This document shows positions 1 to 64,000 of a DNA stretch of 64,000 bases, in pieces. Source of the DNA: an uncultured Bacteroidota bacterium. GTDB lineage: Bacteria; Bacteroidota; Bacteroidia; Flavobacteriales; Flavobacteriaceae. The notes under the pieces are model-generated. The model ran no database searches. It was given only the letters and a program-made list of their open reading frames with translations, and was not told where the DNA came from. The stretch covers positions 94,501 to 158,500 of the forward strand of contig CACMJT010000001.1 in NCBI GenBank assembly GCA_902614065.1, given 5' to 3'. The first letter of the stretch is position 1, and every line of letters begins with the position of its first letter. The position numbers and the translations under genes were made by a program.

Positions 1-818
1 TTATCTCCATATATACTAACTCTTAAATTATTTTCCTCACCCGTTGCAATTTGACTTGATCTAATTACTCCCTTTGCACCATTATTCATTCTAACTAAAA
101 TATTAGCATCTATATCAAGTGGATTATCATTGTATAGACTGTTTATATCAGAAAGTACTTTATGAACCTTTAAACCAGTAACTAGTTCAAGCATATTAAA
201 TGCGTGAGTTCCAATATCAGCAACACATGAACTTATTCCGCTAATTTTTGGATCTAATCTCCATGAACTTTTTCTTTTTTTCTTTTCATGAATTATTGGA
301 TTAATCCAACCCTGTAAATATTGAGAATCAACTCTCTGAATATTTCCTATTAGACCCTCTGAAATCATTTTTGTCATTTGTCTGACCATTGGATAGCCAG
401 TATAAGTATGTGTAACTGCAAAAACTAAATTATTTTTTTCTTTGATGGAGAGTAGGTATTTGGCCTCGCCCAATGAAATTGTTAACGGTTTTTCACATAT
501 TATATGATATTTATTTTCAAGAAATTTTTTTGCAATCTCAAAATGAGAATTATTTGGAGTTAAAATACAAACTGCTTCAATTCTTGATTCAGTTGGTATT
601 TCATTCTCAACCGCGATCATATCATCTACATCTTTATATATTCTATCTTTAGTAATACCAATTTCTCGAGCAGACTCAAGACTATCCTCATATTTAGAAT
701 TGAAAACACCTCCAACGATTTCATATCTGTCGTGCATGTACGCTGATATTTTGTGAAGTATACCTATAAGGGAATTGTGCCCACCTCCGATAAAACCTAA
801 TCTAATTTTTTTTTTCAT
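1..818 (-). CDS. Gfo/Idh/MocA family oxidoreductase, C-terminus beyond the window
   Basis: NAD(P)-dependent sugar or inositol-type dehydrogenase, open at the left window edge, so only about 272 N-terminal residues are visible. The protein begins MKKKIRLGFIGGGHN, a Rossmann nucleotide-binding turn. It then shows the family ICEKPL motif near residue 105 and an ADIGTHAF segment matching the D-x3-H catalytic pattern. Its ATG (816-818) overlaps the TGA of the upstream MFS gene in an ATGA arrangement, so the two are probably co-translated. The pairing suggests uptake and oxidation of one carbohydrate, but the substrate cannot be read from the sequence. Confidence 0.88.
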   Translation of the reverse strand, partial: MKKKIRLGFIGGGHNSLIGILHKISAYMHDRYEIVGGVFNSKYEDSLESAREIGITKDRIYKDVDDMIAVENEIPTESRIEAVCILTPNNSHFEIAKKFLENKYHIICEKPLTISLGEAKYLLSIKEKNNLVFAVTHTYTGYPMVRQMTKMISEGLIGNIQRVDSQYLQGWINPIIHEKKKRKSSWRLDPKISGISSCVADIGTHAFNMLELVTGLKVHKVLSDINSLYNDNPLDIDANILVRMNNGAKGVIRSSQIATGEENNLRVSIYGD

Positions 819-1978
819 ATTTTTTTTGTTTTAACATAAATATGAAGAATTAGAAATGCAACAATTAATATTGCAGGAATATATGCATATAATAAGAGCA
901 ATTCGGAACCTGTAGTATTAGAGTCCATTAACTTGCCCATTTGCGGCAAAACAAATGAGACAGATAACATTCCAGCCCCACCCATTAATGATAAACCTAG
1001 GGCTCCACTCTCAGGAATTTTCTCGGAGACAAAAGAAAGCATAGTTGGCCAAAAATAACAAACACCAATTGCAAAAACTGCAGCAGCTAAAAATGTCATT
1101 GCACCACTTGTGTTAGCAAGTAAAAACAAACCTAAACATGAGAATATTGCGGAAAATAATAAAACTTTTGTAATACTTAGTTTATGAACAATTGGTCCGG
1201 CGTAAAGCCTTCCTAAAGCCATTAATCCATTTATAAAAACCAATATTAAAATTGGGGATTCCAAAGATTTTCCCAACAAAACCTCAATTCTTTGAGTGGT
1301 ACCAAGCTCTGTTGCTGCTGTAAACATCATACATATTAACATGAAAATAAAAAGTGGTTGAAAACAATTTTTAATCATATCTCTGTAAGAAACTCCACTA
1401 GTTACCCTTTCGGTTTTAGGAAATTGAGCATTAAAAAACAAAAAACCATAAATCAAAAGTGGGATCAATAATGTACCTGCTAAAATCATCCAGCTCAGTC
1501 CCATGAAATCCATAATTATAAATCCAAGCACTCCCCCAATAACTATTCCACCGGGGAACCAAACATGAAATCTATTTAACATTTTAGTCTTTTCATTCGG
1601 ATAAAGTGTTGCAACAAGAGGATTACAAGCTGCTTCTACCATTCCATTTGCAACTCCAATCAGAGTAGTGCCCCAAAATAATGTAATATAATCTCTTGCT
1701 AAAATTGTTACGATAATCCCAGTCAAATGACCAAAAAAGGCGATGTTCATTATCTTTTTCATTCCAAATAAATCAACAAAAAACCCTCCTATCATCATTG
1801 CTAATGTAAATCCCCAAAAAGCAGGTGCAAAAGCATAACCAATTTCTTCTAACGTAAGCAAATAGTCTTGATTAAAGACCATTTCTAATTTAACTCTTAT
1901 TGCAAAAGTCATTGCAGTTGTTATTAATGCAAAGCAACTAGCAGTAAATAACCTTTTAGGGATAATATTTTGTTTCAT
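815..1978 (-). CDS. MFS transporter, FucP-like sugar permease
   Basis: Major facilitator superfamily permease of 387 residues with about 12 hydrophobic segments and no signal peptide. The stretch around residues 115-150 (ACNPLVATLYPNEKTKMLNR, then a FPGG turn) resembles the FucP/sugar-proton symporter group rather than drug exporters. It is coupled by a 4-bp stop/start overlap to the downstream oxidoreductase, which favours a sugar or sugar-acid as substrate. The specificity is inferred from context only. Confidence 0.8.
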   Translation of the reverse strand: MKQNIIPKRLFTASCFALITTAMTFAIRVKLEMVFNQDYLLTLEEIGYAFAPAFWGFTLAMMIGGFFVDLFGMKKIMNIAFFGHLTGIIVTILARDYITLFWGTTLIGVANGMVEAACNPLVATLYPNEKTKMLNRFHVWFPGGIVIGGVLGFIIMDFMGLSWMILAGTLLIPLLIYGFLFFNAQFPKTERVTSGVSYRDMIKNCFQPLFIFMLICMMFTAATELGTTQRIEVLLGKSLESPILILVFINGLMALGRLYAGPIVHKLSITKVLLFSAIFSCLGLFLLANTSGAMTFLAAAVFAIGVCYFWPTMLSFVSEKIPESGALGLSLMGGAGMLSVSFVLPQMGKLMDSNTTGSELLLLYAYIPAILIVAFLILHIYVKTKKI

Positions 1979-2010
1979 GGTAAATTGTTGTTATAATTTA
2001 AATATAAAGA

Positions 2011-5000
2011 TTATTTCTTTTTTCTACTCTTTTTTAAACTTGATATTAACTCTGAGAAACTATCAAATTCAACATCATATGAAATACCCACTCCCTGTGT
2101 AAAACCAATTTCATCTCCGAAAAACTGGTATTCATTTTCTTTATTAAAAACTTTTGCTCTTAAACTACCTGAATTGTTTAATAAAAAGTCTATTTGAACA
2201 TTTCCAAGAATTACATTTTCTTCCGTCCCACTGACTGGAACTCCAATTTTTCCATTAATTAAAATCTTATCGCTTATTTCACTTTGCAGTGAAAGACCAA
2301 TTCTATCCCTGTTAAGAAGACTTGAGGTTGAAAACTTATCACCCTGCTCATAATTAATACCCAAATTCATTTTATCATCATCACCACCAAGTAAATCATC
2401 AATAATCCCTGAAGCTCTTTGAAACAAATTATTTGTTATTGTCTGGGTTGATACAAGACTTGAGGATGAATTGTCTAAGAAATAACCTTGTGATATCAAA
2501 GATATGGCTTGGGTTTGTTTTTTTTCAGAATCATTTAGATAATAATCTAACTCCGATTTTATTGAACCACTCGTATTTGGAAAAATAATTTCAAAATTTG
2601 GAGTTTCAAGATTAGATAGTTCACCCTGAAGCTCTACATCTACGTATGTAGGAATTTTTCTATTGAATGAGGTGTTCTGAATTAATGGTGCAGGATTTGC
2701 CCCACCAGGGACATTATATCTAGCTTTCGCATCAATGATTCCCTTATATGGATCGCCGTTCCATACTATGTTTGCCCCTTTATTTAAATCAAAAACTCTT
2801 TCAACAATACCAAAATTCTTATAAAAATAGTATCCAGTTTCAAGAGTAAACTCTCCATCAATAGTAAAATTATCAGTGTAGTCAGAAATTATATTGAATT
2901 GACCCTCCCCCAACCCAGAAATTTTAGAGCCAGTTTTTTCATCAAATATAATTTCGATCTCAGCATTTTTATTGATATTAATATTTAAAAAAACTTCTAA
3001 GCCTTGATTTAATAAATTTGTTGTTGAGTCGTTATTATTCTCTTTGAATGTTAGGTAAGACAATTGATCCAAACCATCACCATATCTAATTGGAATTATA
3101 ATTTTTGTATTTTCTTGAGTAGCACCATTAATTTCTATATCTAAATCTTTTCCTGGTCCAATAAAATAAGCAGAACCGTTTAAGAATCCTGTACCATAGT
3201 AATATTCATTTTCAGATGATTGGGTATTCAATGCAATTAGGTTTTTAGATTCAATTTTAAAATCTAAAAACCAATCTTTTAATCTGTTGTGGGATATTTT
3301 TCCATTCATTACTCCACTCGTATTTGATTTTTTTTCATTTAAAGTAAAATCTTTAATATTTATAGTCTGATTATTTAGAGTAAAAGTCGGGTCATCTACA
3401 AAACCATAGCGTAAACCAAGGTATGGAACATCAAAGCTGGAATCTATGGCATTAATGTAACCCTCAAAAATAGGCTTGTAGAAAGTTCCTGTAACATCAA
3501 TATCAGAGTTAAAATAACCCTTAAAATTTTGAAGAACATTTTCTCCAATTGCTGAGAATGGTGCAATATTAAAATTTCTTGTAATTAATTTGAAGTTCAT
3601 TGGATAATCATCATCTTCAATCTTAAAAACACCTGCTAGATCAAAAATATTATTACGGTTATTTTTAATTATGAACTCCAAATTGTAACTATCTTGATTT
3701 AATGAATTATCAATAGATAGACTAGCATCACCTAAAAAATTACCATTTGCGGAAAAAGACCCAATACTTACATCTGAGCTACCAAGATAGAGACCATCAG
3801 ATTTCTCGAGCTGAATTGAACCATTAATTTTTCCTTCATAAAAAATATTTTTTGGTTTAGGTATTATAGAGGAAAACTCTACATTATCAAAATCAGATGA
3901 GAAAACAAAATCATTCTCATCGTCAAAGTAGTTAAACTCAATACTTTGATCTGATGAAAAAATATTCGTTGGTTTTAGTTCGGTATACTTATCACCGATG
4001 ATTAATAAATTACTAGCTCTGTCTTTAGATTGTTTTTTTAGTTGCCAATCTGTTCCATTAAATACAAATGCTAATTCTTTGATTAAAAATTCAGATCGTT
4101 GATTAGGATTAATTGTATGCTCAAATTGTAGAGAACCAGAACTATTATCTAATTGTTTGAAATTTAGATCCACATTGGTAAAATCTCCAATTTTTGCTAG
4201 AGAGATTTCAATATTTTCTCCATTAAAATAATTAGATTTTACAGTGTTGATATTTATATTCCCAGAGTTATTTGAGATATTGAGTGTAAAGTCATCTACT
4301 ATGACTTTAGAAAATTCCAAACTCGGTGTTTGAATTTTTATTTTATAATTATCAGTATCAAATTCTCCGCTCAGGAAGGTATTTTGGTCTATTGTAAATT
4401 TTTTGCTGATAATATTCGCGAATTTTGGCTTTAAATTCAAATTAAAACTCAAATCAAATTCATTATTATTTTTTGAAGGCGAATAATTGTTATATCCCGA
4501 AAGAATTGAATTTTTCATAAGGGTTGGTAGAAGTAAAAAATTAAAGTCTCCAATAAGAATTCCTGAAACTGCATCTTCAGAGTTTATATTAAAAAATCTT
4601 TTTTCGTTGTTAATCCTTGATTGAATGGTTAAATTTTCAAATTGGTATTCATCATCGAGACCAGTTAAAATAAAATCATTAAAAGATATATCACCTATCA
4701 TTGATTGAAAATTCTCTCCAACTAGTTTTGCACTAATATTACCAAAAACGGATTGTTTCTTGACTTTACTGAGGTTAATTTCATCTAGATTTGCCTTTTT
4801 GATATTTGCATTAAAATCATATTCAACCAAATCATTGGAATAATTAATCAATCCATCGAAATTTAAATTCAAATTGTTGTCATCAACAATTAAAGAGCCC
4901 GTAAACTGTTTGTCACTAACATCTCCGTTAATCGTGATTTTTTTATAAGGATAGTTATTAATAATAACGTTATTCATTTGACCAACAACAGATGATTTTA

Positions 5001-6183
5001 AGTTTTCTTCATCGAAACCCTGACCATTAATACTAAAACTAAAGTCAGACTGAAGTTCAAAAGGGAGGTTGATTATTTTTGCCAAATCAAAACTATTGCC
5101 ATTAAAACTTCCTTGGTATTTTGCAATATTTATATTTTTAAGATTGGAAAGTTTAATGTCATAATCAATCACACCGAATTCAGTTTTAATGTTTGCATTG
5201 GAAAGTATAATACCATCATTTTTGGTAAAAATTCCATCCATTTCTAGTTTTCCAATATTTTTAAAAGCCGAAGGAATAACTGTACCAAATAAGTCTGGAA
5301 ATAAAGAATAAATAAAAGTTGTTGATGAGTCAAAACTCTTGAGTTCAAATGCAATATCAGAATCATTAAAGCTTTCAGAAAATCTAACAAATAAATCTGT
5401 AATCAATTCATTATCTAAACTTTTAGCATTTAAATCTTTAAATTTAATCTCATCAATATTTCCCTCAAAAAAAGACTCTATTTGAATATCCAAATCAGTT
5501 ATTGGAGTTTTAAAATCAGAACTATTCAGAGATGAATTTTTAAAATAACCGTCATACTTAAATTTTTTGATTTCATTTACATTTTTTAAATTAATAATTC
5601 CAGTAAAAATAGAATTGCCATAGGAAAACTTTTCAAAATCAAGTCTTACATCACTATCCTTAATCAACACATCTGAAAGAATTAATACCTCTTTGGCATT
5701 AATTTTTGACTTGAAATCAGAAACTGAAAATTGAATCTGACTGTTCTTAATCAAAAAATTTTCTATTTTAATTTCATCATTTGATATGTTATATTTTTTT
5801 CCATGTTGATCTATCAAAATGTCAAAATCTGTAATTCCAATATTTTGAATACTAACAAATTTAAAATTGTCTACAATTTCTAACCCATTTTGATTTGATG
5901 TTAGTAAAACAGATGAATTGAAATTATTCGCATTAATAAAACCACCATTAAGATTCAAGCTCTTGAAACTTGACTTTTCATTATTGATATAATTAACCAG
6001 TTCTGTTGGACTTGCACTAAATGATTTGGCATACAACACAGTATCTTTTTCTTTATTGTATATAATAAAATCATTAACTGAGACTTTCCCATTAAGGTTC
6101 AGATTTATATCCTTCAAAGAAAAATCAAAATTATTAGATGAAATATTTGATGCTATTATGGAGGATAGATTTTTTTCAACCAA
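2011..6183 (-). CDS. tamB: TamB-like translocation and assembly module protein
   Basis: Very long periplasmic protein (1390 residues from the first conventional start, a TTG) rich in repeating beta-strand segments, as in the AsmA/TamB family. The C-terminal part (about residues 960-1370) has the TamB (DUF490) features: GNVQIDFLLN, GLSLQSEISDKILINGKIG and a final VGISYDVEF strand. TamB proteins span the periplasm and help move lipids or outer-membrane proteins. It is divergent from tsaD, a common flavobacterial arrangement. The reading frame continues 30 codons upstream to a TAA at 6277-6279. That part encodes a basic stretch and a hydrophobic anchor (FFSILIAIVAIFVVGFYLV) but has no ATG, GTG or TTG, so the real start is probably an ATT near 6268-6273. 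Confidence 0.85.
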   Translation of the reverse strand: MVEKNLSSIIASNISSNNFDFSLKDINLNLNGKVSVNDFIIYNKEKDTVLYAKSFSASPTELVNYINNEKSSFKSLNLNGGFINANNFNSSVLLTSNQNGLEIVDNFKFVSIQNIGITDFDILIDQHGKKYNISNDEIKIENFLIKNSQIQFSVSDFKSKINAKEVLILSDVLIKDSDVRLDFEKFSYGNSIFTGIINLKNVNEIKKFKYDGYFKNSSLNSSDFKTPITDLDIQIESFFEGNIDEIKFKDLNAKSLDNELITDLFVRFSESFNDSDIAFELKSFDSSTTFIYSLFPDLFGTVIPSAFKNIGKLEMDGIFTKNDGIILSNANIKTEFGVIDYDIKLSNLKNINIAKYQGSFNGNSFDLAKIINLPFELQSDFSFSINGQGFDEENLKSSVVGQMNNVIINNYPYKKITINGDVSDKQFTGSLIVDDNNLNLNFDGLINYSNDLVEYDFNANIKKANLDEINLSKVKKQSVFGNISAKLVGENFQSMIGDISFNDFILTGLDDEYQFENLTIQSRINNEKRFFNINSEDAVSGILIGDFNFLLLPTLMKNSILSGYNNYSPSKNNNEFDLSFNLNLKPKFANIISKKFTIDQNTFLSGEFDTDNYKIKIQTPSLEFSKVIVDDFTLNISNNSGNININTVKSNYFNGENIEISLAKIGDFTNVDLNFKQLDNSSGSLQFEHTINPNQRSEFLIKELAFVFNGTDWQLKKQSKDRASNLLIIGDKYTELKPTNIFSSDQSIEFNYFDDENDFVFSSDFDNVEFSSIIPKPKNIFYEGKINGSIQLEKSDGLYLGSSDVSIGSFSANGNFLGDASLSIDNSLNQDSYNLEFIIKNNRNNIFDLAGVFKIEDDDYPMNFKLITRNFNIAPFSAIGENVLQNFKGYFNSDIDVTGTFYKPIFEGYINAIDSSFDVPYLGLRYGFVDDPTFTLNNQTINIKDFTLNEKKSNTSGVMNGKISHNRLKDWFLDFKIESKNLIALNTQSSENEYYYGTGFLNGSAYFIGPGKDLDIEINGATQENTKIIIPIRYGDGLDQLSYLTFKENNNDSTTNLLNQGLEVFLNININKNAEIEIIFDEKTGSKISGLGEGQFNIISDYTDNFTIDGEFTLETGYYFYKNFGIVERVFDLNKGANIVWNGDPYKGIIDAKARYNVPGGANPAPLIQNTSFNRKIPTYVDVELQGELSNLETPNFEIIFPNTSGSIKSELDYYLNDSEKKQTQAISLISQGYFLDNSSSSLVSTQTITNNLFQRASGIIDDLLGGDDDKMNLGINYEQGDKFSTSSLLNRDRIGLSLQSEISDKILINGKIGVPVSGTEENVILGNVQIDFLLNNSGSLRAKVFNKENEYQFFGDEIGFTQGVGISYDVEFDSFSELISSLKKSRKKK

Positions 6184-6298
6184 ATAAAAACCAACAACAA
6201 AAATTGCTACAATAGCTATTAGTATTGAAAAAAAAATTCTTTTAATATTTGATTTTTTATTTTTGATAATAATTCTTTAAATAAAATTTACAACAATT

Positions 6299-7306
6299 AT
6301 GCCTGTTACAATACTTGGAATTGAATCTTCATGTGATGAAACATCAGCAGCTATAACTCAGGACAATAAGGTTCTGTCAAACATAATTGCTAATCAAACA
6401 GTCCACCAAAATTATGGAGGAGTTGTTCCGGAATTAGCATCAAGAGCTCATCAAAAAAATATTGTTCCAGTTGTACAACAGGCCATTGATAAGGCAAATA
6501 TCGGAAAAAAAGACATAGATGCAATTGCTTATACCAGAGGGCCGGGTTTATTAGGCTCACTATTAGTTGGTGGATCTTTTGCTAAATCACTATCCATTGG
6601 TTTAAATATCCCACTGATTGAGGTTCATCATATGCAAGCACATATATTGTCACATTTTATACATGATGGAAGCAATCAAAAATGTGATTTTCCATTTTTA
6701 GGTGTAAATATCTCAGGTGGTCATACACAAATTATAAGGTGTAATGATTATTTCGATATGGATATAATTGGTGAAACGATTGATGACTCAATTGGTGAAG
6801 CTTTTGACAAATGTGGTAAAATTCTTGGTCTAAGTTATCCAGCTGGACCATCCATTGATAAGATGTCAAAGAAAGGAAATCACAAAATGTTTACTTTCAC
6901 AATACCAAAAGTTGAAAAACTTAACTTTAGTTTCAGCGGACTGAAAACAAACTTTAAAAGGTTTGTTGAAAAACAAGAAAAGCAAGAACCAGGATTTGTA
7001 CAAAGAGAGAAATATAATCTTTGTGCGTCTCTACAATATACAATCTCAGAAATTTTATATCAAAAAGTAGAGAAAGCAATAAAAATAACTGATGTTAAAG
7101 ATATTGTGTATGGCGGTGGCGTATCAGCGAACTCAATGATTAGAGAGCGTTTCAAATCCAATATGAAAAATGTCAATCATTATTTTCCAAGATTGGAATA
7201 CACAACAGATAATGCAGCAATGATTGCCATCGTTGGATATTTAAAATATAAAGCCAAAAATTTTGGAATGTTAAATGCTGTCTCAGATGCTAAGTATAAA
7301 ATGTAA
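6299..7306 (+). CDS. tsaD: tRNA N6-adenosine threonylcarbamoyltransferase
   Basis: TsaD (Gcp/YgjD) transfers threonylcarbamoyl to A37 of ANN-decoding tRNAs, working with TsaB and TsaE in the cytoplasm. The 335 residues match the family length. It opens with GIESSCDETSAA, has the metal-binding EVHHMQAHILSH segment near residue 110, NISGGHTQI in the ASKHA nucleotide-binding region and VYGGGVSANSMIRE near residue 270. The stop overlaps the ATG of rsmE by one base (TAATG), so the two form an operon. Confidence 0.96.
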   Translation: MPVTILGIESSCDETSAAITQDNKVLSNIIANQTVHQNYGGVVPELASRAHQKNIVPVVQQAIDKANIGKKDIDAIAYTRGPGLLGSLLVGGSFAKSLSIGLNIPLIEVHHMQAHILSHFIHDGSNQKCDFPFLGVNISGGHTQIIRCNDYFDMDIIGETIDDSIGEAFDKCGKILGLSYPAGPSIDKMSKKGNHKMFTFTIPKVEKLNFSFSGLKTNFKRFVEKQEKQEPGFVQREKYNLCASLQYTISEILYQKVEKAIKITDVKDIVYGGGVSANSMIRERFKSNMKNVNHYFPRLEYTTDNAAMIAIVGYLKYKAKNFGMLNAVSDAKYKM

Positions 7307-8004
7307 TGGAACTTTTTTATAATTCAAAAATTGATGAAAACACCACGAACTTTGCTATATGTGATGAAGATTTAAAACATATTACAAGAGTCATGAGGAA
7401 AAGAAAAGGAGACATAATTAAGTTTACTAACGGAAAAGGTTATGGGTTCGAAAGTCAAATAGAAAGAATTGAAAAAAAGAAAATTCACTTCGAAATTAAA
7501 AAGCTTTTCAAAACGGCTAATTCAAACAATTTACATATTGGTATATCCCTTTTGAAGTCACCAACTCGGTTTGAATTTTTTTTAGAAAAGGCAACAGAAA
7601 TTGGAATTAAAGAAATTACACCAATTGTCAGCAAGAATACGTTAAAAAAAGGTGTAAACATGTTGAGATCAACAAATAAAATCATCTCAGCAATGAAACA
7701 ATCAATAAAATATTATATGCCAAAATTAAATGAATTGGAACTTTTTGAAACATTCTGTAACAACTCAGATGAAAAATATAAATTCATATCTACATGTCAA
7801 GACATAAAAAAAATCCCAGTCTCAAATCTCACAAAAATTCAGGAGTCTACTGTGGTTTTGATTGGGCCTGAGGGTGATTTTAACAAAGATGAAGTTGATT
7901 ATGCAGTAAAAAATGACTTTGAACCATTGTCGCTGGGGAACAATAGATTAAGATCCGAAACTGCAGCGATTGTAGTCTCTAGTGCTTTTTCAAGTTTTAA
8001 GTAA
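7306..8004 (+). CDS. rsmE: 16S rRNA (uracil1498-N3)-methyltransferase
   Basis: RsmE methylates U1498 of 16S rRNA using SAM. The 232 residues carry the SPOUT-fold knot signatures LIGPEGDFNKDEV (about residue 185) and SLGNNRLRSETAA (about residue 208). The N-terminal part has the usual RNA-binding HITRVMRKRKGD segment. It starts inside the tsaD stop codon, so it is translationally coupled to it. Confidence 0.95.
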   Translation: MELFYNSKIDENTTNFAICDEDLKHITRVMRKRKGDIIKFTNGKGYGFESQIERIEKKKIHFEIKKLFKTANSNNLHIGISLLKSPTRFEFFLEKATEIGIKEITPIVSKNTLKKGVNMLRSTNKIISAMKQSIKYYMPKLNELELFETFCNNSDEKYKFISTCQDIKKIPVSNLTKIQESTVVLIGPEGDFNKDEVDYAVKNDFEPLSLGNNRLRSETAAIVVSSAFSSFK

Positions 8005-8012
8005 TATATTTG
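8005..8012 (+). promoter_or_regulatory. Bacteroidota -7 element (TATATTTG) before the AI-2E permease gene
   Basis: A perfect match to the TAnnTTTG -7 element, directly after the rsmE stop codon and 6 bases before the ATG at 8019. A transcript started here would have almost no leader. No -33 TTG is seen at the expected spacing. Confidence 0.5.
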
Positions 8013-8018
8013 CGCATC

Positions 8019-9104
8019 ATGAAAACAGTTAATGATAAAATAGCACTAAAGCTTTTAACTTACATTACATTAGCTGCTTTTGTAATTTTTTTATTAATAA
8101 AATTGAAAGTTGTAATTGGCTATATTCTAATTGCAAGTGTATTATCTCTTATTTTAAGACCTGTTTTTAAAGTTTTAAATAATAAATTAAAATTTAACAC
8201 CACATTATCAAGCATATTAGCATTATTACTTCTTTCATTGATAATAGCAGGTCTAATATCTCTTTTAGTGCCACTTGTTTTAGAACAGGGTAAAAACCTA
8301 TCTCTACTCAACACAAATTCACTAAATGACAAATTAAATCTTTTATACACTGAATTAAATCAGTACCTGTTGGGTTTTAATATTTCCCTCAACGAATCAA
8401 TTTTAAACTTAGAAAGTCTCACTAAAAATAGTGTTGAGATTATACCAAGTATTTTGAATTGGATAGGTTCTGTTTTAGGTTCAATAACAATCGGAATACT
8501 CTCTGTCCTTTTCATTTCATTTTTTTTACTTAAGGATGGAATTTATATCGAGGATAGTGTTGTTTTATTATTTCCAAAAAAATTAAAAACGAGAATAAAA
8601 AAATCGATTGAAACGATAAAAGTTTTGCTTTCAAGATATTTTATTGGGTTAATTGTGCAAGTATCAATATTATTTATCATTTATACTTTTACGTTACTAA
8701 TTTTTGGAATTCAAGATGCCTTAGTAATTGCACTAATTTGCGCCATATTGAACTTAATTCCATATGTGGGGCCACTCATTGGTATCTTTTTGATGATTTT
8801 TCTTTCAATGACAAGTAATTTAGGTCAAGACTTTAGTGATGTTATTGCGCCAACATCATTTTACATCTCGATTTTTTACTTAATAGCACAACTAATAGAT
8901 AACTTTGTTAGTCAACCCTATATTTTTTCTAACTCAGTAAAATCACATCCTCTTGAAATTTTTATTGTTATTATTTCTGGTGGATTATTGTTTGGTATTG
9001 GTGGAATGATATTGGCAATTCCAACATATACAAGTTTTAAAGTCATTGGTAAAGTTTTTTTTAATAAAAATGATTTAGTTAAAAAACTGACCAAAAACAT
9101 TTAA
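8019..9104 (+). CDS. AI-2E family transporter (PerM/YdiK-like permease)
   Basis: Integral membrane protein of about 361 residues with the AI-2E transporter family layout: two N-terminal helices, a soluble middle portion (about residues 75-140) and a C-terminal helix cluster containing LNLIPYVGPLIG. Family members have been proposed to export autoinducer or to act as antiporters, so the substrate is open. I use the ATG at 8019 because the earlier TTG at 8010 lies within the -7 promoter element. Confidence 0.82.
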   Translation: MKTVNDKIALKLLTYITLAAFVIFLLIKLKVVIGYILIASVLSLILRPVFKVLNNKLKFNTTLSSILALLLLSLIIAGLISLLVPLVLEQGKNLSLLNTNSLNDKLNLLYTELNQYLLGFNISLNESILNLESLTKNSVEIIPSILNWIGSVLGSITIGILSVLFISFFLLKDGIYIEDSVVLLFPKKLKTRIKKSIETIKVLLSRYFIGLIVQVSILFIIYTFTLLIFGIQDALVIALICAILNLIPYVGPLIGIFLMIFLSMTSNLGQDFSDVIAPTSFYISIFYLIAQLIDNFVSQPYIFSNSVKSHPLEIFIVIISGGLLFGIGGMILAIPTYTSFKVIGKVFFNKNDLVKKLTKNI

Positions 9105-9111
9105 AAAAACT

Positions 9112-9119
9112 TAAATTTG
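9112..9119 (+). promoter_or_regulatory. -7 element (TAAATTTG) of tRNA-Ser
   Basis: TAAATTTG fits the TAnnTTTG consensus and ends 9 bases before the first base of the tRNA, the same spacing as at the other tRNA genes here. No clear -33 TTG. Confidence 0.5.
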
Positions 9120-9128
9120 AAAACTTTT

Positions 9129-9212
9129 GGAGAGGTGCCAGAGTGGTAATGGAGCAGATTGCTAATCTGTCGACGGGTAACTGTCGCCGGGGTTCGAATC
9201 CCCGTCTCTCCG
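9129..9212 (+). tRNA. tRNA-Ser (anticodon GCT)
   Basis: An 84-base class II tRNA. The acceptor stem GGAGAGG pairs with TCTCTCC (one G-U), the anticodon loop is TTGCTAA with anticodon GCT, there is a long variable arm, and the T arm contains GGTTCGAATCC. The discriminator is G and no CCA is encoded. Confidence 0.95.
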
Positions 9213-9228
9213 CAAACTTTAATTAGTC

Positions 9229-10230
9229 TCATTTTTTCATCCTCTCAAGCCAATCCTGTGATCTTTTCTCAATTTCTGGCAATCTTTTCGGGTCATTGTT
9301 TCCGCCGCATATCAAACACATGATATTTTTATTTTTTATTTTGTTTTTATATTTTCTTAGCGCAGCAATTGACATTGCACCTGCTGGTTCAGCAATTATT
9401 TTTTCGTTTTGTGATAAAAGAACTATGTTATGACATATCTCTCCTTCATCTACTACAACAATTTCATCAAGAAAATTATTACAAAAATCAAAAGTGATTT
9501 TACCAACTTTACGAACTACAGCCCCATCAACAAAGTTATCGACGTCATTCAATGAAATTAATTTGTGTGCTTCAAGTGATTTTTTCATAGCTGGAGCTCC
9601 CTTAACTTGAACTCCAACTATTTTTGTTGATTTGGAAAGTTGTTTAAAAACATTGATTGCTCCAGATAATAATCCCCCTCCACCAATTGGTACAAACAAA
9701 TAATCAATATTAAAATTAACTTGGTTAATCATTTCTAAAAAAAGTGTCGCTTGGCCCTCAATGACTTTTATATCGTCAAATGGATGAATAAAAACCATAT
9801 TATTTTTTTTTGTAAATATTTTAGCTTCATCATATGCGTCATAAAAATTAAGCCCATGAATATTTATATCAATAAATTTTCCACCAAACTGGCTAACCCG
9901 ATCTATTTTTAGTTGTGGTGCACTTTTAGGGATAAATACTGTTCCTCTTTTATTTAAATAACTACACGATAATGCAAAACCTTGAGCATGATTTCCTGCA
10001 CTAGCACAAACCAAACCTTTGTTGAGATCATTTTTGTCAAGTGATAAAATTTTATTGTATGCACCCCTAATTTTAAATGACTTAATTTTCTGTTGATCCT
10101 CTCTTTTATAAAAAACATTTGTATTAAATAGCTTGGAGAAGTAATTTGATTTTTGACACTCTGTTTCCCTAACTAAAGCTGAAATTTTTTCTGATACTTC
10201 TGCAATTTTGTTAATTTCGATTAATCGCAT
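9229..10230 (-). CDS. ilvA: Threonine dehydratase (threonine ammonia-lyase), catalytic domain only
   Basis: PLP enzyme converting threonine to 2-oxobutanoate, the entry to isoleucine synthesis. The PLP lysine is K53 within SFKIRGAYN. The phosphate-binding glycine loop PIGGGGLLSG lies near residue 175 and CGGNND near residue 313. At 333 residues it stops just after the catalytic domain, and tRNA-Ser follows immediately, so there is no room for a C-terminal ACT-like regulatory domain. It could be a biosynthetic enzyme without feedback control or a catabolic TdcB-type enzyme. Confidence 0.85.
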   Translation of the reverse strand: MRLIEINKIAEVSEKISALVRETECQKSNYFSKLFNTNVFYKREDQQKIKSFKIRGAYNKILSLDKNDLNKGLVCASAGNHAQGFALSCSYLNKRGTVFIPKSAPQLKIDRVSQFGGKFIDINIHGLNFYDAYDEAKIFTKKNNMVFIHPFDDIKVIEGQATLFLEMINQVNFNIDYLFVPIGGGGLLSGAINVFKQLSKSTKIVGVQVKGAPAMKKSLEAHKLISLNDVDNFVDGAVVRKVGKITFDFCNNFLDEIVVVDEGEICHNIVLLSQNEKIIAEPAGAMSIAALRKYKNKIKNKNIMCLICGGNNDPKRLPEIEKRSQDWLERMKK

Positions 10231-10315
10231 AGAAATGTTAATTTAGCAATATTCATTGTAAAGGTCATCATTTATAGTTATAAATAAATTACAAGATTTA
10301 AACCAATAAATTATT

Positions 10316-11524
10316 TTGATAATTTCATTAATTATTTTCTTTTTTATTATAGTTTTTATCGAATTCTATTTCTATGTGGGAATCAAAAATGTATTAAATA
10401 GAAAATCTAGATTAATTTATATTTTTACTTTCCTTTCGCTATATCTATTTTTCATTATATATTCATTTACGTTTGAAGTTAGCTCCAGCTCGAGAGTTTT
10501 TTCTTATTATTTAACAATAATTTTTCTGTTCTTGATAGCAAAAACAATATCATTACCTATCATTTTAATTGAAGACCTATTTCGTCTTTTTAGTTTTGTA
10601 AAAAGTAAAATCATTAAAAAATCAAGAGTTAATTTAAAGCGACGTGCATTAATAAGTAAATTAAGTATAATTTTTTCTTCACTGACACTTCCAATTGGGT
10701 TTGATGGAATTTTTTTTGGTAAATACCGATACAGAATAATTAACCATATTATACACTTTAAAAATTTACCTAAGAAATTTGATGGCTATAAACTTGTTCA
10801 ACTTTCAGACTTTCACTGTGGTAGTTTAGAAAATAAACATATGGTTGACAAGGCGATAAAAATGATTAATGATGAAAATGCTGATTTAATTCTATTCACT
10901 GGAGATTTTGTTAATAATCGCTTCGAGGAGGTAAAACCATGGGTTAAATCTTTTTCAAAATTAAAAGCTAAAGACGATATGATATCGGTTCTAGGAAATC
11001 ACGATTATGGTGATTACCAACGATGGTCTAATAAAATTGAAAAAGAGGAAAACTTTAAAAATCTATTAGAAATACAAAAAAAAATAGGTTTTAGAGTATT
11101 AATGAATGAAAACAAACATATTGTTAGGGGTGATGAAAATATAGCCATTATTGGAGTAGAAAATTGGGGTGCAAGATTTAATCAATTGGGTGACATCGAC
11201 AAGTCTATTAAAAATATTTCTGATAAGGATTTTAAAATTGTTTTGTCTCATGATCCAACACATTGGGAAAGAGTTTTGAAGGATCACCCGAAAAAATTTG
11301 ATTTAACACTTTCTGGTCATACGCACGGTATGCAATTTGGAATTGAAATCCCAGGGATTATTAAGTGGAGTCCTGTTCAATGGGTATACAAATACTGGGC
11401 AGGCTTATACACTCATCGAGGAAGATACCTAAATGTAAATAGAGGTTTTGGGGTACTTGCCTTTCCCGGAAGGGTTGGAATATGGCCTGAAATAACGTCA
11501 ATTACTCTAAAAAGATCAGTCTAA
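10316..11524 (+). CDS. Membrane-anchored metallophosphoesterase
   Basis: The N-terminal ~115 residues hold about four hydrophobic helices, and the C-terminal ~270 are a calcineurin-type phosphoesterase. Metal-binding motifs are in order: DFHCG (about residue 162), GDFVNNR (about 193), LGNHDYGD (about 226) and SGHTHGMQFG (about 331). This matches the YaeI/YkuE-like group, whose substrates may be lipid or nucleotide phosphates. The start is a TTG, since no ATG is available between the upstream in-frame stop at 10307 and the first helix. The end overlaps the convergent xylanase gene by 9 bp. Confidence 0.82.
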   Translation: MIISLIIFFFIIVFIEFYFYVGIKNVLNRKSRLIYIFTFLSLYLFFIIYSFTFEVSSSSRVFSYYLTIIFLFLIAKTISLPIILIEDLFRLFSFVKSKIIKKSRVNLKRRALISKLSIIFSSLTLPIGFDGIFFGKYRYRIINHIIHFKNLPKKFDGYKLVQLSDFHCGSLENKHMVDKAIKMINDENADLILFTGDFVNNRFEEVKPWVKSFSKLKAKDDMISVLGNHDYGDYQRWSNKIEKEENFKNLLEIQKKIGFRVLMNENKHIVRGDENIAIIGVENWGARFNQLGDIDKSIKNISDKDFKIVLSHDPTHWERVLKDHPKKFDLTLSGHTHGMQFGIEIPGIIKWSPVQWVYKYWAGLYTHRGRYLNVNRGFGVLAFPGRVGIWPEITSITLKRSV

Positions 11525-12931
11525 ATACGTAAAATCAGTCTCTTTATTTTTTAGTGCCTTTTTTAGTAATTCTACCGCCTTTTTTGGATTCAAATTGGAA
11601 TCGTAGATGTATTTATACTCATGATTTTCAGGTCCATTCTTATCGTATACTCCCCATGTATTATACGTTACAACACCATTATTTCTCTTTGCAATAATTG
11701 CCTTTAATATATTCGTATAACCATTTGCATGTCGATTGTACTCATTACTGTTTGGTGGGTCACTCGTCATTCGATAATCAATTTCAGTAATGTGAAAATC
11801 TAAATCATTATCATGAGCCCAATCAATTATTGATAAAAGATAATTTAACTTAGATTGGTTCAAAGATAAAACAACATTATCCCTCAGATGGCCTTGCCAT
11901 CCTAAACCATCTATTCTGAGACCTTTATTTTTTAAATATAAAATAGTTTCTTTGACTTTGTTCCACATAGCAGGTTGCATTCCAGCATGTTGATTAAAAA
12001 CTAAACTAACATCTGGAGCATGTTCCTGGGCAATTTCAAAAGCTTTTATGATATAAAGTGGTATACCATCATCATTTTTACCAATCTGTGTCCATGGATT
12101 TTCCCATTGATTGGTTCCATTCCTTTTATCTGTCCAATTTCCGTTGGAATCTATAGTTTCATTCACTACATCCATCCATAAAATGTTACTGTTTCCATTA
12201 ATCTTCTTACACAGTTCAGTCAAAAATTCCTCATAAACCTCAGATAATTCCTCAGGTGTTCTTGAATCAGTTTTTGCCCAAGTAGAAGACTGAGGACCAA
12301 TTGGACCATGCACTCTCATTTTAATATTGTTTGCATTGGAGAAATTTATGAATGCTTCAACCCTGTCCCACTTCCAAACTCCAGGCTCTGGGTGTACTAT
12401 TGATTGTTTAAATGAATTTTCAGGTGTTGTGTAATCAAACTCTGATAGAAAAAGTTCTTCAACATTAGAATCTAGTTGATAATAATTTAGTGTCGCACCA
12501 AAAGCAAATTTACTTTTATCATAATTTTCACTGACAAGTTGTTTGAAGCTTGGTTCTTCAACTACAGGAGCGTTTGGCAAAGTGATATAGACAGTAGCAA
12601 TGTTACTATCAAACTCTCCATCATTTGCTTTGTAGGTGAATGAGTCAGAATCATAAGCGTTAGTAGAAGGCGTGTATGTGGCATTGTTCGATGACAAATC
12701 AATTGAACCCTTGGTTGGATTTGTAACAATTGAGTATGTTAAATCATCATTGTCAGGATCTGAGCCTTGCAAAACTATGCTTATTGGTGAACCGTCACTA
12801 GTGACTGTTAAACTTTGAACTGTAGGGGGTCTGTTTTGTTTATCACTATTAATATCCGAATTATCATCACTCGAGCTAGAGCATGACAGGAAAAAAATTA
12901 AAATCACTAAAAAAAATTCTTTTTTCATCAT
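11516..12931 (-). CDS. GH10 endo-1,4-beta-xylanase lipoprotein with Ig-like domain
   Basis: Secreted xylan-cleaving enzyme of 471 residues. The N-terminus is a lipoprotein signal with lipobox cysteine C17 (FFLSCSSSS), followed by a Ser/Asp-rich linker. Residues 34-120 form a cadherin/Ig-like module with a GSDPDNDDLTY segment. Residues 130-465 are GH10, with acid/base E258 in MDVVNET and nucleophile E383 in HITEIDY. It is probably displayed on the cell surface, cutting xylan into pieces for SusC/SusD. It is the last gene of the xylan cluster and abuts a second GH10 gene, sharing one base with it. Confidence 0.93.
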   Translation of the reverse strand: MMKKEFFLVILIFFLSCSSSSDDNSDINSDKQNRPPTVQSLTVTSDGSPISIVLQGSDPDNDDLTYSIVTNPTKGSIDLSSNNATYTPSTNAYDSDSFTYKANDGEFDSNIATVYITLPNAPVVEEPSFKQLVSENYDKSKFAFGATLNYYQLDSNVEELFLSEFDYTTPENSFKQSIVHPEPGVWKWDRVEAFINFSNANNIKMRVHGPIGPQSSTWAKTDSRTPEELSEVYEEFLTELCKKINGNSNILWMDVVNETIDSNGNWTDKRNGTNQWENPWTQIGKNDDGIPLYIIKAFEIAQEHAPDVSLVFNQHAGMQPAMWNKVKETILYLKNKGLRIDGLGWQGHLRDNVVLSLNQSKLNYLLSIIDWAHDNDLDFHITEIDYRMTSDPPNSNEYNRHANGYTNILKAIIAKRNNGVVTYNTWGVYDKNGPENHEYKYIYDSNLNPKKAVELLKKALKNKETDFTYLD

Positions 12932-14070
12932 TATTTTTCAAAAATTAAGCTAGTACTCTCATTGATAAGCGATTTTTTTATAGCATATAAAGATTGTTTA
13001 GGATTACCATTTTGATCATATAGACTAAGAATATTTTTAGGGTAATCACCAGGTCCTTTTCGATCGAACAAACCCCAAATATTTAGAGTAACAACACCAT
13101 TATTTTTTTTTGATATTAATGTGTTAACTACATTATTATATGAAATAACCTGTCTTTTTTGAACTGATATAGATTTTGGATTTTCATTATTTAACCAATA
13201 ATTAAGTTCGGTAACATGGAATTCCATTGAATTGGCATGTGTCCAATCTATTAAGTATGATAAATAATTCAAGTCCTCCTTAACCAAACCCACACCATTT
13301 TTATCACGTAAATGGGCCTGCCATCCAACTCCATCTACTCTTAATCCCAGATTTTTTAAATATGTGATTGTTTCAAGTACTTTTTCCCACATTTTTCTCT
13401 CCATTCCACCATTATGATTATACACCAACTTTACATTTGGTGCATATTTATTAGCTATTTCGAAAGCTTTTATAATGTAAATTGGAAAACCATCATCATT
13501 CAAACCAATTTGAGTCCATGGATTTTCCCAACTAGAATCACCCGGTTTTTCCTTGAACCACTCACCATTCCTAAGTACGGTTTCATTTACAACATCCATC
13601 CATTTCACAGTTTTTTCATCATTTAATCTTATACATAGCTCTGTAAAAAATTCTTCCATATTTTTAAGTAACTCTTCCTTGGTTCTATTATCATTTTTGG
13701 CCCACTTCGATGCTTGTGGACTTACAGGTCCATGAACCCTAAGTGTTAAATTATTTTTTTCTGCAAAATCTATAAAATCATCATATTTTTTCCAATTCCA
13801 AACACCGGGTCTTGGGTGTATTGCTGTTTGTTTAAATGAATTTGCAGGTGTCAAGTATGTAAATTCACTCAAAAAAAGTTGAGTAATATTGGGTCTCAAA
13901 AGATCACCGTGTCCAATTGTAGCTCCAACAAAAAAAGATTTAGAATCGTATTCTTTATCAATTAAAATATTTTTAATCGAATTTTTAGTTTGAGTAAAAA
14001 TTAGATTACTTAACAATATAAAAACTATTACACGCAAATTCAGAACACTATAGGTGAGAAAAATATGCAT
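12931..14070 (-). CDS. GH10 endo-1,4-beta-xylanase, secreted
   Basis: A compact GH10 enzyme (379 residues) without accessory domains. Acid/base E163 lies in MDVVNET and nucleophile E288 in HVTELNY; WQAHLRD forms part of the substrate cleft. The first hydrophobic stretch, VIVFILLSNLIF, is followed by TQ and looks like a Sec signal without a lipobox, so it is probably periplasmic or released. The ATG overlaps the symporter gene by 31 bp. A TTG at 14035-14037, just after the symporter stop, would give a more typical short signal peptide and is a credible alternative start. Confidence 0.92.
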   Translation of the reverse strand: MHIFLTYSVLNLRVIVFILLSNLIFTQTKNSIKNILIDKEYDSKSFFVGATIGHGDLLRPNITQLFLSEFTYLTPANSFKQTAIHPRPGVWNWKKYDDFIDFAEKNNLTLRVHGPVSPQASKWAKNDNRTKEELLKNMEEFFTELCIRLNDEKTVKWMDVVNETVLRNGEWFKEKPGDSSWENPWTQIGLNDDGFPIYIIKAFEIANKYAPNVKLVYNHNGGMERKMWEKVLETITYLKNLGLRVDGVGWQAHLRDKNGVGLVKEDLNYLSYLIDWTHANSMEFHVTELNYWLNNENPKSISVQKRQVISYNNVVNTLISKKNNGVVTLNIWGLFDRKGPGDYPKNILSLYDQNGNPKQSLYAIKKSLINESTSLIFEK

Positions 14071-15728
14071 ATTCCTATAACTATCAGAACTAAAACGAAT
14101 GAAAGTACAATATCAATATTCGAATAATCCTTTTGTTTATTATTTTTTAAATGCGCTGGGATCGTTCCAAAAGATAGACCTTTTATTCTCTCGTAATCAG
14201 GTTCTGCTGTCATCAAGGTAACTGTTATACATAATGCTACTGAAAAAGCAAACATCCAAATTGCCATGTAAGAAAAGTTAATAGTGGCGAATAAAAATAA
14301 AAACCCTTCAACTTCGGATCCAGAGGCAATCTCAGGTTGATAATAAATTTCGGAACCGAGTCTGAGGATTAATAAAAACAATCCAGCAAATAGTGTTACA
14401 ATTGAAGCCTGAGCATTAACTCTTTTCCAAATTATACCGAGTAAAAACACTGTTGTAACTGGTGGTGCTATATAAGCTTGAACATTTTGTAAATACTGAT
14501 ACATAACTCCACCACCAATTTTTTCCATAATTGGAATCCACAAAATACCAAGACCAACAATAACAACAGTTGCTACTTTTCCAACATTTACTAAAAATTT
14601 TTCTGATTTATTTGGGCTAATTTTTTTATAAATATCGATTGTAAATATCGTTGAGCATGAGTTAAATACAGATGCCAAAGAACTCATTAATGCAGCCATC
14701 AAACCACCTGCTACTAAACCTTTTAGTCCAACAGGTAATAAGGTAGTAACAAGCATTGGAAAGGCCCTATCAGCCTTCTGAACACCATTTACGTCCATAA
14801 CATTAAAAACTTCAGGGTTTTGAATTGTTAGTGCAAAAGCAATGATACCTGGAACTAAAAAAATCAAAATTGGGAGTAGTTTTAAGTAAGCTCCAAAAAT
14901 TGCCCCTCTCCTACCAATAGTAATATTGTTGGCAGCTAAGGTTCTTTGAACTATGTATTGGTCAGTACACCAATACCAAATTCCAACAATAGTACCACCA
15001 AACAATAGTCCAGCCCATGGAAAATCAGGATCATCCCATGGTCTCCACATATTGAAGTGTTCAGGGCTAACCTGAGTTACTGTTTCAGTTAATTGAGTCC
15101 ATCCACCAACTTCTTGAAATCCTAGATAGGTAATAATAACAGAGCCCATAATAAGAACTACAGTTTGTAATGTTTCAGTATATACAACAGCTCTCAAGCC
15201 TCCCAAAATGGTATACGCTCCTGTAAAAATGACAATGCCAATTGCACCAACCCAAAAATCTATATTTAATAACTCTGAAACAACGATACCACCAGCATAT
15301 ATCGTGACAGATACCTTGGTTAAAACATATGCAAAAAGTGAAAATACAGATAAAAACCATCTAGACCTACTGTCAAATCTTTTTTCAAGGAATTCTGGCA
15401 TTGTAAAAGCACCACTCCTTATGTAAAATGGGAGAAAAAGCCATCCTAGCAACAGAACTATCCAAGCATGTAATTCGTAGTGAGCAAGTGGTGTCCCTGA
15501 TGAAAAACCAGTACCGGCAAGGCCAACTACATGCTCGGAGCCTATATTGGAGGCAAAAATAGATGCACCTATTACAAACCAACCAACATTTCTTCCAGCG
15601 AGAAAATAGTCCTCTGTATTTTTATTTTTTTGTAGTGCAACCCAAACAGCAACACCAACTAAAATTGCGAAATATAAACCCAAGACTACCCAGTCAAGGC
15701 TTTCGAAAATTGTTTTAGTCTCTTCCAT
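14040..15728 (-). CDS. SSS-family sodium:solute symporter, probably for xylose or xylo-oligosaccharide
   Basis: Inner-membrane symporter of 562 residues with about 13-14 helices. TEDYFLAGRNVGWF and the following IFASNIGSEHVVGLAGTG are hallmarks of the SGLT-like branch of the solute:sodium symporter family. It lies between xylA and the GH10 genes, 6 bp from xylA, so xylose or short xylosides are the likely cargo. Specificity is inferred from position. Confidence 0.88.
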   Translation of the reverse strand: MEETKTIFESLDWVVLGLYFAILVGVAVWVALQKNKNTEDYFLAGRNVGWFVIGASIFASNIGSEHVVGLAGTGFSSGTPLAHYELHAWIVLLLGWLFLPFYIRSGAFTMPEFLEKRFDSRSRWFLSVFSLFAYVLTKVSVTIYAGGIVVSELLNIDFWVGAIGIVIFTGAYTILGGLRAVVYTETLQTVVLIMGSVIITYLGFQEVGGWTQLTETVTQVSPEHFNMWRPWDDPDFPWAGLLFGGTIVGIWYWCTDQYIVQRTLAANNITIGRRGAIFGAYLKLLPILIFLVPGIIAFALTIQNPEVFNVMDVNGVQKADRAFPMLVTTLLPVGLKGLVAGGLMAALMSSLASVFNSCSTIFTIDIYKKISPNKSEKFLVNVGKVATVVIVGLGILWIPIMEKIGGGVMYQYLQNVQAYIAPPVTTVFLLGIIWKRVNAQASIVTLFAGLFLLILRLGSEIYYQPEIASGSEVEGFLFLFATINFSYMAIWMFAFSVALCITVTLMTAEPDYERIKGLSFGTIPAHLKNNKQKDYSNIDIVLSFVLVLIVIGICIFFSPIVF

Positions 15729-15734
15729 TAATAT

Positions 15735-17063
15735 TTATTTTATGTAGTTAAACAATATGTTTTCAATTAATTCTTGCTTTGCACTAGTAAGTTTTAACTT
15801 ACCATTTTCTTTAGCCAGTTCATATAAATCTTCCAAAACTAACTTACCATCCTCGAAACTTTTTCCTTTACCTATATCAAAGCTTTTATATCTAGTTCTT
15901 AACATCTCAGGAAGTGGTGAATTTTTTAGTAAGTTATCTGCTATAATTAAAGCTCTAGCAAAAGTATCTGCTCCTCCAATGTGGGCAATAAATAAATCTT
16001 CCAGGTCCGTAGAATTTCTACGCAGTTTAGCATCAAAGTTTACACCACCACCTTTGAGACCTCCCGCCTTTAAAAAAACAAGCATAGCCTCAGTTGTTTC
16101 TTGAATATTTATTGGAAACTGATCTGTATCCCAACCATTTTGATAGTCACCTCTGTTGGCATCTATACTTCCAAGCATTCCAGATTTAGCTGCAACTGTT
16201 AATTCATGTTGAAATGTATGTTGAGCTAAAGTAGCATGGTTAACCTCAATATTAATTTTAAAATCTTTTTCTAAACCATACTCTTTTAAAAAACCAATTG
16301 ATGTTGCAGTATCAAAATCATATTGATGTTTAGATGGTTCCATAGGCTTAGGTTCAATGAAAAAAGTACCTTTAAATCCTTTAGATCTAGCATAATCACG
16401 ACACATTTTTAAAAATTGAGCCATATGATCTAATTCCCTGCTCATGTCTGTATTTAACAATGACATATATCCTTCGCGACCTCCCCAAAAAACATAATTT
16501 TCACCATCTAATGCAATAGTAGCATCCAGAGCTAATTTAACTTGTGCTCCTGCTCTTGCAACAACATCAAAATCAGGGTTGGTAGCAGCACCATTCATAT
16601 AATGTGGGTTTGAAAAACAATTGGCAGTTCCCCAAAGTAGTTTTATTCCTGAATTTTTCTTTTTCTCTTTAATATAATCGGTAATAAAATTTAATCTCTC
16701 CTCGGATTCTGACAATGTATCTGCCTCTTGAATCAAATCATAATCGTGAAAACAAAAATAATCAAACCCCATCTTTGAAATAAACTCAAATGCTGCATCA
16801 GCTTTGTCTTTTGCAGCTTGTAAAGGGTCTTTCGATTGATCCCAAGGAAAGATTTGGGTTCCAGCCCCAAAAGGATCTGCTCCCACTCCACAGAAAGAAT
16901 GCCAATATGCAACAGCAAATTTAAAATGTTCTCTTAAGGTTTTTCCTGCTACAACTAATTCTGGATTGTAATATTTGAATGCCAAAGGGTTGTCTGAATC
17001 TGGACCCTCATAATTAATTTTACCTACACCTTTAAAAAATTCTTTGTCACCTATTAATGCCAT
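15735..17063 (-). CDS. xylA: Xylose isomerase
   Basis: Converts D-xylose to D-xylulose in the cytoplasm. The 442 residues fit class II xylose isomerases. Visible signatures are [10 protein letters not shown] (catalytic histidine, about residue 100), the metal-site [17 protein letters not shown] (about 232-248) and [14 protein letters not shown] (about 270). It lies 2 bases downstream of xylB in the same transcript. Confidence 0.97.
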
Positions 17064-17065
17064 AA

Positions 17066-18547
17066 TTATTTATCGATTAGTTTTTTTAAGTTAATTTTCC
17101 ACGTTTCATAAGCATCTCTATATTGTTGCTTTTTTTGAGAGGGTACATAGCTCTTAATATAGTCATTATTAGAGATATTTTTTGTAAATGATTCAAAATT
17201 ATTTTGATCTAAGCTGGCAACCCTTGCAGCACCGTAAGCGCCAGTCACATCATGAATTTCAATTTCTTTGTCAAGCAGTGTAGAAATAGTATTTGAAAAA
17301 ATTTCGGATCTAAAAAGATTATCATTTCCCGACCTGAGTAATTTAGGTTGAAAATTATCATTCATTAAGATTTCCATTCCATAAACAAAGGAAAAAGCAA
17401 TACCCTCCAAACTTGATCTACATATATGATTTGAATTATGAATATTTAAATTAAGATTTTTAATATGAGTACCGATATCTTTATTTTCAAAAATTCTTTC
17501 AGCTCCATTGCCAAACGGATATGTAAGTAAATTGTTAGAACCGATATCAACTTTCCCTGCTCTTTCATTCATCTTATTGTAAGAGGACGAACCGATCAAA
17601 TTTTTAATCCATTTGTACTGTATACCTGCTCCGTTGATGCATAACAATTTACCCACAATTTTGTTGTGTTCTGAGTAATTTACATGGGCAAAATTGTTAA
17701 TTCTCAGTGATTCTTTTGACTTTAATTGATCTGTTAGTGCATACAAAACCCCTGATGTTCCACCTGTGGCTGCAACCTCTCCAACATTTAAAACATTTAA
17801 TGCTACAGCATTATTTGGTTGATCGCCAGATCTATACTTTACAGGAATACCGATAGGTAAGCCTGTTTTTTCAGATGCTAATTTTGTTACATATCCTTGG
17901 TCTTTAAAGTTTTCAACAATATTTGGCGTAAGTGATGAGTCAATTTGGTAATAGTTTAATAACCAATCTGCTGTACAATTTTCTTTAAAATCCCAAAACA
18001 TGCCCTCAGATAATCCTGTAACAGTCGAGTTAACCTCACCAGTTAATTTAAAATTAAGGAAATCTCCAGGTAACATAAATTTATATATCCTGTCATATAT
18101 TTCGGGTTCATTATTTTTTACCCACGCAAGTTTTGATGCAGTAAAGTTCCCAGGTGAATTTAATAAGTTAGAGCAACATTTTTCCTCCCCAATTTCTTTA
18201 AATGCTTTATTCCCAATTTCAACAGCTCTACCATCACACCATATTATTGAATTGCGTAAACAATTTCCATCTTCATCAACAATTACTAGTCCGTGCATTT
18301 GATACGAAATACCAATTCCAGTAATTTGATTATTTCTGATTCCAGACTCAGCTATGATTCTTTTTGTGCCAATACAAATTAATTCCCACCAATAATTTGG
18401 GTCCTGCTCTGCCCATCCATTCTTTTTTGAGATAATACTCATCTCAGAGCTAGGCTCTTGAATAAGTTTTACTTTTTCACCAGATTCGGATTTAGTTAAA
18501 GCTATTTTAAGAGATGAGCTTCCTAAATCGTATCCAATATTATACAT
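17066..18547 (-). CDS. xylB: Xylulokinase
   Basis: FGGY-family sugar kinase phosphorylating D-xylulose to xylulose 5-phosphate for the pentose phosphate pathway. The 493 residues start [10 protein letters not shown] (ATP-phosphate binding). They include SYQMHGLV (about residue 82), as in xylulokinases, the catalytic-base region RSGDQPNN (about residue 240) and [10 protein letters not shown] in the second actin-like domain. It sits next to xylA and directly follows the GH43 gene. Confidence 0.93.
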
Positions 18548-18555
18548 TTTAAAAT

Positions 18556-19605
18556 TTAATTCTTAAGAGGAAAAATTTCCTGAATAGACCCATCCTTGTT
18601 ATGGTACATCTCTGTAAATTTGACATTTCTCAAATGGTCCTTTCCAGAAATCTGGGTGTCATGATAAAACAAATACCATTGATCACCAACTTTTAAGGTT
18701 GAATGGTGATTTGTCCAACCATCAACAGGGTTGTTAATAATACCTTGATAAACAAATGGTCCATAAGGATTATCGCTTGTGGCATAAACAATTAAATGAG
18801 TATTTCCTGTGCTGTAACTTAAATAATAAATTCCATCTTTTTTATGAACCCATGCAGCTTCAAAAAATCTTCTTGCATGATCCTTAGTAAGTATAGGATT
18901 GCCATTTTTATCAATAATTCTTACGGGTTTTGGATCCTCAGCAAAACTGATCATATCATTTGACATTTTTGCTATTCTTGGTGATATTGCTGGACCGTCT
19001 GGAATACCACTGTCCTGAAGTTCATTACCACACTCTCCCGGGGTATATTGGTTGTCCTCATCCCATCTTTGTAATTGTCCTCCCCAAATACCTCCAAAAT
19101 ACATGTAATATGACCCGTCATCATCTTTAAAAACACTTGGATCCATGCTATAACTTCCTTCGATAGGATTATTCTCTGCTTTGAAAGGACCTTCTGGTTT
19201 ATCTGAAACAGCAGCACCTATTTTAAAAATATCATCTTTATCCTTTGTAGGAAAATACAGATAAAACTTGCCATCTTTTTCTGCAGCATCAGGAGCCCAA
19301 AATTGTCGCTTTGCCCATTGTACATCATCTAAGTCAAGTGCAACATCATGGATTGTAACTGGTCCTCCAATATAATTCATTGATAACACTCTATAATCTC
19401 TCATTGCGTACTTTCCACCACAATCATCAACAGGTGGATTCTCAACTACAATATCGTGTGATGGATATACATATATTTTTCCATTGAAAATATGGGCAGA
19501 CGGGTCAGCTGTAAAAATTTCAGTGACCAATGGATCATTAAGAAATTTATTTTGTGCAAAACTAAAACTAGTAGTTAAAAATATTATAAGAATTATTTTT
19601 TTCAT
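18556..19605 (-). CDS. GH43 family glycosidase (beta-xylosidase or alpha-arabinofuranosidase)
   Basis: Secreted five-bladed propeller glycosidase of 349 residues with a Sec signal ending SFAQ. The three GH43 acidic residues are visible: D34 in TADPSAHIF (base), D155 in SMDPSVF (pKa modulator) and E249 in RFFEAAW (acid). It presumably trims xylo-oligosaccharides, or arabinose side chains, in the periplasm. The family alone does not say which. It overlaps the sulfatase gene by 4 bp. Confidence 0.92.
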
Positions 19606-21101
19606 TTAATAACAATTGATTCATTAGTAATTTTTCTCATATCAAGGAGCTTTTCGGAATATTTTTCTACAACATCTTTATACCTCGGTTCTTTCGAGAT
19701 ATCTATAGATTGTAGTTTATCAGTTCTCATATCAAACAACATTTTAGCTACAACCCTTTCATTAGAATCTGGAGATGGCGTGTTATTTCCATTTCTGTCT
19801 TTATAATATTTATCATAAGCCATTATCTCGTGGTATGAATAATCTAAATCTTGAACAACTTCTCTCATTTGATATCTGCTATATATTTCAGATTTAAATT
19901 TTTGAGATGGGTCTTTCAATATGGGTACAAGGCTCTCACCATGAATATAATCTGGGGGCTCTATACCTGCTAATTCACTCAAAGTGGGATAGATGTCAAC
20001 ATATTCAACTAACGCATCTGTTTTTTCATTTTTTGTCATGTTCGGTGCTGAGATGATTAACGGAACATGAATTGCCTCTTGAAATGTATGGTGCTTACAC
20101 CAAAAACCATGTTCTCCCAAGAAGAAACCATGATCACTCCAAAATACTATGGTTGTGTTATCTCTAAGACCTAAATCATCCAAAGATTTGATTAATTTGC
20201 CCACCAATGCATCCAGATAACTAACGCTTGCATAATAACTTTTTATTAATTCTTTTTCAGTTTCTAGCGAGACAGGTCCTTTTTTTGGGATATCCAAATA
20301 TCCATTCCTTAATTCTTCCCAGTTATGAAAAGCCCTATTGTGTGCATTTCTGGGAATAGTTTTTTCTCTTGATATAGTCAAATCACTATCATTGTACATT
20401 TCTCCATATTTCTTTGGTTGAATAAAAGGCAAATGTGGAGAGACATAACCAACCGCAAGAAAGAAAGGATCCTGTGAATCTTTAAAATTGCCAAGTGTTT
20501 TAATAGCAAAATCCGTCAATTTACCATCAGTATATGCATCATCTTCAACATCAGCGTACTCCCAGGCAGGTCCAATGTAATTATTAGGTTGGTTAGGATT
20601 ACTTTCTTTTCTCTTTTCAATCATTCTAAGAGTTTTTTTACTCTGATAATCCCTTTGCTCTCTAAAATTCCTGTAAATATCCCACTCATCAAAATTATCT
20701 CTCCATTCATGATAAATTTTTCCGATTGATGCAGTGGTGTAACCATTTTGCTTGAAAAGTTTTGCTAATGTAATTGCTTTGGGTAAATCTTCATCAGCTC
20801 TTGTATAGTACTTAACGAATCTTGATTTACTACCTCTAACACCAGTTAAAATACTTGCTCTACTAGCACCACATACAGCGATATTGGTATATGCTTGATT
20901 GAATTGAACACCCTCTGACGCAAGTTTATCAAGATTTGGTGTTTTCATTTGAGGATATCCATATGAATTAATTAGCGGCCGCATATCGTCAACACCAATA
21001 AACAAAACATTTTGTTTCTTTTGAGAGACCAATGTCGTAGATACGAAAAATGATATCAAAATGAATATTGACTGTTTAAGATTTAGTAAATTTTTACTCA
21101 T
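19602..21101 (-). CDS. Type I sulfatase, iduronate-2-sulfatase-like
   Basis: Secreted arylsulfatase-fold hydrolase of 499 residues with a Sec signal. The formylglycine motif is CGASRASILTG, with C77 as the residue to be modified. The calcium site is GVDDMRP (about residue 36) and FWSDHGFFLGEHGFW lies near residue 320. These fit the S1 family, closest in pattern to iduronate-2-sulfatase-like members. Placed in a xylan operon, it most plausibly removes sulfate esters from a sulfated xylan-type polysaccharide, but this is inference. It would need a formylglycine-generating enzyme or anSME, which I do not see here. Confidence 0.9.
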   Translation of the reverse strand: MSKNLLNLKQSIFILISFFVSTTLVSQKKQNVLFIGVDDMRPLINSYGYPQMKTPNLDKLASEGVQFNQAYTNIAVCGASRASILTGVRGSKSRFVKYYTRADEDLPKAITLAKLFKQNGYTTASIGKIYHEWRDNFDEWDIYRNFREQRDYQSKKTLRMIEKRKESNPNQPNNYIGPAWEYADVEDDAYTDGKLTDFAIKTLGNFKDSQDPFFLAVGYVSPHLPFIQPKKYGEMYNDSDLTISREKTIPRNAHNRAFHNWEELRNGYLDIPKKGPVSLETEKELIKSYYASVSYLDALVGKLIKSLDDLGLRDNTTIVFWSDHGFFLGEHGFWCKHHTFQEAIHVPLIISAPNMTKNEKTDALVEYVDIYPTLSELAGIEPPDYIHGESLVPILKDPSQKFKSEIYSRYQMREVVQDLDYSYHEIMAYDKYYKDRNGNNTPSPDSNERVVAKMLFDMRTDKLQSIDISKEPRYKDVVEKYSEKLLDMRKITNESIVIK

Positions 21102-21137
21102 TCGTTAGGTATTTTAATTAAAGATAAGGCTAGTTTA

Positions 21138-21169
21138 AAAAAAAAAGGAGGAAAAATCCTCCTTTTTTC
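21138..21169 (-). terminator. Rho-independent terminator or attenuator within the xylan locus
   Basis: A hairpin GGAGGA/TCCTCC with a 4-base loop, flanked by A and T tracts that extend the stem and supply a U run on both strands. It lies between the SusC-SusD-small protein set and the sulfatase-to-xylanase set. It probably limits read-through so that the transporter genes are expressed more than the enzymes. Confidence 0.75.
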
Positions 21170-21185
21170 TAAAGCTATAAATCAA

Positions 21186-21527
21186 TTATTGCCTCCGAGC
21201 CTCATTACCAGACTTTAAAAGAGCAACAGCTTTTTTGTTACCAAACTTTTTGGATAAAGTTTCTTTAATATTATTGTAACCTTTTCTGTAGACAACTTTT
21301 TTAGCCTCAGGGTCAGTTATACCCTGTTTCTTAATTTCAGCTGCGTTTGTAACAATTTGATTTAAGGTTGCATCGTAAAAAATCTTTTTATCTTTTTTAC
21401 TGAGAGAATGCTTGTCAGCAACGTAGTTTGTAATTTTTTCAGCATTCTTAATCTGATTTTTAGTTGGTTCTTGAGCAAGAATAAAAACCGGGATAATTAA
21501 AAAGATAAATAAAATTGTCTTATTCAT
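21186..21527 (-). CDS. Small secreted protein of unknown function in the xylan locus
   Basis: A 113-residue protein with a clear Sec signal (FIFLIIPVFILAQ) and a roughly 94-residue mature part that is Lys-rich and looks helical, without cysteines. I do not recognise a family. It lies 2 bases after susD and just before the terminator, so it is made together with the outer-membrane uptake complex. Its position suggests a periplasmic or surface accessory of xylan uptake. Confidence 0.75.
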   Translation of the reverse strand: MNKTILFIFLIIPVFILAQEPTKNQIKNAEKITNYVADKHSLSKKDKKIFYDATLNQIVTNAAEIKKQGITDPEAKKVVYRKGYNNIKETLSKKFGNKKAVALLKSGNEARRQ

Positions 21528-21529
21528 AA

Positions 21530-23125
21530 TTAATTAATTAACTCATTAGTATTAATTTCACTTAGTGGGATCTGAAGTTTCATGATTTCAGACTCATTTG
21601 TTGAAAACTTAACCTCACGATTCGCTTGATATTTCTGAGAACCAATCAATACTTTTTTACCAAAAGAATTGTTATGAGGTAAAACTGTGTGGTCCAAGAA
21701 ATACTGATAACCACGTCTTTTATTATGGAATGAATCCTCACCCTCTCCAATTAATTCAAACTGATACTCTTCCATGATAGCATCCCTAAATGAGCTTTGA
21801 CCTTGAGAATATTCAGCCCTTGGAGTTAAACCTGCTCTAGTTAAAACTGGCATTAAATAAGTCATTTCCTGACCATTACCAAGCTCATTGGATATCTCGG
21901 CAAGCATCAATAATAATTCTGCATATCTCATTGCTACAACATTTTGACTATTGTATTGGTTGCTATGAGTTCTATCTTTTTCAACCCATTTGAACAAATA
22001 TGGGTGAGAACTTCCCATACCACCTCTCCAAGGAGCAGATGGGTAGTTTCTTACGTTACCTGCAGGTGGAGTCCTATCGGCTCTGTAATACTGATGTAAG
22101 TAGGTGGCGTTATACCTTTTGTCAGGAAAACTAGAAATTAAAGTTGGTCCAGTCCAAGTCTGACCTCCACCATAAGCAGCAACATGCTTGTCGTGTTGAA
22201 AAGCAGTCACCTGGAACCAACCAAAGTGCATACCAGCTTTATATTTCCATGGTGTAAAGTTCCTTCCGATTTGTGAGTTTGCAGCATCTTGAGCAATTTG
22301 CAATTCAAAGACAGATTCGGTTGAATTTTCACCTTGAACTGTAAATAAACTTCCATAGTCGGCAACAAGTGAATATTCTCCACTGTTGTAAACCTTCATT
22401 GCTTCATTGTATGCAAGACCCCAATAGTCCATTGCACCGCCCATTGTTTGTATGTCAGTGTTAGTAGCTTTAGCCATGTAAACTTTAGCTAACAACATAC
22501 TAGCAGCGTGTTGTTTAGGGTAACCTGTGCCTCCATTACCATTCAATAATGTTTGTGCCATTTGTAAATCTGAAACAATTTGATCATAAACATCGGATGC
22601 TGGAGATTTAGCTTTATTGGTATTTCCCTCAGATGGAAGTTCCAACCACAATGGAATATCACCCCAATGAGTGGCTAGTTTAAAATATGCCCAAGCCCTT
22701 ACAAAATAGGCATGACCTGCAACATCGTTGAATGCTAGTTCATCAGTGTTACTAGGTGATGAAACAGTATTAATTGCTGCAATTGCCCCATTTGCTCTTG
22801 CTATGGCTTGATACAAACCTCCCCACATGAAGTCTGCGTCCATGTGATATCCTGGTTTAAGGGAGCAAAGGGTTGACATGTCTCTTGATGTAACTCTAGC
22901 CCCACCTTTTCTTGTAAACATAATTCCAGAATATAGGTTTTCAATAAATAATCTTCTTTCTTGAGTGTTGTAGCCTGTCAATGCCTGATAAATACCATCT
23001 CTTGCAGCTTCAGCACTTTGAACATCTTGATACAATGTTGCGTCTAGGAACGGTGGACTCTCATCCAAGTCACACGATACAAAAAATATCAATGGAAGAA
23101 TTAAAAAAAGTTTTATGTATTTCAT
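21530..23125 (-). CDS. SusD/RagB family surface glycan-binding lipoprotein
   Basis: Outer-membrane lipoprotein of 531 residues, with lipobox cysteine C18 in FFVSCDLDE. It contains the SusD-like N-terminal TPR segment (AYFVRAWAYFKLATHWGDIPL, about residue 140) and the C-terminal RYAELLLMLAEISNE region typical of RagB/SusD. It forms the lid of the SusC channel and captures oligosaccharides, here probably xylan fragments. The gene follows susC directly. Confidence 0.95.
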   Translation of the reverse strand: MKYIKLFLILPLIFFVSCDLDESPPFLDATLYQDVQSAEAARDGIYQALTGYNTQERRLFIENLYSGIMFTRKGGARVTSRDMSTLCSLKPGYHMDADFMWGGLYQAIARANGAIAAINTVSSPSNTDELAFNDVAGHAYFVRAWAYFKLATHWGDIPLWLELPSEGNTNKAKSPASDVYDQIVSDLQMAQTLLNGNGGTGYPKQHAASMLLAKVYMAKATNTDIQTMGGAMDYWGLAYNEAMKVYNSGEYSLVADYGSLFTVQGENSTESVFELQIAQDAANSQIGRNFTPWKYKAGMHFGWFQVTAFQHDKHVAAYGGGQTWTGPTLISSFPDKRYNATYLHQYYRADRTPPAGNVRNYPSAPWRGGMGSSHPYLFKWVEKDRTHSNQYNSQNVVAMRYAELLLMLAEISNELGNGQEMTYLMPVLTRAGLTPRAEYSQGQSSFRDAIMEEYQFELIGEGEDSFHNKRRGYQYFLDHTVLPHNNSFGKKVLIGSQKYQANREVKFSTNESEIMKLQIPLSEINTNELIN

Positions 23126-23144
23126 TTGTCTATAATTTATTTTA

Positions 23145-26100
23145 TTAAAAGTTTAAGTTAACACCAACAAGGACTGACCTTGAATTAGGTTTATTATTCC
23201 AATCTGTTCCTTGAAGTAATCCATCCCACAGGAACGTAGTAATTTCAGGGTCGTAGCCCGAGTAGTCTGTCCAAGTAAATAGATTTGATCCAGTAATATA
23301 CACGTTTGCTGCATCAATAAAGTTATTGTTACTCAATGGAATGTCATAGTTTAAAGTTATGCTCTTCAATCTTAGATAACTTCCATCCTCAATAACTCTG
23401 TCCATCAAAGCACCAAACAAGTTAGCTGAATAACCAAGTCTTGGATATGCAGCAGAGGTGTTATCAGGTGTCCACCTATCATACCAAGCATCAGCAAGAA
23501 TATTTCTGTAAGTACCTTCTGCCCATCCAAATCTGTAATAGTTTCCATTAACAATTTCATTTCCCTCAACACCATTAAATAATGCTCTCATTGAAAATCC
23601 TTTGTATGAGAGATTAACATTAAATCCATAAACATAATCAGGATTTGGATTTCCTATAACAGTTCTGTCAGCAAGGTCAACAACACCATCCCCATTTAAG
23701 TCTAAAACTTTTATATCACCAGGCTGAGACATAGATCCATTGATTGGATACATTGTATCTCCTGACTGAAACAATCCATCAGTCTTCCATCCATAAAATA
23801 ATGCAACTTCATGTCCTTCCATGAAGATGTTAATTGGGAATTTAATACTATTACCACGACTTGGTACATTTCCTAGATAAGATGCAATTTGTTGGTTTGC
23901 ATATCCACCCATTCCATCAGACATTAATATATCCCCTGGAACTAAGCCAAGATTTTCAATTTTAGATTTGTTGAAAGAAATGTTTCCACCAAAGGAGAGG
24001 TTAAAATCACCCTTATCAATTGCAGTAATATCTAATCCAATCTCTAATCCTTTGTTTTCAAGTCCACCTCTGTTAACTAACATGTTTGCAAAACCAGAGG
24101 ATGTTGGTATGGGAGATTGTTGTAGTAAATTTTTTGTATTTTTTTGATATACATCAACAACCCCAGTTATTTTTCCATTTGCAAATCCAAAATCAACACC
24201 GAAGTTAACCTGTTCAGTAGTTTCCCAAGTTAAATCTGGGTTTGCAATATTCGCTAGAACGATGGGTACAGTAGTACCATTAGATGTGTTTCCGTAAAGA
24301 GAAGAAGAAGCACCATAGTTGGGTAATGTTCCATATGGACCTATACCATGATTACCTATTTCACCCCAACCTGCTCTAAACTTAAGACTTGAAAATAAAT
24401 CTAAGTTTTGAACAAATTTTTCACTCCCAGCTCTCCAAGCAAAAGCAAATGATGGGAAAAATCCATATCTATTATCCTCAGAAAATTTAGAGACTCCATC
24501 TCTTCTAAAACTAGCTGTAAGTACATATTTATTTTTGAATGTATAATTTACCCTACCTAAAACTGAAAATAATTGTTGATCAGCAGCTCTCAGTAGCAAT
24601 GGTGAGGATACAATTTGACCTAAGAATGGTTGTTGAGTTCCAAGTTGAGCAGTTACAAAATCTTGAACAGCATAAACACTGCTTTCTACATCTCTCACAT
24701 CATATGTGACACCAAGAGCAGCATTAACCCTGTGATTTCTATTAATGTTTCTGTTGTATCTCAAAAAGTTGTTGACCTGGTAAGTTAGAGCATTCAATTT
24801 CATTTTTTGATACAATCCATTTGCATTTGCACCTTGCCATGTTGTTAGACCATAAAACCTAGTCCTATCCTTATCCCTAAGGTTACCACCAATCCTAAAC
24901 TCATACATTAATCCTGGTGTTCTTAATTTATATTTTAAAGCAAGAGAAGCAATAACTCTGTTTTCTCTTGACTCATCAGCAAAATCATTAACCCACGACA
25001 AAGGGTTTGATAGTTGTCCGTCATCGAAGAAACTTTCTTCATCAGTTCCATTAGATAAAACGGGATTGTATGAAACAGTCTGTTGAACAAAACTTTGATC
25101 ACCTCCAATTTTGTCACCACCCTCAGCAAAATCTGAATCACTAAAAAAAGTTGAAAATCTACCTTCAACCCTTAAACGATCACTTAAATCATAATTGATA
25201 TTTAATCTTATATCTGTTGTTTTGAATGAAGAGTTATCAATCAAACCATTTAAGTCATTAAAACCAGCAGATAAATAAAAATCTCCATTATCATTTCCAC
25301 CTGAAAAAGTAGCACCAAAGCTTGAGCTAACACCTTGTTGATAAACTTCATCTTGCCAGTTGTAAAGGGTTGCAGGAGTCGTATCTATATTATTTGATGG
25401 AGTTCCATCAGGATTTGATAAAAAAGAATAAACCGAGCCTCCATCGACAACGTATCTTGGGGTTTCACCTGCAGCAAGTCTAGTTGCATTTGAATAGTTA
25501 GCATATCCAGCACCATCAAGCATGTCATATGTTTTAGTTATTTCACTAATAGTTCTACTAAAAAATGTATTGAACTTACCACCTGGCTCATCTGAAGATC
25601 CACTTTTAGTTGTTATCAAAACAACCCCGTTAGCACCCCTTGAACCATAAATTGCTGTAGCTGATGCATCTTTTAAAATTTCAATTCTTTCAATGTCTCT
25701 TGGATTAATACCATTCAAACCACTTTGAGGGTCTTGCCCTGTATTTCCTTGACCGCTTCCATCAACAGATGCCACATCTTCAGCAGCAGATGAGATAATA
25801 ACACCATCAACGACATATAAGGGCTCATTATTTCCTCTTAAACTACTTGCGCCTCTAATTCTTACACTCACTCCTGAGTTAGGGTTGGCAGCATTCTGAG
25901 TCACTTGAACACCAGCTGCTCTACCTTGCAGAAGTTGATCCACTGTAGCAGCTTGCCTAGATACCTCGTCTTCAATTTTCACAGATGCAACAGAACCAGT
26001 AAGGTCTCTTTTTAATACAGTTCCATAACCAACTACAACAACCTCTTCAAGAGCTTCAGTATCAGGTTCTAACTGAACTGTAATTGTTGTTTGACTAGAA

Positions 26101-26348
26101 ACATCTACTTCTTGATTTGTATAACCTATGTAGGAAACAACAAGAACTTGGTCTCCATCTGATGGAATAGTAATTGAAAAATTACCATCAAAATCTGAGA
26201 TTGCCCCAATAGTATCTGAACCTTTTAATTGAACAGTTGCACCAGGAAGTGGTGAACCATTTTCGTCATTAATTGTACCGTTAATCGTTTTGGATTGTGC
26301 AAAAATGAAAAGCGGGAACAAAATAAAGACTAATAGAAATCTATTCAT
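23145..26348 (-). CDS. SusC/RagA family TonB-linked outer membrane receptor
   Basis: A TonB-dependent channel of 1067 residues. After the signal peptide there is a carboxypeptidase-D-like regulatory domain (about residues 20-95, TINGTINDENGSPLPGATV). Next come a TonB-box-like EEVVVVGYGT, the plug domain (LQGRAAGVQVTQ, VRIRGASSLRGNNEPLYVVD) and a beta-barrel ending in phenylalanine. It is the first gene of the xylan locus. About 230 bases separate it from tRNA-Arg, where the promoter must lie, though I see no good TAnnTTTG match. Confidence 0.96.
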   Translation of the reverse strand: MNRFLLVFILFPLFIFAQSKTINGTINDENGSPLPGATVQLKGSDTIGAISDFDGNFSITIPSDGDQVLVVSYIGYTNQEVDVSSQTTITVQLEPDTEALEEVVVVGYGTVLKRDLTGSVASVKIEDEVSRQAATVDQLLQGRAAGVQVTQNAANPNSGVSVRIRGASSLRGNNEPLYVVDGVIISSAAEDVASVDGSGQGNTGQDPQSGLNGINPRDIERIEILKDASATAIYGSRGANGVVLITTKSGSSDEPGGKFNTFFSRTISEITKTYDMLDGAGYANYSNATRLAAGETPRYVVDGGSVYSFLSNPDGTPSNNIDTTPATLYNWQDEVYQQGVSSSFGATFSGGNDNGDFYLSAGFNDLNGLIDNSSFKTTDIRLNINYDLSDRLRVEGRFSTFFSDSDFAEGGDKIGGDQSFVQQTVSYNPVLSNGTDEESFFDDGQLSNPLSWVNDFADESRENRVIASLALKYKLRTPGLMYEFRIGGNLRDKDRTRFYGLTTWQGANANGLYQKMKLNALTYQVNNFLRYNRNINRNHRVNAALGVTYDVRDVESSVYAVQDFVTAQLGTQQPFLGQIVSSPLLLRAADQQLFSVLGRVNYTFKNKYVLTASFRRDGVSKFSEDNRYGFFPSFAFAWRAGSEKFVQNLDLFSSLKFRAGWGEIGNHGIGPYGTLPNYGASSSLYGNTSNGTTVPIVLANIANPDLTWETTEQVNFGVDFGFANGKITGVVDVYQKNTKNLLQQSPIPTSSGFANMLVNRGGLENKGLEIGLDITAIDKGDFNLSFGGNISFNKSKIENLGLVPGDILMSDGMGGYANQQIASYLGNVPSRGNSIKFPINIFMEGHEVALFYGWKTDGLFQSGDTMYPINGSMSQPGDIKVLDLNGDGVVDLADRTVIGNPNPDYVYGFNVNLSYKGFSMRALFNGVEGNEIVNGNYYRFGWAEGTYRNILADAWYDRWTPDNTSAAYPRLGYSANLFGALMDRVIEDGSYLRLKSITLNYDIPLSNNNFIDAANVYITGSNLFTWTDYSGYDPEITTFLWDGLLQGTDWNNKPNSRSVLVGVNLNF

Positions 26349-26535
26349 GTTTAATAATTTTTTGGTTAGTTTATAAAAATTTCAGATCTAAATTAAGAAA
26401 AAATTTACAGTAAAATGTGTTAATTTTTAAATATCCATAAAAAATTACATCATTGTTTAAGAATCTGATACGTATATGAGTATAATAATAATGAATAATT
26501 AATAATTGAAACTAAAAGTTGATTAATCAATATTC
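26349..26535. other. AT-rich intergenic region upstream of susC
   Basis: This gap between the susC start and the tRNA-Arg promoter must hold the promoter of the xylan locus. I see no TAnnTTTG match for the minus strand, no clear operator palindrome and no small ORF that I would support. Confidence 0.4.
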
Positions 26536-26565
26536 TTGTGCAAGAAAATTAATTATTTAAATTTG
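26536..26565 (+). promoter_or_regulatory. Promoter of tRNA-Arg (TTG - 19 nt - TAAATTTG)
   Basis: A TTG at 26536-26538, a 19-base spacer and TAAATTTG at 26558-26565 match the Bacteroidota -33/-7 promoter layout. The tRNA begins 10 bases downstream. Confidence 0.65.
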
Positions 26566-26575
26566 CGGTTCAATA

Positions 26576-26649
26576 GGTCGCGTAGCTCAGCTGGATAGAG
26601 CATCTGCCTTCTAAGCAGACGGTCGCACGTTCGAATCGTGCCGCGATCA
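26576..26649 (+). tRNA. tRNA-Arg (anticodon TCT)
   Basis: A 74-base tRNA: acceptor GGTCGCG pairs with CGCGATC (one G-U), the D arm holds AGCTCAGCTGGATAGAGC, the anticodon loop is CTTCTAA, the T loop is TTCGAAT and the discriminator is A. Unlike the other three tRNAs here, it is followed by an encoded CCA (26650-26652). Confidence 0.95.
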
Positions 26650-26653
26650 CCAG

Positions 26654-26678
26654 AGCCCACAATTTGTGGGCTTTTTTT
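26654..26678 (+). terminator. Rho-independent terminator after tRNA-Arg
   Basis: Perfect stem AGCCCAC/GTGGGCT with a short AATTT loop followed by a run of seven T, two bases after the encoded CCA. Confidence 0.85.
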
Positions 26679-26693
26679 ATTAACTTAACATAA

Positions 26694-26840
26694 ATGAAAA
26701 CATTCCTTAGATGGCACAAAAATTTTACAGAAAAAAAAAGAAAATTTTATAAACTATCACATTATCAAACCTACTGGGTTTCTTGGATAAAGGGTTTGTT
26801 AACGGGAGCTATTATTTTATACTTTATTTTTGTTGGATGA
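26694..26840 (+). CDS. Small single-helix membrane protein (48 residues), coupled to the next gene
   Basis: A short ORF beginning MKTFLRWHKNFTEKKRKFYK and ending in a hydrophobic helix (LLTGAIILYFIFVG). The basic, aromatic N-terminal half should lie in the cytoplasm. Its TGA overlaps the ATG of the downstream oxidoreductase (ATGA), the coupling used by real gene pairs in this window, and the gene sits 16 bases after a terminator. I do not know its function. Confidence 0.6.
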   Translation: MKTFLRWHKNFTEKKRKFYKLSHYQTYWVSWIKGLLTGAIILYFIFVG

Positions 26841-28213
26841 TTAGAAGAAATTTTATCAAAACCAGTGGGATTTTATTAGGCTCTACATTCTACCTTCCAA
26901 GCATCTTGGCATCTAAAAATCTAAATTCAAGATTAAATATTGGGTTAATAGGAGTAGGTGGAAGAGGAATCCAAAATTGGAAACCCATAATTAGGACTGA
27001 GAATATTGTTGCTATGTGTGATGTGGATGATGGATGGGCATATAATGCGCTAAATGAAATAAAACAATTACATCCAAATGTAAAAAAATTCAAAGATTAC
27101 AGGGTTATGTTTGATAAAATGAAGAATTCTCTAGATGCAGTAATTATAAGCACACCGGACCATACTCATTTTCACGCTGCAATCACAGCAATGGAGCTAG
27201 GCTTACATGTTTGTATTGAAAAACCTTTGGCTCACAATGTATGGGAATGCAGAACCCTAAAAAAAGCTGCTAATTATTATGGAATTGTTTCTCAAATGGC
27301 AAACCAAGGTCACACAACAAATGGGATAAGACAAGTGAAAGAATGGTATGACTCTGGAATATTGGGTGAAGTTCGCGAAGTTCACGCTTGGTTTGGTGAA
27401 TTTAATTTTAAACCAGGTCATTGGTGGGATATGCCAAGTGAATTTCCGCCTAAAAAACAAACTATTCCAAAAACGTTGGAATGGGATCTGTGGCTTGGAC
27501 CAGCAAAAAACAGAGACTATAACAAAGTTTATGTTCCTAAATCATGGAGAGGTTTTTTTGATTTTGGAAATGGACAATTGGGTGATTGGTCATGCCATAC
27601 ACTTGATGCACCCTTTTGGGCTTTAGATTTGGGTATGCCCAACTCAGTGGTTGGACATGTACCCAGTCCAAGAATTAAAGAGAATTTTGTTGCTGATAAA
27701 TCGACCGTGGAGTTTAATTTTCCTGCTAATAAAAAAAGAAGATCTGTAAAATTAAAATGGTATGAAGGTGGTTTTAAGCCGAAGTTTAAAGATGATTTTC
27801 CTTTGAAAAAAATACCAAATTTAGGTATGGTTATGATTGGATCTAAAAAATCTTTAATGACTGGAGGTCGTCCGAATAACCCTAGATTACTTGTAGACAA
27901 TGAAGAATGGGCTGAATTTCAAAAGAACACTCCGAAACAAAAAATTCCACGAGTGAAATCAGGCGATGAAACTCCCATACAAGAATGGATAGATGGAATC
28001 AAAAATGATTATTTACCAGGTTCAAATTTCAATTACAGTGCAGAGCTAACTGAAATGGCATTAGTTGGAGTTCTGTCACAAAGATTTGGTGGAAGAATTG
28101 AATATGATGCAAAAAAAATGGAAATTACGAATAGACCAGAACTAAACAAATTTTTGAAAGAGGAGGCAAGAGATGGTTGGAAAGTATCCGAATTTTACAA
28201 TTCACTAAAATAA
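26837..28213 (+). CDS. Gfo/Idh/MocA family oxidoreductase with Tat signal
   Basis: Exported NAD(P)-binding oxidoreductase of 458 residues from the ATG at 26837. The N-terminus MIRRNFIKTSGILLG is a twin-arginine signal. The Rossmann motif is NIGLIGVGGRG, CIEKPLAHNVWE is the family EKP motif (about residue 137) and QLGDWSCHTLDAPF is near residue 250. The type is common in Bacteroidota with carbohydrate catabolism. I reject the upstream TTG at 26783 because it lies within the 48-residue small gene. The last 19 bp overlap the convergent DUF3089 gene. Confidence 0.88.
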   Translation: MIRRNFIKTSGILLGSTFYLPSILASKNLNSRLNIGLIGVGGRGIQNWKPIIRTENIVAMCDVDDGWAYNALNEIKQLHPNVKKFKDYRVMFDKMKNSLDAVIISTPDHTHFHAAITAMELGLHVCIEKPLAHNVWECRTLKKAANYYGIVSQMANQGHTTNGIRQVKEWYDSGILGEVREVHAWFGEFNFKPGHWWDMPSEFPPKKQTIPKTLEWDLWLGPAKNRDYNKVYVPKSWRGFFDFGNGQLGDWSCHTLDAPFWALDLGMPNSVVGHVPSPRIKENFVADKSTVEFNFPANKKRRSVKLKWYEGGFKPKFKDDFPLKKIPNLGMVMIGSKKSLMTGGRPNNPRLLVDNEEWAEFQKNTPKQKIPRVKSGDETPIQEWIDGIKNDYLPGSNFNYSAELTEMALVGVLSQRFGGRIEYDAKKMEITNRPELNKFLKEEARDGWKVSEFYNSLK

Positions 28214-29256
28214 GAATCTACCCTCGAAATTGCATTTATTCTTATATCCTCCCAAAATAGGTTGATGTCACCTTTGTGATAATCTTTTAAAAATGAAAAT
28301 AAAATTGTTTTAAAAAGATTTACTCTGGGCATTTTTAAAAATATGGCATGGTTTGTATATTCAATTTTAACAGAGTTTTTATAAACTTTTCCATTGATAA
28401 AGTACAAACCCTTATGATTTTCATAGTCCGATGTTTTACTATCATTCCACGTTACAGGATTTGAAACCTGACCGCCCTTTAGCCATTCTAATGGGATGGT
28501 CAAATCATATTTTTGATAATTTTTTAAGATTTTAAATGTATTCCATGTTACGTATCCTCCAGTATCTTGAGGATCTTTCATTAATTTTAAATCATAGAAA
28601 TCTTCACTAGTAATTTTTGTTCCTGGCAAATATGCTGCAATTAACTTAGTTTGTAATTCTTTTCCATCAAAGAAGTCTTTTAGTAATGTTATAGCATGTG
28701 CAGCACCCTGACTGTGGCCTGCAATAATAATCGGTCTTCCCTTGTTATATTTTTTCATATAAACGATGAAGGCAGCCTTAATATCATCATAGGCTAATTG
28801 TAATGTTTTTTCACCACCAATTTTCCAATACCTTTCATCAAAAACTCTAAAATGAGCTTGGCGATAATTTGGTGAGTAAAGATTACCAGCATCTTTCCAA
28901 GCTGTAGCTTGAAACTTAATTGTTGAATTGAGAAGATAATTTTTAAATTCTTCATCATAAATATCGGAATTCCAATTGGGATTTTTTTTATCTGAAAACA
29001 ATGTTGGAGCTATGAAAAAAACATCGGCTCTTTTTTTACCATCATTATCAGACAGAAAATCATGTTTTTCAACATGATCTGGATGAACAAGCCAAGAATT
29101 TAAATTGTCATAGTCAGGCTGAATTACAGGTTTGTACTGGTCATGATCGATTGACTTATAAATGATTTCATTGTTTGATTCTTTTAATAGACCGCAAGAA
29201 CAAAAGAAAATGGTCAGTAAAAGAGTTAACTTAAATTTTATAATTTTATCTAACAT
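28195..29256 (-). CDS. DUF3089 alpha/beta-hydrolase-like lipoprotein
   Basis: A 353-residue envelope protein. The N-terminus is hydrophobic and ends FFCSCGLL, consistent with a lipoprotein signal. The core contains the nucleophile elbow GHSQGAAHAI (about residue 185), and RADVFFIAPTLF and YAYD-like segments match the DUF3089 group of alpha/beta hydrolases. The substrate is unknown. It is convergent with the Tat oxidoreductase gene and divergent from the next lipoprotein gene, so it is probably transcribed alone. Confidence 0.78.
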   Translation of the reverse strand: MLDKIIKFKLTLLLTIFFCSCGLLKESNNEIIYKSIDHDQYKPVIQPDYDNLNSWLVHPDHVEKHDFLSDNDGKKRADVFFIAPTLFSDKKNPNWNSDIYDEEFKNYLLNSTIKFQATAWKDAGNLYSPNYRQAHFRVFDERYWKIGGEKTLQLAYDDIKAAFIVYMKKYNKGRPIIIAGHSQGAAHAITLLKDFFDGKELQTKLIAAYLPGTKITSEDFYDLKLMKDPQDTGGYVTWNTFKILKNYQKYDLTIPLEWLKGGQVSNPVTWNDSKTSDYENHKGLYFINGKVYKNSVKIEYTNHAIFLKMPRVNLFKTILFSFLKDYHKGDINLFWEDIRINAISRVDSYFSEL

Positions 29257-29276
29257 TAAAAAAAACTTATTTAAAT

Positions 29277-30026
29277 ATGATCAAATTCAAGACCAATTTT
29301 AATTTAATATTTCTTTTTTCGACAATACTATTAATTTTTTATTCATGTTCTAATACAGATGAAAAAATTTCTTTAATAAAAGTTGAGGGCTCTCCAGCAT
29401 ATGATAATTCTTCAATCGAGATTAAAGATATAAGTAATGAAGGAGAAAATTTTATGTTTTCATTTGATATTAATAATTATGATCTTGGAGCTCAGACCAA
29501 AAAAGAGTTTGATTATAATTTGGCTAACTCAGAACTAGGTCAACACATACACTTCATTGTTAACAATGGTCCTTACTCTGCTCATTATGTAGATAATTTT
29601 GAAACAAAACTTACAGCTGATAATTCTGTTATTCTAGCTTTTTTATCTAGATCTTACCATGAATCAGTCAAAAATCCTAATGCCTATATTTTGACTCAAA
29701 TTGGAGGCACAAATAATATTGATTTAGAAAATGAGTTTATTTTTTACAGTAGACCAAAAGGAACATACAAGGGTTCTGATACAGAAAAATTATTACTTGA
29801 TTTTTATTTGGTAAATACTGATTTGGGTCCAGAGGGCAACAAAGTAAAAATATCAATCAAGCAGAATGAAAGAACTCATGATTTTACAGTAGATGAATGG
29901 GCTCCCTTCTATATTGAAGGCTTAGATAAGGGAGAGGTTTCTATCACACTTGAACTATTGGATAATGATGGTGAATTAATTGAAACGCCTTTTAATCCAT
30001 CAAGCAGAAAAGTCGTTTTGGAGTAA
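29277..30026 (+). CDS. Conserved flavobacterial lipoprotein of unknown function
   Basis: A 249-residue lipoprotein (lipobox cysteine C24, IFYSCSNT). A central region GQHIHFIVNNGPYSAHY (about residues 88-105), followed by AFLSRSYHES, resembles flavobacterial proteins I recall being labelled phosphopeptide-binding, a label that says little. The paired histidines suggest metal or ligand binding, as in DUF4399-like domains. The C-terminal ~80 residues look like a beta-sandwich. Confidence 0.62.
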   Translation: MIKFKTNFNLIFLFSTILLIFYSCSNTDEKISLIKVEGSPAYDNSSIEIKDISNEGENFMFSFDINNYDLGAQTKKEFDYNLANSELGQHIHFIVNNGPYSAHYVDNFETKLTADNSVILAFLSRSYHESVKNPNAYILTQIGGTNNIDLENEFIFYSRPKGTYKGSDTEKLLLDFYLVNTDLGPEGNKVKISIKQNERTHDFTVDEWAPFYIEGLDKGEVSITLELLDNDGELIETPFNPSSRKVVLE

Positions 30027-30032
30027 ATTAAT

Positions 30033-30830
30033 TTAAAATCTTCTCTTAATATTATTTTTTTCCAATTCCTTAAGCTGATCTAATGACATAACTTTTAAAA
30101 ATGATTCGTGCTGCTCAATTGCGTATTCTATCTTTTTAACAATATCATCCACTGTTTCCTCATTATAGTCTATATCCATTGGTTTTTTTATCTCCATAGA
30201 TTGTAGTATGTCTTTCTTTTTAACCCTCAATCCCTTTTTGTCAAAAGATCTTCGAAAACCATTAATTACAATGGGCACAACAATGGGTTTAAATGTTTTT
30301 ATAATGTGAGCAGTACCTTTTCTAATAGGTTTAAATGGTGTTGTTGTCCCTTGTGGAAAAGTTATCACCCATCCATCATTGAGTGCTTCGCCGATCTTTG
30401 ATATATCTGACAAATTTACCTTTCTATTAACATCCTGCCCTTTTTCCCTCCAGGTTCTTTCAATCGAAACTGCACCAGCGTATGCCATGATTCTAGGCAA
30501 TAATCCAGATTTCATTGTTTCTTTGGCAGCAATAAAATATATCTCAAGCTTGGGATGCCATATGTAACCAAGGTTTTTAATTGAATCAACCCTGCCACTT
30601 AAACTAGCATTAAAGACATGAAACATTGCTACCACATCAGCAAAGTAGGTTTGATGATTTGAAACAAATAGAACGTTATTCTTGGGCAAATCCTTAATGT
30701 GGTGAGAACCTTCTATTTTTAATTGGTTAAAACCCCGATACCGTCTGTGTGTAAAAAGTCCAAATAAACGAATAAGCCACTTCTTTATATAAAGGTTATG
30801 ACCAAAGGGATTTTTTCTAAAAATTAACAA
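30033..30830 (-). CDS. 1-acyl-sn-glycerol-3-phosphate acyltransferase-like (PlsC family)
   Basis: A 265-residue acyltransferase of the PlsC superfamily, which acylates lysophosphatidic acid or related lipids at the inner membrane. The active-site region reads VSNHQTYFADV (about residue 57), with five rather than four residues between His and Asp. The third motif reads FPQGTTTPF, where PlsC usually has FPEGT, and VVPIVINGF forms the fourth. The differences are probably a subfamily trait, so glycerolipid specificity should be treated with care. The start is a TTG. Confidence 0.75.
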   Translation of the reverse strand: MLIFRKNPFGHNLYIKKWLIRLFGLFTHRRYRGFNQLKIEGSHHIKDLPKNNVLFVSNHQTYFADVVAMFHVFNASLSGRVDSIKNLGYIWHPKLEIYFIAAKETMKSGLLPRIMAYAGAVSIERTWREKGQDVNRKVNLSDISKIGEALNDGWVITFPQGTTTPFKPIRKGTAHIIKTFKPIVVPIVINGFRRSFDKKGLRVKKKDILQSMEIKKPMDIDYNEETVDDIVKKIEYAIEQHESFLKVMSLDQLKELEKNNIKRRF

Positions 30831-30846
30831 TGCTTTAATTTTCGGT

Positions 30847-30854
30847 CAAATATA
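30847..30854 (-). promoter_or_regulatory. -7 element (TATATTTG) of the PlsC-like gene
   Basis: A perfect TAnnTTTG match on the minus strand, 16 bases before the TTG start at 30830. No -33 TTG at the standard spacing. Confidence 0.45.
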
Positions 30855-30914
30855 TAGGTTTTACAATCACAATTAATTATAAAATAATATGTTTATTATT
30901 TTTAAATTTTAATT

Positions 30915-31604
30915 ATGAGTTTTTTTAGAGTTCTTTTAACCACATCTTTGGTATTACATTTTGCGTGTGAAAACAAGCCCACAGAAAACAATAAAGTTGT
31001 ATTGCCAAAAAAAATTGAGAAAATAGTGGAAGAGCCTAAATTGGTTGAAAAGAAATTTATTTTGAATGATGAAAATGCAATTCCTTTTTTTTATGAATAT
31101 GGAATGAATAATAAAGAGAAAAATGTTAGAATCATAACAAATTATGGAAACATAGACATAGAGCTTTTTGAAGAGACCCCTTACCATCGCGCTAATTTTA
31201 TTTTTTTAACAAAAGAAAAATATTTTGATGGTACTTATTTTCACAGAGTTGTGAAAGACTTTATAATTCAAGGTGGTAATTCAGATTCTTATGATGTATC
31301 AAAAAGGAGGCAAAAAATCGGAAGATATTTACTTCCACCAGATACGAAAAAAGGTTTTAAACATCACAGAGGAACGCTTTCAGTTCCTAGTAGCGATATT
31401 GACAATCCATATAAATTAGCATCACCCTACGAGTTTTTTATTGTTGTGGATAGAAACGGAGCATACCATTTAGATAAAAACTATACACCATTTGGCAAAG
31501 TTGTTAAAGGAATGGATGTTGTTGACAAAATTTCTGATCTAGAGACTGATAGAAGAGAATGGCCCATTGATAATGTAAAGATTAAAGTTGATATTATAGA
31601 TTAA
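30915..31604 (+). CDS. Cyclophilin-type peptidyl-prolyl isomerase lipoprotein
   Basis: A 229-residue envelope-anchored foldase. The lipobox cysteine is C18 (LHFACEN), then a charged linker to about residue 65, then a cyclophilin domain. Domain motifs are ITNYGNIDIELFEETPYHRANF, YFHRVVKDFIIQGGNS (active-site FHR and GG) and YHLDKNYTPFGKV. It probably assists folding of secreted or outer-membrane proteins. It is divergent from the PlsC-like gene. Confidence 0.88.
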   Translation: MSFFRVLLTTSLVLHFACENKPTENNKVVLPKKIEKIVEEPKLVEKKFILNDENAIPFFYEYGMNNKEKNVRIITNYGNIDIELFEETPYHRANFIFLTKEKYFDGTYFHRVVKDFIIQGGNSDSYDVSKRRQKIGRYLLPPDTKKGFKHHRGTLSVPSSDIDNPYKLASPYEFFIVVDRNGAYHLDKNYTPFGKVVKGMDVVDKISDLETDRREWPIDNVKIKVDIID

Positions 31605-31620
31605 ATAAAATCTTTAATTC

Positions 31621-32064
31621 TTATTCCTTAAGCTTAAAACTCCACTCATAAATAAATTCTGAAACAACATCTCCACTTTCATCGTAACCTGTTGATTTTA
31701 ATTTTATTTTGTCTGTGGTTTTATTTTTTGATAGGCTTGATAAAGTTTTTTTTAGTGTGTTTACTTGGTCACATTCGAATCGAATCAAGCCTTTTGCTTT
31801 TTTTAAAAACTTTGATTCATTTGAAATAACAAGCATAGATATTTTGAGTTTGTTTTTATTTGCAAAATCAATTATGGCCAAACCTGTCGCTAATTCTGAA
31901 GCCATTCCTTGTACTGCCCAATAAAGTGACTTAAAAGGATTACTATTGAACCAATTGTGCCTTACAGAAATAATGCATTTTTTATCATTTAAATCTTTCA
32001 CTCTTACGCCACATAACCATGCTGATGGCAAATCTTTAAATAGGAAAAAATTATATTTAAACAT
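31621..32064 (-). CDS. DUF4442 hotdog-fold protein, possible thioesterase
   Basis: A protein of about 147 residues from the ATG at 32062-32064, two bases after the trxB stop. The pattern SVRHNWFNSNPFKSLYWAVQ followed by MASELATGLAI fits the DUF4442 hotdog-fold family, related to acyl-CoA thioesterases. No substrate can be named. A longer frame from 32118 would overlap trxB and is unlikely. Co-transcription with trxB is probable. Confidence 0.72.
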   Translation of the reverse strand: MFKYNFFLFKDLPSAWLCGVRVKDLNDKKCIISVRHNWFNSNPFKSLYWAVQGMASELATGLAIIDFANKNKLKISMLVISNESKFLKKAKGLIRFECDQVNTLKKTLSSLSKNKTTDKIKLKSTGYDESGDVVSEFIYEWSFKLKE

Positions 32065-32066
32065 AC

Positions 32067-33011
32067 CTAAACACCTAAGGAAGCCAAGTATCTTTCGGCA
32101 TCCAACGCTGCCATACATCCTGTACCAGCAGCTGTTACAGCTTGTCTGTAATCTTTATCTTGCACATCACCAGAGGCAAAAACACCAGGAATATTTGTTT
32201 TTGTTGTCTTACCTTCGGTCAAAATATATCCAGTATCGTCCATATCCAATTGACCTTTAAAAATATCCGTATTGGGTTTGTGACCAATTGCAACAAAGAA
32301 ACCTGTAATATCAATAACCTCTGTTTCACTTGTTTTATTATTAACAACTTTAATACCTTCAACAACATTATCCCCTAGAACCTCAACAACCTCCGTATTG
32401 TATCTTAAATCAATATTTTTTTTTGAGTTTACTCTGTGTTGCATTGCTTTAGAAGCTCTCATGACATCTCTCCTAACAAGCATGGTTACTTTTGAGCAAA
32501 TATTGGCTAAGTAAGTTGCCTCTTCAGCAGCTGTATCTCCACCACCAACGATTGCAACTTCCTGACCTTTGTAAAAAAACCCATCACAAACTGCACAAGC
32601 AGAAACTCCACCACCAATAAGTTTTTGTTCACTTTCAAGACCCAAATATTTTGCACTAGCACCAGTGGATATAATAACGGTTTTTGCAAAAATTTTTTTT
32701 TCGTGGTCTATGACTATTTCGTGGTTTTTGTTTGGATCTTCACTAAAGATAACGGAAGTTGCCTCACCAATTCTTACATCAGTTCCAAAACGTTCAGCCT
32801 GCTCCTTTAGTTCCTCCATCATTTTTGGACCATCTACTCCATTTGGATATCCAGGAAAATTATCGACTTCGGTTGTGGTTGTTAGTTGGCCTCCAGGCTC
32901 CATTCCTGTATATAAAACAGGCTTCAAGTCGGCCCTTGAGGCATATATTGCTGCTGTGTATCCAGCAGGTCCTGATCCAATAATTAACGTTTTAATAATC
33001 TCTGTTGACAT
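32067..33011 (-). CDS. trxB: Thioredoxin reductase
   Basis: FAD/NADPH enzyme reducing thioredoxin (about 314 residues). The FAD site is LIIGSGPAGYTAAIY near the N-terminus, the redox-active pair is CAVCDGFFY (about residue 138), the NADPH site is VAIVGGGDTAAEEA (about 155) and GVFASGDVQDKDYRQ closes the FAD site. The correct start is ATG 33009-33011: the frame continues upstream but there runs antisense through tRNA-Pro. A -7 element ends only 5 bases before the ATG. Confidence 0.95.
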   Translation of the reverse strand: MSTEIIKTLIIGSGPAGYTAAIYASRADLKPVLYTGMEPGGQLTTTTEVDNFPGYPNGVDGPKMMEELKEQAERFGTDVRIGEATSVIFSEDPNKNHEIVIDHEKKIFAKTVIISTGASAKYLGLESEQKLIGGGVSACAVCDGFFYKGQEVAIVGGGDTAAEEATYLANICSKVTMLVRRDVMRASKAMQHRVNSKKNIDLRYNTEVVEVLGDNVVEGIKVVNNKTSETEVIDITGFFVAIGHKPNTDIFKGQLDMDDTGYILTEGKTTKTNIPGVFASGDVQDKDYRQAVTAAGTGCMAALDAERYLASLGV

Positions 33012-33016
33012 AGAAT

Positions 33017-33024
33017 CAAAATTA
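33017..33024 (-). promoter_or_regulatory. -7 element (TAATTTTG) of trxB
   Basis: TAATTTTG matches TAnnTTTG and ends 5 bases before the trxB ATG, so the transcript should be leaderless or nearly so. Confidence 0.5.
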
Positions 33025-33040
33025 ATACAAAAATTTGTGT

Positions 33041-33070
33041 TTGAGGTTAATGTAAAGAGTTTTATATTAG
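33041..33070 (+). promoter_or_regulatory. Promoter of tRNA-Pro(TGG) (TTG - 19 nt - TATATTAG)
   Basis: TTG at 33041-33043, a 19-base spacer and TATATTAG (one mismatch to TAnnTTTG) at 33063-33070, with the tRNA starting 10 bases later, as at tRNA-Arg. Confidence 0.5.
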
Positions 33071-33080
33071 CACCCATTTT

Positions 33081-33155
33081 CGGGGTGTAGCGTAGCCCGG
33101 TTATCGCGCCGCGTTTGGGACGCGGAGGTCGTAGGTTCGAATCCTGCCACCCCGA
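33081..33155 (+). tRNA. tRNA-Pro (anticodon TGG)
   Basis: A 75-base tRNA: acceptor CGGGGTG pairs perfectly with CACCCCG, the anticodon arm is CCGCG-TTTGGGA-CGCGG with anticodon TGG, the T loop is GGTTCGAATCC and the discriminator is A. CCA is not encoded. Confidence 0.95.
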
Positions 33156-33163
33156 CAAAATTC

Positions 33164-33197
33164 AAACCAATTAGTTATTTTAATTAATTGGTTTTTT
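33164..33197 (+). terminator. Rho-independent terminator after tRNA-Pro(TGG)
   Basis: Inverted repeat AAACCAATTA/TAATTGGTTT around an 11-base loop, then a T run; it begins 8 bases after the tRNA. Confidence 0.75.
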
Positions 33198-33224
33198 AAT
33201 ATCTAAATAAATAATTTTGTTTTT

Positions 33225-33644
33225 GTGAATTGGAAATGTAAATCTACTTGGAAAAAAGCAAAAAAAAATACATTGTGGTGTTTACTTGGTTGTTCAATTG
33301 GAGATTTTGGAACAATTTTTTACTTCCAAAATGTTGAGCATACATGGTCCAATTATGAGGTGATGGGCTTAGCAATCATCAATGGATTAATTACATCTGT
33401 CTTACTTGAAACTATTATTTTATTAAAACAAATGAGTTTTTCTTCATCACTAAAAACAGCATTGGGGATGTCTTTTATTTCAATGATTGGTATGGAGGCA
33501 TCCATGAACATAACTGATTTAATTTTGACAGGTGGTGCAATGCTAACTTGGTGGGTGGTTCCAATAATGCTAATAGCTGGTTTCTACACACCACTACCCT
33601 ATAATTATTGGAAACTAAAAAAATATAATGTTAGCTGTCATTAA
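33225..33644 (+). CDS. DUF4396 four-helix membrane protein
   Basis: A 139-residue membrane protein with a basic N-terminus and about four hydrophobic segments. LLGCSIGDFGTIFYF, the MEASMNITDL turn and the ending PLPYNYWKLKKYNVSCH fit the DUF4396 family, of unknown function and often near metal or copper genes in other genomes. The start is GTG at 33225; no ATG is in frame nearby. It lies between two tRNA-Pro genes. Confidence 0.75.
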   Translation: MNWKCKSTWKKAKKNTLWCLLGCSIGDFGTIFYFQNVEHTWSNYEVMGLAIINGLITSVLLETIILLKQMSFSSSLKTALGMSFISMIGMEASMNITDLILTGGAMLTWWVVPIMLIAGFYTPLPYNYWKLKKYNVSCH

Positions 33645-33646
33645 AG

Positions 33647-33654
33647 TATATTTG
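33647..33654 (+). promoter_or_regulatory. -7 element (TATATTTG) of tRNA-Pro(GGG)
   Basis: Perfect TAnnTTTG match ending 9 bases before the tRNA. It starts just after the DUF4396 stop codon. No clear -33 TTG. Confidence 0.5.
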
Positions 33655-33663
33655 TTTATTATT

Positions 33664-33737
33664 CGGGATGTGGCGCAGTCTGGTAGCGTACACGCATGGG
33701 GTGCGTGGGGTCGCAAGTTCAAATCTTGTCATCCCGA
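33664..33737 (+). tRNA. tRNA-Pro (anticodon GGG)
   Basis: A 74-base tRNA: acceptor CGGGATG pairs with CATCCCG, the anticodon arm is CACGC-ATGGGGT-GCGTG giving anticodon GGG, the T arm has AAGTTCAAATCTT and the discriminator is A. CCA is not encoded. A T run follows without a hairpin, so read-through into the next gene is possible. Confidence 0.93.
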
Positions 33738-33752
33738 CTTTTTTTAAATACT

Positions 33753-34859
33753 ATGAAAAAAATTTTACTACTACTTTTATTTATCAATATATCTTGTGCA
33801 CAAGACGATACTACAATCAATGAAACTAAAGATGAAATTTTTGATTTGGAGCTAATTCATCCCACAAAAAATATTCCGTGGAGTATAGAGTTTATTGATG
33901 AAAAAACAATTATTTACACGGAAAAAAGAGGCAACATTTTTATAGTTGGTGAAAATAATGTTACAGAGGTAACTGGGTTACCAGCAATTTATGAAAGAGG
34001 GCAAGGTGGTTTGATGGATATTGAGCTCCATCCTAATTTTAAGGAAAATAATCTAATTTTTTTATCATACGCATCGGGAAATAGGGAAAGTGGTGGAAAT
34101 ACTGCAATTGCAAGTGCTAAATTACTAGAAAATAAACTAGTAAATCTCAAACTATTATACAAGGGTGAGGAAAATACAACGAGGGGACAACATTTTGGTT
34201 CTAGAATTCAAATTGACAATGATGGTTACTTATATTTTACAATCGGAGACCGAGGTAACAGAGACGTAAACCCCCAAGACTTGAAAAAAGATGGTGGTAA
34301 AGTTTATAGAATTAATATTGATGGCTCAATCCCTGATGACAATCCGTTTATTGGATCCGATGGTGTAAAAAAAGCGACTTATTCTTATGGCCACAGAAAT
34401 CCTCAAGGAATATTCTTACATCCAAGAACGGGAAAAATATGGACAAATGAACATGGTCCCAGAGGAGGTGACGAAATAAATATTATTACCGCTGGTAAAA
34501 ACTATGGATGGCCTAAAATAACGTATGGCATTAATTATATTGGTACTACAATTACAAAAGATAAGGCTCTTCCAGGGCTAGAACAACCACTATACTATTG
34601 GGTTCCATCAATTGCACCTAGTAGTTTCGAATACATCTGGAGTGAAAGATATGCTGGTTGGAGTGAAAGTTTGCTGGTTGGCTCACTTAAATACATGTAT
34701 TTAGAAAGACTCGAGTTAAAAGATGGAAAAGTTACTTACCGAGAAAAAGTTGCAAAAAATGTTGGTAGAGTTAGAGATGTCAAATTAAGTCCAGAAGGTC
34801 TAATTCATATTGCAGTTGAGAATAAAGGAATATTCAGATTGAATCCAAAAAATGAGTAA
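33753..34859 (+). CDS. PQQ-dependent aldose sugar dehydrogenase-like protein, secreted
   Basis: A six-bladed propeller protein of about 368 residues with an export signal ending NISCAQ, probably lipidated at C15. Motifs of the soluble glucose/aldose dehydrogenase (YliI/Asd) family are GQGGLMDIELHPNF (about residue 70), HFGSRIQIDNDGYLYFTIGDRGN (about 140), YGHRNPQG and NEHGPRGGDEIN (about 220). It would oxidise sugars in the periplasm with PQQ and calcium. The frame extends upstream into the tRNA, but that part is not coding. The stop overlaps the udk ATG by one base. Confidence 0.87.
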   Translation: MKKILLLLLFINISCAQDDTTINETKDEIFDLELIHPTKNIPWSIEFIDEKTIIYTEKRGNIFIVGENNVTEVTGLPAIYERGQGGLMDIELHPNFKENNLIFLSYASGNRESGGNTAIASAKLLENKLVNLKLLYKGEENTTRGQHFGSRIQIDNDGYLYFTIGDRGNRDVNPQDLKKDGGKVYRINIDGSIPDDNPFIGSDGVKKATYSYGHRNPQGIFLHPRTGKIWTNEHGPRGGDEINIITAGKNYGWPKITYGINYIGTTITKDKALPGLEQPLYYWVPSIAPSSFEYIWSERYAGWSESLLVGSLKYMYLERLELKDGKVTYREKVAKNVGRVRDVKLSPEGLIHIAVENKGIFRLNPKNE

Positions 34860-35482
34860 TGATTGTAATAGCTGTGTGTGGAGGAACAGGTTCTGGAAAA
34901 TCCTATTTATCAAAAAAAATAATCAATCAATTTAATAAATACAAAGTTGAGTATTTATGCCTTGATTCTTATTATAAAAATTACAAAGACTTAAGCTTTG
35001 CTGAGAGATGTGAAATTAATTTTGATCATCCAGATTCGATAGATTTTGAATTATTTTATCAACATTTGAAATCACTTATTGATGGGAGTGAGATATATTG
35101 TCCAGTCTACTCATATAAATCGCACAAAAGGTTGTCAAAAAATAAAAAAATTAATGTTTGTGATATTCTGATAGTTGATGGAATTTACATTTTGTTAAAA
35201 AAAAATATTAGAAAACTTTTCGATTTAAGCATATTTTTGGACGTTGAATACGATATTAGGCTTGACAGAAGAATAAACAGAGACATAGCTGAAAGATCTA
35301 GAACAAAAAATGAAGTAGTAAATAGGTTTGAAAAAATGATAATTCCTATGCACAAAAAATTTGTTGAAAAAACAAAAGATTATGCTGATTTAAAAATTAA
35401 GGAAAATTATTCGTTCAAAGCTATTTCTGCAAAAATTGAAAAGTTAATCAATGAGGTTTATCAAAATCATAAAGAATTCTAA
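34859..35482 (+). CDS. udk: Uridine kinase
   Basis: A 207-residue P-loop kinase phosphorylating uridine and cytidine in pyrimidine salvage. The Walker A is CGGTGSGKSYLSKK at the N-terminus, LDSYYKNYKDLS and NFDHPDSIDF follow, as in uridine kinases, and DVEYDIRLDRRINRDIAERSR is the lid. It starts within the stop of the dehydrogenase gene and overlaps the next gene by 32 bp. Confidence 0.93.
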   Translation: MIVIAVCGGTGSGKSYLSKKIINQFNKYKVEYLCLDSYYKNYKDLSFAERCEINFDHPDSIDFELFYQHLKSLIDGSEIYCPVYSYKSHKRLSKNKKINVCDILIVDGIYILLKKNIRKLFDLSIFLDVEYDIRLDRRINRDIAERSRTKNEVVNRFEKMIIPMHKKFVEKTKDYADLKIKENYSFKAISAKIEKLINEVYQNHKEF

Positions 35483-35762
35483 ATTTTTTAAACTTTTTAG
35501 CAATATATATATTTTAATAACCACTGTTTTCCTGATATGGATTCTGTTTCTAGACTCGAATTCAGTTGTTGTAAATATTAAATTAAAATCACAAATTAAC
35601 GATCTTGAAAACAAAATTAATCAACTTCAAAAAGAAATTGAGATTGACAAAAAACTTATAGCCACTTTAAAAAACTTAGATAGCTTAGAAAAATACGGTA
35701 GGGAAAAACATTTTATGAAAAAACAAAATGAAGAAATCTTCATAATTGAAATAGAAGAATAA
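35451..35762 (+). CDS. FtsB/DivIC-family septum formation protein
   Basis: A 103-residue bitopic membrane protein: a basic N-terminus, one helix (about residues 18-38, IYILITTVFLIWILFL), a coiled coil (about 45-75, IKLKSQINDLENKINQLQKE) and a short tail with LEKYGREKHFMKK. This is the layout of FtsB/DivIC, which bridges FtsL and FtsQ in the divisome. Its place after udk is typical of flavobacteria. Confidence 0.87.
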   Translation: MRFIKIIKNSKFFKLFSNIYILITTVFLIWILFLDSNSVVVNIKLKSQINDLENKINQLQKEIEIDKKLIATLKNLDSLEKYGREKHFMKKQNEEIFIIEIEE

Positions 35763-36523
35763 TGGGTAAAATTATTTCTGTATCTAACCAAAAGGGTGGT
35801 GTTGGAAAAACCACAACTGCATTAAGCCTTTCTGCTGCGCTAGGCGTACTAGAAAAAAAGGTTTTATTAATTGATATGGATCCTCAATCAAATGCTACGT
35901 CAGGCTTAGGTGTAGACTCTAATGAAGCTACTCTGTCCTCATACGATCTTATAATTGGCAATGCTAAAGCTTCAAATATCGTAATACAAACAAGCAGCCC
36001 CAACTTGGATCTAATCCCAGCAAAGATTGATTTAGTGGGACTAGAAATTGAAATTGTTAATGAATCCAGCAGAGAATATTTATTGAAAAACGCCTTAGAA
36101 AAAATCAAAGAAAAATATGATTTTATAATAATTGATTGTCCACCTTCTCTGGGATTAATTACATTAAATGCCCTAACATGCTCAAACTCGGTAATAATAC
36201 CAATACAGTGTGAATATTTTGCTTTGGAGGGTCTGGGTAAACTGTTAAATACAATTAAGGGAGTTCAAAAAGTTCACAATCCAAACCTTTCACTGGAAGG
36301 AATATTACTTACCATGTTCGACTCTAGACTTCGGCTTTCAAATCAAGTCAAACAGGATGTAAAAAAGCACTTTGGAAATATTGTTTTTAATACAATCATA
36401 CCAAGAAATGTAAGTTTAGGTGAAGCTCCCAGTCACGGAGAAAGTATTTTGATGTACAATGCAACAAGCAAGGGCTCAAAAAGTTATTTAAAATTTGCAC
36501 AAGAAATAGTAAATTTAAATTAA
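35762..36523 (+). CDS. parA: Chromosome partitioning ATPase ParA/Soj
   Basis: A 253-residue deviant Walker ATPase that drives chromosome segregation with ParB. SNQKGGVGKTTTALSL is the signature P-loop, LLIDMDPQSNATSGLG the A' motif and IIIDCPPSLGLIT the Walker B. TAATG overlap with the previous gene; one base separates it from parB. Confidence 0.96.
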   Translation: MGKIISVSNQKGGVGKTTTALSLSAALGVLEKKVLLIDMDPQSNATSGLGVDSNEATLSSYDLIIGNAKASNIVIQTSSPNLDLIPAKIDLVGLEIEIVNESSREYLLKNALEKIKEKYDFIIIDCPPSLGLITLNALTCSNSVIIPIQCEYFALEGLGKLLNTIKGVQKVHNPNLSLEGILLTMFDSRLRLSNQVKQDVKKHFGNIVFNTIIPRNVSLGEAPSHGESILMYNATSKGSKSYLKFAQEIVNLN

Positions 36524-36524
36524 T

Positions 36525-37388
36525 ATGGCAAAAGCTTACAAAAAGAGGAGTTTGGGTAGAGGGTTATCATCAATTCTCAATGATGATGAAAATAATATAC
36601 TTGATCAAAAAAAAAATAAGCTTTTCAATGAAATTCAAATAGATTTAATCGATCTTAATCCTTTTCAACCAAGAACAAATTTTAACAGTAATGAGTTAGA
36701 GCAATTAACTTCCTCCATTGAAAAATTGGGATTGATTCAACCAATAACTGTTAAAAAGAATGAGAATCGATACACATTAATCTCCGGGGAGAGAAGATTG
36801 CGAGCTTTTCAAAAATTATCGAAAAAATCCATACCCGCATACATTAGACTTGCAAACGATCAAGAATCGTTAGAAATGGCACTTGTTGAAAATATTCAAA
36901 GAAAAAATCTTGATCCAATTGAAATAGCAATCTCATACAGTAGGCTTACCGAAGAATTAAAAATATCTCACGATGAAATGAGTAAAAGAGTAGGAAAAGA
37001 CAGAACAACAATCACAAATTATATTCGCCTTCTAAAACTTGACCCAATTATTCAAAGTGGTTTGAGAGATAATTTTATTTCTATGGGTCATGGAAGGGCT
37101 CTAATAAATATAAGCTCATTGACAAAACAATTATCAGTTTATGAAAAAATTTTAAAAAAATCGCTGTCTGTCAGAGATACAGAAAAACTTGTTTCTGAAA
37201 TTAAGGGGATAAGTTCTAAAAGTGTAAAGTCAGTTCCAGAATTCTACATTAAAATCAAGGAACATATTCAAAGGAGGTACGAGACCAATATCAAGTTTAA
37301 ACTCAGTAAAAAAACAAAATCAGTGAGTTTTGATTTTCAAAATGAGGAGAAACTTAAAGTGTTTTTAAAACGACTAAATGAAAAATAA
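36525..37388 (+). CDS. parB: Chromosome partitioning protein ParB/Spo0J
   Basis: A 287-residue parS-binding CTPase. The N-terminal region has LGRGLSSIL and the CTP-binding GERRLRAFQKL (about residue 87). The helix-turn-helix spans about 140-175 (MSKRVGKDRTTITNYIRLL), followed by a C-terminal dimerisation segment. It overlaps the DUF5683 gene by 11 bp. Confidence 0.95.
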   Translation: MAKAYKKRSLGRGLSSILNDDENNILDQKKNKLFNEIQIDLIDLNPFQPRTNFNSNELEQLTSSIEKLGLIQPITVKKNENRYTLISGERRLRAFQKLSKKSIPAYIRLANDQESLEMALVENIQRKNLDPIEIAISYSRLTEELKISHDEMSKRVGKDRTTITNYIRLLKLDPIIQSGLRDNFISMGHGRALINISSLTKQLSVYEKILKKSLSVRDTEKLVSEIKGISSKSVKSVPEFYIKIKEHIQRRYETNIKFKLSKKTKSVSFDFQNEEKLKVFLKRLNEK

Positions 37389-37905
37389 TCTTATTATTAT
37401 TTCTTTAATTTTTTCATTGTTAACATTAGCTCAAGAACAAGTAAAAAAAGAAAATATAAATATTTTAAAACCATCAAAGGCAGCGTTTTATTCAGCAGTT
37501 TTCCCTGGTCTTGGTCAAGTTTACAATAAAAAAGCCTGGAAAGTTCCAATTGTTTTTTCTGCTATTGGAATTTCTGGTTATGCATATGATTTTAATAAGA
37601 AAAAATATTTTTCATACAGAAATGCATATAAGAGAAGACTTGCAGGATTCAGTGATGATGAATTTCAAGGGGTTATCCTGAACAATGATAGATTATTGGA
37701 TGGTCAAGATTTTTACAGAAAAAATAAGGATTTATCAATGGTTTTCTTAGTTGGGTTTTATTTTTTGAATATTTTAGATGCCAATATTGATGCTCACTTG
37801 CTCGATTATAATGTTGATGAAAATCTAAGTTTTCATCCTTCAATATTAGATTTTTCAAGTGAAATTGCACCCTCAATTGGAATAAAAATAAATTATAATT
37901 TTTAA
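37378..37905 (+). CDS. DUF5683 domain protein
   Basis: A 175-residue exported or membrane protein: a signal-like N-terminus ending TLAQEQ, then PSKAAFYSAVFPGLGQVYNKKAWKVP (about residues 32-58), which marks DUF5683, two hydrophobic segments and a terminal phenylalanine. The function is unknown. It lies between parB and dapB with overlaps at both ends, the usual flavobacterial order. Confidence 0.8.
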   Translation: MKNNLIIISLIFSLLTLAQEQVKKENINILKPSKAAFYSAVFPGLGQVYNKKAWKVPIVFSAIGISGYAYDFNKKKYFSYRNAYKRRLAGFSDDEFQGVILNNDRLLDGQDFYRKNKDLSMVFLVGFYFLNILDANIDAHLLDYNVDENLSFHPSILDFSSEIAPSIGIKINYNF

Positions 37906-38573
37906 TGAAAATCTGTATAATTGGATATGGTAAAATGGGAAAAATGGTTGAGAAAATTGCCATGTCAAAAGGGCATTCAATAAATCAAATAATAGATTCA
38001 CCAAATGATGAGATTGACGGAAATGCAGATGTTGCAATTATATTTTCAACACCTGAAAGTGCAGTCCCTAGCATAATAAAATGCTTTGAAAAAAAACTAC
38101 CAGTTGTTTGTGGAACCACGGGTTGGCTCAATGACATAGAAAAAATTAAAAACTACTGTGAAACAAATAATAGCACTTTTTTATTTTCTCCCAATTTCAG
38201 TCTAGGTGTTAATCTTTTTTTTAAAATCAATAGTTCGGTAAGTAAAATTATGAGAAATAGCGATGAGTTTGATTTAAGAATCAGCGAAGTTCATCACACT
38301 TCAAAAATTGACTCACCAAGCGGAACTGCATTAAAAATCAAAAAGGATATTGATTCAATATTAAATAAAGATGCGCAAATTGAATCAAAAAGAATTGGAT
38401 CAAACAATGGTACCCATGAGGTAATTTATGAGTCATTTTCAGACTTAATTAAAATTTCTCATACTGCTAAAAACAGGGACAGTTTTGCACTTGGTTCGAT
38501 TGTTTGTGCTCAATGGATAATCAATCAAAATGGCTTTTTCGAAATGGATGACTTTTTAAATGATTTTCTATGA
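37905..38573 (+). CDS. dapB: 4-hydroxy-tetrahydrodipicolinate reductase
   Basis: NAD(P)H enzyme of the lysine/diaminopimelate pathway. It has a Rossmann start (IIGYGKMGKMVEK), VVCGTTGW (about residue 66), FSPNFSLGVN (about 95) and the catalytic EVHHTSKIDSPSGTA (about 126-140). At 222 residues it is short for the family. The start overlaps the DUF5683 stop and the end overlaps the lepB start by 4 bp. Confidence 0.95.
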   Translation: MKICIIGYGKMGKMVEKIAMSKGHSINQIIDSPNDEIDGNADVAIIFSTPESAVPSIIKCFEKKLPVVCGTTGWLNDIEKIKNYCETNNSTFLFSPNFSLGVNLFFKINSSVSKIMRNSDEFDLRISEVHHTSKIDSPSGTALKIKKDIDSILNKDAQIESKRIGSNNGTHEVIYESFSDLIKISHTAKNRDSFALGSIVCAQWIINQNGFFEMDDFLNDFL

Positions 38574-40261
38574 GCTGGTTAGGTTGGTTTTTGTTTTTTC
38601 TTTTTGTTCAATTAATTCATGGATTAGGTACATATAGGTTATACAGTTCTGCAGGATTCAAATCCTTCGCTGCATTTATTCCAATTTACAATGCATTGGT
38701 CTTAATGAGGCTAATTAACCGTCCATGGTGGTGGGTAATTTTATTGTTCATTCCGATTGTAAATATTATGATGTTTCCAGTAATATGGATAGAGACTTGT
38801 AAAAATTTTGGAAAAAAATCATGGACATCAATTTTTTTAGTGCTAATTACATTTGGTCTCTACATATATTCAATAAACTTTTCAAAATCAATAAAAAAAG
38901 AAATTATAACCAACCATGAGCGTAAAGAATCAACAATAGGATCAATAGTTTTTGCTGTAATACTAGCAACCATTGTTCATACATATTTTATTCAGCCTTT
39001 TATTATACCAACTGGATCACTCGAGAAAACACTATTAGTTGGTGATTTTTTGTTTGTAAGTAAATATCACTACGGAGCAAGAGTACCGAAAACTGTAGCT
39101 GCTTTTCCAATGGTTCATGATACAATCGTTGGCACTGGTATTAGATCGTATTTAAATAAACCTCAACTACCATACTTGAGAATCCCTGCCATAAAAAAAA
39201 TAGAAAGAAATGATTTGGTAACATTTAATTGGCCAGCGGATACAGTTAGAAGATTTTTTGTGAAGGAAGCAGGTGTAGTGAAACCTATCGATAAAAAATC
39301 AAACTATGTCAAGAGATGCGTTGCAATCCCCGGTGATAAGCTTGAAATTATAGATGGATTGCTATACATAAATAACGAACTGTCCAAATTACCCTACAGA
39401 GCAAAACCTTTATTCAACTATAGGGTTACTAGTCAGAATGGAATTTCAAGTAAAGAACTATTGAAAATAAATGTTACGGGATTTAGTAGGAAATTTAAAA
39501 TATCAGGGATAAATAGCAATCGACAATTTGAGGGAATTAGGCCTTACATCTCGTCATTGATTAACTCTGACATTGAGAACTTCATTGTAACAACTGGTTA
39601 CAAAGGAATACCATCTAAAATAATAGCCGAAAACAGATTAAGGGTCACAGAAATTAAAGAAAGAGAGAAAATTATTTCTATGACCAATTCGGATTTCGAA
39701 AAATTAGAAAGTAAAAAAACTTTTGACTCAATCTACAGGATTTTTAAAACAACAAAATCATACAACACAAGTTTTTTTCCTAATGATATCAAGTATGACT
39801 GGAACGAGGACAACTTTGGGCCAATTATTATACCCCAGAAAGGACAAGAAATAGAATTAAACAAGCAAACACTCCCCCTATACAAAAAAATCATAAGGGA
39901 TTACGAAAAAAACAAATTAGAGTTAATTAATGATAAAATATTAATAAATGACGTAGAAACTACTTTCTATAAATTTAATATGGATTATTATTGGATGATG
40001 GGAGACAATCGTTACAATAGCGAAGATAGCAGAGCATGGGGCTATGTACCAGAGAACCACATTGTGGGTAGGCCAATTTTTATTTGGATGAGTATTGATG
40101 GAATCAATGATGGTATAAGTAATTGGAAAATTAGATGGGATCGAGTATTTACTACTATTCATGAAGATGGTGAACCAAAATCTTATTTAATTCACTTTAT
40201 CATTTTTTGCATTGTATCTTGGGCTGCCAACAAATTTTTTATTTCACGCAATAAAAAATGA
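38570..40261 (+). CDS. lepB: Signal peptidase I with N-terminal DUF5684-like membrane domain
   Basis: A 563-residue membrane protease that removes Sec signal peptides. Residues 1-105 form a multi-helix domain like DUF5684. The S26 peptidase follows: nucleophile S150 in PTGSLEKTLLVGDF, general base K248 in YVKRCVAIPGDK, then a large insert and MMGDNRYNSEDSRAWGYVP (about residue 475) before a final hydrophobic helix. The long form with an inserted region is normal for flavobacteria. Confidence 0.94.
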   Translation: MSWLGWFLFFLFVQLIHGLGTYRLYSSAGFKSFAAFIPIYNALVLMRLINRPWWWVILLFIPIVNIMMFPVIWIETCKNFGKKSWTSIFLVLITFGLYIYSINFSKSIKKEIITNHERKESTIGSIVFAVILATIVHTYFIQPFIIPTGSLEKTLLVGDFLFVSKYHYGARVPKTVAAFPMVHDTIVGTGIRSYLNKPQLPYLRIPAIKKIERNDLVTFNWPADTVRRFFVKEAGVVKPIDKKSNYVKRCVAIPGDKLEIIDGLLYINNELSKLPYRAKPLFNYRVTSQNGISSKELLKINVTGFSRKFKISGINSNRQFEGIRPYISSLINSDIENFIVTTGYKGIPSKIIAENRLRVTEIKEREKIISMTNSDFEKLESKKTFDSIYRIFKTTKSYNTSFFPNDIKYDWNEDNFGPIIIPQKGQEIELNKQTLPLYKKIIRDYEKNKLELINDKILINDVETTFYKFNMDYYWMMGDNRYNSEDSRAWGYVPENHIVGRPIFIWMSIDGINDGISNWKIRWDRVFTTIHEDGEPKSYLIHFIIFCIVSWAANKFFISRNKK

Positions 40262-40866
40262 AATCAATTTTGTTGCCGACATATTTTCCATCCATTTTTT
40301 TTTGGAAAGTAATTATTAAAAATAATTTTCTTTGGGTTAAAAAGTCCTATTATAAAAAACAAACACTGAGAAATAGAACTTACATCCACGGTGCAAATGG
40401 AAAATTAATGCTGTCGATCCCAATAAAACACACTGGAAAAAATTTGAGAAGATATTATGAAGAAGTTTCAATAGATTCATCATCAAATTGGAAAAAAAAT
40501 CATTTTAAGTCCATAAAAATTGCATATCAATCATCTCCATATTTTGAATTTTATGAAGATGATTTGATTAAATTTTATAGAGCTAACATTGACAATCTTT
40601 ATAAACTAAATTTAAATTCAGTCAAATTGGTTTTAAAATGGTTGGAATTGGATTACTTGAATAATACCATAGATTTTAATTTTGAGGAATACTCAAACAG
40701 TTTAACTATTAAAAAAATTGATTCAAAGGAAATTAAAAACAATACGAATATTAAGTATACTCAAACTTTTGAAGAAAAAAATGGATTTATTGATGGTTTA
40801 AGTATCCTTGATATGATTTTTAATTGTGGGCCAAAAACAAAAGATTATATAAAGGCAGGTCTGTAA
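40258..40866 (+). CDS. WbqC family protein
   Basis: A 202-residue protein of the WbqC-like family: LLPTYFPSIFFWKVII at the start, KQTLRNRTYIHGANGKLMLSIPIKH (about residues 35-60) and HFKSIKIAYQSSPYFEFYEDD (about 80-100). Some family members are linked to O-antigen gene clusters, but the activity is not settled. It overlaps lepB by 4 bp. Its last four codons and stop lie within the end of the convergent rnpB gene. Confidence 0.82.
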   Translation: MKSILLPTYFPSIFFWKVIIKNNFLWVKKSYYKKQTLRNRTYIHGANGKLMLSIPIKHTGKNLRRYYEEVSIDSSSNWKKNHFKSIKIAYQSSPYFEFYEDDLIKFYRANIDNLYKLNLNSVKLVLKWLELDYLNNTIDFNFEEYSNSLTIKKIDSKEIKNNTNIKYTQTFEEKNGFIDGLSILDMIFNCGPKTKDYIKAGL

Positions 40867-41133
40867 GCCGGATTCTGTCATGCCTTATCATCTATCTTGG
40901 TTTAGTATTACTACTAAACTCTAGCCGCCTACCCTTCAACATCAGGCGAGCAACCCTCAAACGTTGATTTACTTGGCGTTACACCTTGTAGAGTTTACAT
41001 GATTCCACTACAGCCTAACTGTACATACTTTCTGTTGCACTTTTCCTACTAAAAATAGCGACGGGTGTTACCCGCTACAAAGCTCTTTGGTGTCCGGACT
41101 TTCCTCTTTAAAAAAGCGATAAGGAGACCTGCC
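40854..41133 (-). ncRNA. rnpB: RNase P RNA, catalytic subunit
   Basis: The minus strand shows RNase P RNA hallmarks in order: GAGGAAAGTCCGGAC near the 5' end, GGTAACACCCG, GTGCAACAGAAAG in the middle, GGGTAGGCGG, then GATAGATGATAAGGCATGAC and ACAGAATCCGGCTTAC near the 3' end. The terminal helix P1 is GGCAGGTCT pairing with AGACCTGCC, which fixes both ends. At about 280 bases it is compact. The last 13 bases overlap the 3' end of the wbqC-like gene. Confidence 0.95.
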
Positions 41134-41137
41134 ACAT

Positions 41138-41145
41138 CAAAATTA
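41138..41145 (-). promoter_or_regulatory. -7 element (TAATTTTG) of rnpB
   Basis: TAATTTTG on the minus strand ends 4-5 bases before the start of helix P1, the correct distance for a start site at the mature 5' end. Confidence 0.55.
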
Positions 41146-41186
41146 ATATATTTTGAAAAAAATATTAAAAAATTAATCCTCTAATA

Positions 41187-41194
41187 TATATTTG
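41187..41194 (+). promoter_or_regulatory. -7 element (TATATTTG) of dnaX
   Basis: A perfect TAnnTTTG match 8 bases before the dnaX ATG, suggesting a transcript with little or no leader. No -33 TTG at the usual spacing. Confidence 0.5.
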
Positions 41195-41202
41195 TAATAA
41201 GC

Positions 41203-42864
41203 ATGGACTACAAAGTATCGGCATTAAAATATAGACCAAATGAGTTTAGTAAGGTTATTGGACAAAATCACGTAACAGACACTCTAAAAAATTCAATAAA
41301 GGAAAATAAAATTCCCTCTGCGATTTTATTTTGCGGACCAAAAGGAGTTGGTAAAACAACATGTGCAAGAATTTACGCTCGTGAAATCAATAAAGAATTT
41401 ATACAATTAGAGAACTATGATTATGCTTTTAACATTTTTGAACTTGATGCTGCATCAAACAGGAAGATTGATGATATAAGAGATCTGCTTGAAAAAGTAA
41501 AAATACCACCACAAGTTGGAAAATACAAGGTATACATCATTGATGAGGTTCACATGCTTACTAAAGAAGCTGAAAATGCTTTTTTAAAGACACTTGAAGA
41601 GCCACCACCACACATTGTGTTTATTCTTGCAACAACAGAAAAAAATAAGATATTACCAACAATTTTATCAAGATGTCAAATCTATGACTTTAATAAAATA
41701 TCAGATTTAGAAAATAAATATTACCTGGAGGAAATAATTAAATCCGAAGGATATAATTACGAATCGAAAGCTGTTTCAATTATTGCTAAAAAAGCATATG
41801 GCTCGCTTCGTGATTCACTTACAATTTTGGACAGAGTAATCAACTACACAAATGGAAATATAACATTAGAAAAAACATCTCAAATTTTAAACATTCTTGA
41901 CACTGACACCTATATTGAGCTTTCAGATTTCATATTAAAAGCGGAACTCAACAATGCAATTCTTGGTTTTAATGAAATTTCTGACAAAGGTTTTGGTGAG
42001 AAAGATTTTTTAGAGGGTTTAGTCGAGCATTTTAGAAACCTTATTGTTGTAAAGGCATCTAATACACAATCATTAATTGATGATGAAAATAATTTTGAAA
42101 AAGTTATTGAGCAATCCAAACTGGCAGAACAAAATAAACTTATTGATGCAATTGAAATCTTAGAAGGTTCCATTATAAATTTATCGAAGTTCGAAAATAA
42201 AAAATTGGTAGTTGAAATATCTTTAATGAAGATTTGTAAAATGAGTGAACCCTCAAATATATCAGAAAAAAAAAAAGTTGAAAATACGAACTCCATACCA
42301 ACAATAAATCCTGAAAAAAATTCATTCAAGCAAAACAGCATTGATGAGGAAAAATTTCAAAAATCAGAATTATTAAAAAAGTCTTCAGCAGAAAACGTAA
42401 AAAAAGTTGAGAATATTTCTGCACTATCTCTTTCAAGTTTAAAACTAAAAAAACAAGCTAGGGAGGAAAAAGATTTAATTGAATCTGAAAAAAAGAAATC
42501 ATCTGATATCTTTAATTTGAATTCCTTAAGGGATAAGATTAAGAAGTATTCAAAAAAAATCAATGATTTGGGTAAAAAGAGTCTCTCTAGTCTTCTAGAA
42601 ATGAATGAACCAACACTTGAAGAAAACTCAATTACATTTACATTACCATCAAAAATAAGTTTAATTGAATTTGAAAAAGAAAGAGAAGCTTTTACTATTT
42701 TTTTACAAAAAGAACTAAATAATTACAATATAAAAGTTTTATCAAAGATAGAGGAGAAAAAAAATGGAGATTATTTTTCTTCTCCAACGGAAAAATTAAC
42801 AAAGCTAATTGAAATTAACCCTTTGGTAGGGAAATTCAAAGAAGATTTAAAGTTAGATTTATAA
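41203..42864 (+). CDS. dnaX: DNA polymerase III subunit gamma/tau
   Basis: A clamp-loader ATPase of 553 residues. The Walker A is CGPKGVGKTTCAR (about residue 46), the Walker B YIIDEVHMLT, the sensor 1 ILATTEKNKI and the SRC finger TILSRCQIYDF. The usual four-cysteine zinc module after Walker A is absent: YAREINKEFIQLENYDYAF leads directly to ELDAASNRKIDDIR. The C-terminal ~200 residues are Lys/Ser-rich with a tau-like end. The gene converges with ppx at a 3-base gap. Confidence 0.93.
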   Translation: MDYKVSALKYRPNEFSKVIGQNHVTDTLKNSIKENKIPSAILFCGPKGVGKTTCARIYAREINKEFIQLENYDYAFNIFELDAASNRKIDDIRDLLEKVKIPPQVGKYKVYIIDEVHMLTKEAENAFLKTLEEPPPHIVFILATTEKNKILPTILSRCQIYDFNKISDLENKYYLEEIIKSEGYNYESKAVSIIAKKAYGSLRDSLTILDRVINYTNGNITLEKTSQILNILDTDTYIELSDFILKAELNNAILGFNEISDKGFGEKDFLEGLVEHFRNLIVVKASNTQSLIDDENNFEKVIEQSKLAEQNKLIDAIEILEGSIINLSKFENKKLVVEISLMKICKMSEPSNISEKKKVENTNSIPTINPEKNSFKQNSIDEEKFQKSELLKKSSAENVKKVENISALSLSSLKLKKQAREEKDLIESEKKKSSDIFNLNSLRDKIKKYSKKINDLGKKSLSSLLEMNEPTLEENSITFTLPSKISLIEFEKEREAFTIFLQKELNNYNIKVLSKIEEKKNGDYFSSPTEKLTKLIEINPLVGKFKEDLKLDL

Positions 42865-42867
42865 CCA

Positions 42868-43752
42868 CTATATAATTTCATTTACCATCCCGTCTGCCAA
42901 TCCAATTTTTGGAACATAGATTTCTTTAACAGCCAATGTTTTTAAAATAAAATGAAAGATTTTGCCTGCCGGAACTATTACATCTGCACGATCAGGGTTA
43001 AGTTTTAATTTAGTAAGTCTATCTGACAGTGGCATGTTATCAATCTTTTTAAGGGTTTTTTTAAAGCTTTTTCTGCTCAGAGGCTTTGAATATTTTGTTC
43101 CTGATATTTTGAAAATTTTATTAATATTTCCACCAATACCAATAATTTTGAGTTTTTTTAATTCTTTCGCGTTTTCTATGAGCCATTTTTCAAATTGATT
43201 CCAAATTTGATTATCCACAGCACCATCCAATAGCCTAACACAACCAATTTTAAAAGATTTTAATTTTAAAATTTTAAAATTTTTAAAAATAATTACTTCA
43301 GTGCTTCCACCCCCAACGTCAACAAAACAATAATTTTTTGTTTTGCCAATATGATCAGATATATCTTGTTGAGAGGTGATTTGTGCTTCTTTTTCACCAG
43401 AGATTACCTCCAATTTTATTCCAGTCTCAACAAAAATTCGTTTTAACAACACTTCAGAATCATTAATATTTCTGATTGCCGATGTTGCATAAGCTAAAAA
43501 TGAATCCACTTCGTTAATATCCATTAATAACTTAAATGCCTTAAATGATTTTATTAATTTGTTTTTGCTTGAATCAGATAATGTTGATTTTTCGAAGGAA
43601 TCTTTACCTAATCTCAATGGAATTCTAACAATATTATTTTTTGTACTTACTTTTTTCCCATTGATTTCATATACATTTGAAATTAACATTCTAATCGCAT
43701 TTGATCCAATATCAATTGTTGCAATCCTCTTGTAATTAATTTTATTTTTCAA
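42868..43752 (-). CDS. ppx: Exopolyphosphatase / guanosine pentaphosphatase (Ppx/GppA)
   Basis: A 294-residue ASKHA-fold phosphatase that removes phosphate from polyphosphate ends. It has IDIGSNAIRMLI at the start, ATSAIRNINDSEVL (about residue 88), YCFVDVGGGSTEV (about 142) and GIGGNINKI (about 200). It is the shorter form without the C-terminal HD domain. It is the last gene of the minus-strand operon and overlaps ppk by 11 bp. Confidence 0.92.
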   Translation of the reverse strand: MKNKINYKRIATIDIGSNAIRMLISNVYEINGKKVSTKNNIVRIPLRLGKDSFEKSTLSDSSKNKLIKSFKAFKLLMDINEVDSFLAYATSAIRNINDSEVLLKRIFVETGIKLEVISGEKEAQITSQQDISDHIGKTKNYCFVDVGGGSTEVIIFKNFKILKLKSFKIGCVRLLDGAVDNQIWNQFEKWLIENAKELKKLKIIGIGGNINKIFKISGTKYSKPLSRKSFKKTLKKIDNMPLSDRLTKLKLNPDRADVIVPAGKIFHFILKTLAVKEIYVPKIGLADGMVNEII

Positions 43753-45787
43753 GACTTTTTTGATAATAATTATATATTGAATCTTGGGATTTTAATGGTT
43801 CCTCATTATTCTTTGAGTACTCATTTATTTTCAACGTATTGAGTTTTCGTGATTTTAAATTATCTGACCAATAAATATTAAATATTTCTAGGATCTCTTT
43901 TTTATTAGAAGGGTCAAGAATTGGACATGTTACTTCAATTCTGTTGTCTAAGTTTCTAGTCATCCAGTCAGCCGAAGAAATATAAGTTTTATTTTCACCT
44001 CCAGAGCAAAATATAAAAAATCGAGTGTGCTCTAGGTATTTGTCAACTATACTTTTGACCTGAATTTTTTTACTGAATTCACTATTTCCTGGTATTAAAC
44101 AGCATATTCCACGAACAATCATTTCAATTTTAACACCTTCAATACTTGCTTTATATAGCTCCTCAATCATTTCATAATTGGTAATACTGTTTAGTTTAAT
44201 TTTAATCCACGCATTTTGACCTTTTTTGGCATTTCTAATTTCATTTCTAATAAGTTTTTTGAAAGTAGATTTGGTTTTGAATGGGGATATAAACAGTTTG
44301 TTGAATTTAATTTTTTTATAGTTGATTTCAATAAAATCAAATATACTTGATACATCATCTAGAATTTCTTTATTAGCTGTGAATAATGTAATATCAGTAT
44401 AGACCTTGGCTGTTGACTCATTAAAATTACCTGTGCTTATAAAACCATATTTATCATATTTTCTGCCATTTTTCTTTTCCACAACACAAATTTTGGCATG
44501 TACTTTAAGATTGGGTAAGCCAAAAACTAACTTAACACCATTTTCCTCAAATAATTTTGCATATTTTATATTTGCCTTTTCATCAAATCTCGCTTGTAGC
44601 TCAATTTGAACTGTAACTAACTTTCCGTTCTTTGAAGCATTAATAAGAGTGTTTGCAATCATCGACAGTTTTGACAGTCTGTAAATCGTTATTGAAATAG
44701 ATTTCACATCTGGATCTATCGAAGCTTCAGATAAAAATCTTAATGTATAAATAAATTTGTGAAAAGGAGTGTGCTGTAAAACATCTTTATTTTTTATTGT
44801 TTGGAAAATACTTTCATTTTTATCAAAAAAATTTATGTTTAGAGGCTCAGTTTTAGCATATATAAGATTATGCTTTCCAAAGTCAGGAAATTGCATAAAG
44901 TCTCTTCTATTATGGTACCTTTCAGCAGGAATTATACTATCAGTGCTCTTATTAATACCCATTCTTTTCATTAAAAAATTTAATGTATCGTCGTGAATTG
45001 AAGAATCATAGACCAATCTTACTGGCTTTCCTTTTTGCCTCTTTTTTAAACTCTGTGAAATCTTTTCTAGATAACTTTTCGATATATCATAAGCAAAATC
45101 TAACTCTGCATCTCTGGTCATTTTAATGTTAAAAGCAAAGATTTTTTTTGGACTAAAAATTTTAAAAACATCTTTTAAATGGTGTCTAATTATATCATCA
45201 ATAAATATTACATATTTTTTTTCTGATTCATCAATGACAAAAAATCTATTAATTTGCTCAGGGATTTTTATCAAAGCATAAATCACAGATTCAACTTTTG
45301 TCTGGATCTTTACAATAAGAAATGAATTGGAGTCTTTAAAAATTGGAAATGAGTTTGATTTATCAAATATGATTACCTCCATTTGAGGTAAAATTTTTTC
45401 AGAAAAGAAAGAAAAAATTTTCTCTTTATGGATGGTTGGGATATTTTTCTCATTAATAAAAAAAATATTTTCATTCTTTAGCTCTGACTTTATGGATTTT
45501 AAAATTCTTGAGCTATTGTTTTGAATTTCAATGGTTCTTTTTGTTATCTCGTTTAATAAGTCTTTTGCAGTAAGTCCTTTATACAGTTTCTTATTTTTTT
45601 GAGGAGAAACTGCAATTCTTTTAATAGTAGCATACCTAACCTTAAAAAACTCATCTAAGTTATTTGAGAAGATTCCAATGAATCTGATTCTCTCAATTAT
45701 TGGTACTGTTCGATCACAGGCCTCCTGTAGGACTCTCTCGTTAAATTCAAGCCAACTTAACTCACGATTTTTAAATTCAAATTTCAC
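43742..45787 (-). CDS. ppk1: Polyphosphate kinase 1
   Basis: A 681-residue PPK1, which makes polyphosphate from ATP. FKNRELSWLEFNERVLQEA is the N-terminal signature. The phospholipase-D-like catalytic half carries KVHAKICVVEKK (phosphorylated histidine, about residue 430), FISTGNFNESTAKVYTD and YISSADWMTRNLDNRIEV (about 615). It overlaps ppx by 11 bp and sixA by 4 bp, so synthesis and degradation of polyphosphate are encoded on one transcript. Confidence 0.96.
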   Translation of the reverse strand: MKFEFKNRELSWLEFNERVLQEACDRTVPIIERIRFIGIFSNNLDEFFKVRYATIKRIAVSPQKNKKLYKGLTAKDLLNEITKRTIEIQNNSSRILKSIKSELKNENIFFINEKNIPTIHKEKIFSFFSEKILPQMEVIIFDKSNSFPIFKDSNSFLIVKIQTKVESVIYALIKIPEQINRFFVIDESEKKYVIFIDDIIRHHLKDVFKIFSPKKIFAFNIKMTRDAELDFAYDISKSYLEKISQSLKKRQKGKPVRLVYDSSIHDDTLNFLMKRMGINKSTDSIIPAERYHNRRDFMQFPDFGKHNLIYAKTEPLNINFFDKNESIFQTIKNKDVLQHTPFHKFIYTLRFLSEASIDPDVKSISITIYRLSKLSMIANTLINASKNGKLVTVQIELQARFDEKANIKYAKLFEENGVKLVFGLPNLKVHAKICVVEKKNGRKYDKYGFISTGNFNESTAKVYTDITLFTANKEILDDVSSIFDFIEINYKKIKFNKLFISPFKTKSTFKKLIRNEIRNAKKGQNAWIKIKLNSITNYEMIEELYKASIEGVKIEMIVRGICCLIPGNSEFSKKIQVKSIVDKYLEHTRFFIFCSGGENKTYISSADWMTRNLDNRIEVTCPILDPSNKKEILEIFNIYWSDNLKSRKLNTLKINEYSKNNEEPLKSQDSIYNYYQKSLEK

Positions 45788-46272
45788 CTGTACTGTTTTG
45801 GGAAGAAAAAAGAAAAACTATTACATTTTTCAATTTCAGTCCACAAAGATACATTAAATTCAAAAATCAACATTCCGCAAGTAGGGACATGTAAATTGAA
45901 TCTGTTTGCAAAATCATTGACCAAAAAGTTGCAAGAATTATTATGAGTAAAGATTAATACTGTAGATAGCTTTTTATTTAAATTTTTAATAAATGATTTG
46001 ACGCCATTTCCGCTAAAATCATATAATTCATCAACCTCTAAACAATCTAAATTGAATAGAAACTTAGATCTTTCTCTAAAAATCCTCGAGGTTTCAATTG
46101 TTCTTTTTGCAATGCTTGTATATATAATTTCTGGCCGTAAATCTTGGGAGTCAAATATTTTGGAAATTATCTTGGCATCATTTACTCCTCTAGTCGAAAT
46201 TGGTCTATCTAGATCAGATGTGTTATTTGACCAATCAGATTTTGCATGACGAATTATAATAATTTTTTTCAA
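45784..46272 (-). CDS. sixA: Histidine phosphatase family protein (SixA-like)
   Basis: A 162-residue member of the phosphoglycerate mutase-like superfamily. The catalytic RHAKSDW is at residues 8-14, SIAKRTIETSRI lies near 55 and the second histidine is in VLIFTHNNSCNFLV. SixA dephosphorylates phosphohistidine in signalling proteins. The substrate here is unknown, and the link to ppk is positional, with 4-bp overlaps on both sides. Confidence 0.85.
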   Translation of the reverse strand: MKKIIIIRHAKSDWSNNTSDLDRPISTRGVNDAKIISKIFDSQDLRPEIIYTSIAKRTIETSRIFRERSKFLFNLDCLEVDELYDFSGNGVKSFIKNLNKKLSTVLIFTHNNSCNFLVNDFANRFNLHVPTCGMLIFEFNVSLWTEIEKCNSFSFFFPKQYR

Positions 46273-46907
46273 GGACTTAATCTCTTAATTTCCCAAGAAT
46301 TATTTTTTGATTTTGAAAAAACAATTCTATCATGTAATCTATTACTTCTACCCTGCCAGAATTCAAACTCATTAATTTCAACAAAAAACCCTCCCCAATT
46401 GATTGGTCTTTTAATTTTTACTTTACTTTTTTTTATTCTTTCAAACTTTTCCTCAATATATTGCCTGTTTGGAATTTCTTTGCTTTGGTTAGAGCTTAAC
46501 GCTCCAATCTGACTATCTAAAGGTCTTGAATAGAAATAATCATCAGAATCTTTTCCAGAAATCTTTGAGCAAATACCATTTATAATTAATTGCTTTTCCA
46601 GAGAAGGCCAGAAAAATGATAAACAAACATTTTTATTTTTTTTAATTGATTCACCCTTTTTGCTGTCATAATTTGTAAAAAAGACAATACCATTTTGTTT
46701 GAGTTTTTTCATCAAAACAACTCTATTTCTTGGTTCATTTTTTTTGTTCACAGTACTTAATGTAAAAGCATTAGGCTCATCAATTTTGTCATCATCCTCA
46801 GCCATCTTCAACCAAATTTTGAATAAATCAAAAGGGTCTTTAACAAGCTCTTCCTCTAAAAGACTGTATTTCGTATAATTTTTTCTATAATTTGAAAAAT
46901 CTTTCAC
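46269..46907 (-). CDS. pdxH: Pyridoxamine 5'-phosphate oxidase
   Basis: An FMN enzyme producing pyridoxal phosphate (212 residues, the family length). NRVVLMKKLKQNGIVFFTNYDSKKG is the FMN-binding segment (about residues 58-82), SNQSKEIPNRQ is near 140 and the C-terminal WQGRSNRLHDRIVF and WEIKRLSP match PdxH. It overlaps sixA by 4 bp. Confidence 0.95.
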   Translation of the reverse strand: MKDFSNYRKNYTKYSLLEEELVKDPFDLFKIWLKMAEDDDKIDEPNAFTLSTVNKKNEPRNRVVLMKKLKQNGIVFFTNYDSKKGESIKKNKNVCLSFFWPSLEKQLIINGICSKISGKDSDDYFYSRPLDSQIGALSSNQSKEIPNRQYIEEKFERIKKSKVKIKRPINWGGFFVEINEFEFWQGRSNRLHDRIVFSKSKNNSWEIKRLSP

Positions 46908-46919
46908 TTTGATATAAAA

Positions 46920-47213
46920 TTAATCAATTTCTCTCTCAATTTCTTCAATTTGAATTATGTCTTTTGCTTCTTGAATTGTTGGGGAAAAAGAAAATTTGTT
47001 TATATCCGAGTTTGTAAGTTTATTTGATAATATGATAATTGATTTATTTTTCAGATTCACATACGAGTTGAAAGTATTTTCATGAAATAAGTTAAAATCA
47101 TTAAAGTCCTCAAATTCGACAATTAAGTTAGTTGAAAACTTGAAAATCAAGTTTTTTAAATTTTCAGAATCCAATCCTTTTTTTATAATCAGTGAAGAAT
47201 AGTTTATACTCAC
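46920..47213 (-). CDS. Small flavobacterial protein of unknown function (often mislabelled ribonuclease Z)
   Basis: A 97-residue protein. The ending FSPTIQEAKDIIQIEEIERE matches a small family regularly found downstream of pyrB in flavobacteria, sometimes carried in databases as ribonuclease Z. It has no metallo-beta-lactamase HxHxDH motif and is far too short for RNase Z. The alternating strand/helix pattern suggests a STAS-like fold. It overlaps pyrB by 4 bp. Confidence 0.75.
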   Translation of the reverse strand: MSINYSSLIIKKGLDSENLKNLIFKFSTNLIVEFEDFNDFNLFHENTFNSYVNLKNKSIIILSNKLTNSDINKFSFSPTIQEAKDIIQIEEIEREID

Positions 47214-48136
47214 AATTTTGATGCTAGTAAATATAAAACTGCCATCCGAACTGCAACACCATTTTCAACTTGATCTAAAATCACGGTTCTTCCTGAGTCA
47301 ATCAAGTCAGTCGATAGTTCTACTCCGCGATTAATCGGACCTGGATGGGTTATTATTATATCCTTGTCACATTGACTTAACTTATTAAGGTTTAGTCCAA
47401 ACTGTTTGGCGTACTCGCGTGTTGTTGGAAAATAACTTTGATTCATTCTTTCATTTTGAATTCTCAACATGCTTGCAACATGACACCATTTTAGTCCATT
47501 TTCAAGTGAGGGTTCATACTCAACACCTAATGTCTTGATATATTTTGGAATCAATGATAGTGGCCCACAAACTTTGACATTAGCACCTAGCTTTTTAAAA
47601 ACTAAAATATTTGAAAGTGCTACCCTTGAATGCAAAATGTCACCTACAATCAAGATATTTTTATTTGAAAAATCCTTTAGTTTTGATTTTAATGTAAAAG
47701 CATCGAGGAGAGCTTGAGTTGGGTGTTCGTGACAACCATCCCCAGCATTAATTATACATGATTTAACATTTTTGGATAAGAAAACACTTGCTCCAGGACT
47801 GGGATGTCTAATTACAATCATATCAACCTTCATGGAAAGAATATTGTTGACTGTATCAGCCAAGGTTTCCCCCTTTTTGATTGATGAACCACTAGAGCTG
47901 AAATTTACTACATCAGCTGATAATCTTTTTTGAGCTAATTCGAACGAAATTTTAGTTCTAGTACTATTTTCAAAAAATAAATTTGCAATTGTTATATCTC
48001 GCAAACTAGGTACTTTTTTAATTTTTCTATTAATAACTTCCTTAAAAGTTTCAGCTGCATCAAAAATGGAGTAAATATCTTCAAGACTTATGTATTTAAT
48101 ACCCAATAAATTTGAAACCGATAATTTATTTTTCAT
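47210..48136 (-). CDS. pyrB: Aspartate carbamoyltransferase catalytic subunit
   Basis: The first committed step of pyrimidine synthesis (308 residues). Carbamoyl-phosphate site FFENSTRTKISFELAQKRL (about residue 52), GDGCHEHPTQALLDAF (about 130) and ITHPGPINRGVEL (about 262) are all present. It overlaps pyrR by 11 bp. No pyrI is adjacent. Confidence 0.97.
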   Translation of the reverse strand: MKNKLSVSNLLGIKYISLEDIYSIFDAAETFKEVINRKIKKVPSLRDITIANLFFENSTRTKISFELAQKRLSADVVNFSSSGSSIKKGETLADTVNNILSMKVDMIVIRHPSPGASVFLSKNVKSCIINAGDGCHEHPTQALLDAFTLKSKLKDFSNKNILIVGDILHSRVALSNILVFKKLGANVKVCGPLSLIPKYIKTLGVEYEPSLENGLKWCHVASMLRIQNERMNQSYFPTTREYAKQFGLNLNKLSQCDKDIIITHPGPINRGVELSTDLIDSGRTVILDQVENGVAVRMAVLYLLASKL

Positions 48137-48680
48137 TCTGTAAAATATAGACTGATCCCTCTTTATTATTTTTATCCCACTTTACTTCAACCCTCTGGTT
48201 ATTGATTGAATCAACTTTAACACCGTAATAATCAGGCTGAATTGGTAGGTGCCTGGAAAAACGCCTATCAACTAGACTTAATAATTCAACCTTTTTAGGC
48301 CTTCCAAATGATTGAAGTGCTGCCAAAGCTGCGGTAACACTTCTGCCTGTGTACAAGACATCGTCAATTAATATCACTGATTTATCTTCAATAAAGAAGT
48401 CAATTGATGTTTTATTTGGACTAAGAATTTTATTTTTTCTACCAAAATCATCTCTAAAAAAAGTAATGTCAAGAAAACCAAGGTCAATATTTTTTATTTT
48501 ATATTCAGTAATTAAAATATCTTTTAATTTTTCTGCAAGAATTTTTCCTCTTGGTTGGACACCTATCAATACAGCATTTTCAAAATGATTATGGTTTTCG
48601 AAAAGTTGACTAGCAAGACGCCTTAGAATTAAAGACAGTTTTGAAGTGTTTAAAATTTTTTTTGCATTAAATGCGCACAT
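48126..48680 (-). CDS. pyrR: Bifunctional pyr regulator / uracil phosphoribosyltransferase
   Basis: A PRPP-binding protein of about 184 residues with VILIDDVLYTGRSVTAAL (PRPP loop, about residue 100) and VLIGVQPRGKILAEKL. In Bacillus PyrR is an RNA-binding attenuator. I see no anti-terminator structure in the very short leader here, so a regulatory role is unproven. I take the ATG at 48680, since the preceding TTG lies 4 bases from the promoter element. Confidence 0.92.
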   Translation of the reverse strand: MCAFNAKKILNTSKLSLILRRLASQLFENHNHFENAVLIGVQPRGKILAEKLKDILITEYKIKNIDLGFLDITFFRDDFGRKNKILSPNKTSIDFFIEDKSVILIDDVLYTGRSVTAALAALQSFGRPKKVELLSLVDRRFSRHLPIQPDYYGVKVDSINNQRVEVKWDKNNKEGSVYILQNEK

Positions 48681-48687
48681 CAAAGCG

Positions 48688-48695
48688 CAAATGTA
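48688..48695 (-). promoter_or_regulatory. -7 element (TACATTTG) of the pyrR-to-ppx operon
   Basis: A TAnnTTTG match on the minus strand, 7 bases before the pyrR ATG. All seven downstream genes overlap or nearly touch, so this may be the only promoter of the operon. Confidence 0.5.
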
Positions 48696-48712
48696 ACAAA
48701 AATTTAAAAATA

Positions 48713-49963
48713 TTAGTGAGCTTTATATTTTTCTGAGATTTTTCTGTAATAACCACCAGTAAGTTTTTCTCTAATTTCAGAAAATGAATTTAAGGTTTCA
48801 TCGATATCCTCAACGGTATGTGTAGCTGTTGGAATTAATCTCAAAAGAATTAACCCTTTGGGTATAACTGGATAAACAACAATAGAACAAAAAATATTAT
48901 ATTTTTCTCTTAAATCTTTTACTAATACCATGGCCTCTGGAACGTCACCTTTGAGAAAAACAGGAGTAACACAACTTTGCGTCTTACCAATATCAAACCC
49001 TCTTTTCTTCAAACCAGTCTGAAGCATTTTAACATTGTCCCATAGTTTTTTTTTGTGAACGGGTTCATTTCTGAGTATTTCTAATCTTTTTATCGCTCCT
49101 ACCACAAGTTGCATCTGTAATGATTTTGCAAACATCTGTGAACGCATATTATATTTTAAGAATTTTATAACTTGATTTGAGCCTGCGACAAATGCTCCAG
49201 TTGAAGCCATAGACTTAGCAAATGTTGCAAAGTATACATCAATTTCGCTCATTACACCTTGCTCTTCACCAACACCAGAACCTGTTTGACCTAATGTTCC
49301 AAAGCCGTGAGCATCATCAACAAGGAGTCTAAAATCAAACTGTTTTTTTAGCTTTACTATTTCTTTTATTTTTCCTTGCTCACCTCTCATCCCAAAAACT
49401 CCTTCCGAAATGACCAAAATTCCACCACCAGTTTTTTCAACTATATTTTGAGCTCGTTTAAGGTTAGTTACTAGACTTTCTATATCATTGTGCTTAAAAG
49501 TGAATCTTTTACCTAGATGTAATCTAACACCATCAACAATACATGCGTGAGCATCGACATCGTAAACAATGACATCATTTTTTGATACCAAAGTATCAAC
49601 TATTGATAAAATTCCTTGGTAACCAAAGTTGAGTACATATGCGCTTTCTTTCTTCACAAAATCCGCAAGTTGATTTTCTAATTTTTCATGCATTGAAGTA
49701 TGGCCTGACATCATTCTAGCACCCATCGGGTATGCAGATCCGTACTTTGCTGCTGCCTCAGAATCTATTTTTCTAACTTCTGGGTGATTAGATAGTCCAA
49801 GATAGTCATTGACACTCCATGTAATAACTTCTCTTCCATTGAACTTCATTCTATTGGATATTTTACCCTCAAGTTTTGGAAAAACAAAATAACCCTCAGC
49901 AATGCTAGCCCACTTACCAAGTGGGCCCATACTCTTGTTAAATTTTTCAAATAAATCAGACAT
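48713..49963 (-). CDS. capB: Alpha-oxoamine synthase, probable cysteate-C-fatty acyltransferase (CapB-like)
   Basis: A 416-residue fold-type I PLP enzyme of the serine palmitoyltransferase/KBL/AONS family, joining an acyl thioester to an amino acid with loss of CO2. VNDYLGLSNHPEV (about residue 51), LVDDAHGFGTLG (about 214-225) and PLP lysine K250 in FATFAKSMAST are visible. It lies 3 bases after a cysteine-synthase-like gene. That pairing is the arrangement described for capA/capB of capnine sulfonolipid synthesis, so cysteate is the likely amino acid. Serine palmitoyltransferase or KBL remain alternatives. Confidence 0.75.
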   Translation of the reverse strand: MSDLFEKFNKSMGPLGKWASIAEGYFVFPKLEGKISNRMKFNGREVITWSVNDYLGLSNHPEVRKIDSEAAAKYGSAYPMGARMMSGHTSMHEKLENQLADFVKKESAYVLNFGYQGILSIVDTLVSKNDVIVYDVDAHACIVDGVRLHLGKRFTFKHNDIESLVTNLKRAQNIVEKTGGGILVISEGVFGMRGEQGKIKEIVKLKKQFDFRLLVDDAHGFGTLGQTGSGVGEEQGVMSEIDVYFATFAKSMASTGAFVAGSNQVIKFLKYNMRSQMFAKSLQMQLVVGAIKRLEILRNEPVHKKKLWDNVKMLQTGLKKRGFDIGKTQSCVTPVFLKGDVPEAMVLVKDLREKYNIFCSIVVYPVIPKGLILLRLIPTATHTVEDIDETLNSFSEIREKLTGGYYRKISEKYKAH

Positions 49964-49966
49964 TTT

Positions 49967-51007
49967 TTACTTTATATATTCAATTGATGAAAATTGCTCC
50001 TTTGTTCTATTTATGCTAAATCCTTGTTCCTCCATCCACTGATCACTATAAATTTTACTCATGTATCTGGAACCATGATCACAAAAAATTGATACGACAA
50101 CACTGTCACTTTCAAAAATATTATTCTTATTAAGTTGATTTAAGGCTTGTAAACATGCTCCGGATGTATAACCAACAAACAAACCTTCTTTGCACGCAAT
50201 TTCTCTAGCACAGTGTGCACTTTCTTCATCACCAACCTTTTCATAATGATCTATGACTTTAAAATCAGTTGATGTTGGAATTAAATTTTTTCCCATTCCC
50301 TCAATTCTATAAGGGTAAATCTCGGATTCGTCAAACTCACCAGTTTCATGAAATTTTTTCAATACCGACCCAAATGCATCAACACCAATAATTTTAATGT
50401 TTTTATTTTTTTCTTTCAAGAACCTACCTATTCCAGAAATTGTACCACCAGTACCACTACTAGCAATAAGATGAGTTATTTTACCATTTGTTTGTTCCCA
50501 TATTTCTGGTCCTGTTGTTTGATAATGAGCATCAATATTTAAATCATTGAAATATTGATTTACATAGAAAGAATCTTTAATTTCTTCACTTAACCTTTTC
50601 GCTACTTGATAATATGACCTACTATCGTCAGCCGCTACATTTGCTGGACAAACATAAACTTTTGCACCCATTGACTTCAACATGTCAATTTTATCAATTG
50701 ATGATTTTGATGAAACGGCAACAATACATTTGTATCCTTTAACCATTGCAATCATTGAAAGACTAAAACCTGTATTTCCTGAACTAGTCTCAATTATTGT
50801 TGAATGCTTATCAATTAAACCAGATTCCTCAGCCTTGTTGATTATGTGTAGAGCAATTCTGTCCTTGTTGGAGTGTCCTGGGTTATAGGCTTCATATTTA
50901 CAAAAGTGCGTCCCATTAAAATCTTTAGTTGTTTTATTTAACCTAATAAGAGGAGTTTTCCCAATTAGAGAAAGTATATTTTCGTGGGCATTAAAACCTT
51001 GTTTCAT
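49967..51007 (-). CDS. capA: Cysteine synthase-like PLP enzyme, probable cysteate synthase (CapA-like)
   Basis: A fold-type II PLP enzyme of about 346 residues. PLP lysine K48 lies in NPGHSNKDRIA, ETSSGNTGFSLSM is the substrate loop (about residue 78) and SSGTGGTISGIG the phosphate loop (about 185). The HSNKD context differs from the PSGSVKDR of ordinary cysteine synthases. It directly precedes the acyltransferase gene, so I favour cysteate synthase from a serine derivative and sulfite. A cystathionine beta-synthase-like role cannot be excluded. ATG at 51007; the TTG at 51028 is within the promoter element. Confidence 0.7.
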   Translation of the reverse strand: MKQGFNAHENILSLIGKTPLIRLNKTTKDFNGTHFCKYEAYNPGHSNKDRIALHIINKAEESGLIDKHSTIIETSSGNTGFSLSMIAMVKGYKCIVAVSSKSSIDKIDMLKSMGAKVYVCPANVAADDSRSYYQVAKRLSEEIKDSFYVNQYFNDLNIDAHYQTTGPEIWEQTNGKITHLIASSGTGGTISGIGRFLKEKNKNIKIIGVDAFGSVLKKFHETGEFDESEIYPYRIEGMGKNLIPTSTDFKVIDHYEKVGDEESAHCAREIACKEGLFVGYTSGACLQALNQLNKNNIFESDSVVVSIFCDHGSRYMSKIYSDQWMEEQGFSINRTKEQFSSIEYIK

Positions 51008-51025
51008 ACAAAGCGTAATAGGCTG

Positions 51026-51033
51026 CAAATTTA
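51026..51033 (-). promoter_or_regulatory. -7 element (TAAATTTG) of the capA-capB pair
   Basis: TAAATTTG on the minus strand, 18 bases before the capA ATG and inside the gap to the threonine aldolase gene. Confidence 0.5.
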
Positions 51034-51048
51034 GTTAAAAAAAATTAG

Positions 51049-52089
51049 TTACTTCAAAAGATTATCTGAGTGAATTTCTGAAAGCAAGTTCATAAATTTT
51101 TCATGATGTTCAGACGTGTAATCTAAATGAGTAACTAGTCTTAATTTGTTATCTCCCATACCAATCAATTGTACACCATTGTGATTCATAAAATTTATAA
51201 AATCTTTTGTAGAAAATTGTTCTTTATTTTTGAAAATAATTATATTGGTTTCAACAGGGTAGACCTCCTCAACAAAATATAGTTTCCGAAGTAAATTAGA
51301 TATTTCCCTAGCCCTAACATGGTCTTGATGCAATTTCTGAATATTGTTTTCGAGTGCATATAATCCACATGCTGCAAGATAGCCTGATTGCCTCATTCCG
51401 CCACCAAGAATTTTTCTGATTTTCATTGTTTTTTTTAAATACTTTTCCTTAAAAATTAAAACTGAACCAACAGGACATCCAAGTCCTTTACTTAAACAAA
51501 CCGATATTGTATCAAATAATTTTCCGAAGTCAGAATAATCATAACCACTTTCAACACAAGCATTCCAAATTCTAGCCCCATCTAGATGAAATTTTAAATT
51601 GTTTTCAATACAAGTTTCTTTTATTTTTTTTATTTCATCCAAGTCCCAACATGCTCCTCCTCCTTTATTTGTAGTATTCTCAACACATACCAAAGATGTT
51701 TTTGGGCTATGATAAAAGTCAGGGGGGTTTATTGCAGCCTCAACATCCGAATAATTAAATAAACCCCTGGGTTTATCAATTAATTTACAAGATACACCAG
51801 AATTAAAACTAACACCACCACCTTCATAATTGTAAACATGAGCATATTTACTACATATTAATTGATCTCCAGGGCTGGTTAGTATATTTATGGCAGTTTG
51901 ATTGGCCATTGTTCCAGAGGGAAAAAATAAAGCATGATCCATCCCAAACATATCAGAAACTTTTTTTTCAAGTTTGTTTACTGTTGGATCTTCCTTAAAA
52001 ACATCATCACCAACTTTGCAGTTAATCATGAAATTTATCATTTCATTGGATGGTTTTGTTACAGTATCACTAATTAAATTTATTTGCAT
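51049..52089 (-). CDS. ltaE: Low-specificity L-threonine aldolase
   Basis: A 346-residue PLP enzyme (beta-eliminating lyase group) splitting threonine to glycine and acetaldehyde. LISDTVTKPS at the start, HLDGARIWNA (about residue 167) and PLP lysine in SVCLSKGLGCPVGS (about 195) are characteristic. It stands 41 bp from capA and may be transcribed separately from it. Confidence 0.92.
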   Translation of the reverse strand: MQINLISDTVTKPSNEMINFMINCKVGDDVFKEDPTVNKLEKKVSDMFGMDHALFFPSGTMANQTAINILTSPGDQLICSKYAHVYNYEGGGVSFNSGVSCKLIDKPRGLFNYSDVEAAINPPDFYHSPKTSLVCVENTTNKGGGACWDLDEIKKIKETCIENNLKFHLDGARIWNACVESGYDYSDFGKLFDTISVCLSKGLGCPVGSVLIFKEKYLKKTMKIRKILGGGMRQSGYLAACGLYALENNIQKLHQDHVRAREISNLLRKLYFVEEVYPVETNIIIFKNKEQFSTKDFINFMNHNGVQLIGMGDNKLRLVTHLDYTSEHHEKFMNLLSEIHSDNLLK

Positions 52090-52146
52090 GACGGTAAATA
52101 TAATTTATGATGATTTTAAAAACAATTAATTATTTAAATTTACCTA

Positions 52147-53230
52147 GTGGTAACAACAGATCAAATTAAAGATTTAATTGAACGCCTAGGTGCTTTAAGG
52201 AGGTATCTTTGACCTTGAAGAGAAAAACAAAATCATTTCAGAACTAGAAAGTCAAACTATTCAGGACGATTTTTGGAAAAATTCTAGAGTGGCTCAACAG
52301 ATTTTAAAAAAACTAAGTTTAACTAAAAATAAGGTTTCACAGTTTAAAGAAACAGCAGAACTTTGTGATGAGCTTGAGGTTCTTTTTGAGTTTTTTAAAA
52401 ATAAGGAAATTGAGGAGGATGAAATCAACAAGGCATTTAATAAGGCTAAAAACAGTTTAGAATCCCTCGAGTTTAAAAACATGCTTTCGGCTGAAGGTGA
52501 TGAAATGTCTGCAGTTATTCAAATAACTGCAGGTGCTGGAGGAACTGAAAGTTGTGATTGGGCTCAAATGATTTCAAGAATGTATTTGATGTGGTGTGAA
52601 AAAAGAAACTTTAAAACGAAAGAATTAAATTGTGTCGATGGTGATGTCACTGGCATAAAAACAATTACTATTCAAATTGATGGGGAATATTGTTTTGGAT
52701 GGCTCAAGGGTGAAAATGGTGTGCACAGGCTTGTACGTATCTCCCCTTTTGATAGCAATGCAAAAAGACATACATCATTTGCATCAGTCTATGTTTATCC
52801 TTTGGTTGATGACAGTATAGAAATCGAGATAAATAATTCTGATATTATGTGGGAAACAATGAGATCAAGTGGAGCGGGTGGACAGAGTGTAAATAAAATT
52901 GAAACAGCCGTCAGGCTTACTCACAAGCCAACAGGTATAATAATTGAGAATTCAGAAACAAGATCACAACTTGATAACAAAAATAAAGCAATCTTACTCC
53001 TAAAATCTCAGCTTTATGAAATAGAATTAAATAAAAAAATTCAAGCAAGAAAGAAAATTGAGGAAAGTAAAAAGAAAATTGAGTGGGGGTCTCAAATAAG
53101 AAACTACGTTCTTCACCCATATAAAATGGTAAAAGATGTTAGAACAAATACTGAAACCACTGATGCATCAAGCGTTTTAGATGGAAATATAGAGGAATTT
53201 TTGAAATCTTATCTTTTGACTTTGAACTAA
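52147..53230 (+). CDS. prfB: Peptide chain release factor 2, with programmed +1 frameshift
   Basis: RF2 ends translation at UGA and UAA. The first 21 codons start at GTG 52147 and lead to AGGAGG TAT CTT TGA C: an in-frame UGA at 52210-52212 preceded by a Shine-Dalgarno-like stimulator. After a +1 shift on CTT, translation continues at GAC 52211 to 53230, giving about 360 residues. The body carries the SPF stop-recognition tripeptide ([14 protein letters not shown]) and the catalytic GGQ in [11 protein letters not shown]. The shift makes RF2 autoregulatory, since low RF2 favours slippage. A start at 52289 would miss the N-terminus. Confidence 0.93.
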
Positions 53231-53232
53231 TA

Positions 53233-53466
53233 TCATTTACTTTTTTTTCTTTCTTTAAGCCACTCAAAAAAAGAGCCTGTCACCCAATATGGTATTATAA
53301 AGGTTAGTAGTAAAATCATTAACCAAAATCCAATTGTAACAACCGTCATAAATAGTAAGAAACCAAGATATTGATCAAATTCAAACATATTTATAAAGAT
53401 ATAAAATAAGGACCAAAGAATTCCTTCAAAAAAAAAATACTTTATCAACAATTCGTAAATTTGCAT
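53233..53466 (-). CDS. Small membrane protein of unknown function (77 residues)
   Basis: From ATG 53464-53466 the product begins MQIYELLIKYFFFEGILW and contains two to three hydrophobic segments, ending in a basic tail (FFEWLKERKKSK). Its start codon is one base from the divergent fumC ATG, and the fumC -7 element lies inside its first codons. I know no function; the membrane-protein composition supports it being real. Confidence 0.55.
   Translation of the reverse strand: MQIYELLIKYFFFEGILWSLFYIFINMFEFDQYLGFLLFMTVVTIGFWLMILLLTFIIPYWVTGSFFEWLKERKKSK
53456..53463 (+). promoter_or_regulatory. -7 element (TAAATTTG) of fumC
   Basis: TAAATTTG ends 4 bases before the fumC ATG, implying a leaderless message. 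It lies within the first codons of the divergent small membrane protein gene. Confidence 0.5.
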
Positions 53467-53467
53467 T

Positions 53468-54856
53468 ATGGGAAAAAAGTTTAGAGTTGAATCTGACACA
53501 CTTGGTGAAGTAAAAATTCCAGAAAATTCTCTCTGGGGACCACAAACTCAAAGATCAATAAATAATTTTAAAATTGGCCAGCCTGGTTCAATGCCCACGG
53601 AGATTATTCATTCATTTGCAATTTTAAAAAAATCATGTGCAATTTCAAATAATGAGTTGTCGAATCTTGAAAAAAAGAAGATGAAATTGATTATAGAAGT
53701 ATGTGATGAAATTTTAAAGAATAAGCATAATAAAGAATTTCCACTTGTCATTTGGCAAACTGGATCTGGAACTCAAACTAACATGAACGTCAATGAGGTC
53801 ATATCAAACAGAGCTAATATATTGTCGGGTAAATCACTTAATGATTCAAAATATATAAAAGCCAATGATGAGATAAATATGTCTCAATCCTCCAATGATA
53901 CATTTCCAACTGTTACTAATATTGCTGTAACAAAGCTCGTATATGAAAAACTGATACCGTCTACTGAGTCGTTTATTAAAATTCTTAATAAAAAGGTAAA
54001 GGAATTTAGCAAGGACATTAAAATTGGTAGAACCCATATGATGGATGCAACTCCAATAAGCTTAGGTCAAGAATTTTCTGGCTATGAATCACAAATGAAG
54101 CACGGCTTGAAAGCTTTGAAAAATACTTTAAAACACTTAAAAGAATTAGCCATTGGAGGCACAGCTGTAGGTACTGGACTTAATGCACCTGATGGATTTG
54201 ATGTTAGTGTGGTAAAAAATATTTCTGATTATACAAAAATCAATTTTGAGATTGCTGAAAATAAATTCGAAGCAATTGCATCTAATGATTCATTGGTTGA
54301 AACTCATGGAGCATTAAAACAAATCGCTGTTTCTCTTTTTAAAATTGCGAATGATATAAGACTTTTAGGAAGCGGACCAAGGTCCGGATTTTCAGAACTC
54401 ATTCTACCCGCAAATGAACCAGGAAGTTCGATCATGCCTGGAAAAGTTAATCCAACTCAATGTGAAGCTGTTTCTATGGTTTGTGCTCAGGTTCTTGGAA
54501 ACGACACAACTGTGAGTTTTGCAGGAAGTCAAGGTCACTTAGAGCTGAATGTCTATAAACCTGTTATTGCTCACAAACTAATTGAATCAATTCACTTGTT
54601 ATCTGATTCAATGGAGAGCTTTAATAAAAACTGCATAAGTGGATTAAAGGCAAACAAGACAAAAATTGCAGAACATCTCAACAACTCATTAATGCTTGTA
54701 ACAGCACTTAATAAAAAGATTGGTTACTACAGGGCTGCAGAGATCGCAAACAAGGCCCATGAAAATGGAACAACTCTTGAGGAAGAGGCAATAAAATCCG
54801 GGTATTTAACAAAGAAGCAATTTAAAGATTGGGTGAAGCCTGAAGATATGGTTTAA
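53468..54856 (+). CDS. fumC: Fumarate hydratase class II
   Basis: An iron-independent fumarase of 462 residues in the TCA cycle, hydrating fumarate to malate. TGSGTQTNMNVNEV (about residue 98), SQSSNDTFPT (about 138), GRTHMMDATP (about 186) and the signature GSSIMPGKVNPTQCE (about 318-332) are all present. It overlaps a small convergent gene by 4 bp. Confidence 0.96.
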   Translation: MGKKFRVESDTLGEVKIPENSLWGPQTQRSINNFKIGQPGSMPTEIIHSFAILKKSCAISNNELSNLEKKKMKLIIEVCDEILKNKHNKEFPLVIWQTGSGTQTNMNVNEVISNRANILSGKSLNDSKYIKANDEINMSQSSNDTFPTVTNIAVTKLVYEKLIPSTESFIKILNKKVKEFSKDIKIGRTHMMDATPISLGQEFSGYESQMKHGLKALKNTLKHLKELAIGGTAVGTGLNAPDGFDVSVVKNISDYTKINFEIAENKFEAIASNDSLVETHGALKQIAVSLFKIANDIRLLGSGPRSGFSELILPANEPGSSIMPGKVNPTQCEAVSMVCAQVLGNDTTVSFAGSQGHLELNVYKPVIAHKLIESIHLLSDSMESFNKNCISGLKANKTKIAEHLNNSLMLVTALNKKIGYYRAAEIANKAHENGTTLEEEAIKSGYLTKKQFKDWVKPEDMV

Positions 54857-55026
54857 ATCCTTCCTTTAAGAGCGTTGAAAGCCCAACCAATAGCAATAAA
54901 ACCAACACCAACAACTGAAAAACCAATTGCATAATCTGGATACTTTAATACGCCTAATAATATCAAAGCTATACCCAAAAGAGTTAGTATAAATGATGCC
55001 CATCCAAAAATAGAGTTCTTGTTCAT
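54853..55026 (-). CDS. Small two-helix membrane protein (57 residues), CAL67264-like
   Basis: A short gene starting MNKNSIFGWASFILTLLGIA, with two hydrophobic helices and the ending IAIGWAFNALKGRI. It resembles a family of tiny flavobacterial membrane proteins that I recall under the name CAL67264. It lies 6 bases after the CPBP protease gene and probably belongs to its operon. The function is unknown. Confidence 0.7.
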   Translation of the reverse strand: MNKNSIFGWASFILTLLGIALILLGVLKYPDYAIGFSVVGVGFIAIGWAFNALKGRI

Positions 55027-55032
55027 AAAAAA

Positions 55033-55950
55033 TTATTGTACCGATCCAAACAATTTTTCTCTCCAATTTACCCAATTGTATTTTTTAGAAAAATAAATAA
55101 GAATCAAAATTTGGAGAGGAATGGATGTGACAAACATCATTGACATATTTGGCTCGCCTACATATTTTAATACCGAATCAGTCTGCAGGACAGTCCAATC
55201 TGCTGTCATCAGTAAAATTCCAACAAAATTATTTCCATAATGCATTCCCAGAGCAAGTTCCAAACCATCATCCATTAGTGTACATACTCCCCAAACTAGT
55301 CCCATGATGAAATATGCACCTAGAAACCCATACCCCATCTTGTCAACTTCAGGATTGGCTAAATGCAAAAGTGCAAACAAAAAAGTAGGAATTAAAAGTG
55401 CAAGAAATCGACTTTTAGTTGTTATTCCTATTCCCTGCAGAAGATAGCCTCTTACAAGATACTCCTCGAAACTTGTTTGAAAAGGCAATAAAATAATAGC
55501 AATAAGTAAAAGATAAATAAAAGATTCAGGCTTAAAGTTAAACTCGTACATACTAGGATCATACAAATAAGCAACTAGCATACCAATTGAGTTGATAATT
55601 GCAATAACAAAAAATCCAGTAAATATTCTTTTAAAATCTATACTTTCACGTGATGTCGTCAATGATTTAATTGTTTGTTTGTGAATAACTTTAACAGTGA
55701 AAAAAATTCCTATTAAGCCAACTAAAAATGTTATACAAAAAAGTGCTAAGCCAACATTGTAGTTCGGAAAAGCATTTAAAAAGTTTGATTCGTTTAGGGT
55801 TTGCAATTGGTCTAAATCAGCGACCGAAAAAATACCAATCAATAATGGGATGGCACCCAAAAACTGCCAAAAAACAACAATTACCAAAGGACCAACAAGT
55901 AAATATCTCCACCACTCATTTTGTGTATTTTTTACGTTTTCAATGAACAT
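55033..55950 (-). CDS. CPBP family intramembrane glutamic protease
   Basis: A 305-residue membrane protein with about eight helices. The ABI/CPBP motifs are SFEEYLVRGYLL (catalytic EExxxR, about residue 162), FALLHLANPE (about 193) and HYGNNF (about 239). Related eukaryotic enzymes process prenylated proteins; bacterial targets are mostly unknown. Its ATG overlaps the stop of the PAS-MenA gene (TAATG). Confidence 0.85.
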   Translation of the reverse strand: MFIENVKNTQNEWWRYLLVGPLVIVVFWQFLGAIPLLIGIFSVADLDQLQTLNESNFLNAFPNYNVGLALFCITFLVGLIGIFFTVKVIHKQTIKSLTTSRESIDFKRIFTGFFVIAIINSIGMLVAYLYDPSMYEFNFKPESFIYLLLIAIILLPFQTSFEEYLVRGYLLQGIGITTKSRFLALLIPTFLFALLHLANPEVDKMGYGFLGAYFIMGLVWGVCTLMDDGLELALGMHYGNNFVGILLMTADWTVLQTDSVLKYVGEPNMSMMFVTSIPLQILILIYFSKKYNWVNWREKLFGSVQ

Positions 55951-57314
55951 TATATAAAAAATAGATTAAATACAACAACAGTGAACAAACCATAAAAAAT
56001 TTGGAGGTAAATAGTCTTGAGATTGGAGTGAATAAGTTCTCTTTTATCATAATTTTTGTACAAGTTAATGAAAGCAATTAACCCATAAGCGAAAAGTACA
56101 ATGTTCCCAATTATAAAAATGTTTTTATTAAATGAACTTATATTGTTTTCTAAATAAGGAATTAATAAGATTGAGGAAATAAAAGCTGTGCTTAATATAA
56201 ATAAATATCCCCAACGAGCGTTTTTCTTTCCAAAAGTTACAATTAAATGATTTTTACCAGTACTTGCATCACTGATTGTGTCAGGATATTGGTTTATGTA
56301 TAATATATTGGTAGTCAATAACCCATGAGGGATTCCTAGAAGTAATGCAATATAAAACCGATCAGAAAAAAGTTCAATTGTTGATGATGAAATTGCAAAT
56401 AAAGCTCCAAGAGTCATTAACGGTCCAAACGATAGGAATATAGCTAATTCACCCAAGCCTCTTCTTGATACCAATCTTAAAGGTCTAGCAGTATAAAAAT
56501 AACCTATTAACCCTCCTAAAAAGCCGACAACAAGTGCATAGATAGCATTTGAAAATTCACCCGTTACGTAAACACTATTAATAAATAAAATAGATGTTAC
56601 TAATACAGTTACAATCAACATTTTTCTTGCTAATGAAAGAGTTCCAATATGCGTGATTAGACCTAATTCTACTGCTCTACTACCTCCAGATAATTGAGCA
56701 CCCTCAAGCATTGTTGAATTCAAACCTGCATTAAAGTATTCGGTATTTGCGCCATCTGTGCCATCTTTTACATCATAATAATCATTAAATAGATTTGATG
56801 CGACGTGCAAAAAAACAATTCCAAGTGAACACAAGATCAAAGAAAGTGGATTAAAAAGATTATCCCCTGCACCAGCTAAAAAAGCTGCGACAGCAAAAAT
56901 TGGAAATAGTGATGCACTCGTAAAGCCACCTCTAGTTATTGCAAAAGCCCACTTTATAAAAATTGTTGAAAACTTGATCGGTATTTTTACTTCCTCTTCA
57001 ATTGGCACAGTAATACCACAATAACCAGTTTGAGGGTTATTTTTTCCATTAGCAAAGGTTGGAGTTATCTTAATTTGTGCATTGAACTTTTTACCTTTTT
57101 TATTAATGAAGTAAGTTTTGGTGGAATATTGACCTCTTTTATTTGCTTGGGACAACCACATACCAACATTTTGAATTACAATTTCACCTGCTGAAAACAG
57201 AGATACTCTTTTTTTTCCAACAAGTTCCTCTTTGGAGTAACCAAATAATTTTTCACCATCCGGGTTGATGGTTTCAATTACACCCTCCATATCACAAGTA
57301 ATGACACTTTTCAT
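55950..57314 (-). CDS. menA: PAS domain fused to a UbiA/MenA-type prenyltransferase
   Basis: A 454-residue fusion. Residues 1-105 are a PAS sensory domain (DMEGVIETINPDGEKLFGYS, then EELVGKK, then GYCGITVPI). Residues 115-454 are an integral-membrane UbiA prenyltransferase with NDYYDVKDGTD (N177-D187, Mg/prenyl-diphosphate site) and NQYPDTISDASTGK (about residue 340). The enzyme half is closest to MenA (1,4-dihydroxy-2-naphthoate prenyltransferase), making menaquinone at the inner membrane. The PAS part suggests redox or ligand control of quinone synthesis. It is followed by a CPBP protease gene with a one-base overlap. Confidence 0.8.
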   Translation of the reverse strand: MKSVITCDMEGVIETINPDGEKLFGYSKEELVGKKRVSLFSAGEIVIQNVGMWLSQANKRGQYSTKTYFINKKGKKFNAQIKITPTFANGKNNPQTGYCGITVPIEEEVKIPIKFSTIFIKWAFAITRGGFTSASLFPIFAVAAFLAGAGDNLFNPLSLILCSLGIVFLHVASNLFNDYYDVKDGTDGANTEYFNAGLNSTMLEGAQLSGGSRAVELGLITHIGTLSLARKMLIVTVLVTSILFINSVYVTGEFSNAIYALVVGFLGGLIGYFYTARPLRLVSRRGLGELAIFLSFGPLMTLGALFAISSSTIELFSDRFYIALLLGIPHGLLTTNILYINQYPDTISDASTGKNHLIVTFGKKNARWGYLFILSTAFISSILLIPYLENNISSFNKNIFIIGNIVLFAYGLIAFINLYKNYDKRELIHSNLKTIYLQIFYGLFTVVVFNLFFI

Positions 57315-57330
57315 ATTATATTTTTGGGTG

Positions 57331-57338
57331 CAAATTTA
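57331..57338 (-). promoter_or_regulatory. -7 element (TAAATTTG) of the PAS-menA operon
   Basis: TAAATTTG on the minus strand, 16 bases before the ATG, in the gap after dnaK. It gives the menA/CPBP/small-protein set its own promoter. Confidence 0.45.
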
Positions 57339-57373
57339 TAATTTAAAATAGTATTATTTAGATAAATTTTAAA

Positions 57374-59278
57374 TTATTTAACCTCCTCAAAATCTACATC
57401 CTGAACATCATCATCATCCTTTTTTGATGATTTTTTTTCAGCCTTTGAACTTGATTCATTTTTAGCTTGAGTTTCTGCTTGAGCTTTATAAAGTTCCTCT
57501 GAAGCATTTTTCCATGCCTCATTTATTTTTTCTAAATCTGACTTTATTTTCTCAACATCTTTAGATTCATGCGACTTTTTGAGAGCTTCTAAGGAATCTT
57601 CAATTGCCTTCTTTTTTTCATCAGGTAACTTATCACCATGTTCCTTAAGTTGAGATTCAGTTTGAAAAATCATTGCATCAGCACTGTTGACAGTGTCTGC
57701 ATCTTCTTTTAGCTTTTTATCAGATTCCGCGTTTGCTTCTGCCTCTTGTTTCATTTTTTCAATCTCATCCTCTGTCAAACCAGAAGATGCCTCAATTCTG
57801 ATGTCTTGTGATTTGTTAGTAGCCTTGTCAAGAGCAGTAACATGTATCAAACCATTTGCGTCAATGTCAAAGGTAACCTCAATTTGAGGAGTCCCTCTAG
57901 GCGCAGGTGGAATACCATCTAAATGGAATCTTCCTATTGTTTTATTATCTGTGGACATAGCCCTATCACCCTGTAATACGTGAATTTCAACAGAGGGTTG
58001 ATTATCAGCTGCAGTAGAGAAGATTTGTGATTTTTTTGCAGGAATAGTAGTATTTGATTCTATAAGTTTTGTCATAACTCCTCCCATTGTTTCAATTCCT
58101 AATGAAAGTGGAGTGACATCCAGAAGCAGAACATCCTTAACATCACCAGTAAGAACTCCACCTTGAATAGCTGCACCAACAGCTACTACCTCATCAGGAT
58201 TAACACCTTTAGATGGTTTTTTGCCAAAAAACTTTTCTACTTCATTTTGTATAACAGGTATTCTAGTTGAGCCTCCTACAAGTATGACTTCATCAATATC
58301 ACTTTTACCTAAAGATGCATCTTTCAATGCTTTTTTTACAGGCTCCATAGACCTTTTGACAAGTTCTGAGCTCAATTGCTCAAATTTTGCCCTAGTTAAT
58401 GTTTTTACTAAGTGTTTTGGGCCTGAATCAGTGGCTGTAATATATGGTAAATTAATTTCAGTTTGAGTAGATGAAGAAAGTTCTATTTTGGCTTTTTCAG
58501 CAGCTTCTTTGAGTCTTTGCAGTGCCATGGGATCTTTTCTCAAATCAACACCTTCATCTTCCTCATATTCAAATGCCATCCATTGAATTATTGCATCATC
58601 AAAATCATCACCACCAAGCCTTGTATCACCGTTTGTTGATAATACTTCGAAAACTCCATCTCCAAGCTCTAAAATAGAAATATCAAAAGTACCTCCACCC
58701 AAATCGTAAACTGCAATTTTTTGATCTTTACCGGACTTATCTAAACCATAGGCCAACGCCGCTGCCGTTGGTTCATTAATAATTCTTTGAACTTTTAAGC
58801 CAGAAATTTCACCAGCTTCTTTAGTAGCTTGTCTTTGTGCATCATTGAAATAAGCTGGAACAGTTACAACTGCTTCACTAACAGATGAGCCAAGATAATC
58901 CTCTGCAGTTTTTTTCATTTTTTGAAGAATCATAGCAGAAAGCTCTTGAGGTGTATATAATCTTCCGTCAATATCTACCCTTGAAGTATCATTATCTCCT
59001 TTGACTACTTTGTAGGGTGATCTTTTTGCATCGTCCTTTGACTCTGAAAATTTACTACCCATAAATCGTTTGATTGATGAAATTGTTTTAGTTGGGTTTG
59101 TAACAGCTTGTCTTTTGGCGGGATCACCTACTTTAATTTCACCTCCGTCAACAAATCCAATTACTGAAGGTGTTGTTCTCTTTCCCTCTGCATTAGGAAT
59201 TACTACAGGTTCATTCCCCTCCATCACAGAAACACATGAATTTGTTGTTCCTAAATCTATACCAATTATTTTACTCAT
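57374..59278 (-). CDS. dnaK: Chaperone DnaK (Hsp70)
   Basis: ATP-dependent chaperone of 634 residues. [16 protein letters not shown] (start), [15 protein letters not shown] (about residue 195), [13 protein letters not shown] (about 335) and the substrate-binding domain [13 protein letters not shown] are classical. The C-terminus is acidic, ending in [10 protein letters not shown]. No grpE or dnaJ is adjacent. A sigma-54-like site precedes it. Confidence 0.98.
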
Positions 59279-59301
59279 AATTCTATTTTTTTTCTAATTA
59301 G

Positions 59302-59317
59302 AACAATTCCTGTGCCA
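59302..59317 (-). promoter_or_regulatory. Sigma-54-like promoter upstream of dnaK
   Basis: The minus strand reads TGGCAC-AGGAA-TTGTT, matching the sigma-54 consensus TGGCAC-N5-TTGCW except for one base at the -12 GC. The predicted start would leave a leader of about 14 bases before the dnaK ATG. No TAnnTTTG element is seen in the same gap. Confidence 0.35.
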
Positions 59318-59388
59318 TTGAAAATTAGTGACACTTTGGCAGTAATTATATTTTTTTATTTATTTATTTTTACGACTAATCATCAATT

Positions 59389-60192
59389 ATGGTTTACAAG
59401 AGAGTTACTACAAGAACATTATTGGAAATGAAAAGCAATAATGAGAAAATATCTATGTTAACAGCATATGACTATACTTTTGCAAAAATTATTGATCAAT
59501 CAAATGTTGACGTTATACTTGTAGGCGATTCTGCATCAAATGTTATTGCGGGTAATGAAACAACAGTTCCAATTACGCTAGATGAAATGATTTATCATGC
59601 AAAGTCTGTTGTAAAGGCTGCCCAAAGAGCTTTAGTTGTTGTTGATTTACCTTTTGGTACATATCAATCTGATTCAAAATTAGCACTGAGGTCAGCCATA
59701 AGGATTATGAAAGAATCAGGAGCTCATGCGGTCAAATTGGAAGGTGGCAGTGAAATTAAAGACTCTGTCTCAAAAATAATTAAAGCTGGCATACCTGTCA
59801 TGGGTCATTTAGGGCTAACTCCTCAATCAATATATAAGTTTGGAAGTTACACAGTCAGAGCTAAAGAAAAGCATGAGGCAGAACAATTAATTACGGATGC
59901 ACTCCTTCTGGAAAAAATTGGGTGTTTTGCTACTGTTCTTGAGAAAATACCATCGAATCTTGCAAAAAAAGTTTGCTCAAAAGTTAATTACCCTGTAATT
60001 GGTATAGGTGCTGGTAATCATGTAGATGGTCAAGTTTTAGTTATGCACGACCTTTTAGGCTTAACAACTGAATTCAATCCTAGATTTATTCGAAGATACT
60101 TGAACCTAGATCAGCAAATCTCAGATGCTGTAAAGTCCTATGTTTCAGATATTAAAAAATTGAATTTTCCTAATAATGATGAAATGTATTAA
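59389..60192 (+). CDS. panB: 3-methyl-2-oxobutanoate hydroxymethyltransferase
   Basis: The first step of pantothenate synthesis, adding a hydroxymethyl group to 2-oxoisovalerate (267 residues). [14 protein letters not shown] (about residue 24), [14 protein letters not shown] (about 43), AVKLEGG (about 112) and [11 protein letters not shown] (about 135) are the PanB signatures. It is divergent from dnaK and 6 bases before the pseudouridine synthase gene. Confidence 0.96.
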
Positions 60193-60198
60193 CACTTC

Positions 60199-60861
60199 AT
60201 GGAAAACATAATTTTTGAAGATAATCATTTACTAATAGTCGGTAAAAAACCAACAGTTCCAGTACAATCAGACATATCAGGTGATAAGTGCTTACTTGAA
60301 TTCAGCAAAGAATACCTTAAAAAAAGATATAAAAAAAAAGGTAATGTTTTTTTAGGTTTGGTTAATAGAATTGATAGACCAACCAGTGGTTTAGTTATTA
60401 TGGCTAAAACAAGTAAATGTCTTTCTAGAATGAATGAAATAATCAGACTAAGAAAGATCAAAAAAAAATATTTGGCCTTAGTAGAGAAAAAAAATATTAA
60501 AAAAGAAGGTGTTTTAAGGCATTTTTTAAAAAAAAATTCAAAAAAAAATAAGTCTTTTATTGTTGATGAAATATCTAAAAATGCTAAAGAAGCAATTCTC
60601 GAATACAAGATTATAAAAACATTAAGAAACTACTTGCTATTGGATATTTTACTTATTACAGGAAGACATCACCAAATAAGAGTACAATTTTCTGAACTCG
60701 GAACACCAATTCGCGGTGATATAAAATATGGTGCAAAAAGACCATTGCATGATAAAAGTATTAGCTTACATTCAAAAGAAATAGAATTTGAACATCCTGT
60801 AAATAAAGAAATATTGGTGCTAAAGTGTGATCCACCAGATGAATTCATTCCAAAAATTTAA
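60199..60861 (+). CDS. RluA family RNA pseudouridine synthase
   Basis: A 220-residue enzyme isomerising uridine to pseudouridine in rRNA or tRNA. The catalytic aspartate lies in [17 protein letters not shown] (about residue 58), with [16 protein letters not shown] (about 153) and [10 protein letters not shown] (about 173). There is no S4 domain, so it is the compact type, and its RNA target cannot be told. It is co-transcribed with panB. Confidence 0.92.
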
Positions 60862-60905
60862 ATTTAAAAAATTTTTATTCTTACTTTTATCGGCTTACTT
60901 GTGAT

Positions 60906-62060
60906 ATGAGTAGAGAACTGGTTAAAATTTTTGATACCACTTTAAGAGACGGCGAACAAGTCCCAGGCTGCAAGCTGGAGACAAAAAAGAAAATTGAAAT
61001 CGCTGAAAGGTTGGATGAATTAGGCGTTGACATAATTGAAGCTGGATTTCCTATTTCAAGTCCAGGCGATTATAAATCAGTAGAAGAAATTTCAAAGGTT
61101 GTAAAAAATTCATCAGTTTGTGGATTATCTAGAGCCGTAAAAAAAGATATAGAAGTTGCTGCAAGCGCACTAAAAAAAGCAAAAAAGCCAAGAATACACA
61201 CTGGTATTGGAACATCTGATAGCCATATTAAATACAAATTTAATTCGGACAGAAAATCAATTTCTGAGAGGGCTGTTAATGCAGTAAAATATGCAAAAAA
61301 ATTTGTTGATGATGTTGAATTTTACGCAGAAGATGCTGGAAGGACTGATAATGATTTCCTAGCAAAAATTTGTGAAAAAGTTATTAATGCAGGTGCAACA
61401 GTTTTAAATATTCCAGACACCACTGGTTATTGTCTTCCTAACCAATACGCAAAAAAAATTGAATATTTGATTAATAATGTAACAAATATTGATAAGGCAA
61501 TTATTTCGTGTCATTGCCACAACGATTTAGGTTTAGCTACTGCAAATTCAATCCAAGGAGTAATAAGTGGTGCAAGGCAAATTGAGTGCACAATAAATGG
61601 AATTGGAGAAAGAGCCGGTAATACCTCCCTTGAAGAGGTTGTTATGGTTATGAGACAACACAGTGAACTTGGTTATGATACCAAAATTAATTCGAAGTTA
61701 CTTTACAGCACAAGCAGAATGGTATCAGAAATTATGGGAATGCCTGTTCAGCCAAATAAAGCAATAGTTGGAACTAATGCTTTTTCACACAGCTCAGGAA
61801 TTCATCAAGATGGTGTAATTAAAAATAGAGAAACATACGAAATAATCGATCCAAATGACGTTGGCGTTAATGAATCATCCATTGTCTTAACTGCAAGAAG
61901 TGGAAGAGCTGCAATTGCGTATAGATCAAAAAAAATTGGTTTTGATTTAAGCAAAATTGAATTAGATAGAGTTTACCAAGTTTTTTTAAAATTTGCTGAT
62001 ATGAACAAAGAAGTTAAAGATCAGGATTTACCTGAAATAATTAAACAAGCACTAATATAG
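60906..62060 (+). CDS. leuA: 2-isopropylmalate synthase, short form
   Basis: Condenses acetyl-CoA with 2-oxoisovalerate, the committed step of leucine synthesis (384 residues). [14 protein letters not shown] is at residues 9-22, [15 protein letters not shown] (metal-binding histidines, about 200) and [14 protein letters not shown] (about 230) follow. The protein ends about where the C-terminal leucine-binding regulatory domain would begin, so it probably lacks classical feedback inhibition. A homocitrate synthase-type role is possible, but leuC and leuD next door favour LeuA. Confidence 0.92.
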
Positions 62061-62063
62061 ACT

Positions 62064-63455
62064 ATGTCTAAAACATTATTTGATAAAGTTTGGGATGCTC
62101 ACGTCGTTAAAAGGATAAAGAATGGACCTGATGTTCTATTCATCGACAGGCACCTAGTTCATGAAGTTACAAGCCCTGTTGCATTTTTGGGATTACAAAA
62201 TCGTAAACTTGATGTTTTATTTCCTGATAAAACTTTTGCAACAGCAGATCATAACACTCCAACAAAAAATCAAAATTTACCGATAAAGGATCCCCTATCA
62301 GCAAAGCAATTACAAACTTTAAAATTAAACTCTAAAAAACATAAAATTCCTTTCTGGGGACTAGGGCATAAAAAAAATGGTATTGTTCATGTCATAGGGC
62401 CAGAAAATGGAATAACATTACCGGGCGCCACCATTGTTTGTGGTGACTCACATACATCAACTCATGGTGCATTTGGAGCAATTGCATTTGGGATTGGAAC
62501 GTCTGAGGTCGAAATGGTTTTGACAACTCAGTGTGTTTTACAACCAAAGCCAAAGAAAATGAGAATAATAATAAATGGGAAACTAAACAATTATGTCACG
62601 CCAAAAGATGTAGCACTTTATATCATATCTAAAATTTCAACATCGGGAGCAACAGGTCATTTTGTTGAATATTCTGGTGATGTTTTCGAAGCAATGAGTA
62701 TGGAAGGCAGAATGACAGTTTGTAACTTATCCATAGAAATGGGTGCTAGAGGTGGTATGATTGCTCCTGATAAAAAAACAATAAATTACATTAGAGACAG
62801 AGAATTTACACCCAAGGGTGATGTGTTCTTAAAACTATTAAAATACTGGAATAGTCTCAAAACAGAAAAAGATGCCACTTTTGATAGGGAATATGTATTT
62901 GAAGGGGATAAAATTGAACCAATGATAACTTATGGAACTAATCCAGGAATGGGTACTTCAATTAGCGATGGAATTCCACATTACAAAGACCTGAACGTAA
63001 ACAAAGAAACATTTTTAAAATCTTTAAATTACATGAACTATTCAGAGGGAGATGATTTAATTGGAAAGAAAATTGATTATGTTTTTTTGGGCAGTTGTAC
63101 AAACGGAAGAATTGAGGACTTTAGACAATTTGCCAACTTTGTAAAGGGGAAGAAAAAATGCCCAAGTGTGACTGCATGGCTAGTTCCTGGCTCTCACAAT
63201 GTACATAATGAAATTGTTAATGAAGGTATTTTTGACATACTAACCAATTCTGGTTTTGAAATTAGAGAACCTGGATGTTCAGCATGCCTTGCAATGAACG
63301 AAGATAAAATTCCAAGTGGAAAATATGTAGTTAGCACATCAAACAGGAATTTTGAGGGAAGACAAGGTCCAGGCGCAAGGACACTCCTAGCCAGCCCTAT
63401 TGTTGCAGCAGCTGCAGCAATCACTGGAAAAATTACTGACCCAAGAATATTTTAA
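62064..63455 (+). CDS. leuC: 3-isopropylmalate dehydratase large subunit
   Basis: An aconitase-family [4Fe-4S] enzyme isomerising isopropylmalate (463 residues). [15 protein letters not shown] is near residue 128, and the cluster ligands are in [13 protein letters not shown] (about 340) and [11 protein letters not shown] (about 405). It follows leuA by 3 bases and is directly followed by leuD. Confidence 0.97.
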
Positions 63456-64000
63456 ATGAGTTACGATAAATTTATTGATTTGACTAGTACTGCAGTACCT
63501 TTACCAATTGAAAATGTTGATACTGACCAAATAATTCCTGCTAGATTTTTAAAAGCAACAGAAAGGGTAGGTTTTGGAGATAATTTGTTTAGAGATTGGA
63601 GATATGATGAAAATAACAACATTAAGGAAAGCTTTGTACTAAACAATAAATCCTATTCTGGAAAAATTTTAATTGCTGGTAAAAATTTTGGGTCAGGATC
63701 ATCACGTGAACATGCTGCATGGGCAATATATGATTATGGTTTTAGATGTGTTATTTCTAGTTTTTTTGCTGATATTTTTAGAAATAATTGTTTAAATGTT
63801 GGTGTTTTACCTGTTCAAATTAGTCCAATATTTCTAGAAAAAATATTTCAGGCTGTACATGAAAAACCTCAAACAAATATTAATGTTAATCTAAAAAAAC
63901 AAAAGGTATCAATTGTAGATATTGAACTTTCAGAAAATTTTGAAATTAATGAATACAAAAAAAATAATATGTTGAATGGATTCGATGATATAGATTATTT
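63456..64000 (+). CDS. leuD: 3-isopropylmalate dehydratase small subunit, cut by the window end
   Basis: About 181 residues are visible of an expected ~195-200. ENVDTDQIIPARFLK (about residue 19), AGKNFGSGSSREHAAWAI (about 75-92) and FADIFRNNCLNVGVLPV (about 105) are LeuD signatures. The ATG follows the leuC stop without a gap (TAA ATG). It forms the swivelling-domain partner of LeuC. Confidence 0.96.
   Translation, partial: MSYDKFIDLTSTAVPLPIENVDTDQIIPARFLKATERVGFGDNLFRDWRYDENNNIKESFVLNNKSYSGKILIAGKNFGSGSSREHAAWAIYDYGFRCVISSFFADIFRNNCLNVGVLPVQISPIFLEKIFQAVHEKPQTNINVNLKKQKVSIVDIELSENFEINEYKKNNMLNGFDDIDY

Follow-up and report, generated by a model that had tools for sequence, protein, structure and literature searches.

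A PAS-UbiA fusion protein in Flavobacteriaceae and its possible place in quinone synthesis

Does a marine flavobacterium control the synthesis of a quinone through a sensor built into the enzyme itself? The question is raised by one gene in the window, by which we mean the whole 64,000-nucleotide stretch analyzed here (positions 94,501 to 158,500 of contig CACMJT010000001.1, from the genome of an uncultured Flavobacteriaceae bacterium, G000). A first-pass annotation had read this gene as a PAS sensory domain joined to a MenA/UbiA prenyltransferase, which would link sensing directly to the making of menaquinone or another prenylated lipid.

The fusion gene, its predicted fold and its distribution

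The gene (55950..57314, minus strand) is a single frame that starts with ATG, encodes 454 amino acids and contains no internal stops. Its product scores above the cut-offs for PAS_9 at residues 4-92 (30.2 bits; Pfam cut-off, 27), the PAS S-box (37.3 bits; NCBIfam cut-off, 22.9) and UbiA (68.8 bits; Pfam cut-off, 34.2). The PAS domain occupies residues 1-104 (57003..57314, minus strand), with invariant C7, Trp53 and C99, and the UbiA-superfamily prenyltransferase domain covers approximately residues 119-451 (55962..56960, minus strand), with the motifs NDxxD (177-181) and DxxxD (345-349). Across 38 homologues, the Asp-motif residues N174, D178/D181 and D345/D349 never vary where the sequence is complete. 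We built an AlphaFold (AF2) model of the fusion from 38 homologues. With a mean pLDDT of 83.8 (90.5 for PAS alone), it predicts strands and helices in the canonical PAS order over residues 3-104, followed by a linker and the UbiA helical bundle. Foldseek matched the PAS half to 3lyx, NifL, Aer and DosP, the closest structures being 3lyx and the redox PAS domains of NifL and Aer, and the UbiA half to 4tq4, 4od4 and UBIAD1. A profile match above the cut-off and a canonical fold identify the first part as a PAS domain; the Pfam match, the helical fold and the two Asp-rich motifs place the second in the UbiA superfamily. Two claims of the first-pass annotation have therefore held up: the uninterrupted PAS and UbiA frame with both Asp motifs, and the PAS fold in the N-terminal ~105 residues, which it had left open to refutation by a profile search.

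The solved UbiA homologues (4tq4 from A. fulgidus, 4od4 from A. pernix, and UBIAD1) share the transmembrane fold and the Asp motifs with the fusion at about 15-20% identity; to our knowledge, none of these structures has a sensor domain. Prenyltransferase activity of the fusion is very likely, and a quinone-type product is likely. A promoter and terminator scan gave a result no better than that for shuffled sequence.

A local fusion or a sequencing error is ruled out, since the fusion is full length in 21 of 22 congeners and was returned at 49 loci by a GTDB genome scan. The sole miss among the congeners is a 56% complete genome; the genus genomes are 55-87% complete. The GTDB loci are 41-98% identical, nearly all full length, and come from Flavobacteriales, Saprospirales, Ignavibacteria and Kapabacteria. 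A homologue with the two parts as separate genes, which the annotation had named as the mark of a local event, was not found. In a sample of 346 genomes of the phylum, the fusion is present in 11, of which G000 is one; nine of the other fusions score above 620 bits, and that of G170 is split across two contigs. Viral carriage of the fusion was not found in IMG/VR. Two fusion loci (L059 and L081) lie on contigs titled Gammaproteobacteria and Bradyrhizobiaceae, and their sequence is of the Bacteroidota type. These records are probably mislabelled bins; in the tree, the Bradyrhizobiaceae-titled fusion nests among Kapabacteria-type sequences.

The best PAS-less UbiA in the 346-genome sample reached 141 bits. 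Some PAS-less UbiA matches (G101:C1:579331-579996, G131:C1:700647-701300 and G076:C4:58111-58740) lie in frames of ~455 amino acids, longer than a normal UbiA, which suggests another fusion partner. In a tree of the UbiA part, all fusions fall on one side of a single branch (SH-aLRT 90), apart from canonical MenA. A single fusion event would be enough to explain this tree. The PAS-UbiA fusion is an old, discrete family.

The PAS domain as a candidate redox sensor

Mean pairwise identity among the homologues is 0.69 in the PAS domain versus 0.55 in the UbiA part. Wherever the homologues are complete, C7, C99 and W53 do not vary. The two Cys, C7 on strand A and C99 on strand I, are the only ones conserved. 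In the PAS sheet, strands A and I are adjacent. W53 is located on helix F-alpha and aligns with the Trp of Aer. An F-alpha Trp has been described as the main FAD determinant in the PAS domains of NifL, MmoS and Aer (PMC10468136). The other two NifL/Aer determinants are replaced in the alignment, Asn by F69 and His by S41. FAD is thus a possible cofactor, with two of the three determinants absent. The fusion also differs from NifL and Aer in its output, a membrane enzyme rather than a kinase or chemoreceptor. Since the PAS domain has no conserved His (the window protein has none at all in this domain), a heme PAS of the FixL/DosP type is unlikely. We also saw no LOV signature: there is no conserved flavin-adduct Cys on the flavin-pocket helix, the conserved Cys being those of strands A and I. 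The heme or flavin pocket that the first-pass annotation had proposed looking for is thereby narrowed to a possible flavin.

Redox control of the enzyme through the PAS cysteines is our reasoned proposal. Quinones act on ArcB of E. coli by oxidising two cysteines of its PAS domain; EvgS, which requires ubiquinone, has regulatory PAS cysteines (PMC8174306). The PAS domains of these kinases are membrane-tied and cytoplasmic, with two functionally important Cys and quinone control (PMC8174306), and the Cys of the fusion PAS are likened to theirs by count, not by position in the fold. ArcB and EvgS are histidine kinases, whereas in the fusion the PAS adjoins an enzyme that may itself produce the quinone. 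The two kinases give the proposed mechanism a precedent and are not themselves evidence that the fusion uses it.

Could the domain be a structural or dimerisation module only, carrying no signal? Such a role would fit the finding that none of the known cofactor signatures is complete (it has no conserved His, F69 stands in place of Asn and S41 in place of the Aer His). We nevertheless consider it somewhat unlikely, since a mere scaffold would not be expected to be better conserved than the enzyme it adjoins, or to keep pocket-type residues and two Cys unchanged throughout.

Gene neighbours and the relation to MenA

Loci of the Flavobacteriaceae type have the gene order dnaK, thioesterase, fusion, CPBP, CAL67264 gene. 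In the window, dnaK (57374..59278, minus strand) lies 59 bases upstream of the fusion on the same strand, and it is the upstream neighbour in 28/28 Flavobacteriaceae-type loci. Downstream lies the gene for a CPBP/Rce1-like intramembrane protease of 305 amino acids (55033..55950, minus strand), identified by a score above the cut-off of Pfam PF02517 (Rce1-like); its EExxxR and two His motifs are readable in the sequence. The TAA stop of the fusion and the ATG of this gene overlap by one base (TAATG at 55950), as the first-pass annotation had noted, and of the Flavobacteriaceae-type loci, all 27 that extend far enough have CPBP after the fusion. The last gene (54853..55026, minus strand) encodes a 57-amino-acid membrane protein of the CAL67264 family (NCBIfam, 73.7 bits; cut-off, 50). 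This is a general Flavobacteria family. In L053 and L055 the gene is displaced, lying ~4 kb from the fusion, and it is probably a bystander. In f6, Saprospirales and Ignavibacteria/Kapabacteria loci we found neither CPBP, nor the CAL67264 gene, nor the thioesterase next to the fusion, and outside the Flavobacteriaceae type the fusion has no conserved pathway neighbours. The link to CPBP is therefore recent, and the three-gene unit that the annotation had singled out (fusion, CPBP and CAL67264) is rejected as a general system beyond close relatives.

A more telling neighbour than CPBP is a MenI-like thioesterase gene, found upstream in sister species. It lies between dnaK and the fusion, directly upstream of the latter, in 17 of the 28 Flavobacteriaceae-type loci; the window's subclade and L039, L040, L042, L049 and L059 lack it at this position. 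At about 107-116 bits on the MenI model (cut-off, 185), its product, a hotdog protein, does not qualify as a curated MenI. The identity is 52% with a thioesterase encoded next to menF-menD in G047 and 43% with that of the G409 men cluster. Elsewhere in the window (11516-26348) we read an apparent xylan/xylose utilisation cluster, with two GH10-like xylanases, a sodium/sugar-type transporter, xylose isomerase, xylulokinase, a GH43-like enzyme, a sulfatase and a SusC/SusD pair.

MenA is the best-scoring profile family for the UbiA part, but the fusion falls below every curated MenA cut-off. On TIGR00751 the window's fusion scores 58 bits and two distant homologues score 69-73 (cut-off, 102); on NF004751 the fusions score 78-128 bits versus a cut-off of 264. 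The positive controls (L153 and L162) pass, and the MenA proteins of related genomes pass the same or sister profiles. On our reading, the UbiA part belongs to the MenA-like branch of its superfamily and is a membrane aromatic prenyltransferase. With MenA (TIGR00751, NF004751) it shares the best-scoring subfamily, both Asp motifs, an adjoining MenI-like thioesterase in relatives, and UbiE in the genome; it differs in its separate clade, its PAS domain, a genus that lacks MenD, MenB and MqnC, and the canonical MenA that stands alongside it in G409. The Ubi-297/EboC prenyltransferases are likewise UbiA-like, outside MenA and present in marine Flavobacteria, but they are of ~299 amino acids, with no PAS reported, belong to an ebo cluster and have a DxxDxxxD motif (PMC9235831).

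Each of 12 genus genomes contains at most one further UbiA, which is of the CtaB type; the copy that we examined in detail (L082) is a heme O synthase and adjoins cytochrome oxidase subunit III. The second, PAS-less menA that the annotation had proposed looking for is found neither in the window's genome nor in 11 congeners, and by its sequence the fusion is the sole quinone-type UbiA in these 12 genomes. In other lineages, it coexists with a complete men cluster that includes its own canonical menA (G409) or with a MenA-type gene beside UbiE (G085 and G144), so it has not simply replaced MenA. The simple replacement account is weakened by these genes and by the MenA-type gene beside UbiE in G158.

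Missing menaquinone markers and the proposed role

The fusion is more interesting for the pathway genes that are absent than for its CPBP neighbour. In profile searches of 12 genus genomes, we did not find MenD, MenB or MqnC: menD matches reached only 56-67 bits, the level of acetolactate-synthase-like paralogues in menD-bearing relatives, menB matches were weak, and there were no mqnC matches. Fusion-free relatives, by comparison, gave 328-470 bits for menD or 425-470 bits for mqnC. Neither the men pathway (menD with menB) nor the futalosine pathway (mqnC) is thus detected in the genus, and the link to menaquinone synthesis drawn in the first-pass annotation stands in part: the ancient joining of a PAS domain to a UbiA enzyme is upheld, but since the fusion is not a curated MenA and its genus lacks these markers, menaquinone synthesis cannot be assumed.

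The absence extends beyond the genus. Both menD and mqnC are missing from 32 of 36 fusion genomes and from 2 of 17 fusion-free genomes (Fisher P = 7e-8, for related, non-randomly chosen genomes and without phylogenetic correction). Duplicates had been merged before counting (G411=G154, G413=G193, G414=G085, G415=G296, G418=G288). The fusion genomes with a marker are G406, G407 and G410 (mqnC) and G409 (menD). Fifteen fusion-free genomes have one marker, and G158 and G101 have neither; because G158 lacks the fusion as well, the association is not exclusive. Within family f28, two fusion genomes lack mqnC and two fusion-free genomes have it. Both genes are also absent from non-streamlined fusion genomes of 2.2-3.3 Mb that are 99-100% complete.

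UbiE exceeds its cut-off in 22 of 24 fusion genomes searched, G000 included, and we read from the sequence of G000 a complete ActA-F and CoxB/CtaD cluster (alternative complex III and cytochrome oxidase), which means that a quinol is needed. Upstream ring-forming genes of a fusion pathway were not identified. A homogentisate (plastoquinone-like) route was considered and rejected: HPPD is absent from 12/12 genus genomes although present in both f6 genomes, and homogentisate is therefore not a common precursor. The f38 genomes have UbiE and, in some, a MenA-type gene, while menD and mqnC were not found there. In the Kapabacteria-type f38 genomes G085, G144 and G158, the MenA-type gene adjoins ubiE (L153:9089-10683, L154:8931-9806 and L155:9363-10969). 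It looks as if two quinone systems coexist in some lineages and one was lost in others. A ZigA/CobW-type GTPase gene is found in the vicinity of ubiE in the window's genome (L148:7954-10189) and another adjoins the fusion in a Saprospirales bin (L068:3349-6266); the two GTPases are 65% identical.

The reading that we prefer, and to which we give an even chance, is that the fusion is a redox-regulated prenyltransferase in an incompletely known quinone pathway. Computed directly were the fusion, its single origin, the catalytic motifs, the conservation of PAS, the absence of markers, UbiE with the respiratory complexes, and the thioesterase neighbour. In the proposed scheme, a MenI-type thioesterase would free an aromatic acid (DHNA or an analogue) from its CoA thioester, the fusion enzyme would add a polyprenyl tail to that acid, and UbiE would methylate the ring of the prenylated product. 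The resulting quinone would serve alternative complex III and a caa3-type oxidase. The permanent N-terminal cytoplasmic PAS would probably relay to the enzyme how oxidised or reduced the cell or the quinone pool is, most likely by way of the invariant C7/C99 pair on neighbouring strands and possibly through a flavin next to Trp53. The acceptor, product, signal and direction of control are what we infer.

Alternatively, the fusion could be a regulated MenA isozyme: it would prenylate ordinary DHNA, either scavenged or made by a route that the MenD and MqnC profiles miss, and yield normal menaquinone. MenA being the best profile family, the MenI-like thioesterase of the sister species, the retained UbiE and the MenD route present in the other Flavobacteriaceae sampled all agree with this. 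We regard it as unlikely, given scores below the MenA cut-offs, the canonical MenA in G409 and MenA-type genes in G085 and G144, and the lack of MenD and MqnC even in the nearly complete, larger fusion genomes. That the fusion makes a second, non-respiratory prenylated aromatic lipid (an antioxidant, signal or membrane component) while the genus imports its respiratory quinone is quite improbable: the joint presence of fusion and MenA in some genomes and the want of conserved pathway neighbours outside the Flavobacteriaceae type speak for it, but the fusion is kept near-universally in small genomes and is tied to absent menaquinone markers in several lineages, and we know of no case in which an entire genus depends on respiratory quinone from outside.

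To return to the redox-regulated prenyltransferase, its boldest form, which we hold as doubtful, would make the fusion the hallmark enzyme of an undescribed pathway to a respiratory quinone, shared by marine Flavobacteriales and Ignavibacteria/Kapabacteria relatives; the redox state of the quinone pool would control it directly, at the level of the protein, via the PAS cysteines. A 2026 survey of quinone pathways stressed lineages without a recognisable pathway and suggested that further quinones await discovery (PMC13386864). Our literature search, which omitted most subscription journals, found no description of a PAS-UbiA fusion and nothing relevant on menaquinone in Kapabacteria. As far as that search found, the fusion would be the first prenyltransferase with a built-in sensor, and it offers an opportunity to test whether quinone synthesis is under direct feedback. 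Since nearly all bacteria with the fusion lack the markers of either menaquinone pathway, it may mark an unrecognised, self-regulated quinone synthesis. It is a clear candidate gene for such a synthesis: it is conserved, encodes a quinone-type prenyltransferase and occurs in marine bacteria that respire and lack the known menaquinone marker genes.
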